DNA of 64,000 nt, from contig NZ_JANZKX010000001.1 in assembly GCF_027257975.1 (NCBI RefSeq), forward strand, positions 62,001 to 126,000, read 5' to 3'. This document shows, piece by piece, positions 1 through 64,000 of the stretch. The translations under genes were made by a program, and so were the position numbers. Positions within the stretch are counted from its first letter, which is position 1; every line of letters starts with the position of its first letter. Source of the stretch: Pelomonas sp. BJYL3 (GTDB taxonomy: Bacteria; Pseudomonadota; Gammaproteobacteria; Burkholderiales; Burkholderiaceae_C). The notes below the pieces were generated by a model that worked only from the letters and a program-made list of their open reading frames with translations, had not been told where the DNA came from and did no database searches.

Positions 1-42
1 CCCGGGCAGTCGGTCTCCATGGCCGAACGGGGCCTGATCTGA
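1..42 (+). CDS. C-terminal end of an unidentified upstream gene
   Basis: The first 42 bases read as an open frame ending PGQSVSMAERGLI and a TGA stop at 40-42, one base before the start of the Smr gene. The near-contact with the next gene and the same strand suggest co-transcription. Thirteen residues are too few to identify a family. Confidence 0.4.
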   Translation, partial: PGQSVSMAERGLI

Positions 43-43
43 C

Positions 44-700
44 ATGAGCCGCAAGCCCGCCACCCCCGCGCTGCAAAGCCTCCAGGACCTGGGCCAGCTG
101 CACAAGGAGCTGCAGCGCCGTCAGCGCGAGGAAGAAGTCCGCCTGGAGCGCGAGGCCGCACAGCGGCGCCTGATGGAGCGCGAGGCACGGCTGTTCGAGC
201 TGAGCGTCGGCCCCGTCACCCAGCTGCCCGACACCGGCCGCGTGCTCCTGAGTGCCGCCCCACCCCTCCCCGAGCCGCGCCAGCGCGAGCTCGACGAACA
301 GGCCGTGCTGCGCCAGGCCCTGTCGGACGACTTCGACGTCGAGTCCCTGCTGGAAACCGACGAGACCCTGTCCTTCCGCCGCCCCGAAGTCAGCCTGGAG
401 GTGGTGCGCAAACTGCGTCGAGGCCACTGGGCCCTGCAGGCGCAGATTGACCTCCATGGCCTGCGGCGAGACCAGGCGCGCGAGGCCCTGGGCGGCTTCA
501 TCCATGACAGCGCGCGCCGCGGCATGCGTTGCGTGCGGGTGGTGCATGGCAAAGGCAATGGATCGCCCGGCCGGGAGCCGGTGCTCAAGACCCGGGTGAG
601 GCGCTGGCTGGTGCAGAAGCAGGAGGTGCTGGCCTTCGTCCAGGCCCGCCCCAGCGACGGCGGCGCGGGTGCCCTGATGGTGCTGCTCAACGGCTGCTGA
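44..700 (+). CDS. Smr/MutS2-type domain protein
   Basis: A 218-residue protein with a charged, probably coiled-coil N-terminal half (about residues 10-50 rich in Glu/Arg/Gln) and a C-terminal Smr domain. The domain shows the IDLHGL motif near residue 140, the HGKG motif near residue 170 and a terminal GGAGALMVLL strand. Smr domains bind or nick nucleic acid; stand-alone bacterial Smr proteins act on branched DNA or stalled translation complexes, and which applies here cannot be told. The ATG lies one base after the upstream stop, suggesting translational coupling. The family call is firm; the role is inferred. Confidence 0.85.
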   Translation: MSRKPATPALQSLQDLGQLHKELQRRQREEEVRLEREAAQRRLMEREARLFELSVGPVTQLPDTGRVLLSAAPPLPEPRQRELDEQAVLRQALSDDFDVESLLETDETLSFRRPEVSLEVVRKLRRGHWALQAQIDLHGLRRDQAREALGGFIHDSARRGMRCVRVVHGKGNGSPGREPVLKTRVRRWLVQKQEVLAFVQARPSDGGAGALMVLLNGC

Positions 701-814
701 GGGCCAAACCCGCCCAGCATCCCGGCCCATGCTGAACGCCAGCTTGCAAGGCTGGCCGATTGTCGATGCCGGACCACAGTCGAACGCCAGGAAGTTCATC
801 CACAACACCGCCCA

Positions 815-844
815 TTGACGTCCACTCAGCGCCCTCGTTAGTCT
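815..844 (+). promoter_or_regulatory. Sigma70-type promoter of TonB-like gene 1
   Basis: TTGACG (815-820) and TAGTCT (839-844) are separated by 18 bp. The same architecture, with flanking sequence recognisably similar (TAGTCTGG followed by a CATGCACCGA/GTGCACCGA block), recurs at 1743-1772 in front of the second TonB-like gene. That conservation argues it is functional and was duplicated with the gene. Confidence 0.5.
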
Positions 845-954
845 GGCCCTGCGGCATGCACCGACGGGAGGTTTTCCCGGCGGCCCGCCAGGCGAGCGCC
901 CGGGACGGTGCCACCGTGTAGTTCTCATTGACCCCATTCCTGAGAGGACCGCAC

Positions 955-1602
955 ATGAGCGACTTGCACACCCTGCAACTCCCGAAGAGGAGTGTCAAAG
1001 GCATCGGCCTGGTCGTCCTGACCCATGCCTTGATCATCTGGGGGCTGGCCTCCGGCCTGAGCACCCATTTCACGAAGAAGGAACAGCCGCCCGCGGTGTT
1101 CATCGACAAGCCTGAGAAGACCGTCAAGCTGGAGCCCCCACCCCTGGAGCCTCCCAAGCCAGTCTTCGATGCCGTCAAGCCTGACCTGATCCCGCTGCGG
1201 GACATCCCCATCGAGCAGACCCAGCCCACCATCACGGGCGTCACCGAGACCCCGTCCACGCCCAGCGACATCCGGCCGGGCAGCGGCAGCAGACCCGTGG
1301 AGAACGGCCAGCCCCAGCTCGCCACCCCGCCCACGAGCGGTCCGATGCGCGCTGAGGCCGTGTGCGATGTGATGGCCATGCCCGAGTTGCCGGCCGTGAA
1401 CTGGAGCGGACGCGCCTCGCTGACGGTCCAGGCCCGCCTGGTAGGCGGCCGCGTGGCCGAGGTGCAGTTCCTGAGCCTGGCCGGCGGCATGGACGCGCGC
1501 ACCCGCCGTGCGCTGCAGAGCGCGGTGCAGGCGGCCCTGAGCGCCTACCAGTGCCGCGGCAACCAGGCCTTCGAGCAGGAGTTCGTCTTCAACATCCAAT
1601 GA
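955..1602 (+). CDS. TonB-like energy-transducer protein, copy 1
   Basis: A 215-residue protein with a short cytoplasmic N-terminus, one membrane anchor (about residues 15-35), a proline-rich periplasmic stretch (about 45-125) and a small C-terminal domain. This is the TonB/TolA layout, but the C-terminal domain is atypical: it has two cysteines (C137, C200) that could form a disulfide, and blocks GGMDARTRRAL and YQCRGNQ. A frame-compatible start exists at 928, but the ATG at 955 sits behind GAGAGGA and gives the N-terminus that matches the paralog at 1878. No ExbB/ExbD or TonB receptor gene is adjacent. It may instead be an orphan envelope protein of TonB fold. Confidence 0.65.
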   Translation: MSDLHTLQLPKRSVKGIGLVVLTHALIIWGLASGLSTHFTKKEQPPAVFIDKPEKTVKLEPPPLEPPKPVFDAVKPDLIPLRDIPIEQTQPTITGVTETPSTPSDIRPGSGSRPVENGQPQLATPPTSGPMRAEAVCDVMAMPELPAVNWSGRASLTVQARLVGGRVAEVQFLSLAGGMDARTRRALQSAVQAALSAYQCRGNQAFEQEFVFNIQ

Positions 1603-1742
1603 GTTAGAGGCGCTGCCTCGGGACGGCAGGGGCGTGGCTGCGCCCCTGCTTCCCAGTGAGCAGACGTATCCATCTGAACCAAGCTGTCACTCCCTTGGCC
1701 GTTTCTCCTGGGGCAAGCCCCTGACGCCGCCATTGAGCCGCA

Positions 1743-1772
1743 TTGACAGGCCCGCCGCCGCCTCACTAGTCT
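1743..1772 (+). promoter_or_regulatory. Sigma70-type promoter of TonB-like gene 2
   Basis: TTGACA (1743-1748), 18-bp spacer, TAGTCT (1767-1772). It is the counterpart of the element at 815-844. The downstream leader is also similar in the two copies. Confidence 0.55.
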
Positions 1773-1877
1773 GGACTGGCGTCGTGCACCGAGGGAGTCG
1801 TCCCGGCACAGGCTGGCGATTCTCGAGACGGTGTCACCCCGTGGTGCCCAAGCCGCATTCACAGAGGAGGCCTGCCC

Positions 1878-2513
1878 ATGAACAGCACCCCTGCCCTGCA
1901 GCTGCCCCGTCGAGGGCTGCGAAGCCTGGTCCTGGTGATCCTGATCCACGTCCTCATCATCTGGGGACTGTCCTCGGGCCTGGCCCGTGACATCGTCAAG
2001 AAGGTCGTCCCCCCCGCGGTATGGATCGAGGAGGTGGTGGAGCCCGAGAAGCTCGTGCAGCCCAAGCTCGAGATCGCCAAGCCTGAGTTCACGCCGCCGG
2101 AAACACCGGTCATCCCCGCGCCGGAGATCCAGATCGACAAGTCGCTCCCCTCGCCCATCACGGTGGCGGTCGAGGCCGATGCCAGCCCGGCGCTCACGCA
2201 GGGAAGCCACCCGACCATGCCTGCTGAGGACGGCGCCCCGACGTCCGAGGCCGCCCGACCTGAGGCACTGTGCAGCGTGATGGCCCCGCCGGCCGTGCCG
2301 GCCGTGAACTGGGAAGGCCAGGCCATGTTCCGCATTCACGCCCGGCTGCAGGCCGGCCACGTGGCGGACGTGAAGGTGCTCAGCAGCAGCGGCGGCATGG
2401 ACGCCCGCACGCGCCGCGCCTTGCTGGACTCGGTGCAGTCCGCGCTGGGCGCCTACCAGTGCCGGGGCAATCAGGGCTTCGAGCAGGAGTTCGTCTTCAA
2501 GATCGTCCGTTGA
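1878..2513 (+). CDS. TonB-like energy-transducer protein, copy 2
   Basis: A 211-residue paralog of the protein at 955-1602: same basic N-terminus (LQLP-R), same membrane segment ending IIWGL-SGL, proline/glutamate-rich linker, and a C-terminal domain sharing GGMDARTRRAL, YQCRGNQ and FEQEFVF, with cysteines C132 and C195 at equivalent places. The ATG follows AGAGGAGG at a normal distance. The linker has diverged far more than the two ends, as expected for a spacer. Tandem duplication including the promoter is seen directly. The partner receptor and the ExbBD motor are not in the window. Confidence 0.65.
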   Translation: MNSTPALQLPRRGLRSLVLVILIHVLIIWGLSSGLARDIVKKVVPPAVWIEEVVEPEKLVQPKLEIAKPEFTPPETPVIPAPEIQIDKSLPSPITVAVEADASPALTQGSHPTMPAEDGAPTSEAARPEALCSVMAPPAVPAVNWEGQAMFRIHARLQAGHVADVKVLSSSGGMDARTRRALLDSVQSALGAYQCRGNQGFEQEFVFKIVR

Positions 2514-2745
2514 CCCGCGGGCAGCCCCTGTCCCGGTGCGCCAGGCTAGCTGGCAGTGGTGCCACCAGAGGCCGTCCATCAGCAGCAGGCAGACCAGCAG
2601 CTGGTAGGCCAGCAACGACAGCCCCGCCGGCCAGCGCCCCTCCACGCGGCGAGGCCGAAGGGATGCCGCAGCCGCGTGGCCTTGAGCTGCTCGGCCACCC
2701 TGGCCAGGCGAATGGCCAGCACCAGGAGGGCCTCCCGGCTTCCTG
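2514..2745 (-). other. Possible decayed membrane-protein remnant
   Basis: No intact ORF of convincing quality is present. Reading the minus strand, two adjacent frames each show protein-like sequence: one gives a basic amphipathic stretch (ALLVLAIRLARVAEQLK), the next frame gives a hydrophobic membrane-like stretch (GLSLLAYQLLVCLLLMDGLW). The frames would need a shift to join. It lies directly downstream of the broken cupredoxin gene and may be the tail of the same operon. The family is not identified. Confidence 0.25.
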
Positions 2746-3130
2746 CTAGGAGTTGAAGGAGACAGCACGCGGGACACCTCTGCGGATCACGGGCTCAATG
2801 GCCTCGGTCCCGGGGCGGAACTCGTCAATGAATCGATAGCGGCCGGGCAGCAGCAGAGCCAGCGTCACGAAGGACTCGCCCCTCGGCGAGCCCGTGCCCG
2901 ATGCGCAGGTCCAGGTTCTCGAACTCGATGGGGCCGGGCTCCTTGTTCTGCAAGCGACGCTTGTGACGCGGGCCCGTCGGCAGCCCGATCAGGTCAGGGC
3001 TGATGCGCCCCTTGTGCAGCACCAGCAACACGGCGCGCAGTTCGGCAGGGCCGTACGGCCGGGCAGACGACCATGGGTGCCATGAGCAGCCCCCCCGGCC
3101 GCCGCAGAGTGCGAGGAGGCGGCCGGGGCA
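2746..3130 (-). pseudogene. Frameshifted periplasmic cupredoxin (FtrB-like)
   Basis: Directly after the porin stop, the minus strand encodes pieces of a cupredoxin_1-type protein like those of P19/FTR1 ferrous-iron uptake systems. One frame gives KGRISPDLIGLP, RLQNKEPGPIEFENLDLRIG and then runs off into unrelated sequence. The continuation SFVTLALLLPGRYRFIDEF and a TAG stop (2746-2748) lies in another frame, so a single shift near the LRIG position restores the family pattern (FENLDL, then a PGRY-F-DEF ending). No good ATG start is visible in the N-terminal frame. The frame break is seen directly; the family is assigned from recalled motif patterns. A sequencing error would be the alternative explanation. 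Confidence 0.55.
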
Positions 3131-4546
3131 TCACAGCCCCACCCGAGCCCGCACGCCCCAGACGCGGATGGACGGGCTGCCGGCCTGGGCCAGCGGCTGG
3201 CGTATCCATTGCAGGTCCGGTGTGATCTGCACCTTGTCGTTGAGTTGGTAGCGGTAGAACAGCTCACAGACCTGTTCCCGTGCGCCAGAAGCCTGTGCCT
3301 GACGCCAGGACTGCGCGGCATGCAGCCAGGCTGTGGCCAGCCCCAGGCCGTCGGCACTGCGCCCCCAGCGCCGGCCGTCGAGTTCCAGGCCCAGGGTCAG
3401 TGCCCGGTCCACGCGCGGCGAGCCCTTCAGCTGGTGGCCGTAGCGCAGGAAGCCGGTCCAGTCATCACCCAGGCGCTGGTCCAGCGAGGCGCCCCAGCCC
3501 CCATGCGCGGCGGGGCGACCCTCGTGATCCCTGGCCTGGCCGTTGCGCCAGGCGTAGACCCGATAGTTGCCCGGCAGGCCGGCCCACAGGCGCCGGCTGG
3601 TGTCCAGCTGGGCCAGCAGCAGCGGCCGGCCCAGGCCCCGGCCGAAGCCCGCCGCCTCGCCCGCGGCGAACACGCCCAGGGAGGCGCTCCAGCCCGTCAC
3701 CCGGTCGGGCGAGGCGCCATAGGCAAGGCGCAGGCCCGGCGCGAAGCCGTAGGCGTCGCCGCCCATGTCTCCCCCCGCGTCCAGCAGAGGGTTGTGCACG
3801 AAGACCTTGTTCTGGAAGCGCGCTGTCTCGTCGTCTGCGATGGCGTTCTGATCGAAGAACTGGAAGGGGTCCATCTTGCCCACGGTGATCTCCAGCTGCT
3901 CACGGTCCTGGGCCTGCCCTTGCTCACGCGGCAGGGGCACGGTCAGCTGGTACCAGGCCTGGGCCAGGATGGCAAAGGCGTCCGAGGCGCCGGCCTGCGT
4001 CTGGAAGGCGATGGCATTCGTGCCGCCCGCCAGGCTGTCGCGCAGCGTGAGCCCCGCCCCCTGCCCCAGCCGCACATGGAGGAACAGGCGGCCCTGGATG
4101 TCGTTGAGCCGGCCGGCCGGCACGCCCACAGAGACATCGCCCCGGTAGTTCAGCCGCGACTGAGCGCCGCTACCGTCCCGGGACCCCGCCGACGCCCGCT
4201 GCAGCACGCCCGTCAGCGAGGCCGCCACGCTGACGCCTTCCAGCGCCTCGATCTGCCGTTCCACCGCCTTGAGCCCTGTGACGAGCTCGGGCTGCGGCTC
4301 GCTCAGGCATTCGGTGGACGGGGCCTTGTCGGTCTGCTGGCGGGCGTCCTCCAGGGCATGGAGCCGCGGATCCGGCGGCGACAGGGCATCCAGCCGCGCG
4401 CGCAGCTGCTGGTTCTCCGTCTCCAGGCGCTCCAGGCGCTGCAGCAGGTGCCGGAGCTCGGGCGGCAAGGGCAAGGCGCCCTGGGCGCTCGCCAGCACCG
4501 GGCTCAGCAAGGCCGCGCCCAGCAGCGAACGCAGGGACCGGCGCAT
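3131..4546 (-). CDS. OprB-like outer-membrane porin
   Basis: A 471-residue exported protein: signal peptide ending near ASA-QG (residues 1-22), a coiled-coil N-terminal segment (about 30-75, leucine/glutamate heptads) and a beta-barrel region ending in VGL. Repeated aromatic and glycine-rich strands, plus a KMDPFQFFDQNAIADDE segment, fit the carbohydrate-selective OprB family; members of it occur beside P19/FTR1 iron systems in betaproteobacteria (recalled association). It starts one base after the shortened P19 gene, so it is probably read from the Fur-box promoter upstream. Unlike its neighbours it is intact. The substrate is unknown. Confidence 0.7.
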   Translation of the reverse strand: MRRSLRSLLGAALLSPVLASAQGALPLPPELRHLLQRLERLETENQQLRARLDALSPPDPRLHALEDARQQTDKAPSTECLSEPQPELVTGLKAVERQIEALEGVSVAASLTGVLQRASAGSRDGSGAQSRLNYRGDVSVGVPAGRLNDIQGRLFLHVRLGQGAGLTLRDSLAGGTNAIAFQTQAGASDAFAILAQAWYQLTVPLPREQGQAQDREQLEITVGKMDPFQFFDQNAIADDETARFQNKVFVHNPLLDAGGDMGGDAYGFAPGLRLAYGASPDRVTGWSASLGVFAAGEAAGFGRGLGRPLLLAQLDTSRRLWAGLPGNYRVYAWRNGQARDHEGRPAAHGGWGASLDQRLGDDWTGFLRYGHQLKGSPRVDRALTLGLELDGRRWGRSADGLGLATAWLHAAQSWRQAQASGAREQVCELFYRYQLNDKVQITPDLQWIRQPLAQAGSPSIRVWGVRARVGL

Positions 4547-4547
4547 C

Positions 4548-4742
4548 TCAGTACCCGCCCTTCTTGCCGGGGGCGCGGAGCTTGACGCTGTCGCCGTGGT
4601 GCGGGCCGTCGCTGACAGGCCCTTCGGGCTCCATGTCCACCGGCTGCAGGTAGACGGCAGCGATGTCCATGTCCGCCGGGTTCTGCGGCACGCCGATGGG
4701 CGTTTCCGCGGCCTGGGTCTGCCAGCGGCGATTGAACGTCAT
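4548..4742 (-). pseudogene. P19-type iron-binding protein with internal deletions (FtrA-like)
   Basis: A 64-residue ORF starting at an ATG six bases after GGAGG. Residues 15-41 (ETPIGVPQN, DIAAVYLQPVDMEPEG) match the mature N-terminus of P19/Tp34 periplasmic iron proteins, residues 44-54 (VSDGPHHGDSVK) match the central metal-site block, and the last six residues GKKGGY match the usual C-terminus. Full-length P19 is about 175-180 residues, so two long internal segments are missing while the reading frame is kept. The signal peptide is also poor or missing. The motif order is seen in the sequence; the family comparison is from memory. The cupredoxin-like fold cannot be complete, so iron transport function is probably lost. 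Confidence 0.6.
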
Positions 4743-4775
4743 GCATGCCTCCGAGAGAAAGTGGGAGGCAATGTA

Positions 4776-4794
4776 AATGCGAACCACTCGCATT
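4776..4794 (-). promoter_or_regulatory. Fur box upstream of the P19-like operon
   Basis: AATGCGA-ACCAC-TCGCATT is a 19-bp inverted repeat with two perfect 7-bp arms, the usual size and arm composition of Fur sites in betaproteobacteria. It lies 34 bp upstream of the P19-like ATG, where a repressor would cover the promoter. It implies iron-repressed transcription of the P19-porin-cupredoxin unit. Confidence 0.7.
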
Positions 4795-4921
4795 CTGTTG
4801 AACGAGATCAAGCTTGCTGCGCAGGCGTGCCGACCGCCCCAGCTGGCACGCCGCGCACGTCGCGCACGGTGACTCACGGCAAGCAGAACTGGCGTGCCGA
4901 GGCGCCCGGCAGCGGCTGCGC

Positions 4922-4956
4922 CGTGCAGACAGGCGTGCAGACAGGCGTCAAGCAGG
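4922..4956. repeat. Short tandem repeat, 12-bp unit
   Basis: CGTGCAGACAGG occurs twice head to tail (4922-4933, 4934-4945), followed by a diverged third unit (CGTCAAGCAGG, 4946-4956). It lies just downstream of the hemoglobin gene's stop. No function is evident. Confidence 0.5.
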
Positions 4957-4977
4957 CGTCAGTGCGCCGGTGCCCGC

Positions 4978-5388
4978 TCAGCCGCCAATATTGCGCATCC
5001 AGTCCGCCGTGCCCATGAAGGCCTCGTCCAGGCGGGACTGCAGGGCCGGGTCCAGGGCCAGCTCGGCCATGGCCTGGCGCATGCAGGCCACCCATTGGTC
5101 GCGCTCGCGGATGCCGATGCGAAACGGCAGGTGCCGGGCCCGCAGGCGCGGGTGGCCGAAGCGCTCGACGAAATGGTCCGGCCCGCCCAGCCAGCCGCAG
5201 AGGAACCAGAAGAGCTTGTCCCGCGAGCCGGACATGTCGGTGGGATGCACGGCCCGCAACTCGGCATAGGCCGGTTCCAGGTCCATGAGGTCGTAGAAGC
5301 GGTCGACCAGGGCACGTACGGCATCTTCGCCGCCCACCCACTCATAGGCGCTGCGGGGCGCCTCCTTGCTCGAAGCGGAATAAGTCAT
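4978..5388 (-). CDS. Group II truncated hemoglobin
   Basis: A 136-residue globin with the group II truncated-hemoglobin pattern: YEWVGGEDAVRALVDRFYDLM at the start, FWFLCGWLGGPDHFVERFGHPRLRARH across the E-F helices and an IG-R-RDQWVACM stretch near residue 98. The proximal histidine is the one in GHPRLRARH (inferred by position). The family binds O2/NO and is tied to detoxification or oxygen handling. It reads away from the Fur-box promoter region and is followed by a small repeat; a 31-bp gap separates it from the MinD-like gene on the same strand. Confidence 0.9.
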   Translation of the reverse strand: MTYSASSKEAPRSAYEWVGGEDAVRALVDRFYDLMDLEPAYAELRAVHPTDMSGSRDKLFWFLCGWLGGPDHFVERFGHPRLRARHLPFRIGIRERDQWVACMRQAMAELALDPALQSRLDEAFMGTADWMRNIGG

Positions 5389-5419
5389 GCCGTCAGCTTA
5401 GCAGCGCGGCCCGGTGGCC

Positions 5420-6223
5420 TCAGCTCAGCAGGCGGGTCGCCAGGGCCTTGATGGACTGCGCGGCATCGCTGCCGGGGAAGTGCTCCAGCAGCAGCTGGCG
5501 CTTGAGCACGGCCTGCCGCACGGCCAGGTCCGCCTTGACCTCGCCCAGCAGCTCCAGCTTGAAGCCCTGGCCCGGCAGGGAGCCCACGAAGCGCTGCAGC
5601 ACCTGCTGCAGCTGCCCGCAGATCAGCTTGCCCTCGCCGGGTCGCGAGGCCTGGTTGAGCACCATCCCCACATGGCGGCGATCCTGCTGCGTGACCAGCA
5701 CCTTGATGGTGGCATAGGCGTCCGTCAGGGAAGTCGGCTCGGGAGTGGCGACGACCAGTACATCGGTCGCCAGGGACACGGCATAGAGCACGACGTCGGA
5801 GATGCCTGCACCGGTGTCCAGCAGCACCCAGTCGAAGCGCGGCTTGACCAGTTCGATGATATGCAGGAGCTTCTCGCGGACCTCGGGCGTCAGGCGCGAG
5901 TACTCGACCATGCCCGACCCCGCCAGCAGCACGTGAAAGCCGCCGGGCGCCGGCAGGATGGCCTGTTCCAGCGTGGCCTTCTCCGTGAAGACGTCGTGCA
6001 GGGTGATCTTGGGATGCAGGTTCAGCACCACGTCGAGGTTGGCCAGGCCCAGGTCAGCGTCAAGGACCAGCACACGCAGGCCGCGGGCCGCGAGGGCGGC
6101 CGCGAGGTTGGCAGTCACGAAGGTCTTGCCGACGCCCCCCTTGCCGCTGGTGACGGCCAGGGTCCGGGCGCCGCCTCGGCTGGGCCGGGTGGGAGATGCA
6201 GCAGGCGCTGGGGTGGTACTCAT
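5420..6223 (-). CDS. MinD/ParA-type ATPase (FlhG/FleN-like)
   Basis: A 267-residue deviant-Walker ATPase: SGKGGVGKT near residue 25, the LDADLGLANLDVVL switch region near residue 58 and LLDTGAGISD near residue 137. The LANLD feature and overall size fit the FlhG/FleN branch that sets flagellar number or position more than MinD proper. There is no C-terminal amphipathic membrane helix like that of MinD. Its start overlaps the stop of the upstream diguanylate cyclase by 4 bp, so the two are co-translated. The position next to chemotaxis genes supports a role in polar or flagellar organisation; that is inference. Confidence 0.75.
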   Translation of the reverse strand: MSTTPAPAASPTRPSRGGARTLAVTSGKGGVGKTFVTANLAAALAARGLRVLVLDADLGLANLDVVLNLHPKITLHDVFTEKATLEQAILPAPGGFHVLLAGSGMVEYSRLTPEVREKLLHIIELVKPRFDWVLLDTGAGISDVVLYAVSLATDVLVVATPEPTSLTDAYATIKVLVTQQDRRHVGMVLNQASRPGEGKLICGQLQQVLQRFVGSLPGQGFKLELLGEVKADLAVRQAVLKRQLLLEHFPGSDAAQSIKALATRLLS

Positions 6224-6984
6224 TCGCTTTCCTGTTGCGTTAGTGCAAACAACATGCTTTTTTCGTCAGCGCTGACCAGGGAGTCCGGCTGGGCCTCCAG
6301 ACAGGCACGGTTGCGGCCTTCGGCCTTGGCGCGGTAGAGCTGGCGGTCGGCGCGTTCCATCCACAGCAGGGCCGAGGAACGCACCCATTGCGGCGCAAAG
6401 GCGCCGCCCAGGCTGACGGTGATCTTGAGGGACTGCATCGGCGTGACCTGGATGGGCAGGGCCTCCACGGTCTCGCGGATGCGCTCCGCCACGGTGGCGC
6501 CAAAGGTGGCCGGGCAGTTCGGCAGGATGATGGCGAACTCTTCGCCGCCCACGCGGGCCACGGTGTCCATGGGGCGCACGGTCTGCATGAGGGCCTTGGC
6601 CACCGCCTGGATCACCAGGTCGCCAGCTGCATGGCCGTAGGTGTCATTGACCGACTTGAAATGGTCGATGTCCAGCACCAGCAGCAGGGCCGGCTCGCCG
6701 GAGCGGGCCACCCGGTCCACCTCGCGCGACAGCGCCATCTCGAAGCTGCGGCGGTTGTCCAGATGGGTCAGGGCGTCCTTGCTGGAGAGATCGCACAGGG
6801 CATCCAGCACGGCCTGCAGCCAAGCCCTGCTGTGGGGTTCAGTGTCGGGCAGCATGGCGCCGGCCTGCTGCAGCAGCTGCAGCGCGGGCTCCAGGCGGAG
6901 GTCCTGGATGTCGATGTGAGGGCGGGTTGGACTGGATGGCAAGAGCGTCCCCTGAGGATGCCAGGGCAGTCTAGCAGCGCCCAA
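6220..6984 (-). CDS. Diguanylate cyclase (GGDEF protein)
   Basis: A 254-residue soluble protein with an N-terminal helical region of no recognised family (1-80) and a GGDEF domain (about 85-235). The active site reads GGEEF and is preceded at the standard distance by RPMD, an intact RxxD inhibitory site, so c-di-GMP synthesis with product inhibition is predicted. DxD/DNRRSF and the DIDHFKSVND metal/nucleotide motifs are present. No transmembrane segment. The 4-bp overlap with the MinD-like gene suggests a functional link between c-di-GMP level and cell-pole or flagellum placement. Confidence 0.85.
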   Translation of the reverse strand: MGAARLPWHPQGTLLPSSPTRPHIDIQDLRLEPALQLLQQAGAMLPDTEPHSRAWLQAVLDALCDLSSKDALTHLDNRRSFEMALSREVDRVARSGEPALLLVLDIDHFKSVNDTYGHAAGDLVIQAVAKALMQTVRPMDTVARVGGEEFAIILPNCPATFGATVAERIRETVEALPIQVTPMQSLKITVSLGGAFAPQWVRSSALLWMERADRQLYRAKAEGRNRACLEAQPDSLVSADEKSMLFALTQQESE

Positions 6985-7136
6985 GTGCGCAAACTGGCAC
7001 GAATTGGCCCGTTCTCCCCTCCCAGTTTTTACATTCTTGCCACGGCAGGCTCACAGACACTGGAAAAGACCCGAGAATCGACTCGACAGGGCCATAGAAG
7101 CCCTTGCCGACCAACCAGGAGCAGCGAGCAATATCC

Positions 7137-7991
7137 ATGCGGCCCACCCTGCCAGCGTCCCCCGTTGCCGAGTCCGTGGACCACGAGTTCAGTTTCAGCC
7201 GCAGCGACTTCGACCGCGTGCGCCAGCTGATCTACCAGCATGCCGGCATCAGCCTGCATGACGGCAAGCACGCCATGGTCTACAGCCGCCTGTCCCGCCG
7301 CCTGCGGGACACCGGCTACAACTCCTTCGCCAGCTACCTGCAGTGGCTGGAATCCTCCACCGGCCCCCAGGGCGAGCAGGAGTGGCAGGAGTTCGTCAAT
7401 TGCCTGACGACCAACCTGACCTCCTTCTTCCGCGAGGAACACCACTTCCATGCGCTGGCCGACGACCTGAAGCCGTTGGCGGGCAAGCCCGTGCGCATCT
7501 GGTGCTGCGCGGCCTCCACCGGCGAGGAGCCCTACTCCATCGCGATGACCTGCTCAGAGGCCCTGGGCAGCAGCGCGCAGGTGCAGATCGTCGCCAGCGA
7601 CATCGACACCAACGTGCTCAACACGGCCCGGCGCGGCGTCTACAACGCGGACTCCCGCGGCCTGTCGCCGGCCCGCCTCAAGAGCTTCTTCATGCGGGGC
7701 ACGGGGGCCAACGAAGGGCGCATCCGCGTCAAGCCGGAGTTGCAGCGCTGGATCGACTTCAAGACGCTCAACCTGATGAACAACCAGTGGCAGCTGGGCG
7801 AGCCCTTCCACATCGTCTTCTGCCGCAACGTGATGATCTATTTCGACGCCCCGACGCAGCGCAAGGTGCTGGAGCGCATCCACAAGGTGATGCGCCCCAA
7901 CGGCCTGCTCTTCGTCGGCCACTCCGAGAACTTCACCGAATCCAAGGATCTGTTCCGACTGCGCGGCAAGACCATCTACGAGCGCGTCTGA
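7137..7991 (+). CDS. cheR: Chemotaxis protein methyltransferase CheR
   Basis: SAM-dependent methyltransferase that methylates glutamates on chemoreceptors. The N-terminal helical domain (FSFSRSDFDRVRQLIYQHAGI) is followed by the Rossmann domain with CAASTGEEPYSIAM (SAM loop), NLTSFFRE and the VFCRNVMIYFD motif. An in-frame TTG at 7104 would add 11 residues; the ATG at 7137 gives the family-typical N-terminus, though AGGAG at 7117-7121 is 15 bases upstream of it. First gene of a cheR-cheD-cheB set with 55-bp and 21-bp gaps. Confidence 0.93.
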   Translation: MRPTLPASPVAESVDHEFSFSRSDFDRVRQLIYQHAGISLHDGKHAMVYSRLSRRLRDTGYNSFASYLQWLESSTGPQGEQEWQEFVNCLTTNLTSFFREEHHFHALADDLKPLAGKPVRIWCCAASTGEEPYSIAMTCSEALGSSAQVQIVASDIDTNVLNTARRGVYNADSRGLSPARLKSFFMRGTGANEGRIRVKPELQRWIDFKTLNLMNNQWQLGEPFHIVFCRNVMIYFDAPTQRKVLERIHKVMRPNGLLFVGHSENFTESKDLFRLRGKTIYERV

Positions 7992-8046
7992 GCCGGGCCT
8001 CGGCCCGCCCCTCCATTTTCCCGAGCCCTCAGGCCGATACACCATC

Positions 8047-8715
8047 ATGAGCACGCCTTCCCCCTCATCAGCCGTCAGCGCCTTGCAGGCCAGCGGCGTC
8101 GGCGCCGCGCGTGTGGCCCAGTTGAAGGCACAGCCCCGCAAGCAGGGTGAAGCCTCCTTCTTCTTCTACGACGCCCACTTCAAGAACGCCGCGGTCAAGG
8201 TCCTGCCCGGTGAATACTTTGTCGACAGCGAAGACCTGCTGGTCATGACCACCCTGGGTTCCTGCATCGCGGCTTGCCTGTGGGACCGTCATGCGCAGGT
8301 CGGCGGCATGAACCACTTCATGCTGCCCGAGGGCGCCGGCGATTCGGGCCGCTACGGCTCCTTCGCCATGGAACTGCTGATCAACGAGATGATGAAGCGC
8401 GGCGCCTCCAAGGGCCGCATGGAAGCCAAGATCTTCGGCGGTGGCGCCGTGATCAGCGGCATGAACACCATCAACGTCGGCGAGCGCAACACCAACTTCG
8501 TGCTGGACTACCTCAAGCTGGAACGCATCCCCGTGGTCTCCAAGGACGTCATGGACGTCTACCCCAGAAAAGTCTGCTTCCTGCCGCACAGCGGCAAGGC
8601 CATGGTGAAGCGACTGGCCACCACCAACACCGACGCCCTGCTGCAACAGGATCGCGCCGCCGCCCAGAAGGCTCAGCCCGTGGTGGCGACCGGCGGCTCC
8701 ATCGATCTGTTCTGA
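8047..8715 (+). CDS. cheD: Chemoreceptor glutamine deamidase CheD
   Basis: A 222-residue CheD: TLGSCIAACLWD carries the catalytic cysteine, GGMNHFMLP the catalytic histidine, and the KIFGGGAVISGMNTINVGERN block follows. CheD deamidates receptor glutamines to glutamates, setting up CheR/CheB methylation. An N-terminal extension of about 40 residues and a C-terminal tail of about 25 go beyond the minimal family length. It sits between cheR and cheB, the usual order. Confidence 0.93.
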   Translation: MSTPSPSSAVSALQASGVGAARVAQLKAQPRKQGEASFFFYDAHFKNAAVKVLPGEYFVDSEDLLVMTTLGSCIAACLWDRHAQVGGMNHFMLPEGAGDSGRYGSFAMELLINEMMKRGASKGRMEAKIFGGGAVISGMNTINVGERNTNFVLDYLKLERIPVVSKDVMDVYPRKVCFLPHSGKAMVKRLATTNTDALLQQDRAAAQKAQPVVATGGSIDLF

Positions 8716-8736
8716 GGCGCAACGAGGGAAAGAGAA

Positions 8737-9831
8737 ATGGCCAAGACCAAAGTCGTGGTGGTCGATGACTCCGCACTGGTGCGCAGCATCCTGACCGAAA
8801 TCATCAACCGTCAACCGGACATGGAATGCATCGGCGCGGCCGCCGACCCGCTGGCCGCCCGCGAGATGATCCGCAACCTCAATCCGGACGTGATCACCCT
8901 GGACGTCGAGATGCCCAAGATGGACGGGCTGGACTTCCTCTCCCGCCTGATGCGCCTGCGGCCCATGCCCGTGGTGATGGTGTCCACGCTGACCGAGCGC
9001 GGCGCCGAGGTGACGCTCAAGGCCCTGGAGCTGGGTGCCATCGACTTCGTGGCCAAGCCCAAGATCGGCGTGGCCGACGGCATCCGCCAGCTGGCCCAGG
9101 ACATCACCGACAAGATCCGCGTGGCCTCCAAGGCCCACATCCGCCGCCATCACGCACCCGCGCCTGCCGCAGCGCCGGGCGAGGCCCCCGTGGCGCCCAA
9201 GCCGGTCACCGTGGCCAATATCGGCCGCCTGTCGACGGAAAAGATCATCTTCATCGGCGCCTCCACCGGCGGCACCGAGGCCACCAAGGACGTGCTGGTC
9301 AACCTGCCCCCGGACAGCCCGGCCGTGGTCATCACCCAGCACATGCCGCCTGGCTTCACCAAGAGCTATGCGGCGCGCCTGGACGGCCTGTGCAAGATCC
9401 GCGTCAAGGAAGCACAGGACGGCGAGCGCATCCTGCCCGGCCACGGCTACATCGCCCCGGGCGGCATGCACCTCAGCGTCGAGCGTTCCGGTGCCAACTA
9501 CATCGCCCGCGTGCAGGACGGCGAGCCCGTCAACCGCCACAAGCCCTCCGTCGAGGTGCTGTTCAACTCGGCGGCGCGCGTGGTGGGCCCCAATGCCCTG
9601 GGCATCATGCTGACCGGCATGGGAGCAGACGGCGCGCGGGCCATGAAGGTCATGAAGGACGCCGGCGCCTACAACTTCGTGCAGGACGAGGCCACCTGCG
9701 TGGTCTTCGGCATGCCGCGCGAGGCCATCAACGCGGGTGCCGCGGACGAGATCCTGCCCCTGGGCCAGATCGCGCCGCGCCTGATCGAACGCCTGCGCAG
9801 CACGGCGGGTTTCTCGACCAACCGCGTCTGA
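8737..9831 (+). CDS. cheB: Protein-glutamate methylesterase/glutaminase CheB
   Basis: A 364-residue response regulator plus methylesterase. The receiver domain has VVDDSALVR and the phospho-acceptor aspartate in [11 protein letters not shown]; after a Pro/Ala linker (about 140-165) the effector domain shows [10 protein letters not shown] (Ser), [15 protein letters not shown] (His) and [10 protein letters not shown] (Asp), the catalytic triad. Phosphorylated CheB removes receptor methyl groups. The stop is immediately followed by a copy of the GGGTCAGGTCTTGCC motif. Confidence 0.95.
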
Positions 9832-9846
9832 GGGTCAGGTCTTGCC
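9832..9846 (+). repeat. Dispersed 14-mer motif, copy 1
   Basis: GGGTCAGGTCTTGCC directly after the cheB stop. The core GGGTCAGGTCTTGC occurs five times in the window on both strands. Confidence 0.7.
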
Positions 9847-9959
9847 TGCCGCCGCCTGCCCGCGGCGGTGGCGTCTCGACTGCGGACTTGTTCACGGTCT
9901 GAGGCGATTCGTATCAGCTGGGGATCAGGGTCGTCACGCTGTCATCGAGGGCGTCCACA

Positions 9960-11756
9960 GTGGCGTCCATGTCCCTGGCCTTCTCCGTTCCCGATACCCT
10001 TTGCGCCCCGGTCAGCGTTCGCGCCCTGATCGACACCGAGCAGCTGCGCACCGTCTTCCAGCCCATCGCCGCCCTGGACTGCAGCAGCATCCATGGCCAC
10101 GAGGCACTGGTCCGCGGACCGGCGGGCAGCCCGCTTGAGTTTCCTGACGCCCTCTTCGAAGCCGGTCGCCGCGAAGGCCTCAGCGTCGAGCTGGAGGTCC
10201 GCTGCGCCATGCTGGCCATGCGCGACTGGGCGCAGGCCCGGCTACCCGGCAAGCTCTTCATCAACATCTCTGCCTCGGCCCTGTGCATGGCGCTCAGCGA
10301 GCAGAACTGGCAGCGCGGCCTGGGGCTGTGCGAGCGCTACGGCATCACGCCCTCGGACGTGGTCGTGGAGCTGACCGAGCACGAGCGCGTGAGCGACATC
10401 GACAGCCTGCGCCGCGGCCTGGTGCGCCTGCGGCGCCTGGGCGTGGGCATCGCGCTGGATGATTTCGGCGACGGGCGCTCCAGCCTGCGGCTGTGGTCGG
10501 AGATCCAGCCCAATCTCGTCAAGATCGACAAGTACTTCACCCAGCACCTGCCGGCGCACGCCGAGAAGCTGCAGACCTTCCGCGCCCTGCTGCAGCTGGC
10601 CGAGACCTTCGGCGCGCAGCTGGTGGCGGAAGGCATCGAGCAGCCCGAGGAGCTTCGCGTGCTGCGCGACCTGGGCGTCTCCTATGGCCAGGGCTGGTTG
10701 CTGGGACGACCCAGCGACGGCGGTGCGCGCGAGCTGCTGCCCGCCGCCCGTGCGGTGCTGGCCAGCGCCGACATCGCCGTGCTGCCCGAGCTGCGCCGCG
10801 CTGGCGGACCGGGCATCACGGCGGAGAGCCTGGCCCAGCAGGCGCCCGCGCTGCCACAGTCGACCACGCATGAGCAGCTCTACCGCTTCTTCAACGAGCA
10901 GGAAGGCCTGCAGGCCGTGGCCGTGCTGGATGCGCAGGAGCAGCCGGTGGCCCTGGTGGACCGCAGCCAGTTCCTGAACCGCTGGGCCAAGCCCTTCTTC
11001 AACGACCTCTACGGCCGCCACGCCTGCACGCTCTTCGCCAACACCTCGCCGCTAGTCGTCGACGCACAGACCGGCCTGGATGCCCTCACACGCGTGCTGA
11101 CCTCGGCCGACCAGCGCTACCTGCGCGAGGGCTTCATCATCACCCGCGAGGGCCGCTACCTCGGCCTGGGCACGGGCGAGCAGCTGGTGCGCTCGGTGAC
11201 CGAGGCCCGCATCGAGGCCGCGCGTCATGCCAATCCGCTGACCTTCCTGCCTGGCAATATCCCCATCAGCCAGCACATCGGCCGCCTGCTGGCCAGCGGC
11301 CGCAGCTTCGTCGCGGCCTATGCCGACCTCAACCACTTCAAGCCCTACAACGACCTCTACGGCTACTGGCGCGGCGACGAGATGATCCGCCTGGCGGCCC
11401 GCGTCATGAGCAGCCACTGCGACAGCCAGCGAGACTTCCTGGGCCACGTGGGTGGGGACGACTTCGTCATCCTGTTCCAGAGCGACGACTGGGAGGCGCG
11501 CTGCGAGCAGATCTGCTCCCGCTTCAACGAGCTGGCCCGCGGCCTCTTCGACGCCGAGGCCCTGGCGGCCGGCGGCATCATGGCCGAGGACCGCCATGGC
11601 AATCTGCGCTTCCATCCCTGCACCACGCTGAGCCTGGGCGTGGTGTGCATCAGCCCCGGCCTCCTGCACCGGGCGGAGGACGTTGCCAGCGCCGCCGCCA
11701 ACGCCAAGAGGCATGCCAAGCATGCGCAGCAGAGCGTCTACGTGATGGCCGCCTGA
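9960..11756 (+). CDS. EAL-CBS-GGDEF c-di-GMP signalling protein
   Basis: About 598 residues. The N-terminal EAL domain has the signature GHEALVRGP, NISASAL, ELTEHE, ALDDFGDGRSSL, VKIDKYF and LVAEGIEQPEEL, all consistent with an active phosphodiesterase. The middle (about 300-420) resembles a CBS pair; the C-terminal GGDEF-like domain (about 430-595) reads GGDDF at the active site and lacks a clear RxxD site. The Glu-to-Asp change may weaken cyclase activity or make the domain regulatory. Start is GTG at 9960 or ATG at 9969. The layout matches known EAL-CBS-GGDEF turnover enzymes. Confidence 0.85.
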   Translation: MASMSLAFSVPDTLCAPVSVRALIDTEQLRTVFQPIAALDCSSIHGHEALVRGPAGSPLEFPDALFEAGRREGLSVELEVRCAMLAMRDWAQARLPGKLFINISASALCMALSEQNWQRGLGLCERYGITPSDVVVELTEHERVSDIDSLRRGLVRLRRLGVGIALDDFGDGRSSLRLWSEIQPNLVKIDKYFTQHLPAHAEKLQTFRALLQLAETFGAQLVAEGIEQPEELRVLRDLGVSYGQGWLLGRPSDGGARELLPAARAVLASADIAVLPELRRAGGPGITAESLAQQAPALPQSTTHEQLYRFFNEQEGLQAVAVLDAQEQPVALVDRSQFLNRWAKPFFNDLYGRHACTLFANTSPLVVDAQTGLDALTRVLTSADQRYLREGFIITREGRYLGLGTGEQLVRSVTEARIEAARHANPLTFLPGNIPISQHIGRLLASGRSFVAAYADLNHFKPYNDLYGYWRGDEMIRLAARVMSSHCDSQRDFLGHVGGDDFVILFQSDDWEARCEQICSRFNELARGLFDAEALAAGGIMAEDRHGNLRFHPCTTLSLGVVCISPGLLHRAEDVASAAANAKRHAKHAQQSVYVMAA

Positions 11757-11767
11757 GCGAGCCGCAG

Positions 11768-12988
11768 TCAGGCGGCCAGGAACAGTTCCTGGAGATCGCT
11801 AAGGAAGTCGAAGCCCCGCGGCGTGGCGCAGATGCGGGCGGGATCGGCCAGCAGCAGACCCTTCTCGCGGCCCGCCGCCATGGCGCGCGCAATGCTCGAG
11901 GGCGGCAGGCCGGTGCGCTCCAGGTACTGCTGCAGGCCCACGCCGTCCTTCAGGCGCAGGGCGTTGAGCATGAACTCGAAGGGCAGCTCAGTCCGCTTGA
12001 CCTCATGTTCGTTGGAGACGGCCTTGCCGGCCAGTGCCTCGCGCTGATAGGCCGCCGGCTCGCGCCAGCGCACCTGGCGCAGCACCCGGTGCGGGAAAGA
12101 CAGCTTGCTGTGCGCCCCGGCGCCGATGCCGAGATAGTCACCGAACTGCCAGTAGTTGAGGTTGTGGGCGCAGCGATGCCCCTCGCGCGCATAGGCCGAG
12201 ACTTCGTAGCGCTCCAGGCCCTGGATGCCGGTGCGGGCGGTGATCAGGTCCAGCATGTCGCTGGCCAGGTCGGCATCGGGCACGGGCGGCGGCTCGACGG
12301 CGAAGCGCGTGTTGGGCTCGATGGTCAGGTGGTAGACCGAGAGGTGCGGCGGCCGGAAGGCCAGGGCCTGGCTCAGGTCCTGATCCAGCTCGGCCAGGGT
12401 CTGGTCCGGCAGCGCGTACATCAGGTCGATGTTGAAGGTCTCGAAGACCTCGGCGGCCTCGGCCACCGCGGTGCGGGACTGTGCCCCATCATGCACGCGG
12501 CCCAGGCGCTTGAGCTTGGCGTCGTCGAAGCTCTGCACGCCGATGGACAGGCGCGTCACCCCGGCCTCGCGGAAACCGCGGAAGCGGTCCTTCTCGAAGG
12601 TGCCGGGATTGGCCTCCAGCGTGATCTCGCAGCCGGGCTCGAGCGGCAGACGGGCGCGGATGTCCGACAGCAGCTCGGCGATCTGCTCGGGTGCGAAGAG
12701 GCTGGGCGTGCCGCCGCCGATGAAGAGGCTCACCACCGGCCGGCCCCAGATCAGGGGCAGCGCGGCTTCAAGGTCGGCCCGCAGCGCGGCCAGGTAGGCG
12801 CGCGCGGTGTCCACCGGCAGGGTGGCGCTGCCACCGGCTTCGGCGCGCCATTCGTGCGAGTTGAAATCGCAGTAGGGGCACTTGCGCAGGCACCAGGGCA
12901 GGTGGACGTACAGCGAGAGCGGCGGCAGGGCCGGCAGGTTCAAGGTGCCGGGGCGCATCAGCTCGGCCAGCCGATCGGGATGGGACAT
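11768..12988 (-). CDS. hemW: Radical SAM heme chaperone HemW
   Basis: A 406-residue HemN-like protein with the radical-SAM cluster CLRKCPYC (C33, C37, C40), the GGGTPS SAM-binding motif near residue 125 and a C-terminal HemN_C domain. HemW proteins lack coproporphyrinogen oxidase activity and deliver heme (family knowledge). It is the distal gene of the minus-strand block yicC-side kinase/PP2C/rph/rdgB/hemW, 43 bp after rdgB. An ordinary, intact housekeeping gene. Confidence 0.93.
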   Translation of the reverse strand: MSHPDRLAELMRPGTLNLPALPPLSLYVHLPWCLRKCPYCDFNSHEWRAEAGGSATLPVDTARAYLAALRADLEAALPLIWGRPVVSLFIGGGTPSLFAPEQIAELLSDIRARLPLEPGCEITLEANPGTFEKDRFRGFREAGVTRLSIGVQSFDDAKLKRLGRVHDGAQSRTAVAEAAEVFETFNIDLMYALPDQTLAELDQDLSQALAFRPPHLSVYHLTIEPNTRFAVEPPPVPDADLASDMLDLITARTGIQGLERYEVSAYAREGHRCAHNLNYWQFGDYLGIGAGAHSKLSFPHRVLRQVRWREPAAYQREALAGKAVSNEHEVKRTELPFEFMLNALRLKDGVGLQQYLERTGLPPSSIARAMAAGREKGLLLADPARICATPRGFDFLSDLQELFLAA

Positions 12989-13031
12989 GGTCAGACTCCT
13001 GGCGCCGCCCAGCGGCCGGCGTCCATCACAT

Positions 13032-13646
13032 TCAAGACAGCTGCCAGACCTCGCGGAACTGCTGCAGCAGGCTGGCGGAGGCCAGCGCGCGGTGGCTCAG
13101 GCGGTTCTTGGTGTCGGCGTCCAGCTGGGCCACGGACTGGCCCAGTGCCGGGATGAACATCAGGGGATCGTAGCCAAAACCGCCCTCGCCCGCGGCCTCG
13201 CGGCGGATCTCGCCGTTCCAGCGGCCCATGGCGACCAGGGGCTCTGGGTCATCGGCGCTGCGCACGGCCACGAGGGCACAGACGAAGCGCGCGCTGAAGG
13301 GCGCGGCATGCCCGCCCAGGGCCAGCTGCTCCAGCAGGACGCGGTTGTTGTCAGCATCGCTCTTGGGCTGACCGAAGAGCGTGGCATAGCGGGCCGACAG
13401 CACGCCGGGCGCGCCGCCCAGGGCGTCGACGCTGAGGCCGGAATCGTCCGCCAGGGCCGGCAGACCGCTGGCCGCCGCGGCATGGCGAGCCTTGGCCAGG
13501 GCGTTCTCGACGAAGGTGTGATGCGGCTCCTCCGCCTCGGGAATGCCCAGCTCGCCCTGCGTGACGAGGGTCAGGCCAAGGGGCTGGAACAGCGCCTGCA
13601 GTTCCTTCAGCTTCTTGGCGTTGTTGGAGGCCAGCACCAGCTTCAT
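13032..13646 (-). CDS. rdgB: Non-canonical purine NTP pyrophosphatase RdgB/HAM1
   Basis: 204 residues with the family N-terminus LVLASNNAKKLKEL, the TFVENALAKARHAA motif near residue 45, ADDSGLSVDALGGAPGVLSARYA and a C-terminal SHRALA motif. It hydrolyses dITP/XTP to monophosphates, keeping deaminated purines out of nucleic acid. It lies 22 bp downstream of rph, a common pairing. Confidence 0.95.
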   Translation of the reverse strand: MKLVLASNNAKKLKELQALFQPLGLTLVTQGELGIPEAEEPHHTFVENALAKARHAAAASGLPALADDSGLSVDALGGAPGVLSARYATLFGQPKSDADNNRVLLEQLALGGHAAPFSARFVCALVAVRSADDPEPLVAMGRWNGEIRREAAGEGGFGYDPLMFIPALGQSVAQLDADTKNRLSHRALASASLLQQFREVWQLS

Positions 13647-13668
13647 GATCGATTCCTCGCGAGCGGGC

Positions 13669-14403
13669 TCACGCCAGGCCCAGTGCCTGGCGCTGGGCGG
13701 CGAGCAGATCGCGGATGCCCTTGTCGGCCAGGTCCATCAGCGCATTCATCTCGGCGCGGCTGAAGGCGGCGCCCTCGGCCGTGCCCTGCAGTTCGACGAA
13801 GCCGCCGCTGCCGGTCATGACCACGTTCATGTCGGTGTCGCAGGCCGAATCCTCGGTGTACTCGAGGTCCAGCAGGGGCGTGCCCTCGACGATGCCCACC
13901 GAGATGGCCGCCACGGCGTCCTTGATGGGCGAGCGCGAGATCTTGCTCTGGGCCAGCAGCCAGCTGACGGCATCATGCGCGGCCACGTAGGCGCCAGTGA
14001 TGGCGGCGGTGCGGGTACCACCGTCGGCCTGGATCACGTCGCAGTCCAGGTGGATGGTGCGCTCGCCCAGGGCGGCCAGGTCAAAGACGCAACGCAGCGA
14101 GCGGCCGATCAGGCGCTGGATCTCCTGCGTGCGACCACTCTGCTTGCCGCGGGCCGCCTCACGGTCGCCACGGGTGTGGGTGGCGCGGGGCAGCATGCCG
14201 TATTCGGCAGTGACCCAGCCTTCGCCCGAGCCCTTCTTGTGCGGGGGCACGCGCTCCTCGACGGAGGCGGTGCACAGCACCTTGGTGTTGCCGAACTCGA
14301 TCAGCACGGCACCTTCGGCGTAGCGGGTGTAGTGGCGGGTGATGCGCACAGGGCGCAGGGCATCCGCGGCGCGCTCTTCGGCGCGTCGGAACGTCGCAGT
14401 CAT
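13669..14403 (-). CDS. rph: Ribonuclease PH
   Basis: 244 residues, full length. Shows [28 protein letters not shown], the [26 protein letters not shown] block and the [17 protein letters not shown] phosphorolytic site. It trims tRNA 3' ends by phosphate-dependent exonuclease activity. Twelve bases separate it from the PP2C gene. Confidence 0.96.
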
Positions 14404-14414
14404 GGGGAAACCTT

Positions 14415-15323
14415 TCAGGCTTGTTTCTTGCCGGCGCGGCGGATCGCTTCCTGGATCTCGCGCACGCTGTTCTCGATCTCGGCTTCGCTCAGCTCGGCAC
14501 CAGCCTCGCCGCGTGCCTGGATGGTGGAGGCGAAGGAGTCTTCGTCCAGCCCTTCGGTGGAGATGGAATCCAGGGCTTCCTGTTCCTCGTCACCTTCCCA
14601 TTCGACGGCCAGCGCGGTGACGTTGTCACAGCGGGCGCCGCCATTGCGCAGGGCCTGCTCGACCAGCTCCGGCACGGCATCGGAAATGATGCGGGCAGAG
14701 AGGCACTGGGCGATGCTGGTGTCGGCCACGGTGCTCCACAAGCCGTCGGAGCACAGCAGGATGCGGTCGCCCGCTTCCAGGGGGATGGGGCCGCAGATGT
14801 CCACCATGGGCTTGCCGGGGCTGCCCAGGCAGGTGAAGAGCACGTTGCGGTTGAAGCGCTCCGAGCCTTGCGCCGCATGGCGGCCCAGGGCCTCCTGGAG
14901 CTCGCTGTAGGAATGGTCGCGGGTGCGGGCCATCAGCTCGCCGTTGCGCAGCATGTAGAGGCGCGAATCGCCGCAATGGGCCCAGTAGGCCACGCCACGC
15001 TGCATGGCACAGACCACGATGGTGGTGCGCGGCGTGTCCGGCAGGCCCTTTTCCTGGCTGTAGCGCAGCAGCTGCTGGTGGGCGATCTGCACCGCGTCGT
15101 CCAGGAACTGGGTGGGATTCTTCAGCACGGGCTGGGCCTCGCGCTGGAACATGCTGGCCACGGTGACCAGGGCCATCTGTGCCGCCACCTCGCCCTCGGG
15201 GTGCCCGCCCATGCCGTCTGCCAGCACGAAAAGGCCCGCGTCGCGGGTGTAGCAATAGCCCATGCGGTCTTCGTTCTTCTCGCGACCGCCGCGGCGACTC
15301 ACCTGGTAGACGCCGAACTTCAC
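14415..15323 (-). CDS. PP2C-type serine/threonine phosphatase
   Basis: 302 residues; PPM/PP2C motifs in order: [53 protein letters not shown] and [12 protein letters not shown]. The metal-binding aspartates are present. Its start overlaps the kinase stop by 4 bp, so it is almost certainly the antagonist of that kinase. An acidic C-terminal tail of about 60 residues follows the catalytic domain. Similar to Stp1-type phosphatases. Confidence 0.9.
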
Positions 15324-16288
15324 GCCTTGGCTCCGGTCTTCAGGTTCTCCAGTTGAAGCTTGAGGCGCTCGCTGAAGCTCAGCTTCGTGTAGCGCCGCTC
15401 GGTTTCACGAGCCAACTCCTTCTGCAACGCAAAGACGCTTTGCGGGCGGGACAGGGGGTCCAGAGACATGCACCATTCGGTGACTTCGATGAGATTGTCC
15501 GAATACACGTTGCGCAGGCGCGAGAGGCTGAGGCTGAGTCGGTCTTTTTCCAGACGCTGGGGGGCGTCGTTGGGCGGATAGCCCTGCATGCAGGCGTAGA
15601 TGCAGGCGCCGATGGCGTAGATGTCGGTCCAGGGACCCAGGGAACCGTCCCGGCGGTACATCTCCGGCGCAGCAAAGCCCGGGGTGTACATGGGCCGGAT
15701 GAAGTTGCCTTCCTTGGACAGCACTTCGCGGGCCGCGCCGAAATCCAGCAGCACGGCCTTGTTGTCATTGGTGATGAAGATGTTCGCCGGCTTGATGTCC
15801 AGGTGCAGCATCTTGTGCTGGTGCACGATGCGCAGGCCCTTGAGGATCTCGTCGAACAGCGAGCGGATGGTGGATTCCCGGAAGACCTTGTCCCGCTTCA
15901 GGTCCCGGGCGGTCACGATGAAGTCCTGCAGGGTGTCCCCCTGCAGGTAGTTCATGACCATGTAGACGGTCTCGTTCTCGCGCAGGAAGTTCAGCACCGA
16001 AACCACGCTCGGATGCGAAATCTGCGCCAGCGAGCGCCCTTCCTCGAAGAAGCTGCGCAGGCCAAGGCGGTACAGGGGCTGCTTCTCAGGCTTGACGCGC
16101 GGCGTCAACTCGCCGGGCGAACGCTCGGCCAGAGAGGCAGGCAGGTACTCCTTGACGGCAACGAGGTGGTGGTCAGGATCTTCAGCGAGATAGACCACGC
16201 CGAAGCCGCCTGCTGCCAGTTTCTTGACGATCTGGTAGCCCCCGACCACGGTTCCCGCAGGCAAAGGGGCCGGTTTCGGCTTTGACAT
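15320..16288 (-). CDS. Hanks-type serine/threonine protein kinase
   Basis: A soluble kinase of about 322 residues with no membrane or PASTA segment. Glycine loop AAGGFGVVYLA, VAVKEYLP with the ATP lysine (K46), LHLDIKPANIF as catalytic loop, LLDFGAAR and PGFAAPEM are visible. The catalytic loop reads HLD instead of HRD, a non-RD kinase, so activation-loop phosphorylation may not control it in the classic way. The ATG at 16288 (MSKPKP) is preferred to an upstream in-frame start at 16321, which would overlap yicC. Substrates are unknown. Confidence 0.88.
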   Translation of the reverse strand: MSKPKPAPLPAGTVVGGYQIVKKLAAGGFGVVYLAEDPDHHLVAVKEYLPASLAERSPGELTPRVKPEKQPLYRLGLRSFFEEGRSLAQISHPSVVSVLNFLRENETVYMVMNYLQGDTLQDFIVTARDLKRDKVFRESTIRSLFDEILKGLRIVHQHKMLHLDIKPANIFITNDNKAVLLDFGAAREVLSKEGNFIRPMYTPGFAAPEMYRRDGSLGPWTDIYAIGACIYACMQGYPPNDAPQRLEKDRLSLSLSRLRNVYSDNLIEVTEWCMSLDPLSRPQSVFALQKELARETERRYTKLSFSERLKLQLENLKTGAKA

Positions 16289-16319
16289 AATCGAGTTTTG
16301 CTTGCTCCACCGATAGCTC

Positions 16320-17231
16320 ATGCCAGTTTACAGCATGACGGGTTACGCCAGCGCCTGTGCGCAACCCGTCCCACACCCCGAAACCGGCGTCCAATCCGCT
16401 GCCAGCGTGAGCGTGGAGGCCCGATCCGTCAATGGGCGTTTCCTCGATCTCAGCTTCCGCATGCCAGAAGACCTGCGCGGTCTTGAACCCGCATTGCGTG
16501 ACATCGTCGGGCAACACATCAAGCGCGGCAAGATCGAGATTCGTATCAACACGCAACGAGATGCTGACAGTGGCTGGCCCCAACCGCAGCCCGAGCAGCT
16601 CAACCGCCTGTCCCGGCTGGAGGGCACGGTGCAGGCCTGGCTGCCCAAGGCCCAGGGCCTGACGGTGCATGAAGCCCTGCAATGGTGCCGCGGCGGCACG
16701 CCCAGCGAGAAGCTGGACGAAGCCACCATCGACGCCGCCCGCCGCTGCCTGCTGGGCCTGGTGGAGGCCCGGGAGCGCGAGGGCGAGAAGCTGGTCGCCA
16801 TCCTGATGGAGCGCATCGGCGCCCTGCGCCAGCTGGCCGACCAGGCCGAGCCCCTGGTACCGGCCGTGGTGCAACGCCAGCAGCAGCGATTCCTGGAACG
16901 CTGGCAGGAAGCCCTGGCCAGCACCGGCGCAGCCCAGACCATTCCGGAAGAGGCTCTGCGCGAGCGGGCCCTCAACGAGGCCGCGGCCTACGCCATCCGC
17001 ATCGACGTGGCCGAGGAGCTGGCCCGCCTGCGCGCTCACCTGGACGAAATCAGCCGCCTGTTGAAGAAGGGCGGCGAGCTGGGCAAGCGTCTGGACTTCC
17101 TGATCCAGGAGCTGCACCGCGAGGCCAACACGCTGGGCTCGAAGTCCGCCGCACTGGAACTGACCAATGTGTCGGTGGAAATGAAGGTCGCCATCGAGCA
17201 GATGCGCGAGCAAGTGCAGAACATCGAGTAA
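16320..17231 (+). CDS. yicC: YicC-family endoribonuclease
   Basis: 303 residues, with YicC N-terminal domain (YSMTGYASA, VEARSVNGRFLDLSFRMPEDLRGLEP) and the C-terminal DUF1732 region (GKRLDFLIQELHREANTLGSKS near the end). The family has been linked to RNA decay. It is divergent from the kinase gene with a gap of about 31 bp. In related bacteria gmk usually follows directly; here about 25 kb of other genes intervene. Confidence 0.93.
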   Translation: MPVYSMTGYASACAQPVPHPETGVQSAASVSVEARSVNGRFLDLSFRMPEDLRGLEPALRDIVGQHIKRGKIEIRINTQRDADSGWPQPQPEQLNRLSRLEGTVQAWLPKAQGLTVHEALQWCRGGTPSEKLDEATIDAARRCLLGLVEAREREGEKLVAILMERIGALRQLADQAEPLVPAVVQRQQQRFLERWQEALASTGAAQTIPEEALRERALNEAAAYAIRIDVAEELARLRAHLDEISRLLKKGGELGKRLDFLIQELHREANTLGSKSAALELTNVSVEMKVAIEQMREQVQNIE

Positions 17232-17236
17232 GGCCG

Positions 17237-17290
17237 GGCCCGCCGCCACGCGGGCCGTCCATTGCCATCCTGGGAAGGACGGCAATGGAC
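17237..17290 (+). terminator. Tandem hairpins after yicC
   Basis: Two hairpins in a row: GGCCCGC/GCGGGCC (17237-17256) and GTCCATTGCC/GGCAATGGAC (17257-17290), the second with an extra inner TCCT/AGGA pair block. A short TTTT follows six bases later. Probably the transcription end of yicC, sealing it from the island that follows. Confidence 0.6.
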
Positions 17291-17362
17291 GCTGACTTTT
17301 AACGTTAGCAAACCACCCCCCCTCTCGCACGCCCTGTCCGGACGAGCGCCCGCAGATGGCGC

Positions 17363-17376
17363 GCAAGACCTGACCC
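17363..17376 (-). repeat. Dispersed 14-mer motif, copy 2 (left island edge)
   Basis: GCAAGACCTGACCC, the reverse complement of GGGTCAGGTCTTGC, in the gap between yicC and the ACP gene. It lies next to the left border of the inserted block. Confidence 0.7.
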
Positions 17377-17401
17377 TGTGACATCCGTTCACACCGTCGC
17401 C

Positions 17402-17448
17402 CCTCTCAGCTTGGAGAGGTTACGCACCACCAGACGCATTCCTAGACT
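17402..17448 (+). promoter_or_regulatory. Putative lux box and promoter of the biosynthetic operon
   Basis: CCTCTC-AGCTTG-GAGAGG (17402-17419) is an 18-bp dyad. It abuts TTACGC (17420-17425), a weak -35, followed after 17 bp by TAGACT (17443-17448) within TTCCTAG. The dyad centre is about 33 bp upstream of the -10, near -44 relative to an expected start, the place where LuxR proteins activate. A related element with the same 41-bp offset lies before luxI. Binding is inferred. Confidence 0.5.
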
Positions 17449-17510
17449 GGCCCTGCCATATGCAGCAATGAGCGCATGGCGTCAACAGTCATCCATAGGA
17501 GAAACGTCTG

Positions 17511-17774
17511 ATGAGCACGACCACCACTGAAATCAGCCAAACCTTGAAGGCATGCCTGAGCGGCCTGGCACAGGGCGGCTCCGAAGTCGATCTGGTGAAC
17601 GAGGACACCAATCTGTTCGACGTGGGCATCGACTCGATGAACATGACCGAGCTGGTGCTGCGCATCGAGGAACGCTTCGGTCTGATGCTGATGCCCGAGG
17701 AGCTGTCGGCGGACCTCTTCACGCGCTACAGCCGCCTGGTGGACTTCGTCCAGCGGAAGCTGACCCATGAATGA
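17511..17774 (+). CDS. Acyl carrier protein
   Basis: An 87-residue stand-alone ACP. The phosphopantetheine attachment serine is S42 in VGIDSMNMTEL; the flanking helices (TELVLRIEERFGLMLMPEEL) have the normal ACP layout. The DSM in place of the fatty-acid DSL motif marks it as a specialised ACP. It is first in the cluster, behind the putative lux box, with AGGAG before the ATG, and overlaps the next gene by 8 bp (ATGAATGA). Likely carrier for the acyl chain handled by the ligase, ketosynthases and dehydrogenases downstream. Confidence 0.9.
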   Translation: MSTTTTEISQTLKACLSGLAQGGSEVDLVNEDTNLFDVGIDSMNMTELVLRIEERFGLMLMPEELSADLFTRYSRLVDFVQRKLTHE

Positions 17775-18822
17775 GATCGGCATCGTCGCCTCCTCGGCCT
17801 ACGTGCCGGCGGCCAGCCGCGGTCTCGTGCAGTTGCTGGCTGAAAGGCAGCCGCACGCCGAAGGCCGGACGGCTCGCTTCCTGCAGGCCTGCTTCGAGGA
17901 GAACCTGCGCATGCATGGCATCGCAAGAACGGCGCTGGACGCCGCGCAGGCCGGGCATGACGCGCCGACCCTGCAGGAAGTGACCGGCATGGTGGCCGTG
18001 GCCAGCGAGCCGGCCCTCGAGGCCTCCGAGCTGCTGCTGCGGGTGACGCGGGACCTGCTGCAGCCTGCCGGGGAGGCGACGGTGCCACCTGTGTCGACCT
18101 TTCTGGTCTGCCACACCTGTCTGGAGAACGACGTCACGATCTCGGCCGCCTGCCGGCTGCAGTCCGAGCTGCAACAGGGTCACGTGCCCTTTGCCATCGG
18201 GCAGCTGCAGGGGGCGACCTTCCTGATGGCCCTGTCCCTGGCCGCCGACCTGATGGCCACGAGCACGGACGACAGGATCGTCGTCGCCGCAGCCGAGCGC
18301 TGGTCCTGGCCCTACACGCGAGTGATCGGGCACACCACGCTGCTGGGCGACGGCGCCGGCGCGGTGCTGCTGGAACGCGGCTGCACACGGGGATGGATGC
18401 TGCGCGCCGTCCGCGTGCAGACGCCACCGCCCACGGCCGAGGTCTACCGCCACATCGTCCAGGGCCAGCCGCTGCCACTGAACCTGGACGGCCTGTGCGC
18501 CCTGATCCTGGACACCCTGCGCGAAGCGGGCTGCAGCCCCCGGGACATCGCCATCCTCGTGCCTCACCAGCTCAGCCGCCACCTCGCCGACTGCGTGCGC
18601 CGCCGCTGCGGACTGCACAAGGCCTGGTGCGGACCGGCCGACATCCTGGACGGCGGCTATCTCTGCGCGGCAGAGGTGCCGGTGCGCATGCACAGGCTGC
18701 TGCAGCAAGCCGTCGCCCATCCAGGCGATCGCATGCTGCTGTGGGGACTGGGTTTCGAAGGTGCGCTGGCCTGCGCGGTTCTCGAGTATGTGGATCAAGG
18801 AGTGAGCCATGGGAATCACTGA
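17767..18822 (+). CDS. Ketosynthase III-like protein A, catalytic Cys absent
   Basis: A 351-residue FabH/thiolase-fold protein. At the nucleophile position the sequence is GQLQGAT, with Gly149 where proteins B, C and D of this cluster have Cys; a Gln precedes it. A histidine is kept in VPHQLSRH (H267), and the usual third residue (Asn) is replaced in DGGYLCAAE. It cannot act as a Cys-dependent condensing enzyme. A partner or chain-length-factor-like role with protein B, with which it overlaps by 14 bp, is the simplest idea. Alignment is by eye. Confidence 0.75.
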   Translation: MNEIGIVASSAYVPAASRGLVQLLAERQPHAEGRTARFLQACFEENLRMHGIARTALDAAQAGHDAPTLQEVTGMVAVASEPALEASELLLRVTRDLLQPAGEATVPPVSTFLVCHTCLENDVTISAACRLQSELQQGHVPFAIGQLQGATFLMALSLAADLMATSTDDRIVVAAAERWSWPYTRVIGHTTLLGDGAGAVLLERGCTRGWMLRAVRVQTPPPTAEVYRHIVQGQPLPLNLDGLCALILDTLREAGCSPRDIAILVPHQLSRHLADCVRRRCGLHKAWCGPADILDGGYLCAAEVPVRMHRLLQQAVAHPGDRMLLWGLGFEGALACAVLEYVDQGVSHGNH

Positions 18823-19753
18823 GACCTTGCCCGCCATCGGCATCCCCGACATTGCCTGCTACCTCCCGGAGCGCAGGGTGTCGGTCGAGGAATGGGGGCA
18901 GCGCACCGGGCAGTCCGAGCAGCGCATCCAGGCCATGCTGGCCAATGGCGTCCGCTGCTTCCATGACGCGATGTCGCAGTCACCCGTGGGCATGGGCATC
19001 AAGGCAGTGCGACTGCTGATGACCAAGGCCCACATCGCGCCGCGCAGCGTGGACCTGCTGATCTACACCCACACGGTGCAGAGCAGCATCGCGCCGCCGC
19101 CCACCAGCACCGCGGGGCACATCCAGGCCTCCTGCGGGCTGCAGAACGCACTGAGCTTCTCCATCGCGCAGCAGAACTGCGTGTCGCCCATGCTGGCGGT
19201 GCGCATCGCACGCCAGATGATGGCGCGGCACGAACACATCCAGCGCGCCATCATCGTGTCCGTGGACCTGATGGGCACGACTGCGGACACCATCCGCGGC
19301 ATCCTGGACCTCTCGCTGCACAGCGATGGCGCCAGTGCCTTCCTGGTCGAGCGCGAGGCGCCCCGCAACCAGGTGCTGGGCTACCACTTCTTCACCGACG
19401 GCCGCTTCTTCCGCGGCACCGACGAGAACCACAACCTGGTGCCGGACGAGAAGTACCACTGGTCCTGCTTCGCCACCATGCGCTCGGCGCTGCAGCAGGC
19501 CGGCCTGCGGCCCGCCGACCTCACACGCATCCTGCCCAACCACGTGAACATGGAGGGCTGGCGACTGGTCCTGTCCATGCTGCGCCTGCCGCCCGAGCGG
19601 CTCTTCACCGACAACTTCGCTCGCATCGGCCACGTGTTCGGCTGCGATCCCTTCATCAACTTCCTGCACGAGCGCAAGACGTCGGGCGGTCACTACCTGC
19701 TGTTCAGCAGTGGGCTGGCCGGCTGCTTCGGCGCCCTCGTCCTGAAGCACTGA
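18809..19753 (+). CDS. Ketosynthase III-like protein B (Cys-His-His)
   Basis: 314 residues, FabH-like fold. Proposed nucleophile C124 in AQQNCVSPM; H245 in ILPNHVNMEG; and H275 in RIGHVFGCDPFINF in place of the FabH asparagine, so a Cys-His-His set as in FabB/FabF may form. Of the four ketosynthase-like proteins here it is the only one with all three positions filled. It shares the N-terminal VSVEEWGQ/VSVEDWAR and G-R-FH features with protein D, so B and D are one subfamily. Translationally coupled to A. Confidence 0.8.
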   Translation: MGITETLPAIGIPDIACYLPERRVSVEEWGQRTGQSEQRIQAMLANGVRCFHDAMSQSPVGMGIKAVRLLMTKAHIAPRSVDLLIYTHTVQSSIAPPPTSTAGHIQASCGLQNALSFSIAQQNCVSPMLAVRIARQMMARHEHIQRAIIVSVDLMGTTADTIRGILDLSLHSDGASAFLVEREAPRNQVLGYHFFTDGRFFRGTDENHNLVPDEKYHWSCFATMRSALQQAGLRPADLTRILPNHVNMEGWRLVLSMLRLPPERLFTDNFARIGHVFGCDPFINFLHERKTSGGHYLLFSSGLAGCFGALVLKH

Positions 19754-19772
19754 ACCTGAGGCAGGACACCCC

Positions 19773-21191
19773 ATGCAACGATTTTCCTGGAAGGCCCAGG
19801 CGGGCCACATGCCCTGGTTTGACGAGGCGCGGACGGCCCTCTCCCTGAGCGCCCACCTGCTGCTCGGGCAGGTCGCCCTGATGCTGATGCCCTTGATGGA
19901 CCTCTTCACGGTGGCGCCGCTGGGCTCGTCCGCACTCGCGGCGGTGGGCCTGCTCAACAGCTTCACCGCCCTGCTGCTGCTGTTCTGCTTCGGCGTGATG
20001 CAGGCCATTGCCCCGCTGACGGGCGCTGCACTGGCACGGACCGATGGCCGGCAGGGGGCGCGGCAGATCCTGTCCCAGGGGCTGCTGCTCGCCTCCGTCA
20101 TGGGCCTGGCGGCCGCCATGGCCACCCAGCTCTTCGCCTTTGCCGTGCCGTGGCTCGGGCAGGCCCCTGCGGTCGTGCAGGCCTTGCGCAGCTATGCGGA
20201 CACACTGGCCCCGGCCCTGCTCCCTGCCGCCTGGCTCACCGCCTGGCGGGTGGCCTATCCGCTGCTGGGACAGGCGCGGCTCCTGGCCCTCACCCTGATC
20301 GCCTGCTCTTTGCTGCATGGCCTCGCCAACCGCCTGCTGGTCCACGGTCTGGGCGAGCTGGACGGCTTGGGGCTCGCGGGCCTGGGATGGAGCTACCTGC
20401 TGAGCTACGGCCTCGCCGCCCTCTGTTTCGCCTGGCAGGACGGACGGACGGCGCGGGCCGCACCGGCCCCGCCGCCCCCCCCGCCGGACACGGCCGCACC
20501 GGCCTGGATTCCCCGGCTGCTGGCCATCGGCCTGCCCATCGGCGCGGTCATGGCCATCGAGTACACGCTATTCACCGGCGCCACCCTGCTGATGGGCCGT
20601 CACGGCGGACAGGCACTGGCCGCCCATGCCATCGCACTGCAGTGGGTGACCCTGGCCTTCATCGTCCCGCTGGCCATGTCCAACACGGTGCTCACCCGCC
20701 TGTCCCTGGCCCTGGGCCGCACGGACGCCGACGAGGTGCGGCGCGTGGTCGGCGTGTCCTGCGGCATCGCGCTGGCCTTCCATGTGGCCATCGCCCTGGT
20801 CTATGTGCTGATGCCGACGCCGCTGGCCGGCTGGCTGCTGCCGGCGGGCCACCAGGACCGCGAGGCCCTGCTCGACATCGCAACGCCCCTGCTGCAGCTG
20901 GCCGCCCTGCTGCAGGCCTTCAACGGCATGGCCGTCGTCTTCGCCGCCGTGCTGCGGGCCTGCCGGGACACCCGTGCCCCACTGCTGCAGGTCTTCGCCG
21001 GCTACTGGATCGCCGGACTCGGCAGCGCCTGGCTGCTGGGCGAGGTGCTGGGCCCGGTCGGCATCTGGCTGGGCATGTGCCTGGGCTTCGGCCTGACCAT
21101 CGTTCTCCTGCTGCGTCGCGTGCGCCAGCGACTGCTCAACCTGTCTGACATCTTCCCCCAACCGGAGGTAGCTCATGCGCAATCTCGTTGA
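19773..21191 (+). CDS. MATE-family efflux transporter
   Basis: 472 residues with about 12 hydrophobic segments and the MATE pattern (LGQVALMLMPLMDLFTVAPLG, then a second half starting LPIGAVMAIEYTLFTGATLLMG). The proline-rich loop near residue 232 is the joint between halves. MATE proteins export cationic or amphipathic small molecules by Na+ or H+ antiport. Sitting inside the cluster, 19 bp after protein B and overlapping the ligase gene by 17 bp, it is the probable exporter of, or self-resistance pump for, the product. Confidence 0.85.
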   Translation: MQRFSWKAQAGHMPWFDEARTALSLSAHLLLGQVALMLMPLMDLFTVAPLGSSALAAVGLLNSFTALLLLFCFGVMQAIAPLTGAALARTDGRQGARQILSQGLLLASVMGLAAAMATQLFAFAVPWLGQAPAVVQALRSYADTLAPALLPAAWLTAWRVAYPLLGQARLLALTLIACSLLHGLANRLLVHGLGELDGLGLAGLGWSYLLSYGLAALCFAWQDGRTARAAPAPPPPPPDTAAPAWIPRLLAIGLPIGAVMAIEYTLFTGATLLMGRHGGQALAAHAIALQWVTLAFIVPLAMSNTVLTRLSLALGRTDADEVRRVVGVSCGIALAFHVAIALVYVLMPTPLAGWLLPAGHQDREALLDIATPLLQLAALLQAFNGMAVVFAAVLRACRDTRAPLLQVFAGYWIAGLGSAWLLGEVLGPVGIWLGMCLGFGLTIVLLLRRVRQRLLNLSDIFPQPEVAHAQSR

Positions 21192-22764
21192 ACTCATCTG
21201 CAATAGTGCCGCGCGCACACCGACGGCGGAGGCGCTGGTCGACGGCGAACGCCGGACCGACTACGCCACGCTGCGCAACCGGGTCCTGGCTGGCGCTGCC
21301 GGGCTCCGCGCCCGCGGCCTGGCACGCGGCGAACGCGTCGGCCTGCTCCTGGACAAGCGCCAGGAGACCGTCGAGGCCTTCTTCGCGATCACCGCGGCCG
21401 GCGGTGTCTGCGTGCCCATCAATCCCCTGCTGAAGGCGGACCAGGTCGCGCACATCCTGAGGGACAGCGGCGCGCGTGGCCTCGTCAGCTCGGCCACGCG
21501 GGTGTCCCTGCTGGCCGCCGACAGGCCCGCGCTGCCCGAGCTGCGCGAGGTCTTCCTCGTCGACCAGGTCCGCAGCACGCCCGTGACCCTGGGGCAGGCC
21601 GCCACGGTGCGCTGGTCCGTTCTGCTGGACCATGCCCCCTGCGATCCGGGCGACAGCGGCACCATCGACAGCGACCTCGCCGCCATTCTCTACACCTCGG
21701 GTTCCACCGGCATGCCCAAGGGCGTCATGCTGACCCACCACAACCTCCTGGAGGGTGCCTGGAGCGTGGCCCACTACCTGGGCAACGGCCCGACGGACCG
21801 CATCCTGTCGGTGCTGCCGCTGAGTTTCGACGCCGGCCTGAGCCAGCTCACCACGGCCTTCCATGCGGGTGCCGCCGTGGTGCTGCTCAACTACATCGCG
21901 CCAGGTGACGTGGTCCAGCTGTGCGAGCGTGAGCGCATCACCGGCATCACGGCGGTGCCGCCGCTGTGGATCCAGCTCTGCGGCGCCTCCTGGCCCGCGG
22001 CAGCAACACGCCACCTGCGCTACTTCGCCAACACCGGCGGGCGCATGCCCCGCCCCGTGCTGGAGCGCCTCCGCGCCCTCTTCCCGCAAGCCAGCCCGTT
22101 CCTGATGTACGGGCTGACCGAGGCCTTCCGCTCGACCTACCTGGACCCCGCGGAAGCCGCACGGCGCCCGGATTCCATCGGCAAGGCCGTGCCCAATGCG
22201 CGCATCCTGGTCGTCAGGCCCGACGGCAGCCCCTGCGCTGCCAACGAGGTCGGCGAGCTGGTCCACGTGGGCGCCTTCGTGACCAAGGGCTACTGGCGCG
22301 ACCCGGAGCGAACGGCCCTGCGCTTTCGCCCGTCTCCCGAGCCGCGCCCCTACCCGGAGCTGCCGCCCGAAACGGCGGTGTGGTCGGGTGACCTGGTGCG
22401 CCGCGATGCCGAGGGCTTTCTCTACTTCGTCGGACGCAACGACGGCCTGATCAAGACCTCCGGCTACCGCGTCAGTCCCGAAGAGGTCGAGGAGGCCGTG
22501 CTGGCCAGCGGCCTGGTGGGCGAGGTGGTGGCCCTGGGCCTGCCCGACGAGCGCCTGGGCCAGGTCATCGCGCTGGTCGTGGCGCCGGTGCCCGGCCTGG
22601 CGGCCGATCCCGAGGCCATCCTCGCGCACTGCAAGCAGCGCCTCCCGCCCTACATGGTGCCGCACGCGGTGCATGTGCGAGAGGCCATCGCCCGCAACCC
22701 CAATGGCAAGTTTGATCGCACAGGCCTGCTGCACGAGTACAGCAGCGGCAAGGAGTCGGCATGA
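21175..22764 (+). CDS. AMP-forming acyl-ACP/CoA ligase, exosortase-A-associated type
   Basis: 529 residues of the ANL superfamily: A3 loop ILYTSGSTGMPKG near residue 171, YGLTEAFRSTYL, the hinge/A8 region RNDGLIKTSGYRVSPEEVEE and the terminal lysine in NPNGKFDRTG. The N-terminal pattern (TLRNRVLAGAAGLRARGL, LLDKRQETVEAFF, PINPLLKADQVAHIL) resembles the acyl-CoA ligase family usually found in exosortase-A loci (TIGR03098, from memory). It activates a carboxylic acid, possibly loading the cluster ACP. It overlaps the decarboxylase gene by 4 bp, keeping the family pairing. Confidence 0.85.
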   Translation: MRNLVELICNSAARTPTAEALVDGERRTDYATLRNRVLAGAAGLRARGLARGERVGLLLDKRQETVEAFFAITAAGGVCVPINPLLKADQVAHILRDSGARGLVSSATRVSLLAADRPALPELREVFLVDQVRSTPVTLGQAATVRWSVLLDHAPCDPGDSGTIDSDLAAILYTSGSTGMPKGVMLTHHNLLEGAWSVAHYLGNGPTDRILSVLPLSFDAGLSQLTTAFHAGAAVVLLNYIAPGDVVQLCERERITGITAVPPLWIQLCGASWPAAATRHLRYFANTGGRMPRPVLERLRALFPQASPFLMYGLTEAFRSTYLDPAEAARRPDSIGKAVPNARILVVRPDGSPCAANEVGELVHVGAFVTKGYWRDPERTALRFRPSPEPRPYPELPPETAVWSGDLVRRDAEGFLYFVGRNDGLIKTSGYRVSPEEVEEAVLASGLVGEVVALGLPDERLGQVIALVVAPVPGLAADPEAILAHCKQRLPPYMVPHAVHVREAIARNPNGKFDRTGLLHEYSSGKESA

Positions 22765-23975
22765 GCATCTTTGAAAGTTACAAGGCCCCCCAGGGCGTCC
22801 TCGAGATCGGGGGCCTGCCCCTGCCACGACTGGCCGAACGGGCCGGTCAGACGCCCTTCTTCGTCTACGACCGCAGCAAGCTTGGCGAGCGCGTGGCCCT
22901 GCTGCGCCAGATGCTGGCGCCGGAGCTGCGCATCCACTACTCGATCAAGGCCAACCCCATGCCGGCCCTGGTCCAGCACATGGCCTCGCTGGTCGACGGC
23001 TTCGACGTGGCCTCGGCCGGCGAGATGCGCATGGCCCTGGACGCCGGCATGCCGGCCCGGCATGTCTCGATGGCGGGGCCGGGCAAGTCCTCGCAGGACC
23101 TGCGCGGTGCCGTGGGCGCGGGGGTGACCGTCACGCTCGAATCGGCCCACCAGCTGGAGGCCGTGGAGCGCATCGGCCGGGAGCTGGGCGTGCGGCCGCG
23201 CGTGGGCCTGCGCATCAATCCGGACTTCCAGCCGCGCAGCAGCGGCATGCGCATGGGCGGCGGGCCCCGCCAGTTCGGGGTCGATGTCGAGCAGGCGCCC
23301 GCGCTGTTGAAGGTCATCGCCGAGCGTGACCTCGACTTCGTCGGCTTCCACGTCTTCTGGGGCTCGCAGTGCCTGGACCCCGGCACGGTGATCGCCGCCC
23401 AGCGCCACGTCGCCGAGCTGGTCATGCGCCTGGCCGACCTGGCCGGCGACAGCCTGGAGTTCGTCAACATGGGCGGCGGCTTCGGCATCCCCTACTTCGA
23501 CAACGAGCGCCCGCTGGACATCGGCGCCGTGGGCGCGGCCATGCAGGAATGGCTGACGCCCCTGCGCCGGCGCCTGGCCGGCACGCGGCTGATCCTGGAG
23601 TTCGGGCGCTACCTGGTGGGCGAGGCCGGCCTCTATGTGTGCCGGGTGCTGGACAAGAAAGTCTCGCGCGGCGAGACCTTCCTGATCACCGACGGCGGCC
23701 TGCACCACCAGCTGGCGGCGTCTGGCAACTTCGGCCAGGTCCTGCGCCGCAACTACCCGGTGGCCATCGGCAACCGCATGGACAGCGGGCAGACCGAGAC
23801 CTGCCATGTGGTGGGCTGCCTGTGCACCCCGCTGGACCGGCTGGCCGACAACGTGGAGCTGCCGGCCGCCGAGATCGGCGACCTGTTCGTGGTGGCCCAG
23901 TCCGGCGCCTACGGCCGCAGCGCCAGCCCGAGCGCCTTCCTGAGCCATCCCCTGCCTGTCGAGATCCTGGTGTAG
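22761..23975 (+). CDS. PLP-dependent decarboxylase, exosortase-A-associated type
   Basis: 404 residues, alanine-racemase-fold type III PLP decarboxylase: PLP lysine K63 in HYSIKANPMP, GFHVFWGSQ, NMGGGFGIPYF, TDGGLHHQLAASGNFGQV and CTPLDRLADNVELP. The pattern fits the exosortase-A-associated decarboxylases (TIGR03099, from memory) better than LysA, which has a different C-terminal CES motif. Relatives such as BtrK decarboxylate an aminoacyl group while it is attached to an ACP. With the ligase and ACP in the same operon, decarboxylation of a carrier-bound amino acid is a reasonable guess; the substrate is not known. Confidence 0.85.
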   Translation: MSIFESYKAPQGVLEIGGLPLPRLAERAGQTPFFVYDRSKLGERVALLRQMLAPELRIHYSIKANPMPALVQHMASLVDGFDVASAGEMRMALDAGMPARHVSMAGPGKSSQDLRGAVGAGVTVTLESAHQLEAVERIGRELGVRPRVGLRINPDFQPRSSGMRMGGGPRQFGVDVEQAPALLKVIAERDLDFVGFHVFWGSQCLDPGTVIAAQRHVAELVMRLADLAGDSLEFVNMGGGFGIPYFDNERPLDIGAVGAAMQEWLTPLRRRLAGTRLILEFGRYLVGEAGLYVCRVLDKKVSRGETFLITDGGLHHQLAASGNFGQVLRRNYPVAIGNRMDSGQTETCHVVGCLCTPLDRLADNVELPAAEIGDLFVVAQSGAYGRSASPSAFLSHPLPVEILV

Positions 23976-23994
23976 CGCCAGACAAGGAGCTGAC

Positions 23995-25134
23995 ATGTCG
24001 ATTCACACCGAACCCCAGACGGCGTCCCAGTCTGCCGGGCCCTTCTCCCTCAGCATCAGCGAGGACCAGCGCCAGATGCTGGAACCGGTGCGGCGCTTCG
24101 CCCGCGAACGCCTGCAGCCGCTGCTCAACGAGGCGGCCACCGAGGTGCGTCGTCAGGAGGCCCGGCAGACCGCGCAGCAGCTGGGCCTGGCCAGCGCGAT
24201 GTTGTCCGAACGCCAGGGCGGCCTGGGCATCCAGCCCTTCGAGCTGTGCCTGCTGCTCGAGGAGCTCGCCAGCGGCCCCCTGGGGCTGGCGGCCGAGCTG
24301 ACCATCTCACTGCCTGCCCTGGCCCTCAGCCGCGACCATGAATGGCTATGCCGCCTGCTGCCCCAGGACAGCGAAGCCCTGCTCGCCGGCCAGCGGGCCC
24401 TGCCGCTGGCCGTGGCGGCCCCATCGCCCAAGCCCACCTTTGCTCTGTTGCCGCGACAAGCCGCGGGCCTGCTGGTGCTGGCGCCGGATGGGGACGGGCG
24501 CTGGCGCCTTCGTTGGCTGGACGAAGTGGCCCTGCACGATCTGGTGCCGCCCAGCGCCGAGGCGCAGGTGAGCGAGGGGCTGCGCCTGGTCCGCCTGCCG
24601 CCGGCCGGCGAGATCCACGGCACCGGCTTCAGCGCCACGCTGCCGGCCGGCGCCTGCCAGTCCATCCTGGTCTGGCAGGGGCTGTGGCTGGCGGGGCTCC
24701 TGGCCGGCGCCGCCCGCGCCGCCACCGCCTTCGCCTTCAGCTACGCCCAGACGCGGGTCGCCTTCCAGCGCCCCATCATCCACCACCAGGCTGTGGCCCT
24801 GAAGCTGGCGGACATGGCCATCGCCACGGACGCCCTGCGCCTGCAGGTCTGGGACGTCGCGACCCGCCTCGCCCGGCCCGACCGCCTGCCAGCGGGGCAC
24901 TTTGCCGCGATGGCCCGGCAGGTGATGGGCGCCAGCCTGGAGATCCACCGGCATGCCGTGCAGGTCTGTGGCGGCCATGGCTATGTCGAGGGCTTCCCGC
25001 CGGCGCGCCGCTTCCAGAATGCGCGGGTGCTGGGTCTCATGCTGATGGAACTGGCACAGGCCAGCGCCCAGGAAGAGGCGGCATTCGAGGAGGCCCGCGG
25101 CGATGCGGGCGTCAACCGCAGGGTCCTTGTGTGA
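23995..25134 (+). CDS. Degenerate acyl-CoA dehydrogenase-like protein
   Basis: 379 residues. The N-terminal helical domain and the C-terminal domain (FSYAQTRVAFQRPIIHHQAVALKLADM, CGGHGYVEGFPPARRFQNARVL) are of acyl-CoA dehydrogenase type. The middle beta-domain lacks the usual (M/I)TEPxxGSD flavin motif, and the catalytic-Glu region normally reading YEGT is replaced by LMLMEL after NARVL. FAD binding may be partial and dehydrogenation unlikely in the classic way. It could be a partner subunit of the canonical dehydrogenase at 29904. Overlaps the next gene by 4 bp (GTGA). Confidence 0.75.
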   Translation: MSIHTEPQTASQSAGPFSLSISEDQRQMLEPVRRFARERLQPLLNEAATEVRRQEARQTAQQLGLASAMLSERQGGLGIQPFELCLLLEELASGPLGLAAELTISLPALALSRDHEWLCRLLPQDSEALLAGQRALPLAVAAPSPKPTFALLPRQAAGLLVLAPDGDGRWRLRWLDEVALHDLVPPSAEAQVSEGLRLVRLPPAGEIHGTGFSATLPAGACQSILVWQGLWLAGLLAGAARAATAFAFSYAQTRVAFQRPIIHHQAVALKLADMAIATDALRLQVWDVATRLARPDRLPAGHFAAMARQVMGASLEIHRHAVQVCGGHGYVEGFPPARRFQNARVLGLMLMELAQASAQEEAAFEEARGDAGVNRRVLV

Positions 25135-25658
25135 ACGCCCCCGCGCGCTTCTTCATGCGCAGCCCCGGGCCGGAGGACCTGGACCGGGTGCATGGCTGGA
25201 TGGCGGACCCGGACGTCCACGGCTGGTTCGACTTCGGCCTGGGCCGCCAGCAGGTCAGCACGGTCGCGCTGACCATGATGGCCCGCAGCCCCCAGTACTG
25301 CATGAGGGTCTTCGGTGAACAGGGGACCGACGCCCCCCTGGGCATCGTGGTGCTCAGCGAGGTGCAGCACCCCTTCGGTACCGCCCATTTCTGGGTGGTC
25401 CGGGACCGCCGGCGCTCCGCCTACCCGGGCATCACGGCGGACGCCAGCCGGGCTCTGCTGCATGAGGGCTTCGATCAGCTCGGCCGATGCGCCATCAATG
25501 CCTGGGTCGTGGAAAGCAATGAACGCTCCCTGCGTCTCCTGCAAGCCGTGGGCTTCCAGATCTATGGCGTGCAGCAGGCATGCCACCGGCTGGGCGGGCG
25601 TCTCCTGGGCCGCGTGCACCTGGAGCTGCTGCCCCAATGGTTTTACCGACAGTCCTAG
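25131..25658 (+). CDS. GNAT-family N-acyltransferase
   Basis: 175 residues starting at a GTG that overlaps the preceding TGA. The pattern MRSPGPEDLDRVHGWMADPDV, IVVLSEVQHPFGTAHFWVVRDRRRS and the C-terminal NAWVVESNERSLRLLQAVGFQ are typical of GNAT acetyltransferases (the last being the ESNxxxxRLxxxxGF motif). The acyl-CoA P-loop is less regular than the family norm. The frame is open far upstream, but only this part is coding; the rest is a shadow of the dehydrogenase gene. A tailoring N-acyltransferase acting on an amine made by the decarboxylase would fit. Confidence 0.7.
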   Translation: MNAPARFFMRSPGPEDLDRVHGWMADPDVHGWFDFGLGRQQVSTVALTMMARSPQYCMRVFGEQGTDAPLGIVVLSEVQHPFGTAHFWVVRDRRRSAYPGITADASRALLHEGFDQLGRCAINAWVVESNERSLRLLQAVGFQIYGVQQACHRLGGRLLGRVHLELLPQWFYRQS

Positions 25659-25701
25659 AGATTCGCCAGCGTGGGTTTCTCGTGCATTCGAAGGAGTTGT
25701 G

Positions 25702-26742
25702 ATGAGTGAGTTGTGGCGATGCACCGTGACAGGCAGCAGCCTCTGCCTGCCCCATACCCGATCCTGGTTCCACGGCCTGCGGGCGCAGCAGCGGACCCCC
25801 AGCAGCCTGTACCTGACGGAACCGGGCAGCGAGTACAACCTGCCCTTCGGTCGCTGGGGCGACCCGCCCTTCCCCCAGGTGGAAGCGATGTACACCCCGG
25901 CCCCCGTGCTGCTGCACATGGCCGAGCCCGGCGTCAGCGCCTCGGACCTGGCCCTGGTCGCCGCACGCGCCGTGGTCGCGGAGCAGGGCAAGACCTGGCA
26001 CGGCAAGAACAGGACCATCGACATCCTCATCTACTGCCACAGCACCTCCAACGAGGACATCGCCGATGCCATCGGCGGACGCCTGCAGTACGAGCTGGGC
26101 CTCACGACGCCGCTGGTGTTCTGCCTCTCGCAGAACCTGTGCAGTGCGCTGATGGCCCTGCGCCTGGCCACGGCCCTGCTGCAGGAGGAGCCCGGCCTGC
26201 AGCGCGCCCTCATCGTGGCCTCGGAGAAGTGGATCCACCCCTTCGTGCGCAGCTTCGGGCAGGCAGCGGTCTTCGAGGACGGCGCGGCGGCCGTGCTGAT
26301 TGAGCGGGCCGGCGGCCAGGGCTGGCAGCTCGGCGAGATCCATCACGTCAATGCGCCCGATGCCCCCTCGCCCTTCGACAGCACCGTGCCGGCCATGCTG
26401 CGCCTGATGAGCGAGCAGGCACCGCGAGCCATCCGCAGCCTGCTGGAGGCCGAGGGCGTGGCCCCGGCCGATCTCGCCTTCGTCGCCCAGCCCACCCTGG
26501 ACGCCACCCTGTGCGCCCAGGTGCTGAGGGATGCCGGGCTGGAGCATCTGCGCCTGCGCCCGCACGGGGAGCGCCGCGGCCACCTGGCCTCGGCCGAGGC
26601 CCTGGCCAATCTGCATGAGCTGCGGCATGCCGGGACGGCGCAGCGGGGGCAGATGGGCCTGCTATGGGGCGTGGGGCTGCAGGGTGAAGCCGCGTGCTGC
26701 CTGCTCAGGCCGGCGCAGGCCGAGATGGAGGAGCAACGATGA
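25702..26742 (+). CDS. Ketosynthase III-like protein C (Cys present, His lost)
   Basis: 346 residues of FabH-like fold, related to protein A. The nucleophile is C147 in SQNLCSALMALRLA. The position of the active-site histidine reads VAQPTLD and has none; GHLASAE (H294) stands at the third position. Without the histidine, decarboxylative condensation is doubtful; acyl transfer or a scaffold role is possible. Start at the ATG after AAGGAG; a 43-bp gap from the GNAT gene may hold a weak promoter. Overlaps protein D by 4 bp, repeating the A-B arrangement. Confidence 0.75.
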   Translation: MSELWRCTVTGSSLCLPHTRSWFHGLRAQQRTPSSLYLTEPGSEYNLPFGRWGDPPFPQVEAMYTPAPVLLHMAEPGVSASDLALVAARAVVAEQGKTWHGKNRTIDILIYCHSTSNEDIADAIGGRLQYELGLTTPLVFCLSQNLCSALMALRLATALLQEEPGLQRALIVASEKWIHPFVRSFGQAAVFEDGAAAVLIERAGGQGWQLGEIHHVNAPDAPSPFDSTVPAMLRLMSEQAPRAIRSLLEAEGVAPADLAFVAQPTLDATLCAQVLRDAGLEHLRLRPHGERRGHLASAEALANLHELRHAGTAQRGQMGLLWGVGLQGEAACCLLRPAQAEMEEQR

Positions 26743-27722
26743 GCGCGCCGCGTACCCCCTTCGGCATCGAGGCCGCCAGCCACTATCTGCCATCACGTGT
26801 CTCGGTGGAAGACTGGGCACGGGCTCATGGTGTCCCCGACGAGACGCTGCAGGTCCTGCATGACAACGGCATGCGCTACTTCCACCATGCCGGCGAGGCC
26901 ACGGTAGAGCAGCTGGCCTCCCGGGCCCTGGACACGCTCTTCGAGCAGCACGCGATCGACCCGGCCTCGGTGGACCTGCTGGTCTATGTGCACTCGCTGC
27001 CCAGCAGCATGCCTGCCCCGCCCTCGAGCCTGCCGGCCCGGCTGGCCACCACCTTCGGCCTGCGGCAGGCCCGCAGCTTCGCCCTGACCGGCCAGAACTG
27101 CGCCAGCCTCCTGGCCGCCCTGCGCGTCATGCGCAGCCTCTTCCTGGCCGAGCCGCAGCTCAACCGGGTGCTGCTGGTCAGTGCCGATCGGGCCTGCGGC
27201 GAGCGCTACCGCGAAGTCGGCGCCTTCTCCTTCGAAAGCGACGGCGCCTGCGCCCTGCTGCTGTCCCGCCACCATCCCTTCAACAGGCCGCTGGCCTTTG
27301 CGGGGCATGTGGACGGCCGGCATCACGGCGGCTTCCGGCGGCCGCAGGCCCGCACCCACGAGTACCGGGCGCTCTACGGCCTGGTCGCCCATCGCCTGAT
27401 CAGCCGCACGGCACAGGCCAGCCAGCTGGCCCTGGAGGACTTCCGCCACCTGCTGCCCGTCAACCTGGACCGGCATGTGTTCGAGCGGCTGGCGGCCAGC
27501 CTGCATATGCCGGTGGACTGGGTATTCACGGCGAATATTGCCGAGCATGGCCACGTCATGTGCTGCGACGTGGTCATCAATCTGCTGGACCTGTGGGACC
27601 GGCATGCCTTGGACGCCCGGGAGAACCTGCTCTTCTTCATGTCAGGCAACAACGGTTCATTTGCCACCATGGCGCTTGGCAACTGTCAATCCTTTCACGA
27701 GGGTCGACCCATGAACAAGTGA
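26739..27722 (+). CDS. Ketosynthase III-like protein D (Cys present, His to Asn)
   Basis: 327 residues, paralog of protein B (shared VSVE-W, NG-R-FH, LDLWDR/INLL features). C121 in TGQNCASLL is the proposed nucleophile; the histidine of B (H245) corresponds to N242 in LLPVNLDRH; the third position is H272 in EHGHVMCCDVVINLL. Start at the ATG overlapping the stop of C. With C it forms the second tandem pair. Role unknown; loss of the histidine suggests acyl transfer or priming more than chain extension. Confidence 0.75.
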   Translation: MSAPRTPFGIEAASHYLPSRVSVEDWARAHGVPDETLQVLHDNGMRYFHHAGEATVEQLASRALDTLFEQHAIDPASVDLLVYVHSLPSSMPAPPSSLPARLATTFGLRQARSFALTGQNCASLLAALRVMRSLFLAEPQLNRVLLVSADRACGERYREVGAFSFESDGACALLLSRHHPFNRPLAFAGHVDGRHHGGFRRPQARTHEYRALYGLVAHRLISRTAQASQLALEDFRHLLPVNLDRHVFERLAASLHMPVDWVFTANIAEHGHVMCCDVVINLLDLWDRHALDARENLLFFMSGNNGSFATMALGNCQSFHEGRPMNK

Positions 27723-27736
27723 CATGAAGTGCTAGC

Positions 27737-27750
27737 CTCACGGCCGTGAG
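27737..27750. promoter_or_regulatory. 14-bp perfect palindrome between protein D and luxR
   Basis: CTCACGG-CCGTGAG lies 14 bases after the stop of protein D and 158-171 bases before the luxR ATG. No T-run follows, so it is more like an operator than an intrinsic terminator. Candidate site for control of luxR. Confidence 0.4.
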
Positions 27751-27907
27751 CTTGCACGCTGCACGAAGCGTTTGATTCTCGATGTGTAGGCGCGGCCAGA
27801 CTGCGCCCCGAAGACCATCGATGCGCTACTCACCGGAGGGCTTGCGAGCGCGTACGGGAATCGTCGGAAGAACGACCCGCCCGCTCGAGGTGTTGTGGGA
27901 GTTTCTG

Positions 27908-28636
27908 ATGCGCGAATTCATCGAGGACGCCGGCCAGGCTGACAGCCTTCCCGTGCTCCTGGCATCGTTCGAACGGGCGGTCCGCCGCCTCGACTTCGAG
28001 CACTATTCCTTCTCCTGTTGGGAGGCCAAGGGTGGCTCCGGCGCCTCGCCGGCGGGCGAGCATCGCATCCTGGCGCAGAACTATCCGTCCCCCTGGGTGG
28101 ACCGCTACCGGGATCGCGACTATTTCAGCAAGGACCCCGTCATCCGCCATGCGCGCGGCACGGTCAAGCCCTTCCAGTGGAGCGACCTGACCGTGCAGGG
28201 CAGCCGCGAAGAGGCGGTGCTGCAGGAAGCCCTCGCCGCCGGGCTGCGCGAGGGCATGGCCGTGCCCATCCATGAACCCTGGGGACGGATCTACCTGACG
28301 ACCCTGGCCACCCGGCGGGCCGCGTCCTCGGCCAGGATCGACGCGGAGCAGCTGAGGACCCAGGCCCACATGCTGGCCGTCATCTTCCATGCCCGCTATG
28401 CGGCGCTGGGCGGGCTGCAGTCCCGGGACCGGCTCGTCGGCCTGACACCGCGGGAAAGCGAGTGCCTGACCTGGGTGGCCCAGGGCAAGTCGTCCTGGGA
28501 CATCGGGCAGCTGATGGCGGTGTCCGAGCACACGGTCAACTTCCATCTGAAGAATGCCATGCGCAAGTTCGATACCGCCAGCCGGGTGACGGCAGCGGTC
28601 CGCGCGGCCAGCCTGGGCCTGATCCACCTGCCCTGA
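27908..28636 (+). CDS. LuxR-family quorum-sensing regulator
   Basis: 242 residues from the ATG at 27908, which follows TGGGAG and gives the normal LuxR length; an in-frame start exists at 27782. The autoinducer-binding residues of TraR are all present with a constant offset: W63, Y67, D76, P77 and W91, plus G116 in REGMAVP. The C-terminal GerE helix-turn-helix (LTPRESECLTWVAQGKSSWD, SEHTVNFHLKNAMRKF) is complete. It should bind an acyl-homoserine lactone made by the LuxI 613 bp downstream and act on lux-box-like sites before the ACP gene and luxI. Confidence 0.92.
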   Translation: MREFIEDAGQADSLPVLLASFERAVRRLDFEHYSFSCWEAKGGSGASPAGEHRILAQNYPSPWVDRYRDRDYFSKDPVIRHARGTVKPFQWSDLTVQGSREEAVLQEALAAGLREGMAVPIHEPWGRIYLTTLATRRAASSARIDAEQLRTQAHMLAVIFHARYAALGGLQSRDRLVGLTPRESECLTWVAQGKSSWDIGQLMAVSEHTVNFHLKNAMRKFDTASRVTAAVRAASLGLIHLP

Positions 28637-28644
28637 GCCCATCA

Positions 28645-28671
28645 CCGGCGCTGTGCAGCGCGCAGCGCCGG
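28645..28671 (+). terminator. Hairpin downstream of luxR
   Basis: CCGGCGCTG/CAGCGCCGG, two perfect 9-bp arms with a 9-base loop, starting eight bases after the luxR stop. There is no T-run, so it may be a weak or Rho-assisted end or an mRNA 3' stabiliser. Confidence 0.5.
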
Positions 28672-28817
28672 ACAACCGTGCGGCAACGCGGGCCCTCGTG
28701 CCAGGCGCAGACGCCTCACGCCCTGCCCGCTCGCACCGATCACCGGCCGCCTGGCTGCAGGGCCCCGACTGCGTCCACAGCCACCGAGGCAGGCTTGCGC
28801 CCCCCGGCATGGAGCCT

Positions 28818-28833
28818 GGGGTCAGGTCTTGCC
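28818..28833 (+). repeat. Dispersed 14-mer motif, copy 3
   Basis: GGGGTCAGGTCTTGCC in the luxR-luxI gap; non-coding. Confidence 0.7.
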
Positions 28834-29057
28834 AGCCATGCCTTCGACCCCAGCACTGGCCGGGGCGTCGAACCCCCTGTCGATGACAGCAGCCCCGCAC
28901 CGCCAAGGCCCTGAGGGCTCGCTGACGTGACGCTGCGCCCTGCCTCGCAGGGGCGCGCCGAGCGAAGCGGGCGCCTCTGCCGCGCCTGCTGCCCTCCGTC
29001 ATCGTCGATGGCCTCGATGCCTCACCCGATGCGTTACCCGATGCCTAGCCGCCGGCC

Positions 29058-29090
29058 CTTGCAATCGCCTTGCAATCGCCTTGCAAGTCC
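29058..29090. repeat. Three 11-bp tandem repeats
   Basis: CTTGCAATCGC at 29058-29068 and 29069-29079, then CTTGCAAGTCC at 29080-29090. They lie about 85 bp upstream of the lux-box-like element of luxI. The TTGCAA core is itself a small palindrome. Confidence 0.6.
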
Positions 29091-29173
29091 CTGCTCTCAG
29101 ACAGCTTCGTGCATGCGTCGCCATGCCTGTTTCACGCTGGAGCCCAGGCGCGCCGGGCATCGCCTGCGTTCAA

Positions 29174-29220
29174 GCTCTCTGACTGGGTAGGTGCCTGGCC
29201 AGGCTCGATGTTCCTAGCAT
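29174..29220 (+). promoter_or_regulatory. luxI promoter with lux-box-like element
   Basis: GCTCTCTGACTGGGTAGG (29174-29191) matches the ACP-gene dyad at 12 of 18 positions. Exactly 41 bp after its first base comes TAGCAT in TTCCTAGCAT (29215-29220), the same offset as in front of the ACP gene. A further perfect palindrome GCCTGGCCAGGC lies at 29193-29204. Suggests LuxR autoregulation of signal synthesis. Confidence 0.45.
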
Positions 29221-29249
29221 CCCACGCATGCCAACGGGAGGAGCCCTCC

Positions 29250-29888
29250 ATGATCGAAGTCCATCCATCCCTGCCCGCCGATTCGCCCGTGGCGCAGGAG
29301 CTCTACCACTTCCGCTACCGTGTCTTCGTCCAGCATGCCGGCTGGGAATTGCCCTGCCAAAAGCAACAGGAGCGCGACCAGTTCGACACGCCAGGCGCCG
29401 TCCATCTGGTCAGCCGTGCGGCCAATGGCCGCATCGCGGGGCTGCTGCGCCTGCTGCCCACGACGGCGCCCTACATGATCGAGAAGCTCTGGCCCGATCT
29501 GCTGGCGCCCTATCCGGCGCCGCGCTCCCCACAGATCTGGGAGGTCACGCGACTGGGCACGGACCCCGAGCTGGGCCTGCTCGAGCGCGGCCAGACTGTC
29601 GCCGAGCTGGTCACCGCCTGCCTCGAGTACGGCCTGGACCATGGCATCCAGCAGATGCTGGCCGTGATGAGCGAGGACCACGCACGCCGTGTCGTCATGG
29701 GCATGGGATGGCGCTACGAGCGCTGCGGTCCCACGCGCCTGCTGGGCGGCTCGCCCGTCATCGCCCTGCGCCTCAGGCTCAGCGAGGACGCGCTGGCCCG
29801 CGTACGCCAGCGCACCCGCCTGACGGCTCGACTGTGCCCCCAAGCCCATTCGTCGCGGGCCCTGCCCGCCCTTGCCCTGCCTGCCTGA
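29250..29888 (+). CDS. LuxI-family acyl-homoserine-lactone synthase
   Basis: 212 residues. All eight family-invariant residues are present at a constant offset of -2 from LuxI numbering: R22, F26, W32, D43, D46, R67, E98 and R101 (in FRYRVF, HAGW, ERDQFD, GLLRLL and WEVTRLG). It joins SAM and an acyl donor to make an acyl-homoserine lactone. ATG after GGGAGGAG; a longer frame from 29070 is not supported. The acyl group cannot be read from sequence; an acyl-CoA dehydrogenase gene 15 bp downstream may shape it. Confidence 0.95.
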   Translation: MIEVHPSLPADSPVAQELYHFRYRVFVQHAGWELPCQKQQERDQFDTPGAVHLVSRAANGRIAGLLRLLPTTAPYMIEKLWPDLLAPYPAPRSPQIWEVTRLGTDPELGLLERGQTVAELVTACLEYGLDHGIQQMLAVMSEDHARRVVMGMGWRYERCGPTRLLGGSPVIALRLRLSEDALARVRQRTRLTARLCPQAHSSRALPALALPA

Positions 29889-29903
29889 GAAAGGACCCTC
29901 TCC

Positions 29904-31106
29904 ATGAACCTGAGTACCGACTTGCAACTCGAACAGCTGCAGCAGCGGCTGCATGACATGGGCCTGTCCACGCAGGACCTCTGCAGCGCCATGCGGCAGC
30001 ACGCCGCCGCCGTCGATGAAACGGGCGACATCCCATCCGGATTCTGGAAGCAGGTCTCCGTGCGGGCCTTGAACCTCAACCTCGTGCCCCCCGAGCACGG
30101 CGGCGACGAGGGGCTGTGGCCCCTCATGCAGCGCGTGCTGCTGATGGAGCAGCTGGGCCACGCTGACCCGGCGCTGGCACTGGCCCTGCCCGGGCCCGGC
30201 CTGTCCACGCCGCCCTTGCTGGCGCTGGCCTCGCAGGAGCAGCAGCGCGAGCTGTTCAGCCGATTCCAGAGCGACGTGCCCGTCTGGGGAGGCTTCGCCA
30301 TCACGGAGCCGGACATCGGTTCCGACGCCACGGCCCTGCGCACCAGCGCCCGGGCCTGCAGCGAGGGCTATGTGCTGAACGGCACCAAGTGCTTCATCAC
30401 CAATGGGGCGCGAGCCGACTTTGTGGTCACCTTCGCCACCCTGGACAAGGGTCGGGGTCGCTTCGGCGTGCGGGCCTTTGCCGTCGACCGCCGGACGCCC
30501 GGCTTCCAGGTCGTACGCCTGGAGAAGATGCTGGGGCTGCGGGGCAGCCAGCTGGCCGTGCTGTCCTACGCCGACTGCCTGGTGCCGCACGAGAGCCTGC
30601 TGCAGCGCGGGGACGAAAGCCGGCTGCATGACGCCTTCTCCGGCGCGCAGAGCTCCTGGGACTATTTCCGGCCGGTGCTGTCCTCGGTGATCGTCGGCAG
30701 CTGCGCCCGGGTGCGCGACGAGCTCGTGAGCTATCTGGAAGCCGCCAGACCGCAGTCCGCCCACTGGGGGCAGCAGCAGGTGGCCGCCATGCTCAGCAAC
30801 ATCAGCGGCAAGATCAGCGCGGCGCGCCTCCTGTGCCACAAGGCGGCATGGCGCCATGAGCAGGGCCTGCCGGTGTCCAAGGATTCGTCCATGGCCAAGG
30901 CCTATGCCTCGCGCATCGCCATGGAGATCGCGGAGACCGTGCTGCAGACCGTGGGGCTCGAAGGCCTGCACGAGCACCCCGTGTTCGAGCGCTTCTACCG
31001 CGACGCCAAGGCCTACGACATCCTGGAGGGCACCGGCGACATGCAGCGCCTGATGGTCGCGCGACTGCAGCAGCGTCAGAGCGTCGAGAACGGCATGCTG
31101 GCCTGA
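29904..31106 (+). CDS. Acyl-CoA dehydrogenase (canonical)
   Basis: 400 residues with complete motifs: FAITEPDIGSDATALRT (flavin/acyl binding), GTKCFITNGARADF, LRGSQLAVLSYADCLVP, and AYDILEGTGDMQR with the catalytic Glu in the EGT position. It oxidises an acyl thioester to the alpha,beta-unsaturated form using FAD. It lies 15 bp after luxI and is probably co-transcribed with it. It could desaturate the cluster product or the acyl donor of the signal; it may also pair with the degenerate dehydrogenase at 23995. Confidence 0.9.
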   Translation: MNLSTDLQLEQLQQRLHDMGLSTQDLCSAMRQHAAAVDETGDIPSGFWKQVSVRALNLNLVPPEHGGDEGLWPLMQRVLLMEQLGHADPALALALPGPGLSTPPLLALASQEQQRELFSRFQSDVPVWGGFAITEPDIGSDATALRTSARACSEGYVLNGTKCFITNGARADFVVTFATLDKGRGRFGVRAFAVDRRTPGFQVVRLEKMLGLRGSQLAVLSYADCLVPHESLLQRGDESRLHDAFSGAQSSWDYFRPVLSSVIVGSCARVRDELVSYLEAARPQSAHWGQQQVAAMLSNISGKISAARLLCHKAAWRHEQGLPVSKDSSMAKAYASRIAMEIAETVLQTVGLEGLHEHPVFERFYRDAKAYDILEGTGDMQRLMVARLQQRQSVENGMLA

Positions 31107-31476
31107 GCATGAGGCGCCCTGCCTGAGCGTCCAGACGGGGCGTCAAGCCGCGCGATCAAGCCCTACGCGAAGGCCGCAGCGGCAAGCGGACCGGACGGCT
31201 GCATGAAGGGATCTCACAAGCAGCCCGGATGAGAGGCCTGCCCGCGCAGGCCGCTTAGGTAGGCCGCTTAGGTAGGCCGCTTAGGTAGGCCGCTTAGGTA
31301 GGCCGCTTAAGCACACCGCTTAAGCAGACCGCTCAAGCGAGGCGAATCATCCAGGCGCGTCCAGTCGCGGCAGCCAAGTGTCGAGCGAGGCCCCGGGGCA
31401 TGCCCTTCGAGACCCTTGGCCACGCCAAGGCTGCCATCAAGGCCGGAAGTGCGGCCGGCCCTCGGCCTGGACCAAC
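31107..31476. other. Intergenic region with tandem repeat
   Basis: This 370-bp gap between the convergent dehydrogenase and GntR genes holds the 13-bp tandem array (31248-31338) and otherwise no ORF or structure I can support. Confidence 0.6.
31248..31338. repeat. Seven 13-bp tandem repeats
   Basis: Unit AGGCCGCTTAGGT. Copies 1-4 (31248-31299) are identical; copy 5 reads AGGCCGCTTAAGC, copy 6 ACACCGCTTAAGC, copy 7 AGACCGCTCAAGC (ends 31338). Divergence increases toward one end, as in a growing array. Units have no spacers, so it is not a CRISPR array. It separates the biosynthetic half from the catabolic half of the island. Confidence 0.9.
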
Positions 31477-32358
31477 TCAGCTCTTGGCCTGCCGGCGCAG
31501 CAGCAGCGAGGTATCCGCCGCCGTCGGCAAGCCGGCCCCCAGGCGCAGTTCCGAATCGAGCACCAGGCGGCTGCGCAGGCCGGCCTGCAGCAGGTCCAGA
31601 TGCCGCTGGTTCTCGACGATATGCGCCAGCATCAGCTTGCGGACCTGGTCGGCATCCGCCTTGCGCACGGCGGCGAGGATCTTGCGGTGAGCCCGCCAGG
31701 CCGCCTCGCCCAGGCGCTGGTGTTCATCCTGCGTGGCGTGCAGAGAGGACACCACCATGGTCTCCAGCATGCGATTGATCAGCCTGCACTGGAAGCGCAG
31801 GAAGGGATTGGGGCAGGCCTCGGCCAGGATGTCGTGGAAGTGCAGGTCCTCGACGCGCTGCATGGCCGCCGGATGGGTGTTGTCCTGGCTCGGGTTGGAG
31901 ATCTCGATGCTGCGCTCCAGGGCTTCGAGATCGGCGTCGCTGAGATGCGGCACGGCCAGCGCAGCCATCTCGGGCTCGAGCATGCGGCGCAGGGCGTAGA
32001 TGTCCCCGATGGTGATGTCCTGGAAGAAGAGGTAGTTCTGCAGGAACTGGAAGGTCCGATCCAGGGTGACGCGCTCGATGGTAGCGCCACCGGCCGGCCC
32101 CGTGCTGAGCCGGATCAGGCCCTGGACCTCCAGCGCCTTCAGGGCTTCACGCATGGTGCCCCGGCTCACGCCGAACATCTCCTGCAGCTCGGCTTCCTTG
32201 GGAAGCTTCTCGCCCGGGTTCAGGTTCCGGCCGGTGATCCAGCGCTTGATTTCCTCAACGACCAAGTCCCCTCTTTTGAGGCCGCGCTGCGCAACCTGTT
32301 TCTTCGTCACCGCCGCTCCCGGCTGTTCTGGCTGCGAGCGATGATACCGTAGGCCCAC
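31477..32358 (-). CDS. GntR/FadR-type transcriptional regulator (FCD domain)
   Basis: About 293 residues from a GTG at 32358; a second GTG 16 codons later is as plausible. The N-terminal winged helix reads EKLPKEAELQEMFGVSRGTMREALKALEVQGLI; the C-terminal FCD domain shows DLHFHDILAEACPNP and the HRKILAAVRKADADQVRKLMLAHI stretch with its metal-binding histidines. It lies 32 bp after the DUF1185 gene on the same strand, so it is probably the last gene of the transporter operon and represses it through the palindromes at 39200, 39253 and 40897. Confidence 0.88.
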   Translation of the reverse strand: MGLRYHRSQPEQPGAAVTKKQVAQRGLKRGDLVVEEIKRWITGRNLNPGEKLPKEAELQEMFGVSRGTMREALKALEVQGLIRLSTGPAGGATIERVTLDRTFQFLQNYLFFQDITIGDIYALRRMLEPEMAALAVPHLSDADLEALERSIEISNPSQDNTHPAAMQRVEDLHFHDILAEACPNPFLRFQCRLINRMLETMVVSSLHATQDEHQRLGEAAWRAHRKILAAVRKADADQVRKLMLAHIVENQRHLDLLQAGLRSRLVLDSELRLGAGLPTAADTSLLLRRQAKS

Positions 32359-32390
32359 CGGGCACCAGGGCGTGGCACAGCCTGCGTCCG

Positions 32391-32936
32391 CTAGGTCTGC
32401 GGTTGGATGCGGGCCAGCGGCCGCCCACCCTCCGACAGCACCAGGGCGACCACGATTTCCCGTGGCAGAGGGGCGTCCGCGATGGAGAAGCTGACGGCGT
32501 CGAAGTGGTCAAAGCTCCAGGGGTCCAGGATGTTGTGGACGGGCACGTCGAGGACGCAACCCGCTGCTGCGCGCTTCACGGTCGAGGGCATCACGGACAG
32601 GGCCTGCATCAGCCGCGCCCGCACGGCCTTGCCGAACAGCGGATGCAGCAGCGCTGCAGCGTGCTCCACTTCACCGGACGTTCCCACAATGGCCCCCTTG
32701 CCATAGGCCTCCACCATGGCGCGCTCCCCGCCCAGCAGCTGCAGCGCGGAGGCTGTCAACTGCTGGCCGAGGTCGCGGCCCAGCCCGTAGAGTGCCGACA
32801 GGTCCTCCTGCCAGCGACCGGCGTATTCGTTCTCCAGCACGGCAGCCGTGACTACGCGTCGCACCGGCCGGCCGACGCGATGCCCCTGCTCCTCCTGGAT
32901 CTCTTCCACCTGGCTGAAGAATTTGCGAATCCTCAT
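32391..32936 (-). CDS. DUF1185 (amino acid synthesis) family protein
   Basis: 181 residues. RPVRRVVTAAVLENEYAG, YGKGAIVGTSGEVEHAAALLHPLFG and FDAVSFSIADAPLPREIVVAL fit the DUF1185 family as I recall it. Members are small enzymes of unclear function often found with amidases and ABC importers. Overlaps the amidase stop by 4 bp. Likely acts on the imported amide or its product; the reaction is unknown. Confidence 0.75.
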   Translation of the reverse strand: MRIRKFFSQVEEIQEEQGHRVGRPVRRVVTAAVLENEYAGRWQEDLSALYGLGRDLGQQLTASALQLLGGERAMVEAYGKGAIVGTSGEVEHAAALLHPLFGKAVRARLMQALSVMPSTVKRAAAGCVLDVPVHNILDPWSFDHFDAVSFSIADAPLPREIVVALVLSEGGRPLARIQPQT

Positions 32937-34348
32937 GTCGACGCCTCCTCGGCCAGCACCATGGGGGGTGCCGGAAATGCACCGCGGGCCTGTTCATAGC
33001 CCCGGCATACACGCAAGACCAGTCCATCGTGGAAGCGCGGCCCAATGACCTGCAGGCCGATGGGCAGCCCCTCCCGGCTCAGTCCGCAGGGCACGCTGGC
33101 CGCCGGCTGCTGGGTCTGGTTGCACCAGGAGGTCAGGGGCGGCGCCGTGCGCATGTCCGGCGGCAGGCCTGGCGTGGGCGGGGGCAGGCGATGGAAGCTG
33201 GGGCAGACCAGCACGTCGTAGCGTGCAAAGAAGGCATGCATGGCACTGGCCAGCTCCATGCGCGCCTGCAGGGCATCCATAAGCCGGACGGCACTCAGAC
33301 GCCTTCCGCAGTCCGCCAGCTCCAGGATCTCGGGATCCATCAGCTGGCGCAGCGGCTCCGGTGTGTGACGCACCAACTGTTCTGAGCGCGCCATCCACAG
33401 GATCGTGTGCATCTCGCTCTTCATATAGCCCTGCAGGGGCTCCACCGCCTCCAGCCAGCTCACGCGGGCACCGAGTTGCTCCAGGAGGCGCGCCGCGCTG
33501 CAGGCGGCCGTGGTGATCTGGGGATCGACGTCGGCGATGCCCAGGGTCGCGCTGAAGGCCACGCGAAGCCCCTCCACGCCCCGATGGAGCCCGCGGCAGA
33601 AGTCCTCGACCGGACCGCCGAAGGACTGCCAGTCGGCCGGCCAGGGCCGGGCCATGGCCGTGAGCATGAGGGCCAGGTCTTGCACGCTGCGCGCCATGGG
33701 ACCGACATTGGACAACTCACCGACGTTGTGGGGTTCCATGGTCGGCACCCTCTTGAAGGAGGGCTTGAGGCCGCAGACTCCGTTCCAGGCAGCGGGCACG
33801 CGGATGGAGCCCCCGCCGTCGGTGCCCACGGCCAGCGGACCCATGCGCGCGGCCAGCGCCGCCCCGGCCCCGCTGCTGCTGCCCCCGGCGCTCAGCGCCG
33901 GGTTCCAGGGATTGCGCGTCACACCGGTCAGGGGGCTGTCGCTGACGATCTTGTTGCCGAACTCGGTGGTGGTGGTCTTGCCGAAGATCACCGCTCCCGC
34001 CCGGCGCAGCAACTCGACGCAGGGCGCGTCGTGCTCGGCCAGATGCCCCGGAGGCAAGGTGCAGGAGCCGAACAGGGTGGACATGCCGCGGGTGGCCACC
34101 ATGTCCTTGACCGAGACGGGCACGCCGTCCAGCGGTCCGCAGGGCGTGCCTTGCAGCCAGCGCCGTTCGGACGCCGCGGCGTCCTGCAGGGCGCCATCCT
34201 CGTCGATGACCCGGAAGGCATTGATGTGCGGATCCAGGCTGCGCACCTGCTCCAGCACGGCGCGCATCAGCTCCACGGGCGACAGCGCCTTGCCGCGATA
34301 GGCCAGGACCAGCTCGCTGGCCGACATTTCAAGGAGTTCGTTCATCAT
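32933..34348 (-). CDS. Amidase-signature hydrolase 1
   Basis: 471 residues with the Ser-cisSer-Lys triad: lysine in PVSVKDMVAT, serine-glycine stretch AGGSSSGAG and nucleophile in GTDGGGSIRVPAAW. Hydrolyses a C-N amide bond in the cytoplasm. It overlaps the substrate-binding-protein gene by 4 bp, linking it to the importer. Related to, but distinct from, the divergently placed amidase at 39395. Substrate unknown. Confidence 0.9.
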   Translation of the reverse strand: MMNELLEMSASELVLAYRGKALSPVELMRAVLEQVRSLDPHINAFRVIDEDGALQDAAASERRWLQGTPCGPLDGVPVSVKDMVATRGMSTLFGSCTLPPGHLAEHDAPCVELLRRAGAVIFGKTTTTEFGNKIVSDSPLTGVTRNPWNPALSAGGSSSGAGAALAARMGPLAVGTDGGGSIRVPAAWNGVCGLKPSFKRVPTMEPHNVGELSNVGPMARSVQDLALMLTAMARPWPADWQSFGGPVEDFCRGLHRGVEGLRVAFSATLGIADVDPQITTAACSAARLLEQLGARVSWLEAVEPLQGYMKSEMHTILWMARSEQLVRHTPEPLRQLMDPEILELADCGRRLSAVRLMDALQARMELASAMHAFFARYDVLVCPSFHRLPPPTPGLPPDMRTAPPLTSWCNQTQQPAASVPCGLSREGLPIGLQVIGPRFHDGLVLRVCRGYEQARGAFPAPPMVLAEEAST

Positions 34349-35529
34349 CCCGCCAGGCAGTGAACAGGAACCGTGGGGGTGGTATCCAGAAGCTGGAAGG
34401 TGCCATCCGCCCTCGCACGCGCGACCAGGGCCACGCCATTGAGATGCGAGCCGCCCGGGCCCAGCACCACGCGCCCGCGCGGTGCGTTGATCACGACACC
34501 GCTCACCGCCGCCTTGACCGACGAGGCATCCGCACGCCCCGTCTTGGCAACGGCCGCGGCGAACAGCTTGGCCCCCGTGTAGGTGCTCTCGCCGTGCGGC
34601 AGCATCACGACATGCCCGCCGACCCGCAGCGGCGTGGAGTCCGCGAACTGCCGCGTGTAGGCGTCCAGGAAGTGCTGGTTCTCGGGCGTGGGGACGCCCA
34701 TGAAATAGGGCGACACCCCGACCGTACCGGCGGACGCCCCCTCGGTAGCCATGGCCAGCGACTCATGGGTGATGTCCGTGATCAGTTGCGGCTTCATGCC
34801 GAAGCTGTGGTACTGCTTGACAAAGCTGATGGGATCGTCCCCGATGCTGTGCCAGACCACATCGGGCGCCAGGCTCTGGATCTGCTGGAGAACCGGCCCG
34901 TAGTCCCGGGTGCCAAAGGGGAAGTAGCGGGTGCCGATCAGCTTGCCGCCGCTGGCCTCCACCGCGGCCTGGATCTGCGGCATCAGCACGCTGCGGTTGC
35001 TGCCGATGTCGGACACCAGGGCGAAGAAGGTCTTGCTGCCCTCCTTGGCCGCCCAGTCGATCAGGGGGTCGACGCGCTGGTTGCTGGCCAGCCCCGTGGT
35101 CAGGAGCAGCGGATGGCAGCGGCCTTCGTCGAAGTTGGGAAAGATCACCAGGCGCTGGACCCTCCCGGCCACCTGCAGGGCCGCCTCGCGCTCGAAGGGC
35201 AGGACCATGCCGGTGATCATGGCCACACCATCGCCGATCAGCAGCTTGCGTGCCTTGTCCAGGGCGACCTTGGCGGACATCTGGGTGTCCTCGGCGATGA
35301 TCTTCAGCGGCTGCCCCATCAGGCCGCCGGCCGCGTTGATCTCGTCGACCGCCAGCTTCAGGCAGTTCCGGTTGGTCTCCGCGACACGCGCCAGAGGTCC
35401 GCTGAACGGGGCCAGCAGACCGATGCGCAGGGGCTCGGCCGCTCTGACGATGGCCGGAGCCCCGCCGCAAGCCAGGCCCGCAAGTGCGCCGCGCAGCAGG
35501 GTGCGGCGATGGATGTCTGCATTGATCAT
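34345..35529 (-). CDS. ABC importer substrate-binding protein (amide/amino-acid type)
   Basis: 394 residues from the ATG at 35529, which follows AAGGA. The signal peptide has a twin arginine (HRRTLLRGALAGLACGG) and may be Tat-type. The mature part is a type I periplasmic binding protein: LRIGLLAPFSGPLA, LAVDEINAAGGLMGQPLKI and RYFPFGTRDYGPVLQQIQ, closest in feel to AmiC/UrtA amide- and urea-binding proteins. An in-frame start at 35586 adds 19 residues before the signal and is less likely. Delivers substrate to the permeases encoded upstream. Confidence 0.88.
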   Translation of the reverse strand: MINADIHRRTLLRGALAGLACGGAPAIVRAAEPLRIGLLAPFSGPLARVAETNRNCLKLAVDEINAAGGLMGQPLKIIAEDTQMSAKVALDKARKLLIGDGVAMITGMVLPFEREAALQVAGRVQRLVIFPNFDEGRCHPLLLTTGLASNQRVDPLIDWAAKEGSKTFFALVSDIGSNRSVLMPQIQAAVEASGGKLIGTRYFPFGTRDYGPVLQQIQSLAPDVVWHSIGDDPISFVKQYHSFGMKPQLITDITHESLAMATEGASAGTVGVSPYFMGVPTPENQHFLDAYTRQFADSTPLRVGGHVVMLPHGESTYTGAKLFAAAVAKTGRADASSVKAAVSGVVINAPRGRVVLGPGGSHLNGVALVARARADGTFQLLDTTPTVPVHCLAG

Positions 35530-35578
35530 GAGGGGATCCTTTCCTTGCATGAGATGAGTGGGATTGCTCTGGCGTGAC

Positions 35579-36265
35579 CTAGACACCCAGGAGCTTCTCG
35601 AGCGTCTCGAGCTCGCCGAGACTGTTGAGCCGGCCTTCGTGGACGATGCGGCCGCGCTCCAGCACCAGCCAGCGCTGTGCCGCGTTCATGACCAGGTCCA
35701 GGTTCTGCTCGACCAGCACGGCCGAGATCTCCAGTTCCTTGCACAGGCTGGGGATGAGCTCGCCCAGCATCTGGACGATATTGGGCTGGACCCCATCGGA
35801 GGGCTCATCCAGCAGCAGCACCTTGGGCCTGGCGCACATGGCCCGCGCGATGGCCAGCATCTGCTGCTCGCCCCCGGACATGGTGCCGCCCATTTGCCGC
35901 AGCCGCTGCTTCAGCACGGGGAAGTAGCTGAAGATGATGTCGGGCGGTTCCGTCCCCACGGGGCAGGCGGCTTGCAGGTTCTGCAGAACGCTCAGACGGG
36001 GGAAGATCCAGCGCCCTTGCGGCACCAGGCTGACGCCTGCGCGCCCGATGCGATAGGTGGGCAGTCCCAGCAACTGCTGGCTGCGGAACTCGATGCTGCC
36101 GCTGGTCTGGGGCAGCATGCCCATGACGGCCTTGACCAGGGTCGATTTGCCGGCACCGTTGCGGCCGAGAATGCCGAGCACCTCGCCCTTGAGAAGATGG
36201 AACTGGACCCGGTCCAGCACCTGCGCCCCGCCGTAGCCGGCGCACAGATCACGCAACTCAAGCAT
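35579..36265 (-). CDS. ABC importer ATPase (LivF/UrtE type)
   Basis: 228 residues: Walker A GRNGAGKSTL, signature MSGGEQQML, Walker B VLLLDEPSDGVQP. The short LivF form with the family GRWIFPRLSVLQNL region. Works with the LivG-like ATPase, whose stop it overlaps by 8 bp. 49 bp separate it from the binding protein gene. Confidence 0.93.
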   Translation of the reverse strand: MLELRDLCAGYGGAQVLDRVQFHLLKGEVLGILGRNGAGKSTLVKAVMGMLPQTSGSIEFRSQQLLGLPTYRIGRAGVSLVPQGRWIFPRLSVLQNLQAACPVGTEPPDIIFSYFPVLKQRLRQMGGTMSGGEQQMLAIARAMCARPKVLLLDEPSDGVQPNIVQMLGELIPSLCKELEISAVLVEQNLDLVMNAAQRWLVLERGRIVHEGRLNSLGELETLEKLLGV

Positions 36266-36995
36266 GGTGGTCCTCCTTGCCTCGACCCAGGTAGATGCGG
36301 CGGATCTGCTCGTCCTGCTCGATGTCTGCGAAGCTCCCTTCGCGGATGACCTCGCCCTGATGCATGACCAGGGTGCGGCAGTTGAGCTGGCGTACGAAGC
36401 CCATGTCGTGCTCGATCACCACCACCGCAATCTCCCGCGCCATGCGCCGCAGCATGTCCGACATGCGGCGGGTTCCCTCGACGCTCATGCCGGCCGCAGG
36501 CTCGTCCAGCAACAGGAGACGGGGTTGGCACATGAGCGCCATGCCGATCTCCAGCCACTGGCGCTCGCCATGGGGCAGGCATTCGGCCAGCTCATCGGCA
36601 CGGTGGCGCAGGCCGGTCAGGAAGAGGATGTCCTGGAGCTCGGGGGCCGACGCCGTGCGATCGGCAGCCACCCCCTGGCCTGCCACGACGAGGTTGTCTC
36701 GCACGCTGAGCCACTGGAAGACATTGGTTCCCTGGAACTTCCGAATCACGCCGCGCCTCGCGAACTCGTGAGGCGGCCGGCGGGTCAGGTCCTTGCCATC
36801 GACCAGGAGACGCCCCGAGTTGGGCCTCAGGGTGCCGGACAGCAGCCCCAGCAAGGTGCTCTTCCCGGCGCCGTTCGGGCCGATCACGCACAGAAGCTCC
36901 GCCGGTGCGATGTCCAGCGCGACCTCCTTGACCGCGTGGATGCCACCAAAGGCCACGTTGACGCTCTGCGCCTGCATGAGGGGGGCGGCACTCAT
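36258..36995 (-). CDS. ABC importer ATPase (LivG/UrtD type)
   Basis: 245 residues: Walker A GPNGAGKSTLLG, LPHGERQWLEIGMAL as signature region (LPHGE in place of LSGGQ, usual in this branch) and LLLLDEPAAGMS. FQGTNVFQWLSVRDNL is typical of LivG. Overlaps the permease gene by 4 bp. Confidence 0.93.
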   Translation of the reverse strand: MSAAPLMQAQSVNVAFGGIHAVKEVALDIAPAELLCVIGPNGAGKSTLLGLLSGTLRPNSGRLLVDGKDLTRRPPHEFARRGVIRKFQGTNVFQWLSVRDNLVVAGQGVAADRTASAPELQDILFLTGLRHRADELAECLPHGERQWLEIGMALMCQPRLLLLDEPAAGMSVEGTRRMSDMLRRMAREIAVVVIEHDMGFVRQLNCRTLVMHQGEVIREGSFADIEQDEQIRRIYLGRGKEDHHA

Positions 36996-38152
36996 CGTTC
37001 GACTCCTGCGCTGGCGACCTTGTCCTGGACGGCTGCGTCCGGCGGCGCGGCTGGCTGGGAGGCCGCCGGGAGGGAAGCCTCAGCTTGGGCTGCTTGTTGG
37101 ACTGTCTGGTGGGCTGTCTGCTGGTGCCCCTTCTGGGCCCTGGCATTGCGCCGCGCCTTCAGCAGGCCGACAAGGCCTTGCGGCAACGCCAGCACGGACA
37201 CCAGGAACAGCACGCCCAGGATCAGCGGCCATAGATCGGTACTGAAGCTGCTGACCTCCTGCTGGACCCGCGTGAAGAAGACCGCGGCGATGACGGGTCC
37301 GATCAAGGTCCCCCGGCCACCGACGGCGACCCACAGAATGACTTCGGTGGACATCAGGATGGAGAACAGATCGGGCGCCACCACCCCCGCGGTCCCGGCA
37401 TACAGCGCCCCGCTGAAGGCAGCCAGGGCTGCCGACAGCGTGAACACGAACACCAGATGCCAGGAGGTATCGAAGCCACAGTGCTTGGCCCTGAATTCGT
37501 TCATGCCGATGGCCGCCAGCACCAGGCCATAGCGGGTCCGGACCAGGCTCCACACAAGCAGCAGGACGAGCGCCAGGCAGACCAGCGCCAGCAGATAGGA
37601 CGCACGCTCGTCCGACAGCTCCAGCGTCCAGCCGGGAAGCTCGATCCGGATCCCGGGGATGCCCAGGATGCCGACATCGCCGCCAGTCACCGACTGCCAG
37701 CTGGTCGCCAGCTGTCGGGTGATCAGCAGCACCGCCATGGTGATGATGGCGAAGAAGTGCAGCCGCACCCCGGCATACAGCAGCAGGTAGCCCACCGAGG
37801 CCGCCAGCAGCACGGCAGCGCCCATGCCCAGGCCGACGCCCTGCAGCCAGCTCCACTCCAGCTGTGTCGTGGCAATGGCGACCCCATAGGCCCCGATGCC
37901 GAAGAAGACGGCATGCCCGAGGGTGAGGACCATGGCCTTGCCCCACAGCAGGTCATAGCTCACCGCGAAGATGGCCAGGATGAGCGCGTCCCGCAGGGCA
38001 GTGGTCGCATAGGGGGAGAAAAGCCAGGGAATGCCGGCCAGAGCCAGCGCCAGCAGCGCGCCCACCAGCAGGATGCGCTTCTCCGCAGGGGTGACCCGGG
38101 GCTGGCGAAGGAGCGTGGTCATTGCATGGAAACGATGACGCATGGCGCTCAC
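36992..38152 (-). CDS. ABC importer permease (LivM/UrtC type)
   Basis: 386 residues with about 9 hydrophobic segments and the LivM landmarks ALRDALILAIFAVSYDLLWG, LGHAVFFGIGAYGVA and GGRGTLIGPVIAAVFF. It has an unusual hydrophilic C-terminal tail (about 55 residues rich in Gln, Ala, Pro) not typical of the family. Overlaps the LivH-type gene by 4 bp. Confidence 0.9.
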   Translation of the reverse strand: MSAMRHRFHAMTTLLRQPRVTPAEKRILLVGALLALALAGIPWLFSPYATTALRDALILAIFAVSYDLLWGKAMVLTLGHAVFFGIGAYGVAIATTQLEWSWLQGVGLGMGAAVLLAASVGYLLLYAGVRLHFFAIITMAVLLITRQLATSWQSVTGGDVGILGIPGIRIELPGWTLELSDERASYLLALVCLALVLLLVWSLVRTRYGLVLAAIGMNEFRAKHCGFDTSWHLVFVFTLSAALAAFSGALYAGTAGVVAPDLFSILMSTEVILWVAVGGRGTLIGPVIAAVFFTRVQQEVSSFSTDLWPLILGVLFLVSVLALPQGLVGLLKARRNARAQKGHQQTAHQTVQQAAQAEASLPAASQPAAPPDAAVQDKVASAGVER

Positions 38153-39036
38153 CCCTTGCCCAGCAGTTGATGTGCCGCACTGAAGCCCGGCACCAAGCCT
38201 TGAGGCCGGATGCGGATCAGCGCGATGGCCATGATCAGCACCAGCGCCGAAGCCAGCGAGGGATCGACGCGGTAGTTCAGCAGCGTCTCGACGCTGCCGA
38301 TCAGGGCACTGCCCGTCACCGCCCCCAGCACGGAGCCGATGCCCCCGACCACGATCACGAAGAAGGCCTTGCTGAGGTAGCTGAGCCCCAGGTGACTCTC
38401 CACGGACACGAGTGGCGCCACCAGCACGCCTGCAAACGCTGCCAGCGCAGCGCCCAGCGCGAAGGCGGAGCGATTCATCTTTCGGGTGTTGATGCCCAGG
38501 CCTTCAGCCATGGCGGGGTTCTGGATCACCGCACGCAGGCGGATGCCGTAGCGGGTGCCCGTGAAGACCAGGGCACTCAAGGCAATCACCACGAGGCTCG
38601 TGGCGATGACAAAGATGCGGTAGGCCGGGTACTCCGCCCCCAGCAGGGTGAGGGAGCCACCGATGGGCGTCTGGACCAGCTGGGGATGCTTGCCGAAGCC
38701 CAGCTCCAGCAGCTTCTGGACGATCAGGCTGACCGCGTAGGTGGCCAGCAGGGTGTCCAGGGTTCGGTGATACAGGAGGCGGATGACCGTGGCTTCCAGC
38801 AGCCAGCCGGCGGCCGCGCCCACCAGCGGCGCCACCACGAGGGCCAGCCAGTAGGCCTCGGCGCCCCCTGCGTGCTGCAGGGCCGCGAGCGTGAAGGCCC
38901 CGAGGGTGACGAAGTCACCGTGAGCCAGATTGACGATGTCCATCATGCCGAAAACGATGGCCAGCCCCAGTGCAACAAGGGCCAGCACGCAGACCTGGCT
39001 CAGGACATTGAGCAGCAGCACCACACCCTCACTCAT
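38149..39036 (-). CDS. ABC importer permease (LivH/UrtB type)
   Basis: 295 residues from the ATG at 39036, preceded by GGGGAGG; the frame is open further upstream but the leader there is not permease-like. LALVALGLAIVFGMMDIVNLAHGDFVTLGAF and GGIGSVLGAVTGSALIG are family landmarks. First gene of a tightly coupled operon running through to the GntR regulator. Confidence 0.9.
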   Translation of the reverse strand: MSEGVVLLLNVLSQVCVLALVALGLAIVFGMMDIVNLAHGDFVTLGAFTLAALQHAGGAEAYWLALVVAPLVGAAAGWLLEATVIRLLYHRTLDTLLATYAVSLIVQKLLELGFGKHPQLVQTPIGGSLTLLGAEYPAYRIFVIATSLVVIALSALVFTGTRYGIRLRAVIQNPAMAEGLGINTRKMNRSAFALGAALAAFAGVLVAPLVSVESHLGLSYLSKAFFVIVVGGIGSVLGAVTGSALIGSVETLLNYRVDPSLASALVLIMAIALIRIRPQGLVPGFSAAHQLLGKG

Positions 39037-39199
39037 CACACACCTCCCCGTGGGTCCTCGAGGGCACTGCGTGCGCCAGACACCGGTCACCCGGGGCTGA
39101 CATAGGGCTGCGCACTGCGTCATGGCCGATTCCGCCAGCGTCAACGCGGCTTCCCGCCCCCTTCTCCGGCACTCTTTTCATCTTGGCTCCTTTGATAAT

Positions 39200-39211
39200 T
39201 TATGATCATAA
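39200..39211. promoter_or_regulatory. Operator-like palindrome TTATGATCATAA
   Basis: Perfect 12-bp palindrome in the divergent control region. Its TATGATCATA core is nearly repeated before the porin gene (40897-40914). Probable binding site of the GntR/FadR regulator encoded at 31477. Confidence 0.55.
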
Positions 39212-39252
39212 TAGACAGGACGGCTTCAGAAGGCCGATAGGTGCTTACCCTT

Positions 39253-39268
39253 TATGACACCTGTCATA
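39253..39268. promoter_or_regulatory. Operator-like palindrome TATGACA-CC-TGTCATA
   Basis: Perfect 7-bp arms around a 2-bp centre, 41 bp from the end of the first palindrome. It carries the same TATGA/TCATA half-sites with wider spacing. May be a second operator of the same regulator or a site for another one. Confidence 0.5.
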
Positions 39269-39394
39269 CCGCTGGAAATCCCCTAGAACAGAGGCCCTAC
39301 GCAGAGGCCACCAAGAATAGAGGGCAGAAGCCGCATCGAGGCATGTCGCCCTCATCAATCCTATTTATTACCATGATTCATCAAAGGAATGACC

Positions 39395-40831
39395 ATGTCA
39401 CCGTTGCACCACCTGAGCGCCACCGAGCTGGTCGGCCACTTCGCCACCCGGACGCTGTCGCCCGTCGAGGTCGTCCAGGCCCTGCTCGCCCGGCATGAGG
39501 CACTGGCGGAGGAACTCAACGCCTTCTGCTTCATGAACCGGGAAAGCGCGCTGCTGCAGGCCCGCGCTTCAGAGGCGCGATGGCGCGCAGGCAAGGCCCT
39601 CAGCACACTGGACGGCATTCCCGTGTCCATCAAGGACAACCTCGGCACGGATGACATGCCGACCCGCTTCGGCTCCCTTGCCGTCAGCCCCGAGCGCATG
39701 CAACTGCCGGACAGCCCGGCCGTACGACGCCTGCGCGATGCCGGCGCCGTGATCTTCGGCAAGACGACCCTGCCGGACTTCGCCCACAAGATCACCACCG
39801 ACAGCCCGCTCAGCGGCACCACCCGCAACCCGTGGAACCTGGCGCACACGCCGGGCGGATCCAGCGGCGGCGCAGCGGCAGCGGTGGCGGCCGGCCTGGG
39901 CCCATTGGCCCTGGGCACCGATGGCGGCGGATCCATCCGCATCCCCGCAGCCTTCAGCGGCATCTATGGCTTCAAGCCGAGCTTCGGGCGTGTGCCACAC
40001 CATCCGCGGGGCGCCTTTGCCCTGCTGAGCCATGTCGGCCCGATGGCCAGGACCGTCGAGGATGCAGCCTCCATGATGAACATCATCTCGCGCCCCGACC
40101 CGCGCGACTGGTACGCGCTGCCCTACGACCCCACCGACTACCGAGCCGCCCTGCGGACCCCGCTGCACCGCCTGCGCGTAGCCCTGAGCCCCTCGCTGGG
40201 ACTGGACAGGCAGGCCGCCCCCGAGATCCAGGCCGCGCTCAAGCGCAGCGCCCGCATCCTCGAGTCGATGGGGGCCCATGTGGAGCTGGCGGATCCGCCC
40301 GCCGTGCTGCAATGCCTGCAGATCCACGGCGTGCTGTGGAGCGCCTTCGCGGCCCGGCTGGCGGACTCCCTGGGGGATGCGGCCCACACCCTGGACGCCT
40401 CCTTGAAGGCGCTGGTCGAGGCCGGCCGCCAGCTGCCGCCGCACTGCATCCTGGACGCGCTGGCGCGCCGCGGAGACGCCGGCCGCGAAGTCAACGAGTT
40501 CTTCACGCGCTACGACCTGGTGATGTGCCCGGTCCACCCCACGCTGCCCCCCGCGCTTGGCGAGGACCTCCAGCTGAACCCTCCCTACCCGGTCTACACC
40601 CCCTGGTGCAACCAGCTCGGGCTGCCAGCCGCCAGCCTTTACGCCGGCCCGGCGGACAACGGCCTGCCCATCGGCCTGCAACTGGTGGGCCGGCAATACG
40701 ACGACAGCACGGTACTGAAGGCCAGTCACGCCTTCCAGCAGGCCACGGGCCAGGCAGGCGTGGCCGAGCACCCCTTCAGCGCGAAGACCAGGCAGCCGGA
40801 CAGCACCCAGCGACATCGGGACACCGCCTGA
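39395..40831 (+). CDS. Amidase-signature hydrolase 2
   Basis: 478 residues from the ATG at 39395, six bases after AAAGGA; the ATG at 39389 directly abuts that site and is less likely. Triad: lysine in PVSIKDNLGT, GGSSGGAAAAVA, and GTDGGGSIRIPAAF. Similar overall to amidase 1 (shared F-N-KIxxDSPLxGxTRNPWN), so the two arose from a common ancestor. Divergent from the importer operon and probably under the same operator. Confidence 0.9.
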   Translation: MSPLHHLSATELVGHFATRTLSPVEVVQALLARHEALAEELNAFCFMNRESALLQARASEARWRAGKALSTLDGIPVSIKDNLGTDDMPTRFGSLAVSPERMQLPDSPAVRRLRDAGAVIFGKTTLPDFAHKITTDSPLSGTTRNPWNLAHTPGGSSGGAAAAVAAGLGPLALGTDGGGSIRIPAAFSGIYGFKPSFGRVPHHPRGAFALLSHVGPMARTVEDAASMMNIISRPDPRDWYALPYDPTDYRAALRTPLHRLRVALSPSLGLDRQAAPEIQAALKRSARILESMGAHVELADPPAVLQCLQIHGVLWSAFAARLADSLGDAAHTLDASLKALVEAGRQLPPHCILDALARRGDAGREVNEFFTRYDLVMCPVHPTLPPALGEDLQLNPPYPVYTPWCNQLGLPAASLYAGPADNGLPIGLQLVGRQYDDSTVLKASHAFQQATGQAGVAEHPFSAKTRQPDSTQRHRDTA

Positions 40832-40896
40832 GCCGCGTGGAGCGCCAGGTCCCGCTGTGCTCTTTTCGCATCATGCTCGGGTTTTCCCCATGATGG

Positions 40897-40914
40897 TATT
40901 TGTGATCATAAATA
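40897..40914 (+). promoter_or_regulatory. Operator-like palindrome before the porin gene
   Basis: TATTTGTGATCATAAATA: an 18-bp palindrome with one mismatched pair. It shares the TGATCATAA core with the site at 39200. Its place 71 bp before the porin start supports control by the same regulator. Confidence 0.55.
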
Positions 40915-40984
40915 TCATCCACAAGCACCCACTGGCGCAGTCGAACGGGTGGGGGATCTCGGCACATCAACCAAGGAAATCATC

Positions 40985-42031
40985 ATGAAATGGACCCATG
41001 GCCTCCTGGCCGCATCAGTTTCATTTGTCAGCATAAATTCGGCATTCGCACAGAACACGGTCAAGCTGTATGGCGTGCTCAATGCGGGCGCGGGCGCCTA
41101 CCAGTTGGCGGGCGCAAACCGGATCAAGGCGGTCAGTTCGGGGGACATGAGCACCAGCTTCTGGGGGCTCAGCGGCACGGAAGACCTGGGCGGCGGCCTC
41201 AAGGCACAGTTCGCCCTGGAGAGCTTCGTTGGCATGGACACCGGTGCGGCCGGGCGCTTTGCGGGCGACGCGATGTTTGCCAAGAACGCCTATGCCGGCC
41301 TGAGCGGCAGCTTCGGGCAGCTGCGCGTGGGTCGCAACACCAGCCAGATGTTCGTGTCCCTGCTGCTGTTCAACAGCTTCGGGGACTCCTTCGGCTTTTC
41401 GCCCACGTTGCTGCACTATTTCCTCGACGGTCGCGACATCCCCATCAGCAAGACCGCCCGCCTGCAGAACGACACCTCCTGGCGCAACGCGGTCAGCTAC
41501 ATCAGCCCCGTGATGTCCGGCTTTCGCGTGAACCTGCAGGGCGCGTTGGGTGAAGGCGTCGGCAAGGCCAGCTATGCCGCCACGCTGCAGTACTTCGGCG
41601 ATCCCTTCAGCGCCACCGTGGCCTACCAGGCCGTGGGGACGGACGCCGCCGCCCCGACCAACGGCCAGCGCGAGAAGACCTTCAACCTGGGCGCCTCCTA
41701 CGATTTCAGGGCGGTCAAGCTCTATGCCCAGTACGGGCAGATCGACGACGAGTCCTACGGCAGCAAGCTGCGCCTCTATGACATCAGCGCTGAGGTGCCC
41801 GTCAATGGCAGCGGGAAGATCCTGGCCGCCTGGGGCCACTCCAAGGTCCGTACGGGCACCTTCGCCGGCATCATTCCGCTGTGGACGGGCAACACGCACA
41901 AGACCCTGAGCCTGGGCTACGACCATTCCTTGTCCAAGCGGACGGATGTCTACGCCGTCTACATGAACGACAAGATTGACGGCCTGCACGACGGCAACAG
42001 CGTCGCCGTCGGCATGCGGCACAGCTTCTGA
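40985..42031 (+). CDS. Gram-negative general porin (OmpC/Omp32 type)
   Basis: 348 residues from the ATG at 40985, after AAGGAAATC. Signal peptide ends at AFA-QNTVKLYG; the mature start VKLYGVLNAGAGAY, SFWGLSGTEDLGGGLKAQFALE, AYAGLSGSFGQLRVGRN and the terminal GMRHSF (C-terminal Phe) are classic for betaproteobacterial trimeric porins. It probably admits the substrate taken up by the ABC importer, given the shared operator. Confidence 0.92.
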   Translation: MKWTHGLLAASVSFVSINSAFAQNTVKLYGVLNAGAGAYQLAGANRIKAVSSGDMSTSFWGLSGTEDLGGGLKAQFALESFVGMDTGAAGRFAGDAMFAKNAYAGLSGSFGQLRVGRNTSQMFVSLLLFNSFGDSFGFSPTLLHYFLDGRDIPISKTARLQNDTSWRNAVSYISPVMSGFRVNLQGALGEGVGKASYAATLQYFGDPFSATVAYQAVGTDAAAPTNGQREKTFNLGASYDFRAVKLYAQYGQIDDESYGSKLRLYDISAEVPVNGSGKILAAWGHSKVRTGTFAGIIPLWTGNTHKTLSLGYDHSLSKRTDVYAVYMNDKIDGLHDGNSVAVGMRHSF

Positions 42032-42191
42032 GGCGGAGGAGGCCCCCGGCCGCTCGGTACGCCGCAGCTAGCGGGGGCTGCCGGAACCTGCTTCAGGGCA
42101 GGCTGCTGTCGCCCCTCCCCGTGCGAGGCCGGGGTCCGCGCCGCTTGTCCGGCGGCTCGCCCTTGGCCCCGGCGCATCGCCCAACGGCCGG

Positions 42192-42215
42192 TGCCCGCCT
42201 GAGTACCGGCGGGCA
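42192..42215. other. Hairpin upstream of gmk
   Basis: TGCCCGCC/GGCGGGCA, 8-bp arms with an 8-base loop, in the 298-bp gap between the porin and gmk. No T-run. It could be a porin transcript end or a remnant of the island junction. The rest of this gap shows no gene. Confidence 0.4.
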
Positions 42216-42329
42216 GGCCTCAGGCTCCGGGGAGGCGCGCAGGCGCCGGCAAGGCCCTGCGGCGGCGCCGTCGCCAGCGCAGGCAGGGTCGAGTTCGGCC
42301 AGGGGCAGCGGCTGAGCGACAATCCGCGG

Positions 42330-42950
42330 ATGGAATACCCTGGCAATCTCTTCGTGGTCGCCGCGCCGAGCGGCGCCGGCAAGTCCAGCCTCGTCAAGGC
42401 CCTGCTGGAACTGGACGCCAAACTGGCGGTCTCGATCTCCCACACCTCGCGGGGCCCTCGCGGCCAGGAACAGCATGGCCGCGAGTACTGGTTCATCAGC
42501 CCGGACGAGTTCCGGGCCAAAGCCGAGCGCGGCGAGTTCTTCGAGTGGGCCGAGGTGCACGGCAACCTCTACGGCACCTCGCGCGCCGCCATCGAGGAAC
42601 GGATGAAGCAGGGCGAGGACGTGGTCCTGGAGATCGATTTCCAGGGCGCCCTGCAGATCAAGCAGCTCTTTCCCTATGCCGTGCTGGTCTTCATCCTGCC
42701 GCCCAGCTGGGAGGAACTGCGCCAGCGCCTGACCCGCCGGGGCGACACCGCAGAGGAGGTCATCGAACGGCGCATGGCCAATGCACGCGTCGAGGTGGCG
42801 CAGGCCCACAAGTTCGATTTTGTCGTGGTGAATGCCGTCTTCGAGACCGCACTTTTCGACTTGAAGGCCATCGTGCACGCGCAGCGGTTAAAATACGCCT
42901 CTCAGCGTCGCAGCAAGTCCGCCGTCTTCAAGGCACTGGACCTGCCCTGA
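42330..42950 (+). CDS. gmk: Guanylate kinase
   Basis: 206 residues: P-loop [31 protein letters not shown] for GMP binding, and the lid region ending [22 protein letters not shown]. Converts GMP to GDP. First gene of the gmk-rpoZ-spoT core group; 64 bp before rpoZ. Confidence 0.96.
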
Positions 42951-43014
42951 GCCCTGGTTTCATCCCGACACCACGGCTCGAGACCTCCCTGAACAACAGT
43001 ACTGGAAACCGCCC

Positions 43015-43218
43015 ATGGCCCGCATCACCGTCGAAGATTGCCTGACCAAGATCCCCAACCGCTTCCAGCTGGTGCTTGCGGCCACCTACCGCGCTCGCAT
43101 GCTGAGCCAGGGCCACAGCGCCAAGATCGAGAGCAAGAACAAGCCGGGCGTGACCGCCCTGCGCGAGATCGCCGCTGGCGAAGTGGGCATCGAGATGCTG
43201 CGCAAGGTGCCGGTCTGA
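43015..43218 (+). CDS. rpoZ: RNA polymerase omega subunit
   Basis: 67 residues, the normal betaproteobacterial length: [28 protein letters not shown] cut here for length shows the conserved start; [17 protein letters not shown] follows. Helps assemble RNA polymerase and contributes to the ppGpp site, matching its neighbour spoT. Followed by a strong terminator. Confidence 0.96.
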
Positions 43219-43237
43219 GACCTGGCCCCGCCGAATG

Positions 43238-43263
43238 AAGGCGCCCCGACGGGCGCCTTTTTT
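43238..43263 (+). terminator. Intrinsic terminator after rpoZ
   Basis: AAGGCGCCC-CGAC-GGGCGCCTT followed by TTTT: 9-bp stem, 4-base loop and T-run. The clearest rho-independent terminator in the window; it ends gmk-rpoZ transcription. Confidence 0.92.
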
Positions 43264-43362
43264 CATGGTTTGCCCGGATGCCAGCAGCGCACCGGCGCCC
43301 TTCCCCGTCGCAATTTGTCCCGGCGCCTGCGGGCGGCCCTGGCCTTGTGTTAATTTCGCTCC

Positions 43363-45630
43363 ATGGGTCTTCGCTCCTTTGCCGCCTCTTTGCCCGCTGC
43401 CCTGATGCCGGGCCTGCACAAGACCGCCCCCGAGCCCACGCAGGCCGAGGCGGCGTCCTTTGACGCCCTGCTGCACCGGCTGAGCTACCTGCCCAAGTCC
43501 GACATCAAGCGCATCCGCGAGGCCTACAAGTTCGCGGACGAAGCCCACCTGGGCCAGTTCCGCGCCAGCGGCGAGCCCTACATCACGCACCCGATCGCCG
43601 TGGCCGGCATCTGCGCGGAATGGCGCCTGGATGCCCAGGCCATCATGGCCGCGCTGATGCACGATGCCATGGAGGACTGCGGCGTCACCAAGACCGAGCT
43701 GATCGAGCGCTTCGAGGCCCCGACCGCCGAGCTGGTGGACGGCCTCACCAAGCTGGACAAGCTGCAGTTCTCGACCAAGGAGGAGTCGCAGGCCGAGTCC
43801 TTCCGCAAGATGCTGCTGGCCATGGCGCGCGATGTGCGCGTCATCCTCATCAAGCTGGCCGACCGTCTGCACAATATGCGGACGATGGGCCACATGGCCT
43901 TCGAGAAGCGCCGCCGCATCGCACGCGAGACCCTGGACATCTACGCCCCCATCGCCCACCGCCTGGGTCTCAACGAGATCTACCGGGAGCTGCAGGAGCT
44001 GTCCTTCCAGTACATCCACCCCTGGCGGCACGGCGCGCTGTCCAAGGCCATTGCCAAGGCGCGCGGCAATCGGCGCGACCTGGTCTCGCGCATCGAGCGC
44101 GACGTGGTCAAGGCCTTTGCGGATGCCGGCCTGAAGGTCGAGATCCAGGGTCGCGAGAAGACGCTGTTCTCCATCTACAAGAAGATGCGCGAGAAGCACC
44201 TCAGCTTTGCCCAGGTGAGCGACATCTTCGGCTTTCGCGTGGTGGTGGACGAGCTGCCCCAGTGCTACCTGGCCCTGGGCGTGCTGCACCAGCTCTACAA
44301 GCCCCAGCCGGGCCGCTTCAAGGACTACATCGCCATCCCCAAGCCCAATGGCTACCAGAGCCTGCACACGACCCTGGTGAGCCCCCTGGGCACGCCGGTG
44401 GAATTCCAGATGCGCACCGAGACCATGCACATGGTGGCCGAGAAGGGCGTGGCGGCACACTGGCTCTACAAGGCCAAGGGCAATGCCCAGGCCGTGCAGC
44501 AGCTGGGCTCGCGCTGGCTGCAGTCCCTGATCGACATCCAGGACGAGACCCGCGACGCCAGCGAGTTCCTGGAGCACGTGAAGATCGATCTCTTCCCCGA
44601 TGCGGTCTACGTCTTCACACCCAAGAGCAAGATCATGGCCCTGCCCCGCGGGGCGACGCCGGTGGACTACGCCTATGCCATCCACTCCGACGTCGGCGAC
44701 CACTGCGTGGCGGCCAAGGTCAATGGCGAGCCCGTGCCCCTGCGCGCCGAGCTGCGCAGCGGAGATGTGGTCGAGATCATCACCGCCACCGGCGCCCGCC
44801 CCAATCCGGCCTGGCTCAGCTTCGTTCGAACGGGCCGCGCGCGGTCCAAGATTCGCCATTTCCTGAAGAACCTGGAGCAGGAGGAGTCCCGCGAGCTGGG
44901 CCAGAAGATGCTGGCCCAGGCCTTGCGCGCCGAAGGCCTGGCTCTGCCCAGCCTGGACATCGAAGACCAGGAGGCCCATGGCCTGTGGCAGGACCTGGCG
45001 AAATGGGCCGGCAACCGCAATGTGCATGAGCTGCTGGTGGAGGTGGGCCTGGGGCGCAAGATCGCGACCATCGTGGCCAAGAAGATGGCCCGCATGCTGG
45101 CCGCCCAGGGCCAGCGGCCGGACGCCGTCACCCTCACCCTCGGCCGCTTCGGCGCCACTGACGACCAGACCACGCAGGGCCAGATCACCCTGGATGGCAG
45201 CGAGGGCGCCTCGGTGCGCCTGGCCAGCTGCTGCCGGCCGGTGCCGGGTGATGACATCAAGGGCTATCTGGGCCGCGGCGAAGGCCTCATCGTGCACACC
45301 GCCGAATGCCAGGTCGGCCGCCGGCTCTTCCAGCGCGACAGCGAGCACTGGATCGCCGTGGCCTGGGCCGACGAGATGACGCGCAGCTTCGAGGCCGCCA
45401 TCGGCGTGCTGATGCGCAATGGCAAGGGCGTGCTGGCGCAGATCGCCACCGCCGTCAGCACGGCAGAGGCCGACATCACGCACATCTCGATGAGCGACGA
45501 ATCACAGGCCCGCGAGACCGCCGAGATGCAGCTGCTGATCTCCGTACGCGACCGCCTGCACGTGGCCGAGGTGCTGCGCATGCTCAAGCGCTCGCCCGCC
45601 GTGATGCGGGTGTGGCGCATCAAGCCCTGA
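43363..45630 (+). CDS. spoT: Bifunctional (p)ppGpp synthetase/hydrolase
   Basis: 755 residues in RelA/SpoT order: HD hydrolase domain (HPIAVAGICAEWRLDAQ, ALMHDAMEDCG), synthetase domain (REKHLSFAQVSDIFGFRVVVDEL), TGS (VYVFTPKSKIMALPRGATPVDYAYAIH) and C-terminal ACT. The HD motif is intact, so it should both make and degrade ppGpp. Naming as spoT or rel varies in betaproteobacteria. The stop is followed by a dispersed 14-mer copy that reaches into greB. Confidence 0.95.
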   Translation: MGLRSFAASLPAALMPGLHKTAPEPTQAEAASFDALLHRLSYLPKSDIKRIREAYKFADEAHLGQFRASGEPYITHPIAVAGICAEWRLDAQAIMAALMHDAMEDCGVTKTELIERFEAPTAELVDGLTKLDKLQFSTKEESQAESFRKMLLAMARDVRVILIKLADRLHNMRTMGHMAFEKRRRIARETLDIYAPIAHRLGLNEIYRELQELSFQYIHPWRHGALSKAIAKARGNRRDLVSRIERDVVKAFADAGLKVEIQGREKTLFSIYKKMREKHLSFAQVSDIFGFRVVVDELPQCYLALGVLHQLYKPQPGRFKDYIAIPKPNGYQSLHTTLVSPLGTPVEFQMRTETMHMVAEKGVAAHWLYKAKGNAQAVQQLGSRWLQSLIDIQDETRDASEFLEHVKIDLFPDAVYVFTPKSKIMALPRGATPVDYAYAIHSDVGDHCVAAKVNGEPVPLRAELRSGDVVEIITATGARPNPAWLSFVRTGRARSKIRHFLKNLEQEESRELGQKMLAQALRAEGLALPSLDIEDQEAHGLWQDLAKWAGNRNVHELLVEVGLGRKIATIVAKKMARMLAAQGQRPDAVTLTLGRFGATDDQTTQGQITLDGSEGASVRLASCCRPVPGDDIKGYLGRGEGLIVHTAECQVGRRLFQRDSEHWIAVAWADEMTRSFEAAIGVLMRNGKGVLAQIATAVSTAEADITHISMSDESQARETAEMQLLISVRDRLHVAEVLRMLKRSPAVMRVWRIKP

Positions 45631-45649
45631 GCCCCGGCTGAGCGGGGGT

Positions 45650-45665
45650 GGGGTCAGGTCTTGCC
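45650..45665 (+). repeat. Dispersed 14-mer motif, copy 4 (overlaps greB end)
   Basis: GGGGTCAGGTCTTGCC. On the minus strand it supplies the last codons and stop of greB (GGC AAG ACC TGA). Confidence 0.7.
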
Positions 45666-46217
45666 TGGCTCCGGGTAGCGCACTTCCAGCACCTCCAGCT
45701 GCTCCAGCCCGCCCGGCGTCATCAGCTGGACTTCGTCGCCCTCGCGGGCCTTCAGCAGGGCGCGGGCGATGGGCGAGACCCAGCTGACCTCGCCCTTGAG
45801 GCTGTCCGCCTCGTCGATGCCCATGATGGTGATCGTGCGCTCCTCGCCTTTGCTGTTGGCATAGGTGACGCAGGCGCCGAAGAAGATCTGGTCGCTGCCA
45901 TGGTGAACGGCCGGGTCCGCGACCTCGGCGATGTCCAGGCGCTTGGTCAGGAAACGCAGCCGGCGGTCGATCTCCCGCAGGCGCTTCTTGCCGTAGAGAT
46001 AGTCGCCGTTCTCGGAGCGGTCGCCGTTCTTGGCGGCCCAGGACACCGTCTCGACGATCTTGGGGCGCTCGACATCCAGCAGCTCCATGAACTCGGCGCG
46101 CAGCCGCGCATAGCCCTGCGGAGTGATGTAGTTGCGGGTGCCGGCGGGCAGCGGCGGCAGGCCGGGGACATCATCGTCATCGTCCCCGTCGCTTTCCTTG
46201 GTGAAGGCCTTGCTCAT
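45654..46217 (-). CDS. greB: Transcript cleavage factor GreB
   Basis: 187 residues from the ATG at 46217; a longer frame to 46349 lacks family features. The coiled-coil N-terminus (NYITPQGYARLRAEFMELLDVERP, NGDRSENGDYLYGKKRLREID) includes the acidic tip; the C-terminal FKBP-like part has GVSPIARALLKAREGDE-like sequence. Rescues backtracked RNA polymerase. An acidic DGDDDDD stretch near residue 11 is an extension. Convergent with spoT. Confidence 0.94.
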   Translation of the reverse strand: MSKAFTKESDGDDDDDVPGLPPLPAGTRNYITPQGYARLRAEFMELLDVERPKIVETVSWAAKNGDRSENGDYLYGKKRLREIDRRLRFLTKRLDIAEVADPAVHHGSDQIFFGACVTYANSKGEERTITIMGIDEADSLKGEVSWVSPIARALLKAREGDEVQLMTPGGLEQLEVLEVRYPEPGKT

Positions 46218-46342
46218 GGCCGTATTGTCTCGCCAACTGTCAGCGTAGCGCCGGTCCTGAGCGGCTACCCTGGGCGCTGGCAAGCCCCGGGGCGCCAGGA
46301 ACGGCACCGGGCGATCTTCATGAGCAGTCGGGAAGGAACGGC

Positions 46343-47488
46343 ATGGCAACGGGACCCTTGGCAGGCGTGCGCATCATCGAGCTGGCAGGCATCGGCCCCT
46401 GCCCCTTCGCCGGCATGCTGCTGGCCGACATGGGGGCGGAGGTGATCGTCGTCGAGCGCCCTGCCGCGCAGCGCAGCCTGGGCGGCGGCGGGGCCATGAA
46501 CCGCGGCAAGCGGTCCCTCGTGCTGGACCTGAAGAAGCCGGAGGCGCGCCAGGCGCTGCAGCAGCTGGTCCTGGGCGCGGACGGACTGCTCGAGGGCTAC
46601 CGGCCCGGGGTCATGGAGCGCCTGGGCCTGGGGCCTGAGCCCTTGGCGGACGCGCATCCGCGCCTGGTCTACGGTCGTGTCACCGGCTGGGGCCAGACGG
46701 GCCCTCTGGCCCACGCGGCGGGCCATGACATCAACTACGTGGCCCTGAGCGGCCTGCTGAGCCTCAGCCAGCGCCCCGGCCAGGCACCCACCCTGCCGGC
46801 CACCGTGGTCGGTGACATGGCCAGCGGCGGCCTGCTGATGGCCTTCGGCATGGTCTGCGCCCTCCTGGAAGCCAGAAGCTCCGGCCGCGGCCAGGTCGTG
46901 GACGCCGCCATGCTGGACGGCGCCAACCTGCTGGGCAGCCTGGTGCGCAGCCTGGCCAGCCAGGGTCACTGGCCCGAGGCGCCGCAGCAGAACTTCTTCC
47001 TGCACAGCAGCCCGTTCTATGACAGCTTCGAATGCGCCGACGGCCGCTTCCTCAGCCTGGGCGCCATCGAGCCGGCTTTCTACCGGGACCTGCTGCAGCG
47101 CCTGGAGATTGCCGACGAGGAGCCGGCCCGGCAGATGGACAGCGCCCGCTGGCCCGCATTGCGCGAATTGGTCGCCCGCCGCCTGAAGGAGAAGCCCCGC
47201 GACGCCTGGGTGGCACTGCTCGAGGGCACGGAGGCCTGCGTGGCCGGGGTACTGAGCCTGGACGAAGCGCCCCTGCACCCACATCAGCAGGCGCGGCAGG
47301 CCTTCATGAGGGTGGACGGGCACTGGCAGGCCCAGCCTGCACCCCGCTTCTCCCGCAGCGGGACGCGGACTCCCGGCCCTGCGCCGCAGCCAGGCGCCCA
47401 GGGCGCTGAGATCCTGGCCGGACTGGACCTGTCCGACGACGTCAGGGCACTTCTGCTGAAGGACAGCGCGGCAACACCGGGCGGCTGA
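46343..47488 (+). CDS. CaiB/BaiF-family CoA transferase (AMACR-like)
   Basis: 381 residues of the class III CoA-transferase family: GVRIIELAGIGPCPFAGMLLADMGAEVI, NRGKRSLVLDLK, GRVTGWGQTGPLAHAAGHDINYVALSGLL with the H-D pair used by alpha-methylacyl-CoA racemases, and VVDAAMLDGA. The GHDINY motif favours a racemase of 2-methylacyl-CoA over a CoA transferase. Divergent from greB by 125 bp. No pathway neighbours. Confidence 0.9.
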   Translation: MATGPLAGVRIIELAGIGPCPFAGMLLADMGAEVIVVERPAAQRSLGGGGAMNRGKRSLVLDLKKPEARQALQQLVLGADGLLEGYRPGVMERLGLGPEPLADAHPRLVYGRVTGWGQTGPLAHAAGHDINYVALSGLLSLSQRPGQAPTLPATVVGDMASGGLLMAFGMVCALLEARSSGRGQVVDAAMLDGANLLGSLVRSLASQGHWPEAPQQNFFLHSSPFYDSFECADGRFLSLGAIEPAFYRDLLQRLEIADEEPARQMDSARWPALRELVARRLKEKPRDAWVALLEGTEACVAGVLSLDEAPLHPHQQARQAFMRVDGHWQAQPAPRFSRSGTRTPGPAPQPGAQGAEILAGLDLSDDVRALLLKDSAATPGG

Positions 47489-47687
47489 GCCGCGGGCAAA
47501 CGGCTCGCACCCAAGGCGCGGCGGCACAGGCGGCATGGACGCTACCGCCCTCCCCTGCCTGCCACCGCCCCGCCGCCTGCAGAATCAGCGACCCCTGCCT
47601 CTGCGCCTGCAAGTGCCGGTCAGCCACTGAAGGCAAAACTCGAAGGCAGGACACAAAGCCAAGACACAAAGGCCAGGCGGAAAACAA

Positions 47688-47717
47688 AAAAGGTCTGTGA
47701 TTTCTCACAGACCTTTT
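47688..47717 (-). terminator. Terminator of the tRNA-Arg unit
   Basis: AAAAGGTCTGTGA/TCACAGACCTTTT, 13-bp perfect arms around TTTC. On the minus strand it is followed by a T-rich run, 17 bases after the 3' end of the second tRNA. Could also act for the plus-strand CoA-transferase gene. Confidence 0.85.
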
Positions 47718-47733
47718 CATTTCTTCTTGTTGT

Positions 47734-47810
47734 TGGCGCGGCTGGCAGGATTCGAACCCACGACCCCTTGGTTCGTAGCCAAGTACTCTATCCAACTGAG
47801 CTACAGCCGC
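47734..47810 (-). tRNA. tRNA-Arg (anticodon ACG), distal copy
   Basis: 77 nt with encoded CCA. Acceptor GCGGCTG/CAGCCGC plus discriminator G, D-arm AGCTCAGTTGGATAGAG, anticodon loop CTACGAA (ACG, read as ICG for CGN codons), and TTCGAAT T-loop. Identical in sequence to the copy at 48040-48116. Confidence 0.97.
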
Positions 47811-48039
47811 TTGTATTTAGTTGAGCCTTAGATTGTAGCGCGATTTTCGATTGAATCGCAAGCCAAAGCTCATATTTTTTCATTCCGGATTGTCTAGATA
47901 CTTTTCAGTATCTCGACTCACACCGCAAATTCAAACCCCGTTGAAGTGCTGCAGGACTGCAGCCATTTCTCCGTCGCTTTCCAGAAATTCTCAGAACAGT
48001 ATTCCGAAGATTTTCCAGTGAGCTTCAAATCTGAAATCT

Positions 48040-48116
48040 TGGCGCGGCTGGCAGGATTCGAACCCACGACCCCTTGGTTCGTAGCCAAGTACTCTATCCA
48101 ACTGAGCTACAGCCGC
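48040..48116 (-). tRNA. tRNA-Arg (anticodon ACG), proximal copy
   Basis: Same 77-nt gene as the distal copy, including CCA. Transcribed first; a 229-bp AT-rich spacer with no ORF separates the copies. A 62-codon ORF antisense to it was rejected. Confidence 0.97.
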
Positions 48117-48127
48117 CGAAGCCTTGA

Positions 48128-48157
48128 ACTATAGCATGGGTTTTTCCAACCATGCAA
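48128..48157 (-). promoter_or_regulatory. Promoter of the tRNA-Arg unit
   Basis: Minus strand: TTGCAT (48157-48152), 18 bp, TATAGT (48133-48128), with a TGC extended -10, 11 bases before the tRNA 5' end. Confidence 0.65.
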
Positions 48158-48245
48158 GTATTCGGCTGAATTTTCCTCTGGAGCGGGTCTCGGGCAGGCG
48201 GGTGCTCACCGCCCGGCAGCCGCCCCGCCGCGGAGCAAGGCCGGC

Positions 48246-49493
48246 TCAGCCCAGCAGGGCCGCCGCCTCGAAACAGCGGGCGCGGCGTTCGGCGTCGCCG
48301 TCGTTCTCGGCCAGGTCGGCCAGCTTGAGCCAGCTGCGGCGGCGAGCGCTGATGCTCAGCTGGCGGTCCTCGGCGGCCTGTTCCAGCATGAGACGGGCCT
48401 TGCCCCACAGCTGTCGCTCGGCCAGGGCGTGGCCCAGGGCATAGGACAGGCCCGGATCCCGCGCATGACGCTGCATGAGGCCTTCCAGACGCTGCAGCCA
48501 TTCCGGTCCCAGGCCAGGCATGCACTGGACCAGGGCCTCGGCCAGCGCGGCGCGCTCCTCGGCCTGCAGGTCGCCGTAGTCGTCCCAGGAGGGGCGCAGC
48601 CAGCCGCGGCCATCGTCCGGCGCGCCGAGACCGGCGGCACATTGGGCAGCCCGGGCGGCGACGAAGACATCACGCCGGTCGGCGGCATCCAGCTGCTGCC
48701 AGCTGCTGCGGAGCTGGTCGATGTCCCGGGAGGACTCCAGGGCCTCCACCGCCAGGGAGCGCAACAGCCCCTGGGCGGCCGATTTGGAGAAGCCCTGGTG
48801 CTTGGCCAGCAGGCGCGCGGTGCGCAGCGCCTCCAGCGGCTGCCGGGCCAGGCGGGACGCCTGCAGCTTGAGGCGCAGGGCCTGGGTGCGGCGGGCCACG
48901 CCGGGGGTCAGCTCGGCCAGGATCTGGCTGGCGCGATGGGCATCGCGGTCATCCAGGGCCCATTCGGCGGCCAGCAGCCGGGCGCCCTCCTCCTGGGCCT
49001 TGGCCTGGGAAGAGGCCTGCGCAAACTGCAGCGCCAGCTGCAGCTGCTCGTCGCGGCGGCGCTTGTCCTGGAGCCGGTGGGCGCTCTGGGCCGCCAGCAA
49101 GTGGCTCAGGGCCATGAAGGCCTGGTCCTGGGCGAGGTCCGGCGTCTGGGACTGGATGTTGAGGGCACGCTGCACGGCCTTCTGCGCCCGGCCGTAGCGG
49201 GCACCGAAATACTCGGCCAGGGCTTCGCGCAAGGCCAGCTGCGCGCTGCGCTCGCGCTGCGACAGCCGCCATTCGCGGGCCCTGCGCGGCAGGGAGACCA
49301 GCGAATTGACGGTCTGGATCAGCGTCACCAGCGCAAAGCAGCCCGCCACCAGGGCCAGCAGGAAGAGGTTGAGCGACACATCGAGGCGCCAGCCATTCCA
49401 GTAGAAACTCGCCAGACCGTCATTGCTGCCCAGGGTCAGTGCGGCCACCACGGCCGCGGCAAAGAGCAGCACCAGCCAGATCACAGTACGCAT
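48246..49493 (-). CDS. hemY: Heme biosynthesis-associated membrane protein HemY
   Basis: 415 residues: two N-terminal membrane segments (VIWLVLLFAAAVVAALTLG and LFLLALVAGCFALVTLI) and a cytoplasmic TPR-like helical region. This is the gamma/betaproteobacterial HemY (not the protoporphyrinogen oxidase of the same name). Function is not settled; it is linked to porphyrin metabolism through its place in hemCDXY. 13 bp after hemX. Confidence 0.9.
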   Translation of the reverse strand: MRTVIWLVLLFAAAVVAALTLGSNDGLASFYWNGWRLDVSLNLFLLALVAGCFALVTLIQTVNSLVSLPRRAREWRLSQRERSAQLALREALAEYFGARYGRAQKAVQRALNIQSQTPDLAQDQAFMALSHLLAAQSAHRLQDKRRRDEQLQLALQFAQASSQAKAQEEGARLLAAEWALDDRDAHRASQILAELTPGVARRTQALRLKLQASRLARQPLEALRTARLLAKHQGFSKSAAQGLLRSLAVEALESSRDIDQLRSSWQQLDAADRRDVFVAARAAQCAAGLGAPDDGRGWLRPSWDDYGDLQAEERAALAEALVQCMPGLGPEWLQRLEGLMQRHARDPGLSYALGHALAERQLWGKARLMLEQAAEDRQLSISARRRSWLKLADLAENDGDAERRARCFEAAALLG

Positions 49494-49506
49494 GGACCGG
49501 CCTCCC

Positions 49507-50679
49507 TCAGCGCCCGGCCGCGGCCAGGGCCGCGAGGCTGTCGTCAGGACGCGGCACGGCCACCTGGCGCGCCTGCCCCTGCACCTGGCGCAGCAGCTCG
49601 GCAGCGGTCTGGGCCTTGCGCGAGCGCATGTCGACGTAGCGGTCCAGCAGGGCCAGGGCCTCGCGCAGGTCCGACTGTGCGGTGTCGTACTGGCGGCTCA
49701 GCAGGGCCAGCCGCGCATTGAGCAGGCGCAGCTTGAGGTTCTCGCGGAGAAAGTAGCCCTGCTCGGGCGTGATCAGCGCCGCTTCGGGATGGTTGATCCG
49801 CGTGACGCGCACCAGGGACTTGGTCTCCTGCCAGACCTGGCTGCTGAGCTCCTGCCAGCGGCTCTGGGCCACGTCCCACCAGGCCTCCCAGCCCTCCGGG
49901 GCCGGCGCCGGCTTGGACGCCGCGCCGGCGGCCCTGCGGGCCTTGGGGTCCGTGCGGGCGTCGGTCTTCGATTCCAGCCGGGCCGCGCTGCGGGCCTCGC
50001 CCTCGGCCTGGGCCACGCGCTCGGCCACCGACAGCAGCGGGAGCTCGTCGGCCAGGCGGGCGACTTCATCGAGCTTGATGCCCAGCGTGGCCACATCGAC
50101 CACGCTGACCGCCTTGACGCGGTCCAGGTCGCGGATCACGGCACGGCGCACGCCCTCCAGCCGGGGCTGCTTGTAGCGCTGCAGGCGCTCGTCCGCCTGC
50201 TTGAGCGCCGACACCAGGGGCTCGGCGCTGCCGGTGATGCTGGTCTGCTGGAGGGCCACGCGCAGCGAGGCCTCGATGTCACCCAGCACGTTCTCGTCCC
50301 GCGAGCGGGACATGGACTGGATCAGTTCCTCCAGCTGCCCGCGCTGCAGGGACACCTCGGCGAGGCGGGCATCCAGCAGGGCCAGCTTGGCCGAGGTCTC
50401 CTGAGCCACCTCCTGGGCGCGGCTGGCCATGCCGCGGGCGTCTGAGGCCTGGGTCTGGCTCTGTTCCTGGCGGCGCACCAGCTCCTGCTCCAGCTGCCTG
50501 ACACGGCTGTGCCCCTGCCAGGCCATGGCGAGGGCGCCCAGGGACAGCACGCCCAGGGCCATCAGGATCAGGGTCAGCGAACCCGGCGTGCTAGCGCGGG
50601 CCGGCACTTTCTCGGGCAGCACGGAGGCGCTCTCGGGCTCGGAAGCCGGGGCGCTGCGGGGGATGTCTTGCTCGCTCAC
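49507..50679 (-). CDS. hemX: HemX-type membrane protein
   Basis: 390 residues with one N-terminal membrane segment (about 34-53), a long coiled coil (QLEQELVRRQEQSQTQ onward) and a C-terminal helical part. Often annotated as uroporphyrinogen-III C-methyltransferase, but it has no methyltransferase motifs; the name reflects position. 20 bp after hemD. Confidence 0.85.
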   Translation of the reverse strand: MSEQDIPRSAPASEPESASVLPEKVPARASTPGSLTLILMALGVLSLGALAMAWQGHSRVRQLEQELVRRQEQSQTQASDARGMASRAQEVAQETSAKLALLDARLAEVSLQRGQLEELIQSMSRSRDENVLGDIEASLRVALQQTSITGSAEPLVSALKQADERLQRYKQPRLEGVRRAVIRDLDRVKAVSVVDVATLGIKLDEVARLADELPLLSVAERVAQAEGEARSAARLESKTDARTDPKARRAAGAASKPAPAPEGWEAWWDVAQSRWQELSSQVWQETKSLVRVTRINHPEAALITPEQGYFLRENLKLRLLNARLALLSRQYDTAQSDLREALALLDRYVDMRSRKAQTAAELLRQVQGQARQVAVPRPDDSLAALAAAGR

Positions 50680-50699
50680 AGTGCCGCGGATTGTAGGGT

Positions 50700-51509
50700 T
50701 CAGTCCCAGGGGCCTTGCAGGGCGGTGGCGACGGCGGCGGCGTCCGGTCGCGTCAAAACCACATGGCCCAGGCCCAGGCGGCGCGCTCGCTGCGCAATGC
50801 GCTCATGCGTGGCGATGGCCCGGCTGCGGGACCAGTCGGCGGTGGTGCCCGCCAGTGCGGGCAAATGATCGATGGCTTCCGCGCTGCTGAAGAGCCACAC
50901 ATGCGCCTGCGGCTGGGCCAGCGCGCGATCCAGCACCGCCTGCTCCGCGGGCGCCAGCCGGGGCGCCTGGCGGCGGTAGACACTGACGGCCCCCACCTGG
51001 GCACCCGCCTCGCGCAGGCGGTCCGCCAGCCACTCACGGCCGCCGTCCCCGCGCACCATCAGCACCTCGCGCCCCTGCCAGGCCTCGCCGGACAGCACGG
51101 GCCACAGGTGCTCCGAATCCAGGCTGGGCGAATCGGGGGGCGGCTGGCGCAGCAGGGCCGGTGGCACGCCCTGGCGCAGCAGGGCCTGGGCACTGCCCGG
51201 CCCGACCGTGGCCGCCAGGGTGTGCGCCGGCCAGCTCATGCCGGGTGGACGGGCCGCGAAGAAATGCTCGACGGCGTTGGGGCTGACAAACATCAGCAAG
51301 GCCTGCGAGGCCAGGCGCTCCCAGGCCTGGCGGGCCGGCGCGGGATCCAGCGGGGCGATGTCCAGCAGCGGAACGCAGTCGCAGGCCACGCCCAGCCGCG
51401 CCATGCGCTGCACCCAGTCCTGCGCCTGGGCACGGGGGCGCGTGAGGATCAGGCGCGGCAGGGCATCAGGCGATCCGCCCTCGGCACCGGGCCGGGCGGA
51501 ATCAGGCAC
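50700..51509 (-). CDS. hemD: Uroporphyrinogen-III synthase
   Basis: About 269 residues from the GTG at 51509, which overlaps the hemC stop by 8 bp (GTGCCTGA); an in-frame ATG at 51587 would overlap hemC by 86 bp and is less likely. The fold is poorly conserved but [65 protein letters not shown] and SVYRRQAP are typical. Closes hydroxymethylbilane to uroporphyrinogen III. Confidence 0.9.
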
Positions 51510-52431
51510 AGCGCAGGTAGTCCTCGGCACCTTGGGTGCGCAGGGCCTCGGCGGCCTGCAGGCCCAGGGCGCGGGCCGTGGCCTCATCGGTCGGCTGGCC
51601 CTGCACCCGCGCCTTCAGCAGCGGACGCTCGGGATGCTCCGGATGGCCCAAGGCCACCTCCAGCAGCAGCTGCCCGTCCACCCAGCGTGCATGGGCGGCC
51701 AGCGGCATGGAGCAGCTGCCGCCGAGGCTGCGCGAGACCGCGCGTTCGGCCTGCGTGGCCAGCCAGGTGGGCTGGTCCGTCAGGGTGCCCAGCGCCTGGG
51801 TCAGCGCGGCGGCATCGGCCCGCACTTCCAGGCCCAGGGCGCCCTGCCCGGCGCAGGGAATCATCTGATCGAGGGCGAAACAGCTGCGGATGCGCTGCCC
51901 CAGGCCCAGACGCTTGAGGCCGGCTGCCGCGAGCACGATGGCGTCGTAACCGCCTTCGTCCAGCTTGCGCAGGCGGGTGTCGAGGTTGCCGCGCAGGGGC
52001 TCGATGCGCAGGTCGGGCCGCAGGTTCTTCAGCTGCACCACGCGGCGCAGGCTGGAGGTGCCCACCAGCGCGCCCTGGGGCAGCTCGTCCAGGCTGGCGA
52101 ACTTGTTGGAGACGAAGGCATCGCGCGGGTCCTCGCGCTCCAGGATGGCCACCAGGGCGAAGCCCTCGGGCAGGTCCATGGGCACGTCCTTGAGCGAATG
52201 CACGGCCAGCTGGGCGCGGTCTTCCTCCAGGGCCGTCTCCAGCTCCTTCACGAAGAGGCCCTTCCCTCCCACCTTGGAGAGGCTGCGATCCAGGATCTGG
52301 TCGCCCCGGGTGGTCATGCCCAGGAGTTCCACGGTGGCACCCAGGCGCTGTTCCAGCAGGGCCTTCACGTGTTCGGCCTGCCAGAGGGCGAGCCTGCTTT
52401 CGCGCGTGGCGATCACTATCTTTTCCATCAT
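51502..52431 (-). CDS. hemC: Porphobilinogen deaminase (hydroxymethylbilane synthase)
   Basis: 309 residues: [28 protein letters not shown] with the catalytic aspartate, [33 protein letters not shown] and [11 protein letters not shown] with the dipyrromethane-cofactor cysteine. First gene of hemCDXY; divergent from ppc across 195 bp that include a GTAAC-TTG-GTTAC dyad (52505-52517). Confidence 0.96.
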
Positions 52432-52626
52432 GGTGGGATGCTAGCGCAGCGTCGTGGCCACCCAGCCACGCTCCTGTCAAAGAAACTGATAAAGTCAAAC
52501 GAAGGTAACTTGGTTACATTGCTGAATCCAGGCTGAAAAGCCTGGGCAGCGCAACCGCGCTACCCTCCCACGAACCCCAGCACCCGCGCCCCGGAGCCCT
52601 CCTCCGGACGCCAACCCCGAGCCGCC

Positions 52627-55515
52627 ATGCCTGCCCGTCCTGACGCTTCCGCCCCCGATCGAGCCCCCCGCGCCCCTGCCGCCCGCAAGACCGGCAGCAA
52701 GACGGGCACCCGCACAGCCGGCAAGACCGCCCCGGCACGCAAGGCCGAGGAGGACAAGAACCAGCCGCTGATGGAGGACATCCGCCTGCTGGGCCGCATC
52801 CTGGGCGAAGTGATCCGCGAGCAGGAGGGCCGCGAGGCCTACGAGCTGGTCGAGCGCGTGCGCAAGCTCTCGGTGGCCTTTCGCCACAAGCAGGACACGC
52901 AGGCCGGCAAGACTTTCGACAAGCTGCTCAAGAGCCTGTCCGGCGAGCAGACCGTCAGCGTGATCCGCGCCTTCAGCTATTTCTCGCACCTGGCCAATAT
53001 CGCCGAGGACCGCCACCATGTGCGCCGCCGCGAGATCCATGAGCGCGCCGGCAGCCTGCAGGCCGGCTCGCTGGCCTACTGCATGGAGCGCCTGCACGAG
53101 GCCGGCGTGCGCCCGGCCGAGGTGGCCCGCACCCTGCAGCATGGCTTCATCTCGCCGGTGCTGACCGCCCACCCGACCGAGGTGCAGCGCAAGAGCATCC
53201 TTGACGCCGAGCGTGCCATCGCCGAGCTGGTCGAGCAGCGCGACCGCCTGCAGACCGAGCGCGAGAAGCGTGACAACGAGAACCTGATCCGCGCCCGCAT
53301 CACCCAGCTGTGGCAGACGCGCATGCTGCGCTACTCCAAGCTGACGGTGGCCGACGAGATCGAGAACGCCCTCTCCTACTACCACGCCACCTTCCTGCGC
53401 CAGATCCCCAAGCTCTACGGCGAACTCGAGGAGGCCCTGCCGGGCCATGAGCTCAACAGCTTCCTGCGCATGGGCCACTGGATCGGCGGGGACCGCGATG
53501 GCAACCCCAACGTCACCGCCACCACGCTGCGCCATGCGCTGCGGCGCCAGAGCGAGGTGGCCCTGCGCCACTACCTGACCGAGCTGCACGAGCTGGGCGC
53601 CGAGCTGTCCATCTCCGCCCGCCTGGCCCAGGTCAGCCCGGCGATGCAGGAGCTCGCCGAGCGCAGCCCCGACCGCAACGAGCACCGCATGGACGAGCCC
53701 TACCGGCGCGCCCTCACCGGCATGTACGCGCGCATGGCCGCCACCCTGCACGCGCTGACCGGCACCGAGGCCCTGCGGCACGCCGTCGCGCCGCAGGACC
53801 CCTACCTTTCGCCCGAAGAGCTGCTGGCCGACCTGCGCGTGATCGCTGACTCGCTCAAGACCCACCATGCCGAGGCCCTGATCGCCCCGCGCCTCAAGCC
53901 CCTGATCCGCGCCGTGCAGGTCTTTGGCTTCCACCTGGCCACGCTGGACCTGCGGCAGAGTTCGGACCAGCACGAGCTGGTGATCGCCGAGCTGCTGGCC
54001 ACCGCACGCGTCTGCCCCGACTACGCCGCGCTGGACGAGGCCGCGCGCCGCCAGCTGCTGCTGGGCCTGCTCAACGATGCCCGCCCGCTGCGCGTGGTCG
54101 GCGCCGAGTACAGCGAGCGCTGCCAGGGCGAGCTGGCCATCTTCGAGGCGGCGCGCGAGTCCCTGCAGCGCTTCGGCCGCGAGTCCATCCGTCACTACAT
54201 CATCAGCCACACCGAGACCGTCAGCGATCTGCTGGAAGTCCAGCTCCTGTTCAAGGAGGTGGGCCTGCTGCGCGGCCTGCTGGACGGCGAGGCCGTCAGC
54301 GACCTCATCGTCGTGCCCCTGTTCGAAACCATCGGCGACCTGCGCGAGGCGCCGCTGATCATGGGCGAGTTCTACGCCCTGCCCGGCGTGGCCGCCCTGG
54401 TGAAGCGCTCCGGCGCCGAGCAGGACGTGATGCTGGGCTACTCCGACTCCAACAAGGACGGTGGCGTCTTCACCAGCAACTGGGAGCTCTACCGCGCCGA
54501 GATCGCGCTGGTGGGCCTCTTCGACCAGCTCAAGGCCCGCCACGGCATCACCCTGCGCCTCTTCCACGGCCGCGGCGGCACGGTGGGCCGGGGCGGCGGC
54601 CCCAGCTATCAGGCCATCCTGGCTCAACCCCCGGGCACGGTGAACGGGCAGATCCGCCTGACCGAGCAGGGCGAGGTGATCGCCTCCAAGTACGCCAACC
54701 CCGACATCGGCCGGCGCAACCTCGAGACGCTCGTGGCCGCCACGCTGGAGGCCACGCTGCTGCATCCGACCAAGAGCGCGCCCAAGTCCTTCCTGGACGC
54801 GGCCCAGCAGCTCTCGGACGCCAGCTTCGCTGCCTACCGCGGCCTGGTCTACGAGACCAAAGGCTTCGCGGACTACTTCTTCTCGTCCACGCCCATCCGC
54901 GAGATCGCCGAGCTGAACATCGGCTCCCGCCCGGCCTCGCGCAAGGCCACCCGTGCCATCGAGGACCTGCGCGCCATCCCCTGGGGCTTCAGCTGGGGCC
55001 AGTCCCGCGTGGCCCTGCCCGGCTGGTGCGGCTTCGGTGCGGGCGTGGCGGCCTTCCTGGACGCCGACCCGGCCCTGCGCGAGCAACACCTGACCCTGCT
55101 GCGCCGCATGTACAAGCAGTGGCCCTTCTTCCGCACCCTGCTGTCCAACCTGGACATGGTGCTGGCCAAGACCGACCTGGGCCTGGCCCAGCGCTATGTG
55201 GACCTGGTCGAGGACAGGAAGCTGGGCAAGCGCATCTTCGCAGCCATCGAGGCCGAGTTCCGTCGCACCCAGCAGGCCGTCGCCCTGATCAGCGGCGAGA
55301 AGCACAACCTGGCCAGCAACCCGGCCCTGGCGCGCTCGATCGCGCACCGCTTCCCCTACATCGACCCGTTGCACCACCTGCAGGTCGAGCTGATGCGCCG
55401 CTATCGCGCCATTCCCGTGGAGAAGCGCGCCGAGGACCCGAGCATGGAGCGCGTGCAGCGCGGCATCCACCTGTCCATCAACGGGATCGCCGCCGGCCTG
55501 CGCAACACCGGCTGA
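52627..55515 (+). CDS. ppc: Phosphoenolpyruvate carboxylase
   Basis: 962 residues, slightly longer than typical owing to a basic Ala/Lys-rich N-terminal extension of about 45 residues. Active-site motifs [53 protein letters not shown] and the C-terminal LRNTG are intact. Makes oxaloacetate from PEP and bicarbonate. The start is the ATG preceded by a plausible leader; the extension begins [12 protein letters not shown] and could be shorter. Confidence 0.95.
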
Positions 55516-55545
55516 AGACCGGGCCGCCAGGCGCGGCGGCGCGGC

Positions 55546-56403
55546 TCAGCGCCCGCCGCCCGCCGGGCCGCCCGCCAGCGCCTCGCGCACCGCGGCCACC
55601 TGGCGGCGCGAGACCGACAGCCATTCATCCACCGGCGCCACGCGCACGGCCCAGCCCTCGCCCGATTCGCCGCCCGATTCGGCGTCCGCTTCGCCGGCAG
55701 GCGGCTGGGCGAGGTGCCGGCCCAGCTCGCGCAGGGCCTTGCGCGCCACCAGGGCATTGCGGTGGATGCGCAGGAAGCGCTCGCCCAGGCGCTGCTCCAG
55801 CTCGGTCAGCGAGCCTTCCATGATGTAGCTCTGCGTCGCGGTGCGCACGGTCAGGTACTTGAGTTCGGCCTTGAAGAACAGCACCTCGACCAGGGGCACG
55901 CGGATCAGGCGCCCACGCTCGGTGATGGTCAGGAACTCGCCCTCGGGCAGGGCCTCGGTCTCGGCCTGCGAGCTCTGCCAGGTCGCGGCCGCCAGGCGCT
56001 CGTGGAGCCGGGCACGGGCCCGCTCCACCGCCGAGGCCAGGCGCTCGCGGCGCACCGGCTTGGTCAGGTAGTCCAGGGCCTCGATCTCGAAGGCCCGCAG
56101 CGCATGGCCGGCATGGGCCGTCACGAAGATCACGATGGGGCGCTGGGGCAAGGCCTCCAGGGACTGCGCCAGCTGCAGGCCGTCCTGCCCGGGCATCTGG
56201 ATGTCCAGGAAGACGAGGTCGCAGGCATGCTCCTTCAGCCAGACCAGGGCCTGGGCCGAGGACCCCGCCTCGCCCAGCACGCGCACGGGCAGTCCGGCCA
56301 GGCCCTCGAGCAGGCCGCGCAGGCGCAGGCGGGCCAGGGGCTCGTCGTCGACGATCAGCGTGCGCAGCGGGGTCTCACCGGTCTGGGTCATCGCGGCGCT
56401 CAT
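55546..56403 (-). CDS. LytTR-type response regulator (AlgR-like)
   Basis: 285 residues: receiver domain (LIVDDEPLARLRLRGLLEG, phospho-acceptor in LVFLDIQMPGQDGLQLA) and a C-terminal LytTR DNA-binding domain (VLFFKAELKYLTVRT, RFLRIHRNALVA). Touches the kinase gene (shared base at 56403). argH-algZ-algR-hemC order recalls Pseudomonas, where AlgR controls alginate and motility; here ppc lies between algR and hemC. Confidence 0.9.
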   Translation of the reverse strand: MSAAMTQTGETPLRTLIVDDEPLARLRLRGLLEGLAGLPVRVLGEAGSSAQALVWLKEHACDLVFLDIQMPGQDGLQLAQSLEALPQRPIVIFVTAHAGHALRAFEIEALDYLTKPVRRERLASAVERARARLHERLAAATWQSSQAETEALPEGEFLTITERGRLIRVPLVEVLFFKAELKYLTVRTATQSYIMEGSLTELEQRLGERFLRIHRNALVARKALRELGRHLAQPPAGEADAESGGESGEGWAVRVAPVDEWLSVSRRQVAAVREALAGGPAGGGR

Positions 56404-57485
56404 CAGGATTGAAGGGGCAGCAGGATCTTCACCACGTAGCGCCCGGGTGCGGCGTGGAGCTCGAACTGGGCGGCCACATCATGCATCAGCAGCAGGCGCT
56501 CGCGCACGTTGTCCAGGGCCAGGCCGTGCCCCGGCCGCGAAGGCCCCTGGCCCACCGTGTTGCTGACACGGACCTCCACCTGCCCGCCGCGGCGCCGGGT
56601 CAGCACTTCGATCTCGCCGCCTTCGTCATTGGGCTCGACGCCATGGCGCACGGCGTTCTCCACCAGGGGCTGCAGCATCAGCGGCGGCACCCTCACCGCA
56701 CCGGCCGTGGGGTCCAGGCGCCACTGCACGCGCAGGCGGTCGCCGAAGCGGATCTGCTCGATCTCCAGGTAGCGGCGCGCCAGCTCGATCTCCTCGTCCA
56801 GGCTGACCGCCGCGCCGTTCTCGCTGAGCGCCACACGGAAGAGCTCGCTGAGGTCTTCCAGCACCTTCTCGGCCCGCTGCGGGTCCAGCTGCACCAGCAC
56901 GATGGCGGAGTTGAGCGTGTTGAAGAGGAAGTGCGGGCGGATGCGCGACTGCAGCTCCACCAGCTGCGCCATCGCCGCCGCCGGGCGCTGCCAGCGCTGG
57001 CGGCTGCGCAGCCACAGCCACAGCGAGGACGCCACCGCCGCGCCGCTGAGCGCCACCGCCACGAAGCGGAACAGGGAGCCCACCTCGCCGGCGGCCGCGT
57101 TGAGCAGGCGCCAGGCGAGGCTGGCGCACAGGGCGCCCAGGGCGGCCAGGACCAGCCATTGCCCGGCGCTGCCCAGGCGCGCCAGCAGATGCTTGCCCGC
57201 GCACACCAGGACCAGCCAGGCCAGCACCGCCGTCATGGAGACGAAGCTGGCGCTGGCCAGCTGCCACAGCCATTGCTGCAGGTCCGAGGCCTGCAGCGCG
57301 ATGCCCAGGGACAGCAGGATCTGCACCCCCAGCACCGCGCGCAGGGCCAGCCCCATGTGGCAGACGTCGAAGAGCTGGGCCCGCAGCGCGGCGTCACCCG
57401 TGTGTTCCGGGCGGGCCGCCGCGGAGATCACGGGCGGCAGCAGGGTGGTGCTGGCATCAGTCTGGGACGAAGGCGGCTGCTTCAT
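56403..57485 (-). CDS. LytS/AlgZ-type sensor histidine kinase
   Basis: 360 residues: four or so hydrophobic segments in the first 170 residues, then a His_kinase domain with the phospho-acceptor in [17 protein letters not shown] and an ATPase domain with [12 protein letters not shown] (N-box) and [15 protein letters not shown] (G-box). No separate sensor domain. Cognate regulator is the adjoining LytTR gene. Confidence 0.9.
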
Positions 57486-57612
57486 GAGCTTCGAAGGCTG
57501 GACGGCGCGCGCTCAGGTCCAGGCAAGGTGGCAGTCTTTAGAATCGGTGGCCATTCTCCCCCAGCCCTGGGCCTGCGCCACCCGGCAGCGGCCCGCCGCC
57601 TTGCAACAAACC

Positions 57613-59010
57613 ATGTCCGACAACCAACTCGCCAACAAGTCCCAAGCCTGGTCCGCGCTGTTTTCCGAACCGATGAGCGAGCTGGTCAAGCGCTACACCG
57701 CCAGCGTCTTCTTCGACAAGCGACTCTGGAAGGCGGACATCGAAGGCAGCCTCGCCCACGCCGAGATGCTGGCCGCGCAGGGCATCCTGGCGGCCGAGGA
57801 CCACGCCGCCATCCAGCGCGGCATGGCCCAGATCCGCGAGGAGATCGAGGCGGGGCGCTTCGAATGGAAGCTGGACCTGGAGGACGTGCACCTCAACATC
57901 GAGGCCCGTCTGACCGAGATCGTGGGCCTGGCCGGCAAGCGTCTGCACACCGGCCGCAGCCGCAATGACCAGGTCGCCACCGACGTGCGGCTGTGGCTGC
58001 GCGGCGAGATCGACGAGATCGCCCAGCTGCTGACCGCGCTGCAGCTCGCCCTGGTCGACGTGGCCGAGCAGAACGCCGAGACCATCCTCCCCGGCTTCAC
58101 GCACCTGCAGGTGGCCCAGCCCGTGGCCTTCGGTCACCACCTGCTGGCCTATGTGGAGATGTTCGCCCGCGACGCCGAGCGCATGGCCGACGTGCGCCGC
58201 CGCGTGAACCGCCTGCCCCTGGGCGCCGCCGCCCTGGCCGGCACCAGCTACCCGCTGGACCGCGAGCGCGTGGCCCGCACCCTGGGCATGGAGGCCGTGT
58301 GCCAGAACAGCCTGGATGCCGTCTCCGACCGCGACTTCGCCATCGAGTTCAGCGCCGCGGCCGCGCTGGTGATGGTGCATGTCTCGCGCCTGTCGGAGGA
58401 GCTGATCCTGTGGATGAGCCAGAGCTTTGGTTTCATCGACCTGGCCGACCGCTTCTGCACCGGCTCGTCCATCATGCCGCAGAAGAAGAACCCCGACGTG
58501 CCCGAGCTGGCCCGCGGCAAGAGCGGCCGCGTGGTGGGCCACCTGATGGGCCTGATCACGCTGATGAAGGGCCAGCCCCTGGCCTACAACAAGGACAACC
58601 AGGAAGACAAGGAGCCGCTGTTCGACACCGTCGACACGCTCAAGGACACCCTGCGCATCTTTGCCGAGATGGCCGCCGGCATCACCGTCAAGCCCGAGGC
58701 CATGGAGCGTGCCGCCATGCGCGGCTATGCCACCGCCACCGATCTGGCGGACTATCTCGTCAAGAAGGGCCTGCCCTTCCGCGACGCCCATGAGGTCGTG
58801 GCCCATGCGGTCAAGACCGCCATCGCCGAAGGCCGCGACCTCTCGGCCCTGAGCCTGGACGCGCTGAAGGCCTTCGATGCCCGCATCGAGGCCGACGTGT
58901 TCGACGTGCTCTCGCTGCGCGGCTCGCTCAATGCCCGCAACATCCTGGGCGGCACGGCACCGGACCAGGTGCGTGCCCAGGTGGCTCGCCACCGGGCACG
59001 CCTGGCCTGA
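57613..59010 (+). CDS. argH: Argininosuccinate lyase
   Basis: 465 residues from the ATG at 57613 ([13 protein letters not shown]); the frame is open 700 bases further upstream but that part is a shadow of the kinase gene. [13 protein letters not shown] and the fumarase-superfamily signature [12 protein letters not shown] are intact. Last step of arginine synthesis. Ends 9 bp from the convergent PEP-CTERM gene. Confidence 0.96.
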
Positions 59011-59019
59011 AGCCGGCTT

Positions 59020-59736
59020 TCAGCGGCGGCGGCGGCGCAGGGGCAGCAGGCTCAGCGCCAGCCCCGCCAGCGCCAGGCTGCCCGGCTCCGGCACCTTGCT
59101 CACTGTGGGCGCGAAGGTGCTGAAGAGACCGGAGATGTGGGTGTGGTTCATGTCGGCCACATCCATGAGGCCCGAGAAGTCGTAGGCCGTGGCGTCGGTG
59201 TCCAGGAACATGAAGTAGGACGACAGGCCCGCACCCAGGCCCGTCATCCCGCCGGTGGGGCCCATGCGCTGGAAGTTGAAGTTGAAGTCGCTGGCCATGG
59301 TGCCGCTGAAGCGGTGGGCGTTGACGGGCGACACATCTCCCATGCCGTCATTGCGCCAGTTCACCCGGTACTCGCTGGTGAAGAGCTGGCCCAGGCGGAA
59401 GCTGCCGAGGTCGTCGGCCGAGCCCGCATCGCTGGTGACGCGCCAGTAGAAGTCCACGGTGCCGTCGATGGAGCGCACCACCCGCGACTGGATGCTGCCG
59501 GACACCGTCCCGTTGGTGCTGCTGAAGCTGAAGGCATCACTGCGGTCCTCGATGATGGTGCCGGCCAGCTGGGGCTCGGCGGCCGAGCTGGTGCCCGTCA
59601 GCAGGGCGACGGTGGCCCCTTCCAGCAGCACGTCGGCCCGTGCCAGAGAGGGCGCGGCCGCGGCCGCGACCAGGGCCAGGGCGCCGGCAAGGTGCTTGAA
59701 CAGGGGCTTATGAGCCTTGAGGGCTTGATCGGTCAT
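59020..59736 (-). CDS. PEP-CTERM sorting-domain exported protein
   Basis: 238 residues: N-terminal signal (LAGALALVAAAAAPSLARA), a beta-rich middle of unknown family with asparagine/aspartate-rich stretches, and a C-terminal VPEPGSLALAGLALSLLPL followed by RRRRR, the PEP-CTERM tag that exosortase/EpsH cuts. It shows that this genome has an exosortase system, relevant to the exosortase-type ligase and decarboxylase in the island. Function of the body is unknown. Confidence 0.85.
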   Translation of the reverse strand: MTDQALKAHKPLFKHLAGALALVAAAAAPSLARADVLLEGATVALLTGTSSAAEPQLAGTIIEDRSDAFSFSSTNGTVSGSIQSRVVRSIDGTVDFYWRVTSDAGSADDLGSFRLGQLFTSEYRVNWRNDGMGDVSPVNAHRFSGTMASDFNFNFQRMGPTGGMTGLGAGLSSYFMFLDTDATAYDFSGLMDVADMNHTHISGLFSTFAPTVSKVPEPGSLALAGLALSLLPLRRRRR

Positions 59737-59958
59737 GGAAACCTCCTGGGGTGATGAACGTGAGTGGGCTGAACCTTAGGACCGATCGGCCGGCGAGCGT
59801 CCCCCTAGCTTCTCAGGAGGCCCCGCAATCAGGGGGCGCGGGCGTCGCCGGCCGGCGACGGCCCGCGGGCGCAGCCGGACCTTGATCACGCGCAAGATTC
59901 CCGCCGGCGGCAGGCGCCCGGCCGGGCGTTGTCAGGCAGCTCAGGTATCGTTCGGCCC

Positions 59959-60468
59959 ATGAGCCTGATCACCTGGACCCCCGAGCTCGCGCTGCAGCAC
60001 ACCGAGCTGGACGACACCCACGAGGAATTCGTGGGCCTGCTGAATGACTTCGCCACGGCCCTGGCCGGCGGTGGCGACCCCATGCCCGCCTTCGAGACCC
60101 TGCTGGCCCACACCGAGGCGCATTTCGCGATGGAAGAGCGCTGGATGGCCGCCACCGGCTTCGCGCCCGAGAACTGCCACAGCAAGCAGCACGAGATGGT
60201 GCTGGACACCCTGCGCGAGGTGCGCCGCTACGCCCTGGAGCTGAAGGACCTGGAGCCCATGCGCATCATCGGCCCCGAACTCGCCCAGTGGTTCCCGGCG
60301 CATGCCGAGATGATGGACGCCGCCCTGGTCTTCCACATGCAGCAGGTCGGCTACGACAGCGCCACCGGCGTGCTGCTCAAGCCCGAGGCCAGCGAGGCCA
60401 CCGCCACGCTGGCCACCCAGGGCGAGAAGGCCATCACCTCCTGCGGCAGCAGCAGCTGCGGCCACTGA
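59959..60468 (+). CDS. Hemerythrin-like metal-binding protein
   Basis: 169 residues from the ATG at 59959. Iron-ligand pattern of bacteriohemerythrin: DDTHEEF, HTEAHFAMEERWM (His...Glu), HSKQHE and WFPAHAEMMDAAL. Likely a diiron O2-binding or sensing protein. A C-terminal tail of about 45 residues ends in CGSSSCGH, which could bind metal or form a disulfide. Upstream 222 bp carry no gene. Confidence 0.88.
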   Translation: MSLITWTPELALQHTELDDTHEEFVGLLNDFATALAGGGDPMPAFETLLAHTEAHFAMEERWMAATGFAPENCHSKQHEMVLDTLREVRRYALELKDLEPMRIIGPELAQWFPAHAEMMDAALVFHMQQVGYDSATGVLLKPEASEATATLATQGEKAITSCGSSSCGH

Positions 60469-60533
60469 GCGCCCGCCACGGCGCAGGGCGCTGCTGACAG
60501 CGCCTGTCAGGGCGGCAGCGCGACAATGCCACC

Positions 60534-61772
60534 ATGACTGAGCTCGAGCGCCCTTCCGATGCGGCTGCGCCCCCCCGGCGCTGGATCGCCCATCTGGACA
60601 TGGACGCCTTCTATGCCTCCGTGGAGCTGCTGCGCTACCCGGAACTCAAGGGCCAGCCGGTGGTGATCGGCGGCCGGCGCATGCATGCGCCGCGCACCCT
60701 GGAAGACGGCAGCCGGCAGTACGCGCGCCTGCGGGACTACACCGGCCGCGGCGTCGTCACCACCTCCACCTACGCCGCCCGCGCCCTGGGCGTGTATTCG
60801 GCCATGGGCCTGATGAAGGCCGGCCTGCTGGCGCCTGACGCCATCCTGCTGCCCACCGACTTCGACTCCTACCGCCACTACTCCCGCCTCTTCAAGGCCG
60901 CGGTGGCCGAGATCGCGCCTGTCATCGAGGACCGCGGCATCGATGAGATCTACATCGACCTCAGCGCCGTGCCCGGCGTCCATGAATCCGTGGGCCACGA
61001 CCCCCTGGGCGGCGTGCGCGCCGTGGCCCGCGAGATCAAGAACAGCGTCAGCCGGGCGACCGGCCTGAGCTGCTCCATCGGCATCACGCCCAACAAGCTG
61101 CTGTCCAAGATCGCCTCCGACCTGGACAAGCCCGACGGCCTGACCGTGCTGACCGAGGAGGACATCCCCACCCGCATCTGGCCCCTGCCCGTCCGCCGCA
61201 TCAACGGCATCGGGCCCAAGGCGGCGGCCAAGCTGGAGACCCTGGGCATCCAGACCATCGCCGAGCTCGCGGCGGCCGCGCCGGCGATGCTCATCGAACG
61301 CTTCGGCCGCAGCTACGGCGCCTGGCTGCACGAGGCGGCGCACGGGCGGGACGAGCGCCCGGTGGTGACGCACAGCGAGCCCGTCTCCATCAGCCGCGAG
61401 ACCACCTTCGAGCGCGATCTGCACGCCAGGCATGACCGCGAGCTGCTGGGCCGCATCTTCACCGAGCTCTGCGAGCAGCTCGCGGCCGACCTCCAGCGCA
61501 AGGGCTATCTGGGCCGCACTGTGGGCATCAAGCTGCGATTCGAGGGCTTCCGCACGGTCACCCGGGACCAGACCCTGGCCCTGCCCATCCAGGACGCCGC
61601 CGCCATCCGCCAGGCGGCCGGCCAGTGCCTCAAGCGGGTGGACCTGAGCCAGCGCCTGCGCCTGCTGGGTGTGCGCATGGCCTCACTGAGCCGGCCGGGA
61701 GATGCGCCGCCCCCGCCGGCCCGGATCGCGCGGCCCGCGCAGGCGCGGATCGAGAACCTGTCGCTGTTCTGA
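60534..61772 (+). CDS. dinB: DNA polymerase IV (Y-family)
   Basis: 412 residues: HLDMDAFYASVE and RGIDEIYIDLS contain the catalytic acidic residues, with HhH region INGIGPKAAAKL and a little-finger domain. An insertion of about 20 residues (MHAPRTLEDGSRQYARLRDY) sits between VVIGG and GVVTTSTYAAR in the fingers/palm, absent from the E. coli protein. The C-terminus ends IENLSLF, a beta-clamp-binding-like motif (QxxLxLF type). Translesion synthesis. Confidence 0.93.
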   Translation: MTELERPSDAAAPPRRWIAHLDMDAFYASVELLRYPELKGQPVVIGGRRMHAPRTLEDGSRQYARLRDYTGRGVVTTSTYAARALGVYSAMGLMKAGLLAPDAILLPTDFDSYRHYSRLFKAAVAEIAPVIEDRGIDEIYIDLSAVPGVHESVGHDPLGGVRAVAREIKNSVSRATGLSCSIGITPNKLLSKIASDLDKPDGLTVLTEEDIPTRIWPLPVRRINGIGPKAAAKLETLGIQTIAELAAAAPAMLIERFGRSYGAWLHEAAHGRDERPVVTHSEPVSISRETTFERDLHARHDRELLGRIFTELCEQLAADLQRKGYLGRTVGIKLRFEGFRTVTRDQTLALPIQDAAAIRQAAGQCLKRVDLSQRLRLLGVRMASLSRPGDAPPPPARIARPAQARIENLSLF

Positions 61773-61884
61773 GCGGCACGCAGCCCCCGGGCTTGTAGGC
61801 TGGTCGGCACTGCCGACCCTGGGTATCCTGGATGCCGAACCACTCGGAGCACGGCCTGCCAGGGGCCCGACACCAAGGAGCGGC

Positions 61885-64000
61885 ATGCAGCAGAACCAGC
61901 CCTCGCCACCTGCCGAGCAGCAAGCCGGCGCCCCCGCCTGCGACGACGCCGAGGCGGCGCGCCTCATCCACGCCCTGGCCTATGCCGGCATGCGGCATCC
62001 CCGCTGCGCCCTGCCCCTTTACGAGCATGCGCTGCAGCGCGCGCAAGACCTGACCCTTCTGAGGCGCCTGCAGCTGCTGCAGGGCCTGTTCTTCTCCAGC
62101 GAGCGCCTGGGCCGCGCCGCGCCCTTGCGGCCGGCCCTGCAGCAGGCCCTGGTCGAGGCCCAGGACGCCGGGCTCATCCGCCAGGTGACGCGGCTGCACG
62201 AGAACCTGGGGCGGCTGTGCTACCAGGCCGCCGAGTACCAGGAGGCCAGCGCGCACTGGTCCGAGGCCCTGGACCTCGCCGCGCTGCAGCCCGGCAGCCT
62301 CGAAGGGGTGGGGCCCTGCATCGGCCTGGCCCAGCTGCACTTCGCGCTCGGCGACTGGCAGACCGGCCAGCACCTGCTGCTGGATGCGCAGAGCCAGCTG
62401 CGCAGCGGCGCGCCGCGGCTGGCCGCCCGCTATCTGCAGGCCAAGCTGCTGCTGAACCTGGGCGTGGCCCAGTACAACCGGGCCGAGTACGCCCAGGCCC
62501 GCGCCAGCTTCGAGCAGGGCCAGCAATGGGCCCGCAGCATCGGGCACCGGGACTATGTGGCCGAGAGCCAGTGGCACCTGGCCCGCTGCGCCCAGGCCAG
62601 CGGCGAGGAATCGGCGGCACGCCGGCTCTGCGAGCAGGCCCTGCAGTCGGCGCACCGCTGCGGCTATCTGTGGCTGGAGGCGATGGCCAGCGCCACCCTC
62701 ACCGAGCTGGCCATGGAGGACCAGGACTGGGCCCAGGCCATCCGCAGCGGCGAGCAGGCCCTGGCTTTGGCACGCAGCCTGGGGGCGCGCCGCCAGCAGA
62801 GCAGCGCCCACAAGGCCCTCGCCCAGCTCTACCAGCACGCCGGCCGCCTCGGCGAAGCCCTGGACCAGCTTTGGCAGCACCAGGCCCTGGAGGCCGAGCT
62901 CTACCGCCTCAGCCTGCCCGAGCGCCTGAGCGCCCTGGTGCGCTTCGACCACCTGCGCCAGGGGCCGGAGGAGCGCATGCTGGCCCTCTCCAACCAGCAT
63001 TTCAGCGTGGAGACCCCCGAGGACCTGCGCCTGGCGCTGCTGCAGATGCGCGAGCAGGTCCTGGCCATCATGAGCCTGGACGACTGGACGGTCTGGTGGG
63101 ACGAAGGCAGCCAGCAGCAGTTCCTCAGCATCGCCCAGGCCGGCAAGCCCGATGACGAGGGCCTGGACCCCGAGCACTGCGGCGCCTACCTCCAGCTGCT
63201 GGCCGACACCCACGAGCCGCTGGTGATCCGCGACATGCGCCTGCACCCCTACGGCGCCGCCCTGCTGCAGCGGCCTCGGGCGCAGCGCCAGGGCGGCCGC
63301 ATCGAGGTGCCGCTGCGCCTGCAGCAGCAGCTGCGCGGCATCCTGTGGCTGCAGCGCGAGGGCATCGAGCGCGCCTGGACCCGCGAGGACCTGCTCAGTG
63401 CCAGCCATCTGGCCAAGATCTGCGAGCGCCTGCTGCTGTCCCTGGACCTCACCCGGGCCAAGGCCGCGCGCCAGGAACTGGAGCAGGAGAAGTTCGCCTC
63501 GCTGGGCCGCATGGTCGCCAGCATCGCGCACGACGTGAACACGCCGATCGGCGTGGCCATCACCGCGGCCTCGGGCGTGGCCGACCACGCGCGGCGCCTG
63601 GGCCGCGTCGCCGATGGCAGCGAGAAGCTGACCCGCAGCGAACTCCAGGCCCTGGCCGCCCAGCTCGCCAATGCGGCAGACCTGGTCGACCGCAACCTGC
63701 AGCGCGCCGCCACGCTGATGGGCGACTTCAAGCGCATTGCCGTGGACCAGAACGCCGAGGCGCCCCAGCGCCTGGCGCTGAAGGACTATCTGCAGAGCGT
63801 GCTGTCTGTGCACAGCCCCGCCCTGCGACGTGCCAGGGTCGAGTGCCGGCTGGAGGTCGATGACAGCCTGCAGATCGAGACCGTGCCGGGCCTGCTGAGC
63901 CAGATCCTCTCCAACCTCATCATGAACAGCCTCACCCATGCCTTCCCGGAGGGCCAGGGCGGGACGCTGAGCCTGCGCGCGCAGGCCTGCGGGACGCTGC
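61885..64000 (+). CDS. TPR/GAF-like sensor histidine kinase (cut by window end)
   Basis: Open from the ATG at 61885 (after AAGGAG) to the last base, 705 codons with no stop, so the 3' end lies outside. About 340 residues of TPR-like helical repeats (EYQEASAHWSEAL, EYAQARASFEQGQ, WAQAIRSGEQAL) are followed by a GAF-like region (about 385-525) and a kinase core with H-box FASLGRMVASIAHDVNTPIG and N-box LSNLIMNSLTHAFPEG. No membrane segment seen. The layout resembles soluble TPR histidine kinases; the ligand and regulator are not known. Confidence 0.85.
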   Translation, partial: MQQNQPSPPAEQQAGAPACDDAEAARLIHALAYAGMRHPRCALPLYEHALQRAQDLTLLRRLQLLQGLFFSSERLGRAAPLRPALQQALVEAQDAGLIRQVTRLHENLGRLCYQAAEYQEASAHWSEALDLAALQPGSLEGVGPCIGLAQLHFALGDWQTGQHLLLDAQSQLRSGAPRLAARYLQAKLLLNLGVAQYNRAEYAQARASFEQGQQWARSIGHRDYVAESQWHLARCAQASGEESAARRLCEQALQSAHRCGYLWLEAMASATLTELAMEDQDWAQAIRSGEQALALARSLGARRQQSSAHKALAQLYQHAGRLGEALDQLWQHQALEAELYRLSLPERLSALVRFDHLRQGPEERMLALSNQHFSVETPEDLRLALLQMREQVLAIMSLDDWTVWWDEGSQQQFLSIAQAGKPDDEGLDPEHCGAYLQLLADTHEPLVIRDMRLHPYGAALLQRPRAQRQGGRIEVPLRLQQQLRGILWLQREGIERAWTREDLLSASHLAKICERLLLSLDLTRAKAARQELEQEKFASLGRMVASIAHDVNTPIGVAITAASGVADHARRLGRVADGSEKLTRSELQALAAQLANAADLVDRNLQRAATLMGDFKRIAVDQNAEAPQRLALKDYLQSVLSVHSPALRRARVECRLEVDDSLQIETVPGLLSQILSNLIMNSLTHAFPEGQGGTLSLRAQACGTL
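62043..62056 (-). repeat. Dispersed 14-mer motif, copy 5 (inside kinase gene)
   Basis: GCAAGACCTGACCC, inside the TPR part of the kinase, encoding RAQDLTL. Confidence 0.65.

Follow-up and report, generated by a model that had tools for sequence, protein, structure and literature searches.

A LuxR/LuxI-linked gene cluster in Pelomonas sp. BJYL3 predicted to assemble a small beta-alanine-derived metabolite

AFC-BC11 of the Burkholderia cepacia complex is assembled by the afc cluster, which comprises a single ACP, a VinN-type ligase, a carrier-dependent PLP decarboxylase and a KAS III-like pair, AfcO/AfcR, and has no condensation domains. Here, AfcQ activates L-Asp and AfcP decarboxylates the carrier-bound Asp (PMC12186527). 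For bolagladin (bol) of Burkholderia gladioli, a start from Asp to beta-alanyl-ACP via BolO, BolC and BolN has likewise been proposed. The bol cluster also encodes the KAS III homologues BolM/BolP and the acyl-CoA-dehydrogenase-type enzyme BolQ, which makes dehydro-beta-alanine. Deletion of bolN abolishes the product, and deletion of bolQ leads to beta-alanine instead of dehydro-beta-alanine (PMC7756342). Loading through the distal carboxylate followed by alpha-decarboxylation on the carrier, the order predicted for the cluster described below, also characterises BtrI/BtrK in butirosin and VinN/VinO in vicenistatin biosynthesis.

Pelomonas sp. BJYL3 carries a cluster of thirteen genes that shares many of these parts. 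As claimed in the first-pass annotation, the set lies on one strand: all thirteen frames were recovered on the + strand at 17511-31106 (positions refer to the window, the whole stretch of 64,000 nucleotides that was analysed). The gene order is kept in 3/3 genomes of the genus, and since the proteins of the two other genomes are 66-97% identical to those described here, the cluster is real and not a chance arrangement. Pfam matches above the gathering score were obtained for ten proteins (ACP, K1-K4, MATE, LIG, DEC, ACD1 and GNAT) and for LuxI; LuxR and ACD2 were assigned through NCBIfam matches below the curated cut-offs, together with alignments. From ACP to K4, successive genes are spaced by -8, -14, +19, -17, -4, +19, -4, +40 and -4 bases. 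This is followed by 185 bases to luxR, 613 to luxI and 15 to ACD2. The mostly overlapping ends described earlier thus apply to a tightly packed block of ten genes, but not to luxR and luxI, which are set apart; luxR may form a unit of its own, and luxI-ACD2 another.

ACP, VinN-type ligase, BtrK-type decarboxylase, KAS III-like pair and acyl-CoA-dehydrogenase-type enzyme are all parts of the beta-alanine cassettes of bolagladin (compared by description) and AFC-BC11. The gene set is therefore unfamiliar only in part. The afc cluster differs in having a fatty acyl-AMP ligase, a citrate synthase, an O-methyltransferase and a Lys part; the first three were not found among the scanned cluster and neighbour proteins. 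Conversely, the second KAS III-like pair, GNAT, MATE, ACD1/ACD2 and LuxI/LuxR have no counterpart in afc. Bolagladin biosynthesis, unlike this cluster, uses a tetramodular NRPS and a citrate-primed fatty acid (PMC7756342). The final pathways of butirosin and vicenistatin also differ, and aminoglycoside and modular PKS genes are absent here. Profile scans detected no multidomain NRPS or PKS with condensation or ketosynthase modules among the thirteen cluster proteins. A modular set is thus missing, as had been stated, but the protein listed as an AMP ligase belongs to the amino-acid adenylating enzymes and so contributes a single stand-alone NRPS-type A domain.

Our preferred reading, which we hold to be somewhat more probable than all others together, is that an AHL-controlled operon directs the synthesis of a small secreted N-acyl-(dehydro)-beta-alanyl compound without a modular NRPS or PKS. 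The first-pass idea of a quorum-sensing-linked, non-modular pathway to a small amino-acyl metabolite is supported by the anatomy of the cluster, its conservation and an upstream element, all read from sequence. In the proposed pathway, LIG would adenylate the side-chain carboxylate of L-Asp and load Asp onto ACP. DEC would then remove the alpha-carboxylate to give beta-alanyl-ACP; as with AfcQ/AfcP, the cycle may run several times. The free amine would be acylated by GNAT and/or a KAS III-like pair, and an ACD1/ACD2 heteromer would introduce the alpha,beta double bond. The K1/K2 and K3/K4 pairs would perform acyl transfer and release, before export by the MATE protein. What was a gene list of unclear purpose would thereby become a pathway whose first substrate is predicted.

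The discrete carrier protein adjoining the ligase is ACP (17511-17774; PF00550, 40.5 bits), with the carrier serine placed at Ser42 by alignment. LIG (21175-22764) scores 721 bits against TIGR03098 (cut-off 592). It is a stand-alone VinN-type ligase with Asp and Arg in place for the alpha-amino and alpha-carboxylate groups (D219, R319, K512); Arg319 and Lys512 are the counterparts of Arg311 and Lys503 of AfcQ. At nine compared positions, chosen by PheA numbering, its pocket reads DASWATMRS and is identical to that of an AfcQ homologue (L068:17131-18708), as is the tenth position, 264. Overall, the two ligases are 49% identical. The locus of this homologue is an afc cluster, as judged by the carrier Ser40, the AfcL-type Cys111, the AfcR-type Thr (residues according to PMC12186527) and a citrate synthase gene. 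From pocket identity with the AfcQ homologue alone, L-Asp is the predicted substrate of LIG. The compared pocket is also that of the AFC-BC11 ligase, and AFC-BC11 is strongly antifungal. The RubriMAG ligase, truncated where the locus ends, was excluded from the pocket comparison. We also considered LIG as an acyl-CoA ligase and set this aside: the pocket and the nearest solved relatives are mostly of the amino-acid adenylating type, though acyl-CoA ligases match too.

DEC (22761-23975), a BtrK-like PLP decarboxylase, scores 573 bits against TIGR03099 (cut-off 478), and its closest match in the PDB is BtrK (1.4e-78). BtrK decarboxylates a carrier-bound amino acid, its substrate being glutamyl-ACP. 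Lysine, ornithine and diaminopimelate decarboxylases gave weaker matches (best diaminopimelate decarboxylase, 1.5e-42), and these assignments were rejected. With the AfcP homologue, DEC shares only 27% identity, which counts against our reading. The BtrK match instead fits an alternative in which the acidic amino acid accepted by the cassette is not Asp but Glu (leading to a GABA unit, as happens for butirosin) or the 3-methyl-Asp of vicenistatin, and in which the KAS III-like proteins catalyse C-C bond formation, yielding a pyrroline- or pyrrolidine-type product. In line with this, LIG has the 3-methyl-Asp enzyme VinN among its closer relatives of solved structure (presumably 3wvn and 3wv4, named in the PDB only as non-ribosomal peptide synthetase), and PqsBC and FabH are among the nearest folds of the K2 AF2 model. 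However, LIG shares its pocket with the AfcQ homologue, and L-Asp was the substrate of AfcQ, so we regard this alternative as unlikely.

TIGR03098 and TIGR03099 are named after exosortase A, and both LIG and DEC exceed their cut-offs. This raises the question whether the product is a beta-aminoacyl decoration on a surface polymer instead of a diffusible metabolite, as may hold for the pair in exosortase/polysaccharide loci; on pSymB of S. meliloti, the pair is surrounded by glycosyltransferase genes. Against this, no glycosyltransferase, exosortase or polymerase was found among the scanned cluster and neighbour proteins, and the cluster encodes a MATE exporter (19773-21191; PF01554, 98.8 bits) and two KAS III-like pairs. 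Moreover, TIGR03099-linked ligases across the class mostly carry a different pocket from LIG, DYSWTSMRS (21/26 readable). Exosortase/PEP-CTERM genes were likewise absent from the scanned proteins at about 13.7-39.1 kb, and LuxI and LuxR match exosortase-linked models below the cut-off only. We consider a surface decoration quite improbable. TIGR03099 matches at E <= 1e-100 occur in 34/274 class genomes, in 30 of them above the cut-off, and for these decarboxylases, so far named only by neighbourhood, our analysis suggests a biochemical role. Taken further, the bolder reading set out below would make the common TIGR03098/TIGR03099 pair a source of beta-aminoacyl thioesters, which in other loci would serve surface polymers.

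The four FabH-like proteins form two pairs, K1/K2 (17767-18822 and 18809-19753) and K3/K4 (25699-26742 and 26739-27722), that are related to AfcO/AfcR. Alignment with AfcO gave 29% for K2 (280 residues) and K4 (310 residues), and alignment with AfcR gave 32% over 315 residues for K3, a member of the partner-type clade; K1 aligns with AfcR across 97 residues only. A Cys-bearing and a Cys-less partner are seen in the first pair only, where K2 has Cys124 and the catalytic Cys of K1 is replaced by Gly; in the second pair, both proteins retain the Cys. At the FabH His position, K2 from Roseateles-group members and P. citrulli has Asn, K3 has Pro/Met and K4 Val/Ile/Glu; the FabH Asn position is a His. 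Because both positions are changed, the chemistry may differ from that of FabH and of AfcL, a point against our reading. Orthology of the second pair between lineages is not clear, suggesting that the products may differ as well.

The AF2 models show a FabH fold for K1 (pLDDT 83) and, for K2 (pLDDT 88), similarity to ChlB3 (Z 34.6). Foldseek and VIA did not separate acyltransferases from condensing enzymes. The combination of a Cys-less and a Cys-bearing member recalls the PqsBC heterodimer, and PqsC is among the K2 matches. This could point to an alkylquinolone-like or other ketide formed by PqsBC-like heterodimers, with the amino-acid cassette as starter supply only. Sequence similarity to PqsBC is low, and K1/K2 and K3/K4 are putative heteromers. 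Against the ketide route, the afc pairs are closest by sequence, and neither an anthranilate-type loading gene nor a PqsD-like gene was found among the cluster proteins. We give the ketide route the least credit of the alternatives. A bolder version of the N-acyl-beta-alanyl reading, which we put forward as possible but doubtful, is a distinct quorum-controlled class of short N-capped (dehydro-)beta-alanine oligomers or enamides, made with one adenylation enzyme and one carrier, in which two duplicated KAS III-like heterodimers form amide instead of carbon-carbon bonds.

Not every copy is a catalyst: besides K1, which lacks the active-site Cys, ACD1 (23995-25134) lacks the catalytic Glu. The earlier count of four FabH-like proteins and two acyl-CoA dehydrogenases is thus correct, but not all of them are working enzymes. 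The Glu is absent from ACD1 in 10/10 aligned copies and kept by ACD2 (29904-31106; Glu375) in 10/10 cluster copies; the P. citrulli ACD2, cut by a contig end, was left out of this count. Two independent dehydrogenases do not agree with this pattern, and ACD1 is a probable partner of ACD2. GNAT (25131-25658; PF13302, 45 bits; GTG start picked from sequence) is present in every cluster whose record covers its place. Since an AfcA-like fatty acyl-AMP ligase is missing from the cluster, the N-acyl donor is a guess, which weighs against our reading.

A lux-box-like 20-bp inverted repeat (17401-17420, + strand) lies 110 bases 5' of the ACP start, so that the start at 17402 given previously falls inside this palindrome and outside any gene. 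It is followed by the -10-like element TAGACT (17443-17448, + strand; CCTA core). A 20-bp repeat and a CCTA-type -10 element precede the first gene in 9/9 clusters, at sites seen before the matrix test: the repeat has the same place in 4/4 Roseateles-group/P. citrulli loci and lies upstream of ACD2 in 5/5 Burkholderia-lineage loci. This conservation supports LuxR control, and the genes are probably switched on by cell-to-cell signalling. LuxI would make the signal, and LuxR would activate the ACP operon via the repeat. In the 5.24-Mb genome, the repeat is the sole exact match to the derived pattern; one-mismatch sites were not commoner than in the backward control (6+6 versus 9+9 rows), giving no indication of further targets genome-wide. 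Palindrome and las-type scans of this genome found no clear box before luxI.

LuxR (27908-28636; frame open from 27782) and LuxI (29250-29888; PF00765, 75.3 bits, cut-off 24), both with starts picked by alignment, are encoded inside the cluster in 7/7 loci of sufficient extent from the Roseateles group, P. citrulli and the Burkholderia lineage. In three other draft genomes, those of P. citrulli DSM 17060, Caballeronia mineralivorans and Pararobbsia alpina, no luxI besides that of the cluster was found. For P. citrulli, this is reminiscent of AacI/AacR of Acidovorax citrulli, and the luxR frame of the P. citrulli cluster, at 729 bases, resembles aacR (Aave_3810) by length alone. The published phenotypes of AacI/AacR concern virulence and motility, not this chemistry. 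If the beta-alanine oligomer or enamide version holds, the compounds would be the local output of the sole AHL synthase found in these three species. More generally, the proposed pathway would tie AHL signals of several Burkholderiales, among them P. citrulli, a plant pathogen, to a specific chemistry. The genomes of two MAGs that carry most of these genes lack luxI, which again counts against our reading.

In titles and abstract beginnings, with subscription journals mostly outside coverage, we found no description of this cluster, and the main text of a luxR-linked cluster survey (PMC5872303) contains none of the six terms looked for. Orthologous clusters are present in Paracidovorax citrulli, Caballeronia, Pararobbsia and Burkholderia cenocepacia. 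In one further genome (G471, locus L033), the matches amount to one KAS III-like protein and one weak ligase. Downstream, on the - strand, a gene for a GntR-type regulator (31477-32358) and genes for an AA_synth protein, an amidase and UrtA-like/branched-chain-type ABC uptake (32391-39144) are conserved neighbours, which does not imply membership in the cluster.

Thirteen genes on the + strand (17511-31106) encode, in this order, an ACP, the KAS III/FabH-like proteins K1 and K2, a MATE protein, a stand-alone adenylation enzyme (LIG), a PLP decarboxylase (DEC), the acyl-CoA-dehydrogenase-like ACD1, a GNAT protein, K3, K4, LuxR, LuxI and ACD2. The one-strand cluster described in the first-pass annotation is real and conserved: block order and surroundings are the same in all three genus genomes, namely the window's own (5.24 Mb, 28 contigs), Mitsuaria sp. 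WAJ17 and Roseateles subflavus APW6. Outside the genus, the block is rare. A K2 search matched 52 of 150 family genomes: 50 of the matches are weak, at FabH level, and two are strong, in WAJ17 and in the window's own genome. Among 369 class genomes (E <= 1e-9), six matched, the window's own strongly and the other five weakly. A K2 alignment, used to scan named genomes, picked out 10 loci.

Gene order in the P. citrulli DSM 17060 cluster is identical, with 50-77% identity, and a contig end cuts ACD2. Five Burkholderia-lineage loci (two Caballeronia, Pararobbsia alpina, B. cenocepacia NCTC13227 and CMCC(B)23006) follow the order ACD2-ACP-K-K-LIG-DEC-ACD1-GNAT-K-K-LuxR-LuxI as far as each record extends; that of Caballeronia sp. 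SEWSISQ10-4 2 stops after LIG and that of NCTC13227 inside luxR. No MATE match was found in these five over the stretch each record covers. The gene set is rearranged in two MAGs, whose genomes lack luxI, and a Bacillus locus is a distant relative. In NCTC13227 the decarboxylase gene is split by an insert of ~2.5 kb (L075:12559-16291); it is intact in CMCC(B)23006. Plasmid p2 of Rahnella aceris (L066:3445-20833) carries a larger, distantly related set with a type III PLP enzyme, three adenylating enzymes, KAS III-like proteins, acyl-CoA dehydrogenases, a P450 and a luciferase-like monooxygenase.

The cluster is largely interpretable, and is predicted to encode a new version of the carrier pathway from aspartate to beta-alanine, probably controlled by quorum sensing. 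LIG scores above the TIGR03098 cut-off and DEC above that of TIGR03099. At nine pocket positions, picked by what we take to be the PheA numbering, eight of the ten cluster LIGs of sufficient length read DASWATMRS and two, both from Caballeronia, DANWATMRS. DASWATMRS is likewise the reading of the B. arboris AfcQ homologue and of the ligase on S. meliloti pSymB. Position 264 was added later, as a check on the choice of positions; here all ten cluster LIGs agree with the AfcQ homologue, and the S. meliloti ligase has Phe. The pSymB ligase/decarboxylase pair (L065:10364-13179) is surrounded by glycosyltransferase genes, with no exosortase genes in the annotated stretch around it.

Of 30 loci around class-wide TIGR03099 matches, 27 contained a LIG match, with a readable pocket in 26 (DYSWTSMRS in 21, DYNWTSMRS in three, DASYATMRS in two). 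Asp, Arg and Lys are present in all 26, so this recognition trio is family-wide; the exact cluster pocket is that of the AfcQ homologue. The source genome has a second pair of this type (loci L043 and L092; G000:C25:377133-378326), with pocket DASYATMRS, near diguanylate cyclase and flippase genes.

The locus with the AfcQ homologue has an ACP with Ser at 40, an AfcL-like protein with Cys at 111 and an AfcR-like protein whose Cys position is occupied by Thr; a citrate synthase gene comes next. Because the same residues are given for AfcK, AfcL and AfcR in PMC12186527, and the citrate synthase gene is present, we took this locus as an afc cluster. According to that paper, AfcQ activates L-Asp and not beta-Ala, AfcP decarboxylates Asp while on AfcK, coupling is iterative, the KAS III-like AfcL joins the chain to lysyl-CoA, and production ceased when afcL, afcO or afcP was deleted (PMC12186527). 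For bolagladin, PMC7756342 proposes a start as in afc, supported by bolN and bolQ deletions. DEC matches BtrK at 1.4e-78; VinN/VinO and BtrK are the subject of descriptions in PMC11284099 and PMC7857480.

In a 54-row tree, in which the tool flags several long branches, K1/K3-type proteins stand apart from K2/K4-type ones. K1 and K2 each cluster with their Burkholderia-lineage counterparts in starred clades of 9 rows. The Roseateles and P. citrulli K3 and K4 lie closer to rows resembling AfcR and AfcO (unstarred, 88/81 and 94/85), and the second Burkholderia-lineage pair closer to the first (unstarred, 84/87 and 90/77); an exchange of the second KAS III pair is possible. K1 has Gly at the Cys position in 7/9 copies and Asp in both B. 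cenocepacia; in the Roseateles group and P. citrulli, K2, K3 and K4 all retain the Cys. The FabH His is retained in K1 of these same genomes and substituted in K2, K3 and K4, which have His at the FabH Asn position. The K1 model (pLDDT 83) has FabH as its top match. The K2 model (pLDDT 88) matches ChlB3, NatS, DpsC, FabH, PqsBC and CerJ (Z 34.6 to 33.1); such predicted fold matches would fit amide, ester and C-C chemistry alike and do not choose among them.

ACD2 has a FAITEP motif and, within an LEGTGD motif, Glu375, presumably the catalytic base. All ten ACD1 copies have gaps at the LEGTGD Glu and FAITEP sites, and we infer that ACD1 and ACD2 form a heteromer.

In the Roseateles group and in P. 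citrulli, a 20-bp lux-box-like inverted repeat (17401-17420 in the window) lies 109-110 bases upstream of the ACP start that was chosen. In the Burkholderia lineage (five loci) it lies 131-136 bases upstream of the chosen start of ACD2. A -10 of the CCTA type comes after it in 9/9 loci. When a matrix built on the initial four sites was used to rank all + strand 20-mers of each whole locus, the repeat, already known before the test, came first in all five Burkholderia-lineage loci, narrowly in Pararobbsia (14.9 vs 14.0). With at most one mismatch, the pattern gives three rows in the window against 0.16 expected, two being the upstream site on both strands. Its single exact match in the source genome is the site upstream of ACP; one-mismatch sites there show no excess over a backward control. 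A copy with one mismatch lies at 52264-52283.

In the draft genomes of P. citrulli, C. mineralivorans and P. alpina, no luxI was found besides that of the cluster. The source genome has a second luxI away from the cluster (G000:C12:305705-306244; locus L001). AacI/AacR of A. citrulli are probably the P. citrulli cluster pair, because the luxR frame there and aacR, by the coordinates in PMC7060138, both span 729 bases.

Next to the cluster, on the - strand (31477-39144), lie genes for a GntR regulator, an AA_synth protein (PF06684), an amidase and an Urt-like ABC uptake transporter, in 3/3 genus genomes. The AA_synth protein is not cluster-specific, since homologues (E <= 1e-30) occur in 22 of 118 genomes from the family but not the genus. 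GntR adjoins ACD2 in all five Burkholderia-lineage loci, with an amidase or UrtA-like match near each. Despite rearrangement, the block keeps its place next to the cluster in each of the two lineages and, because ACD2 sits at opposite cluster ends in them, a functional tie is possible.
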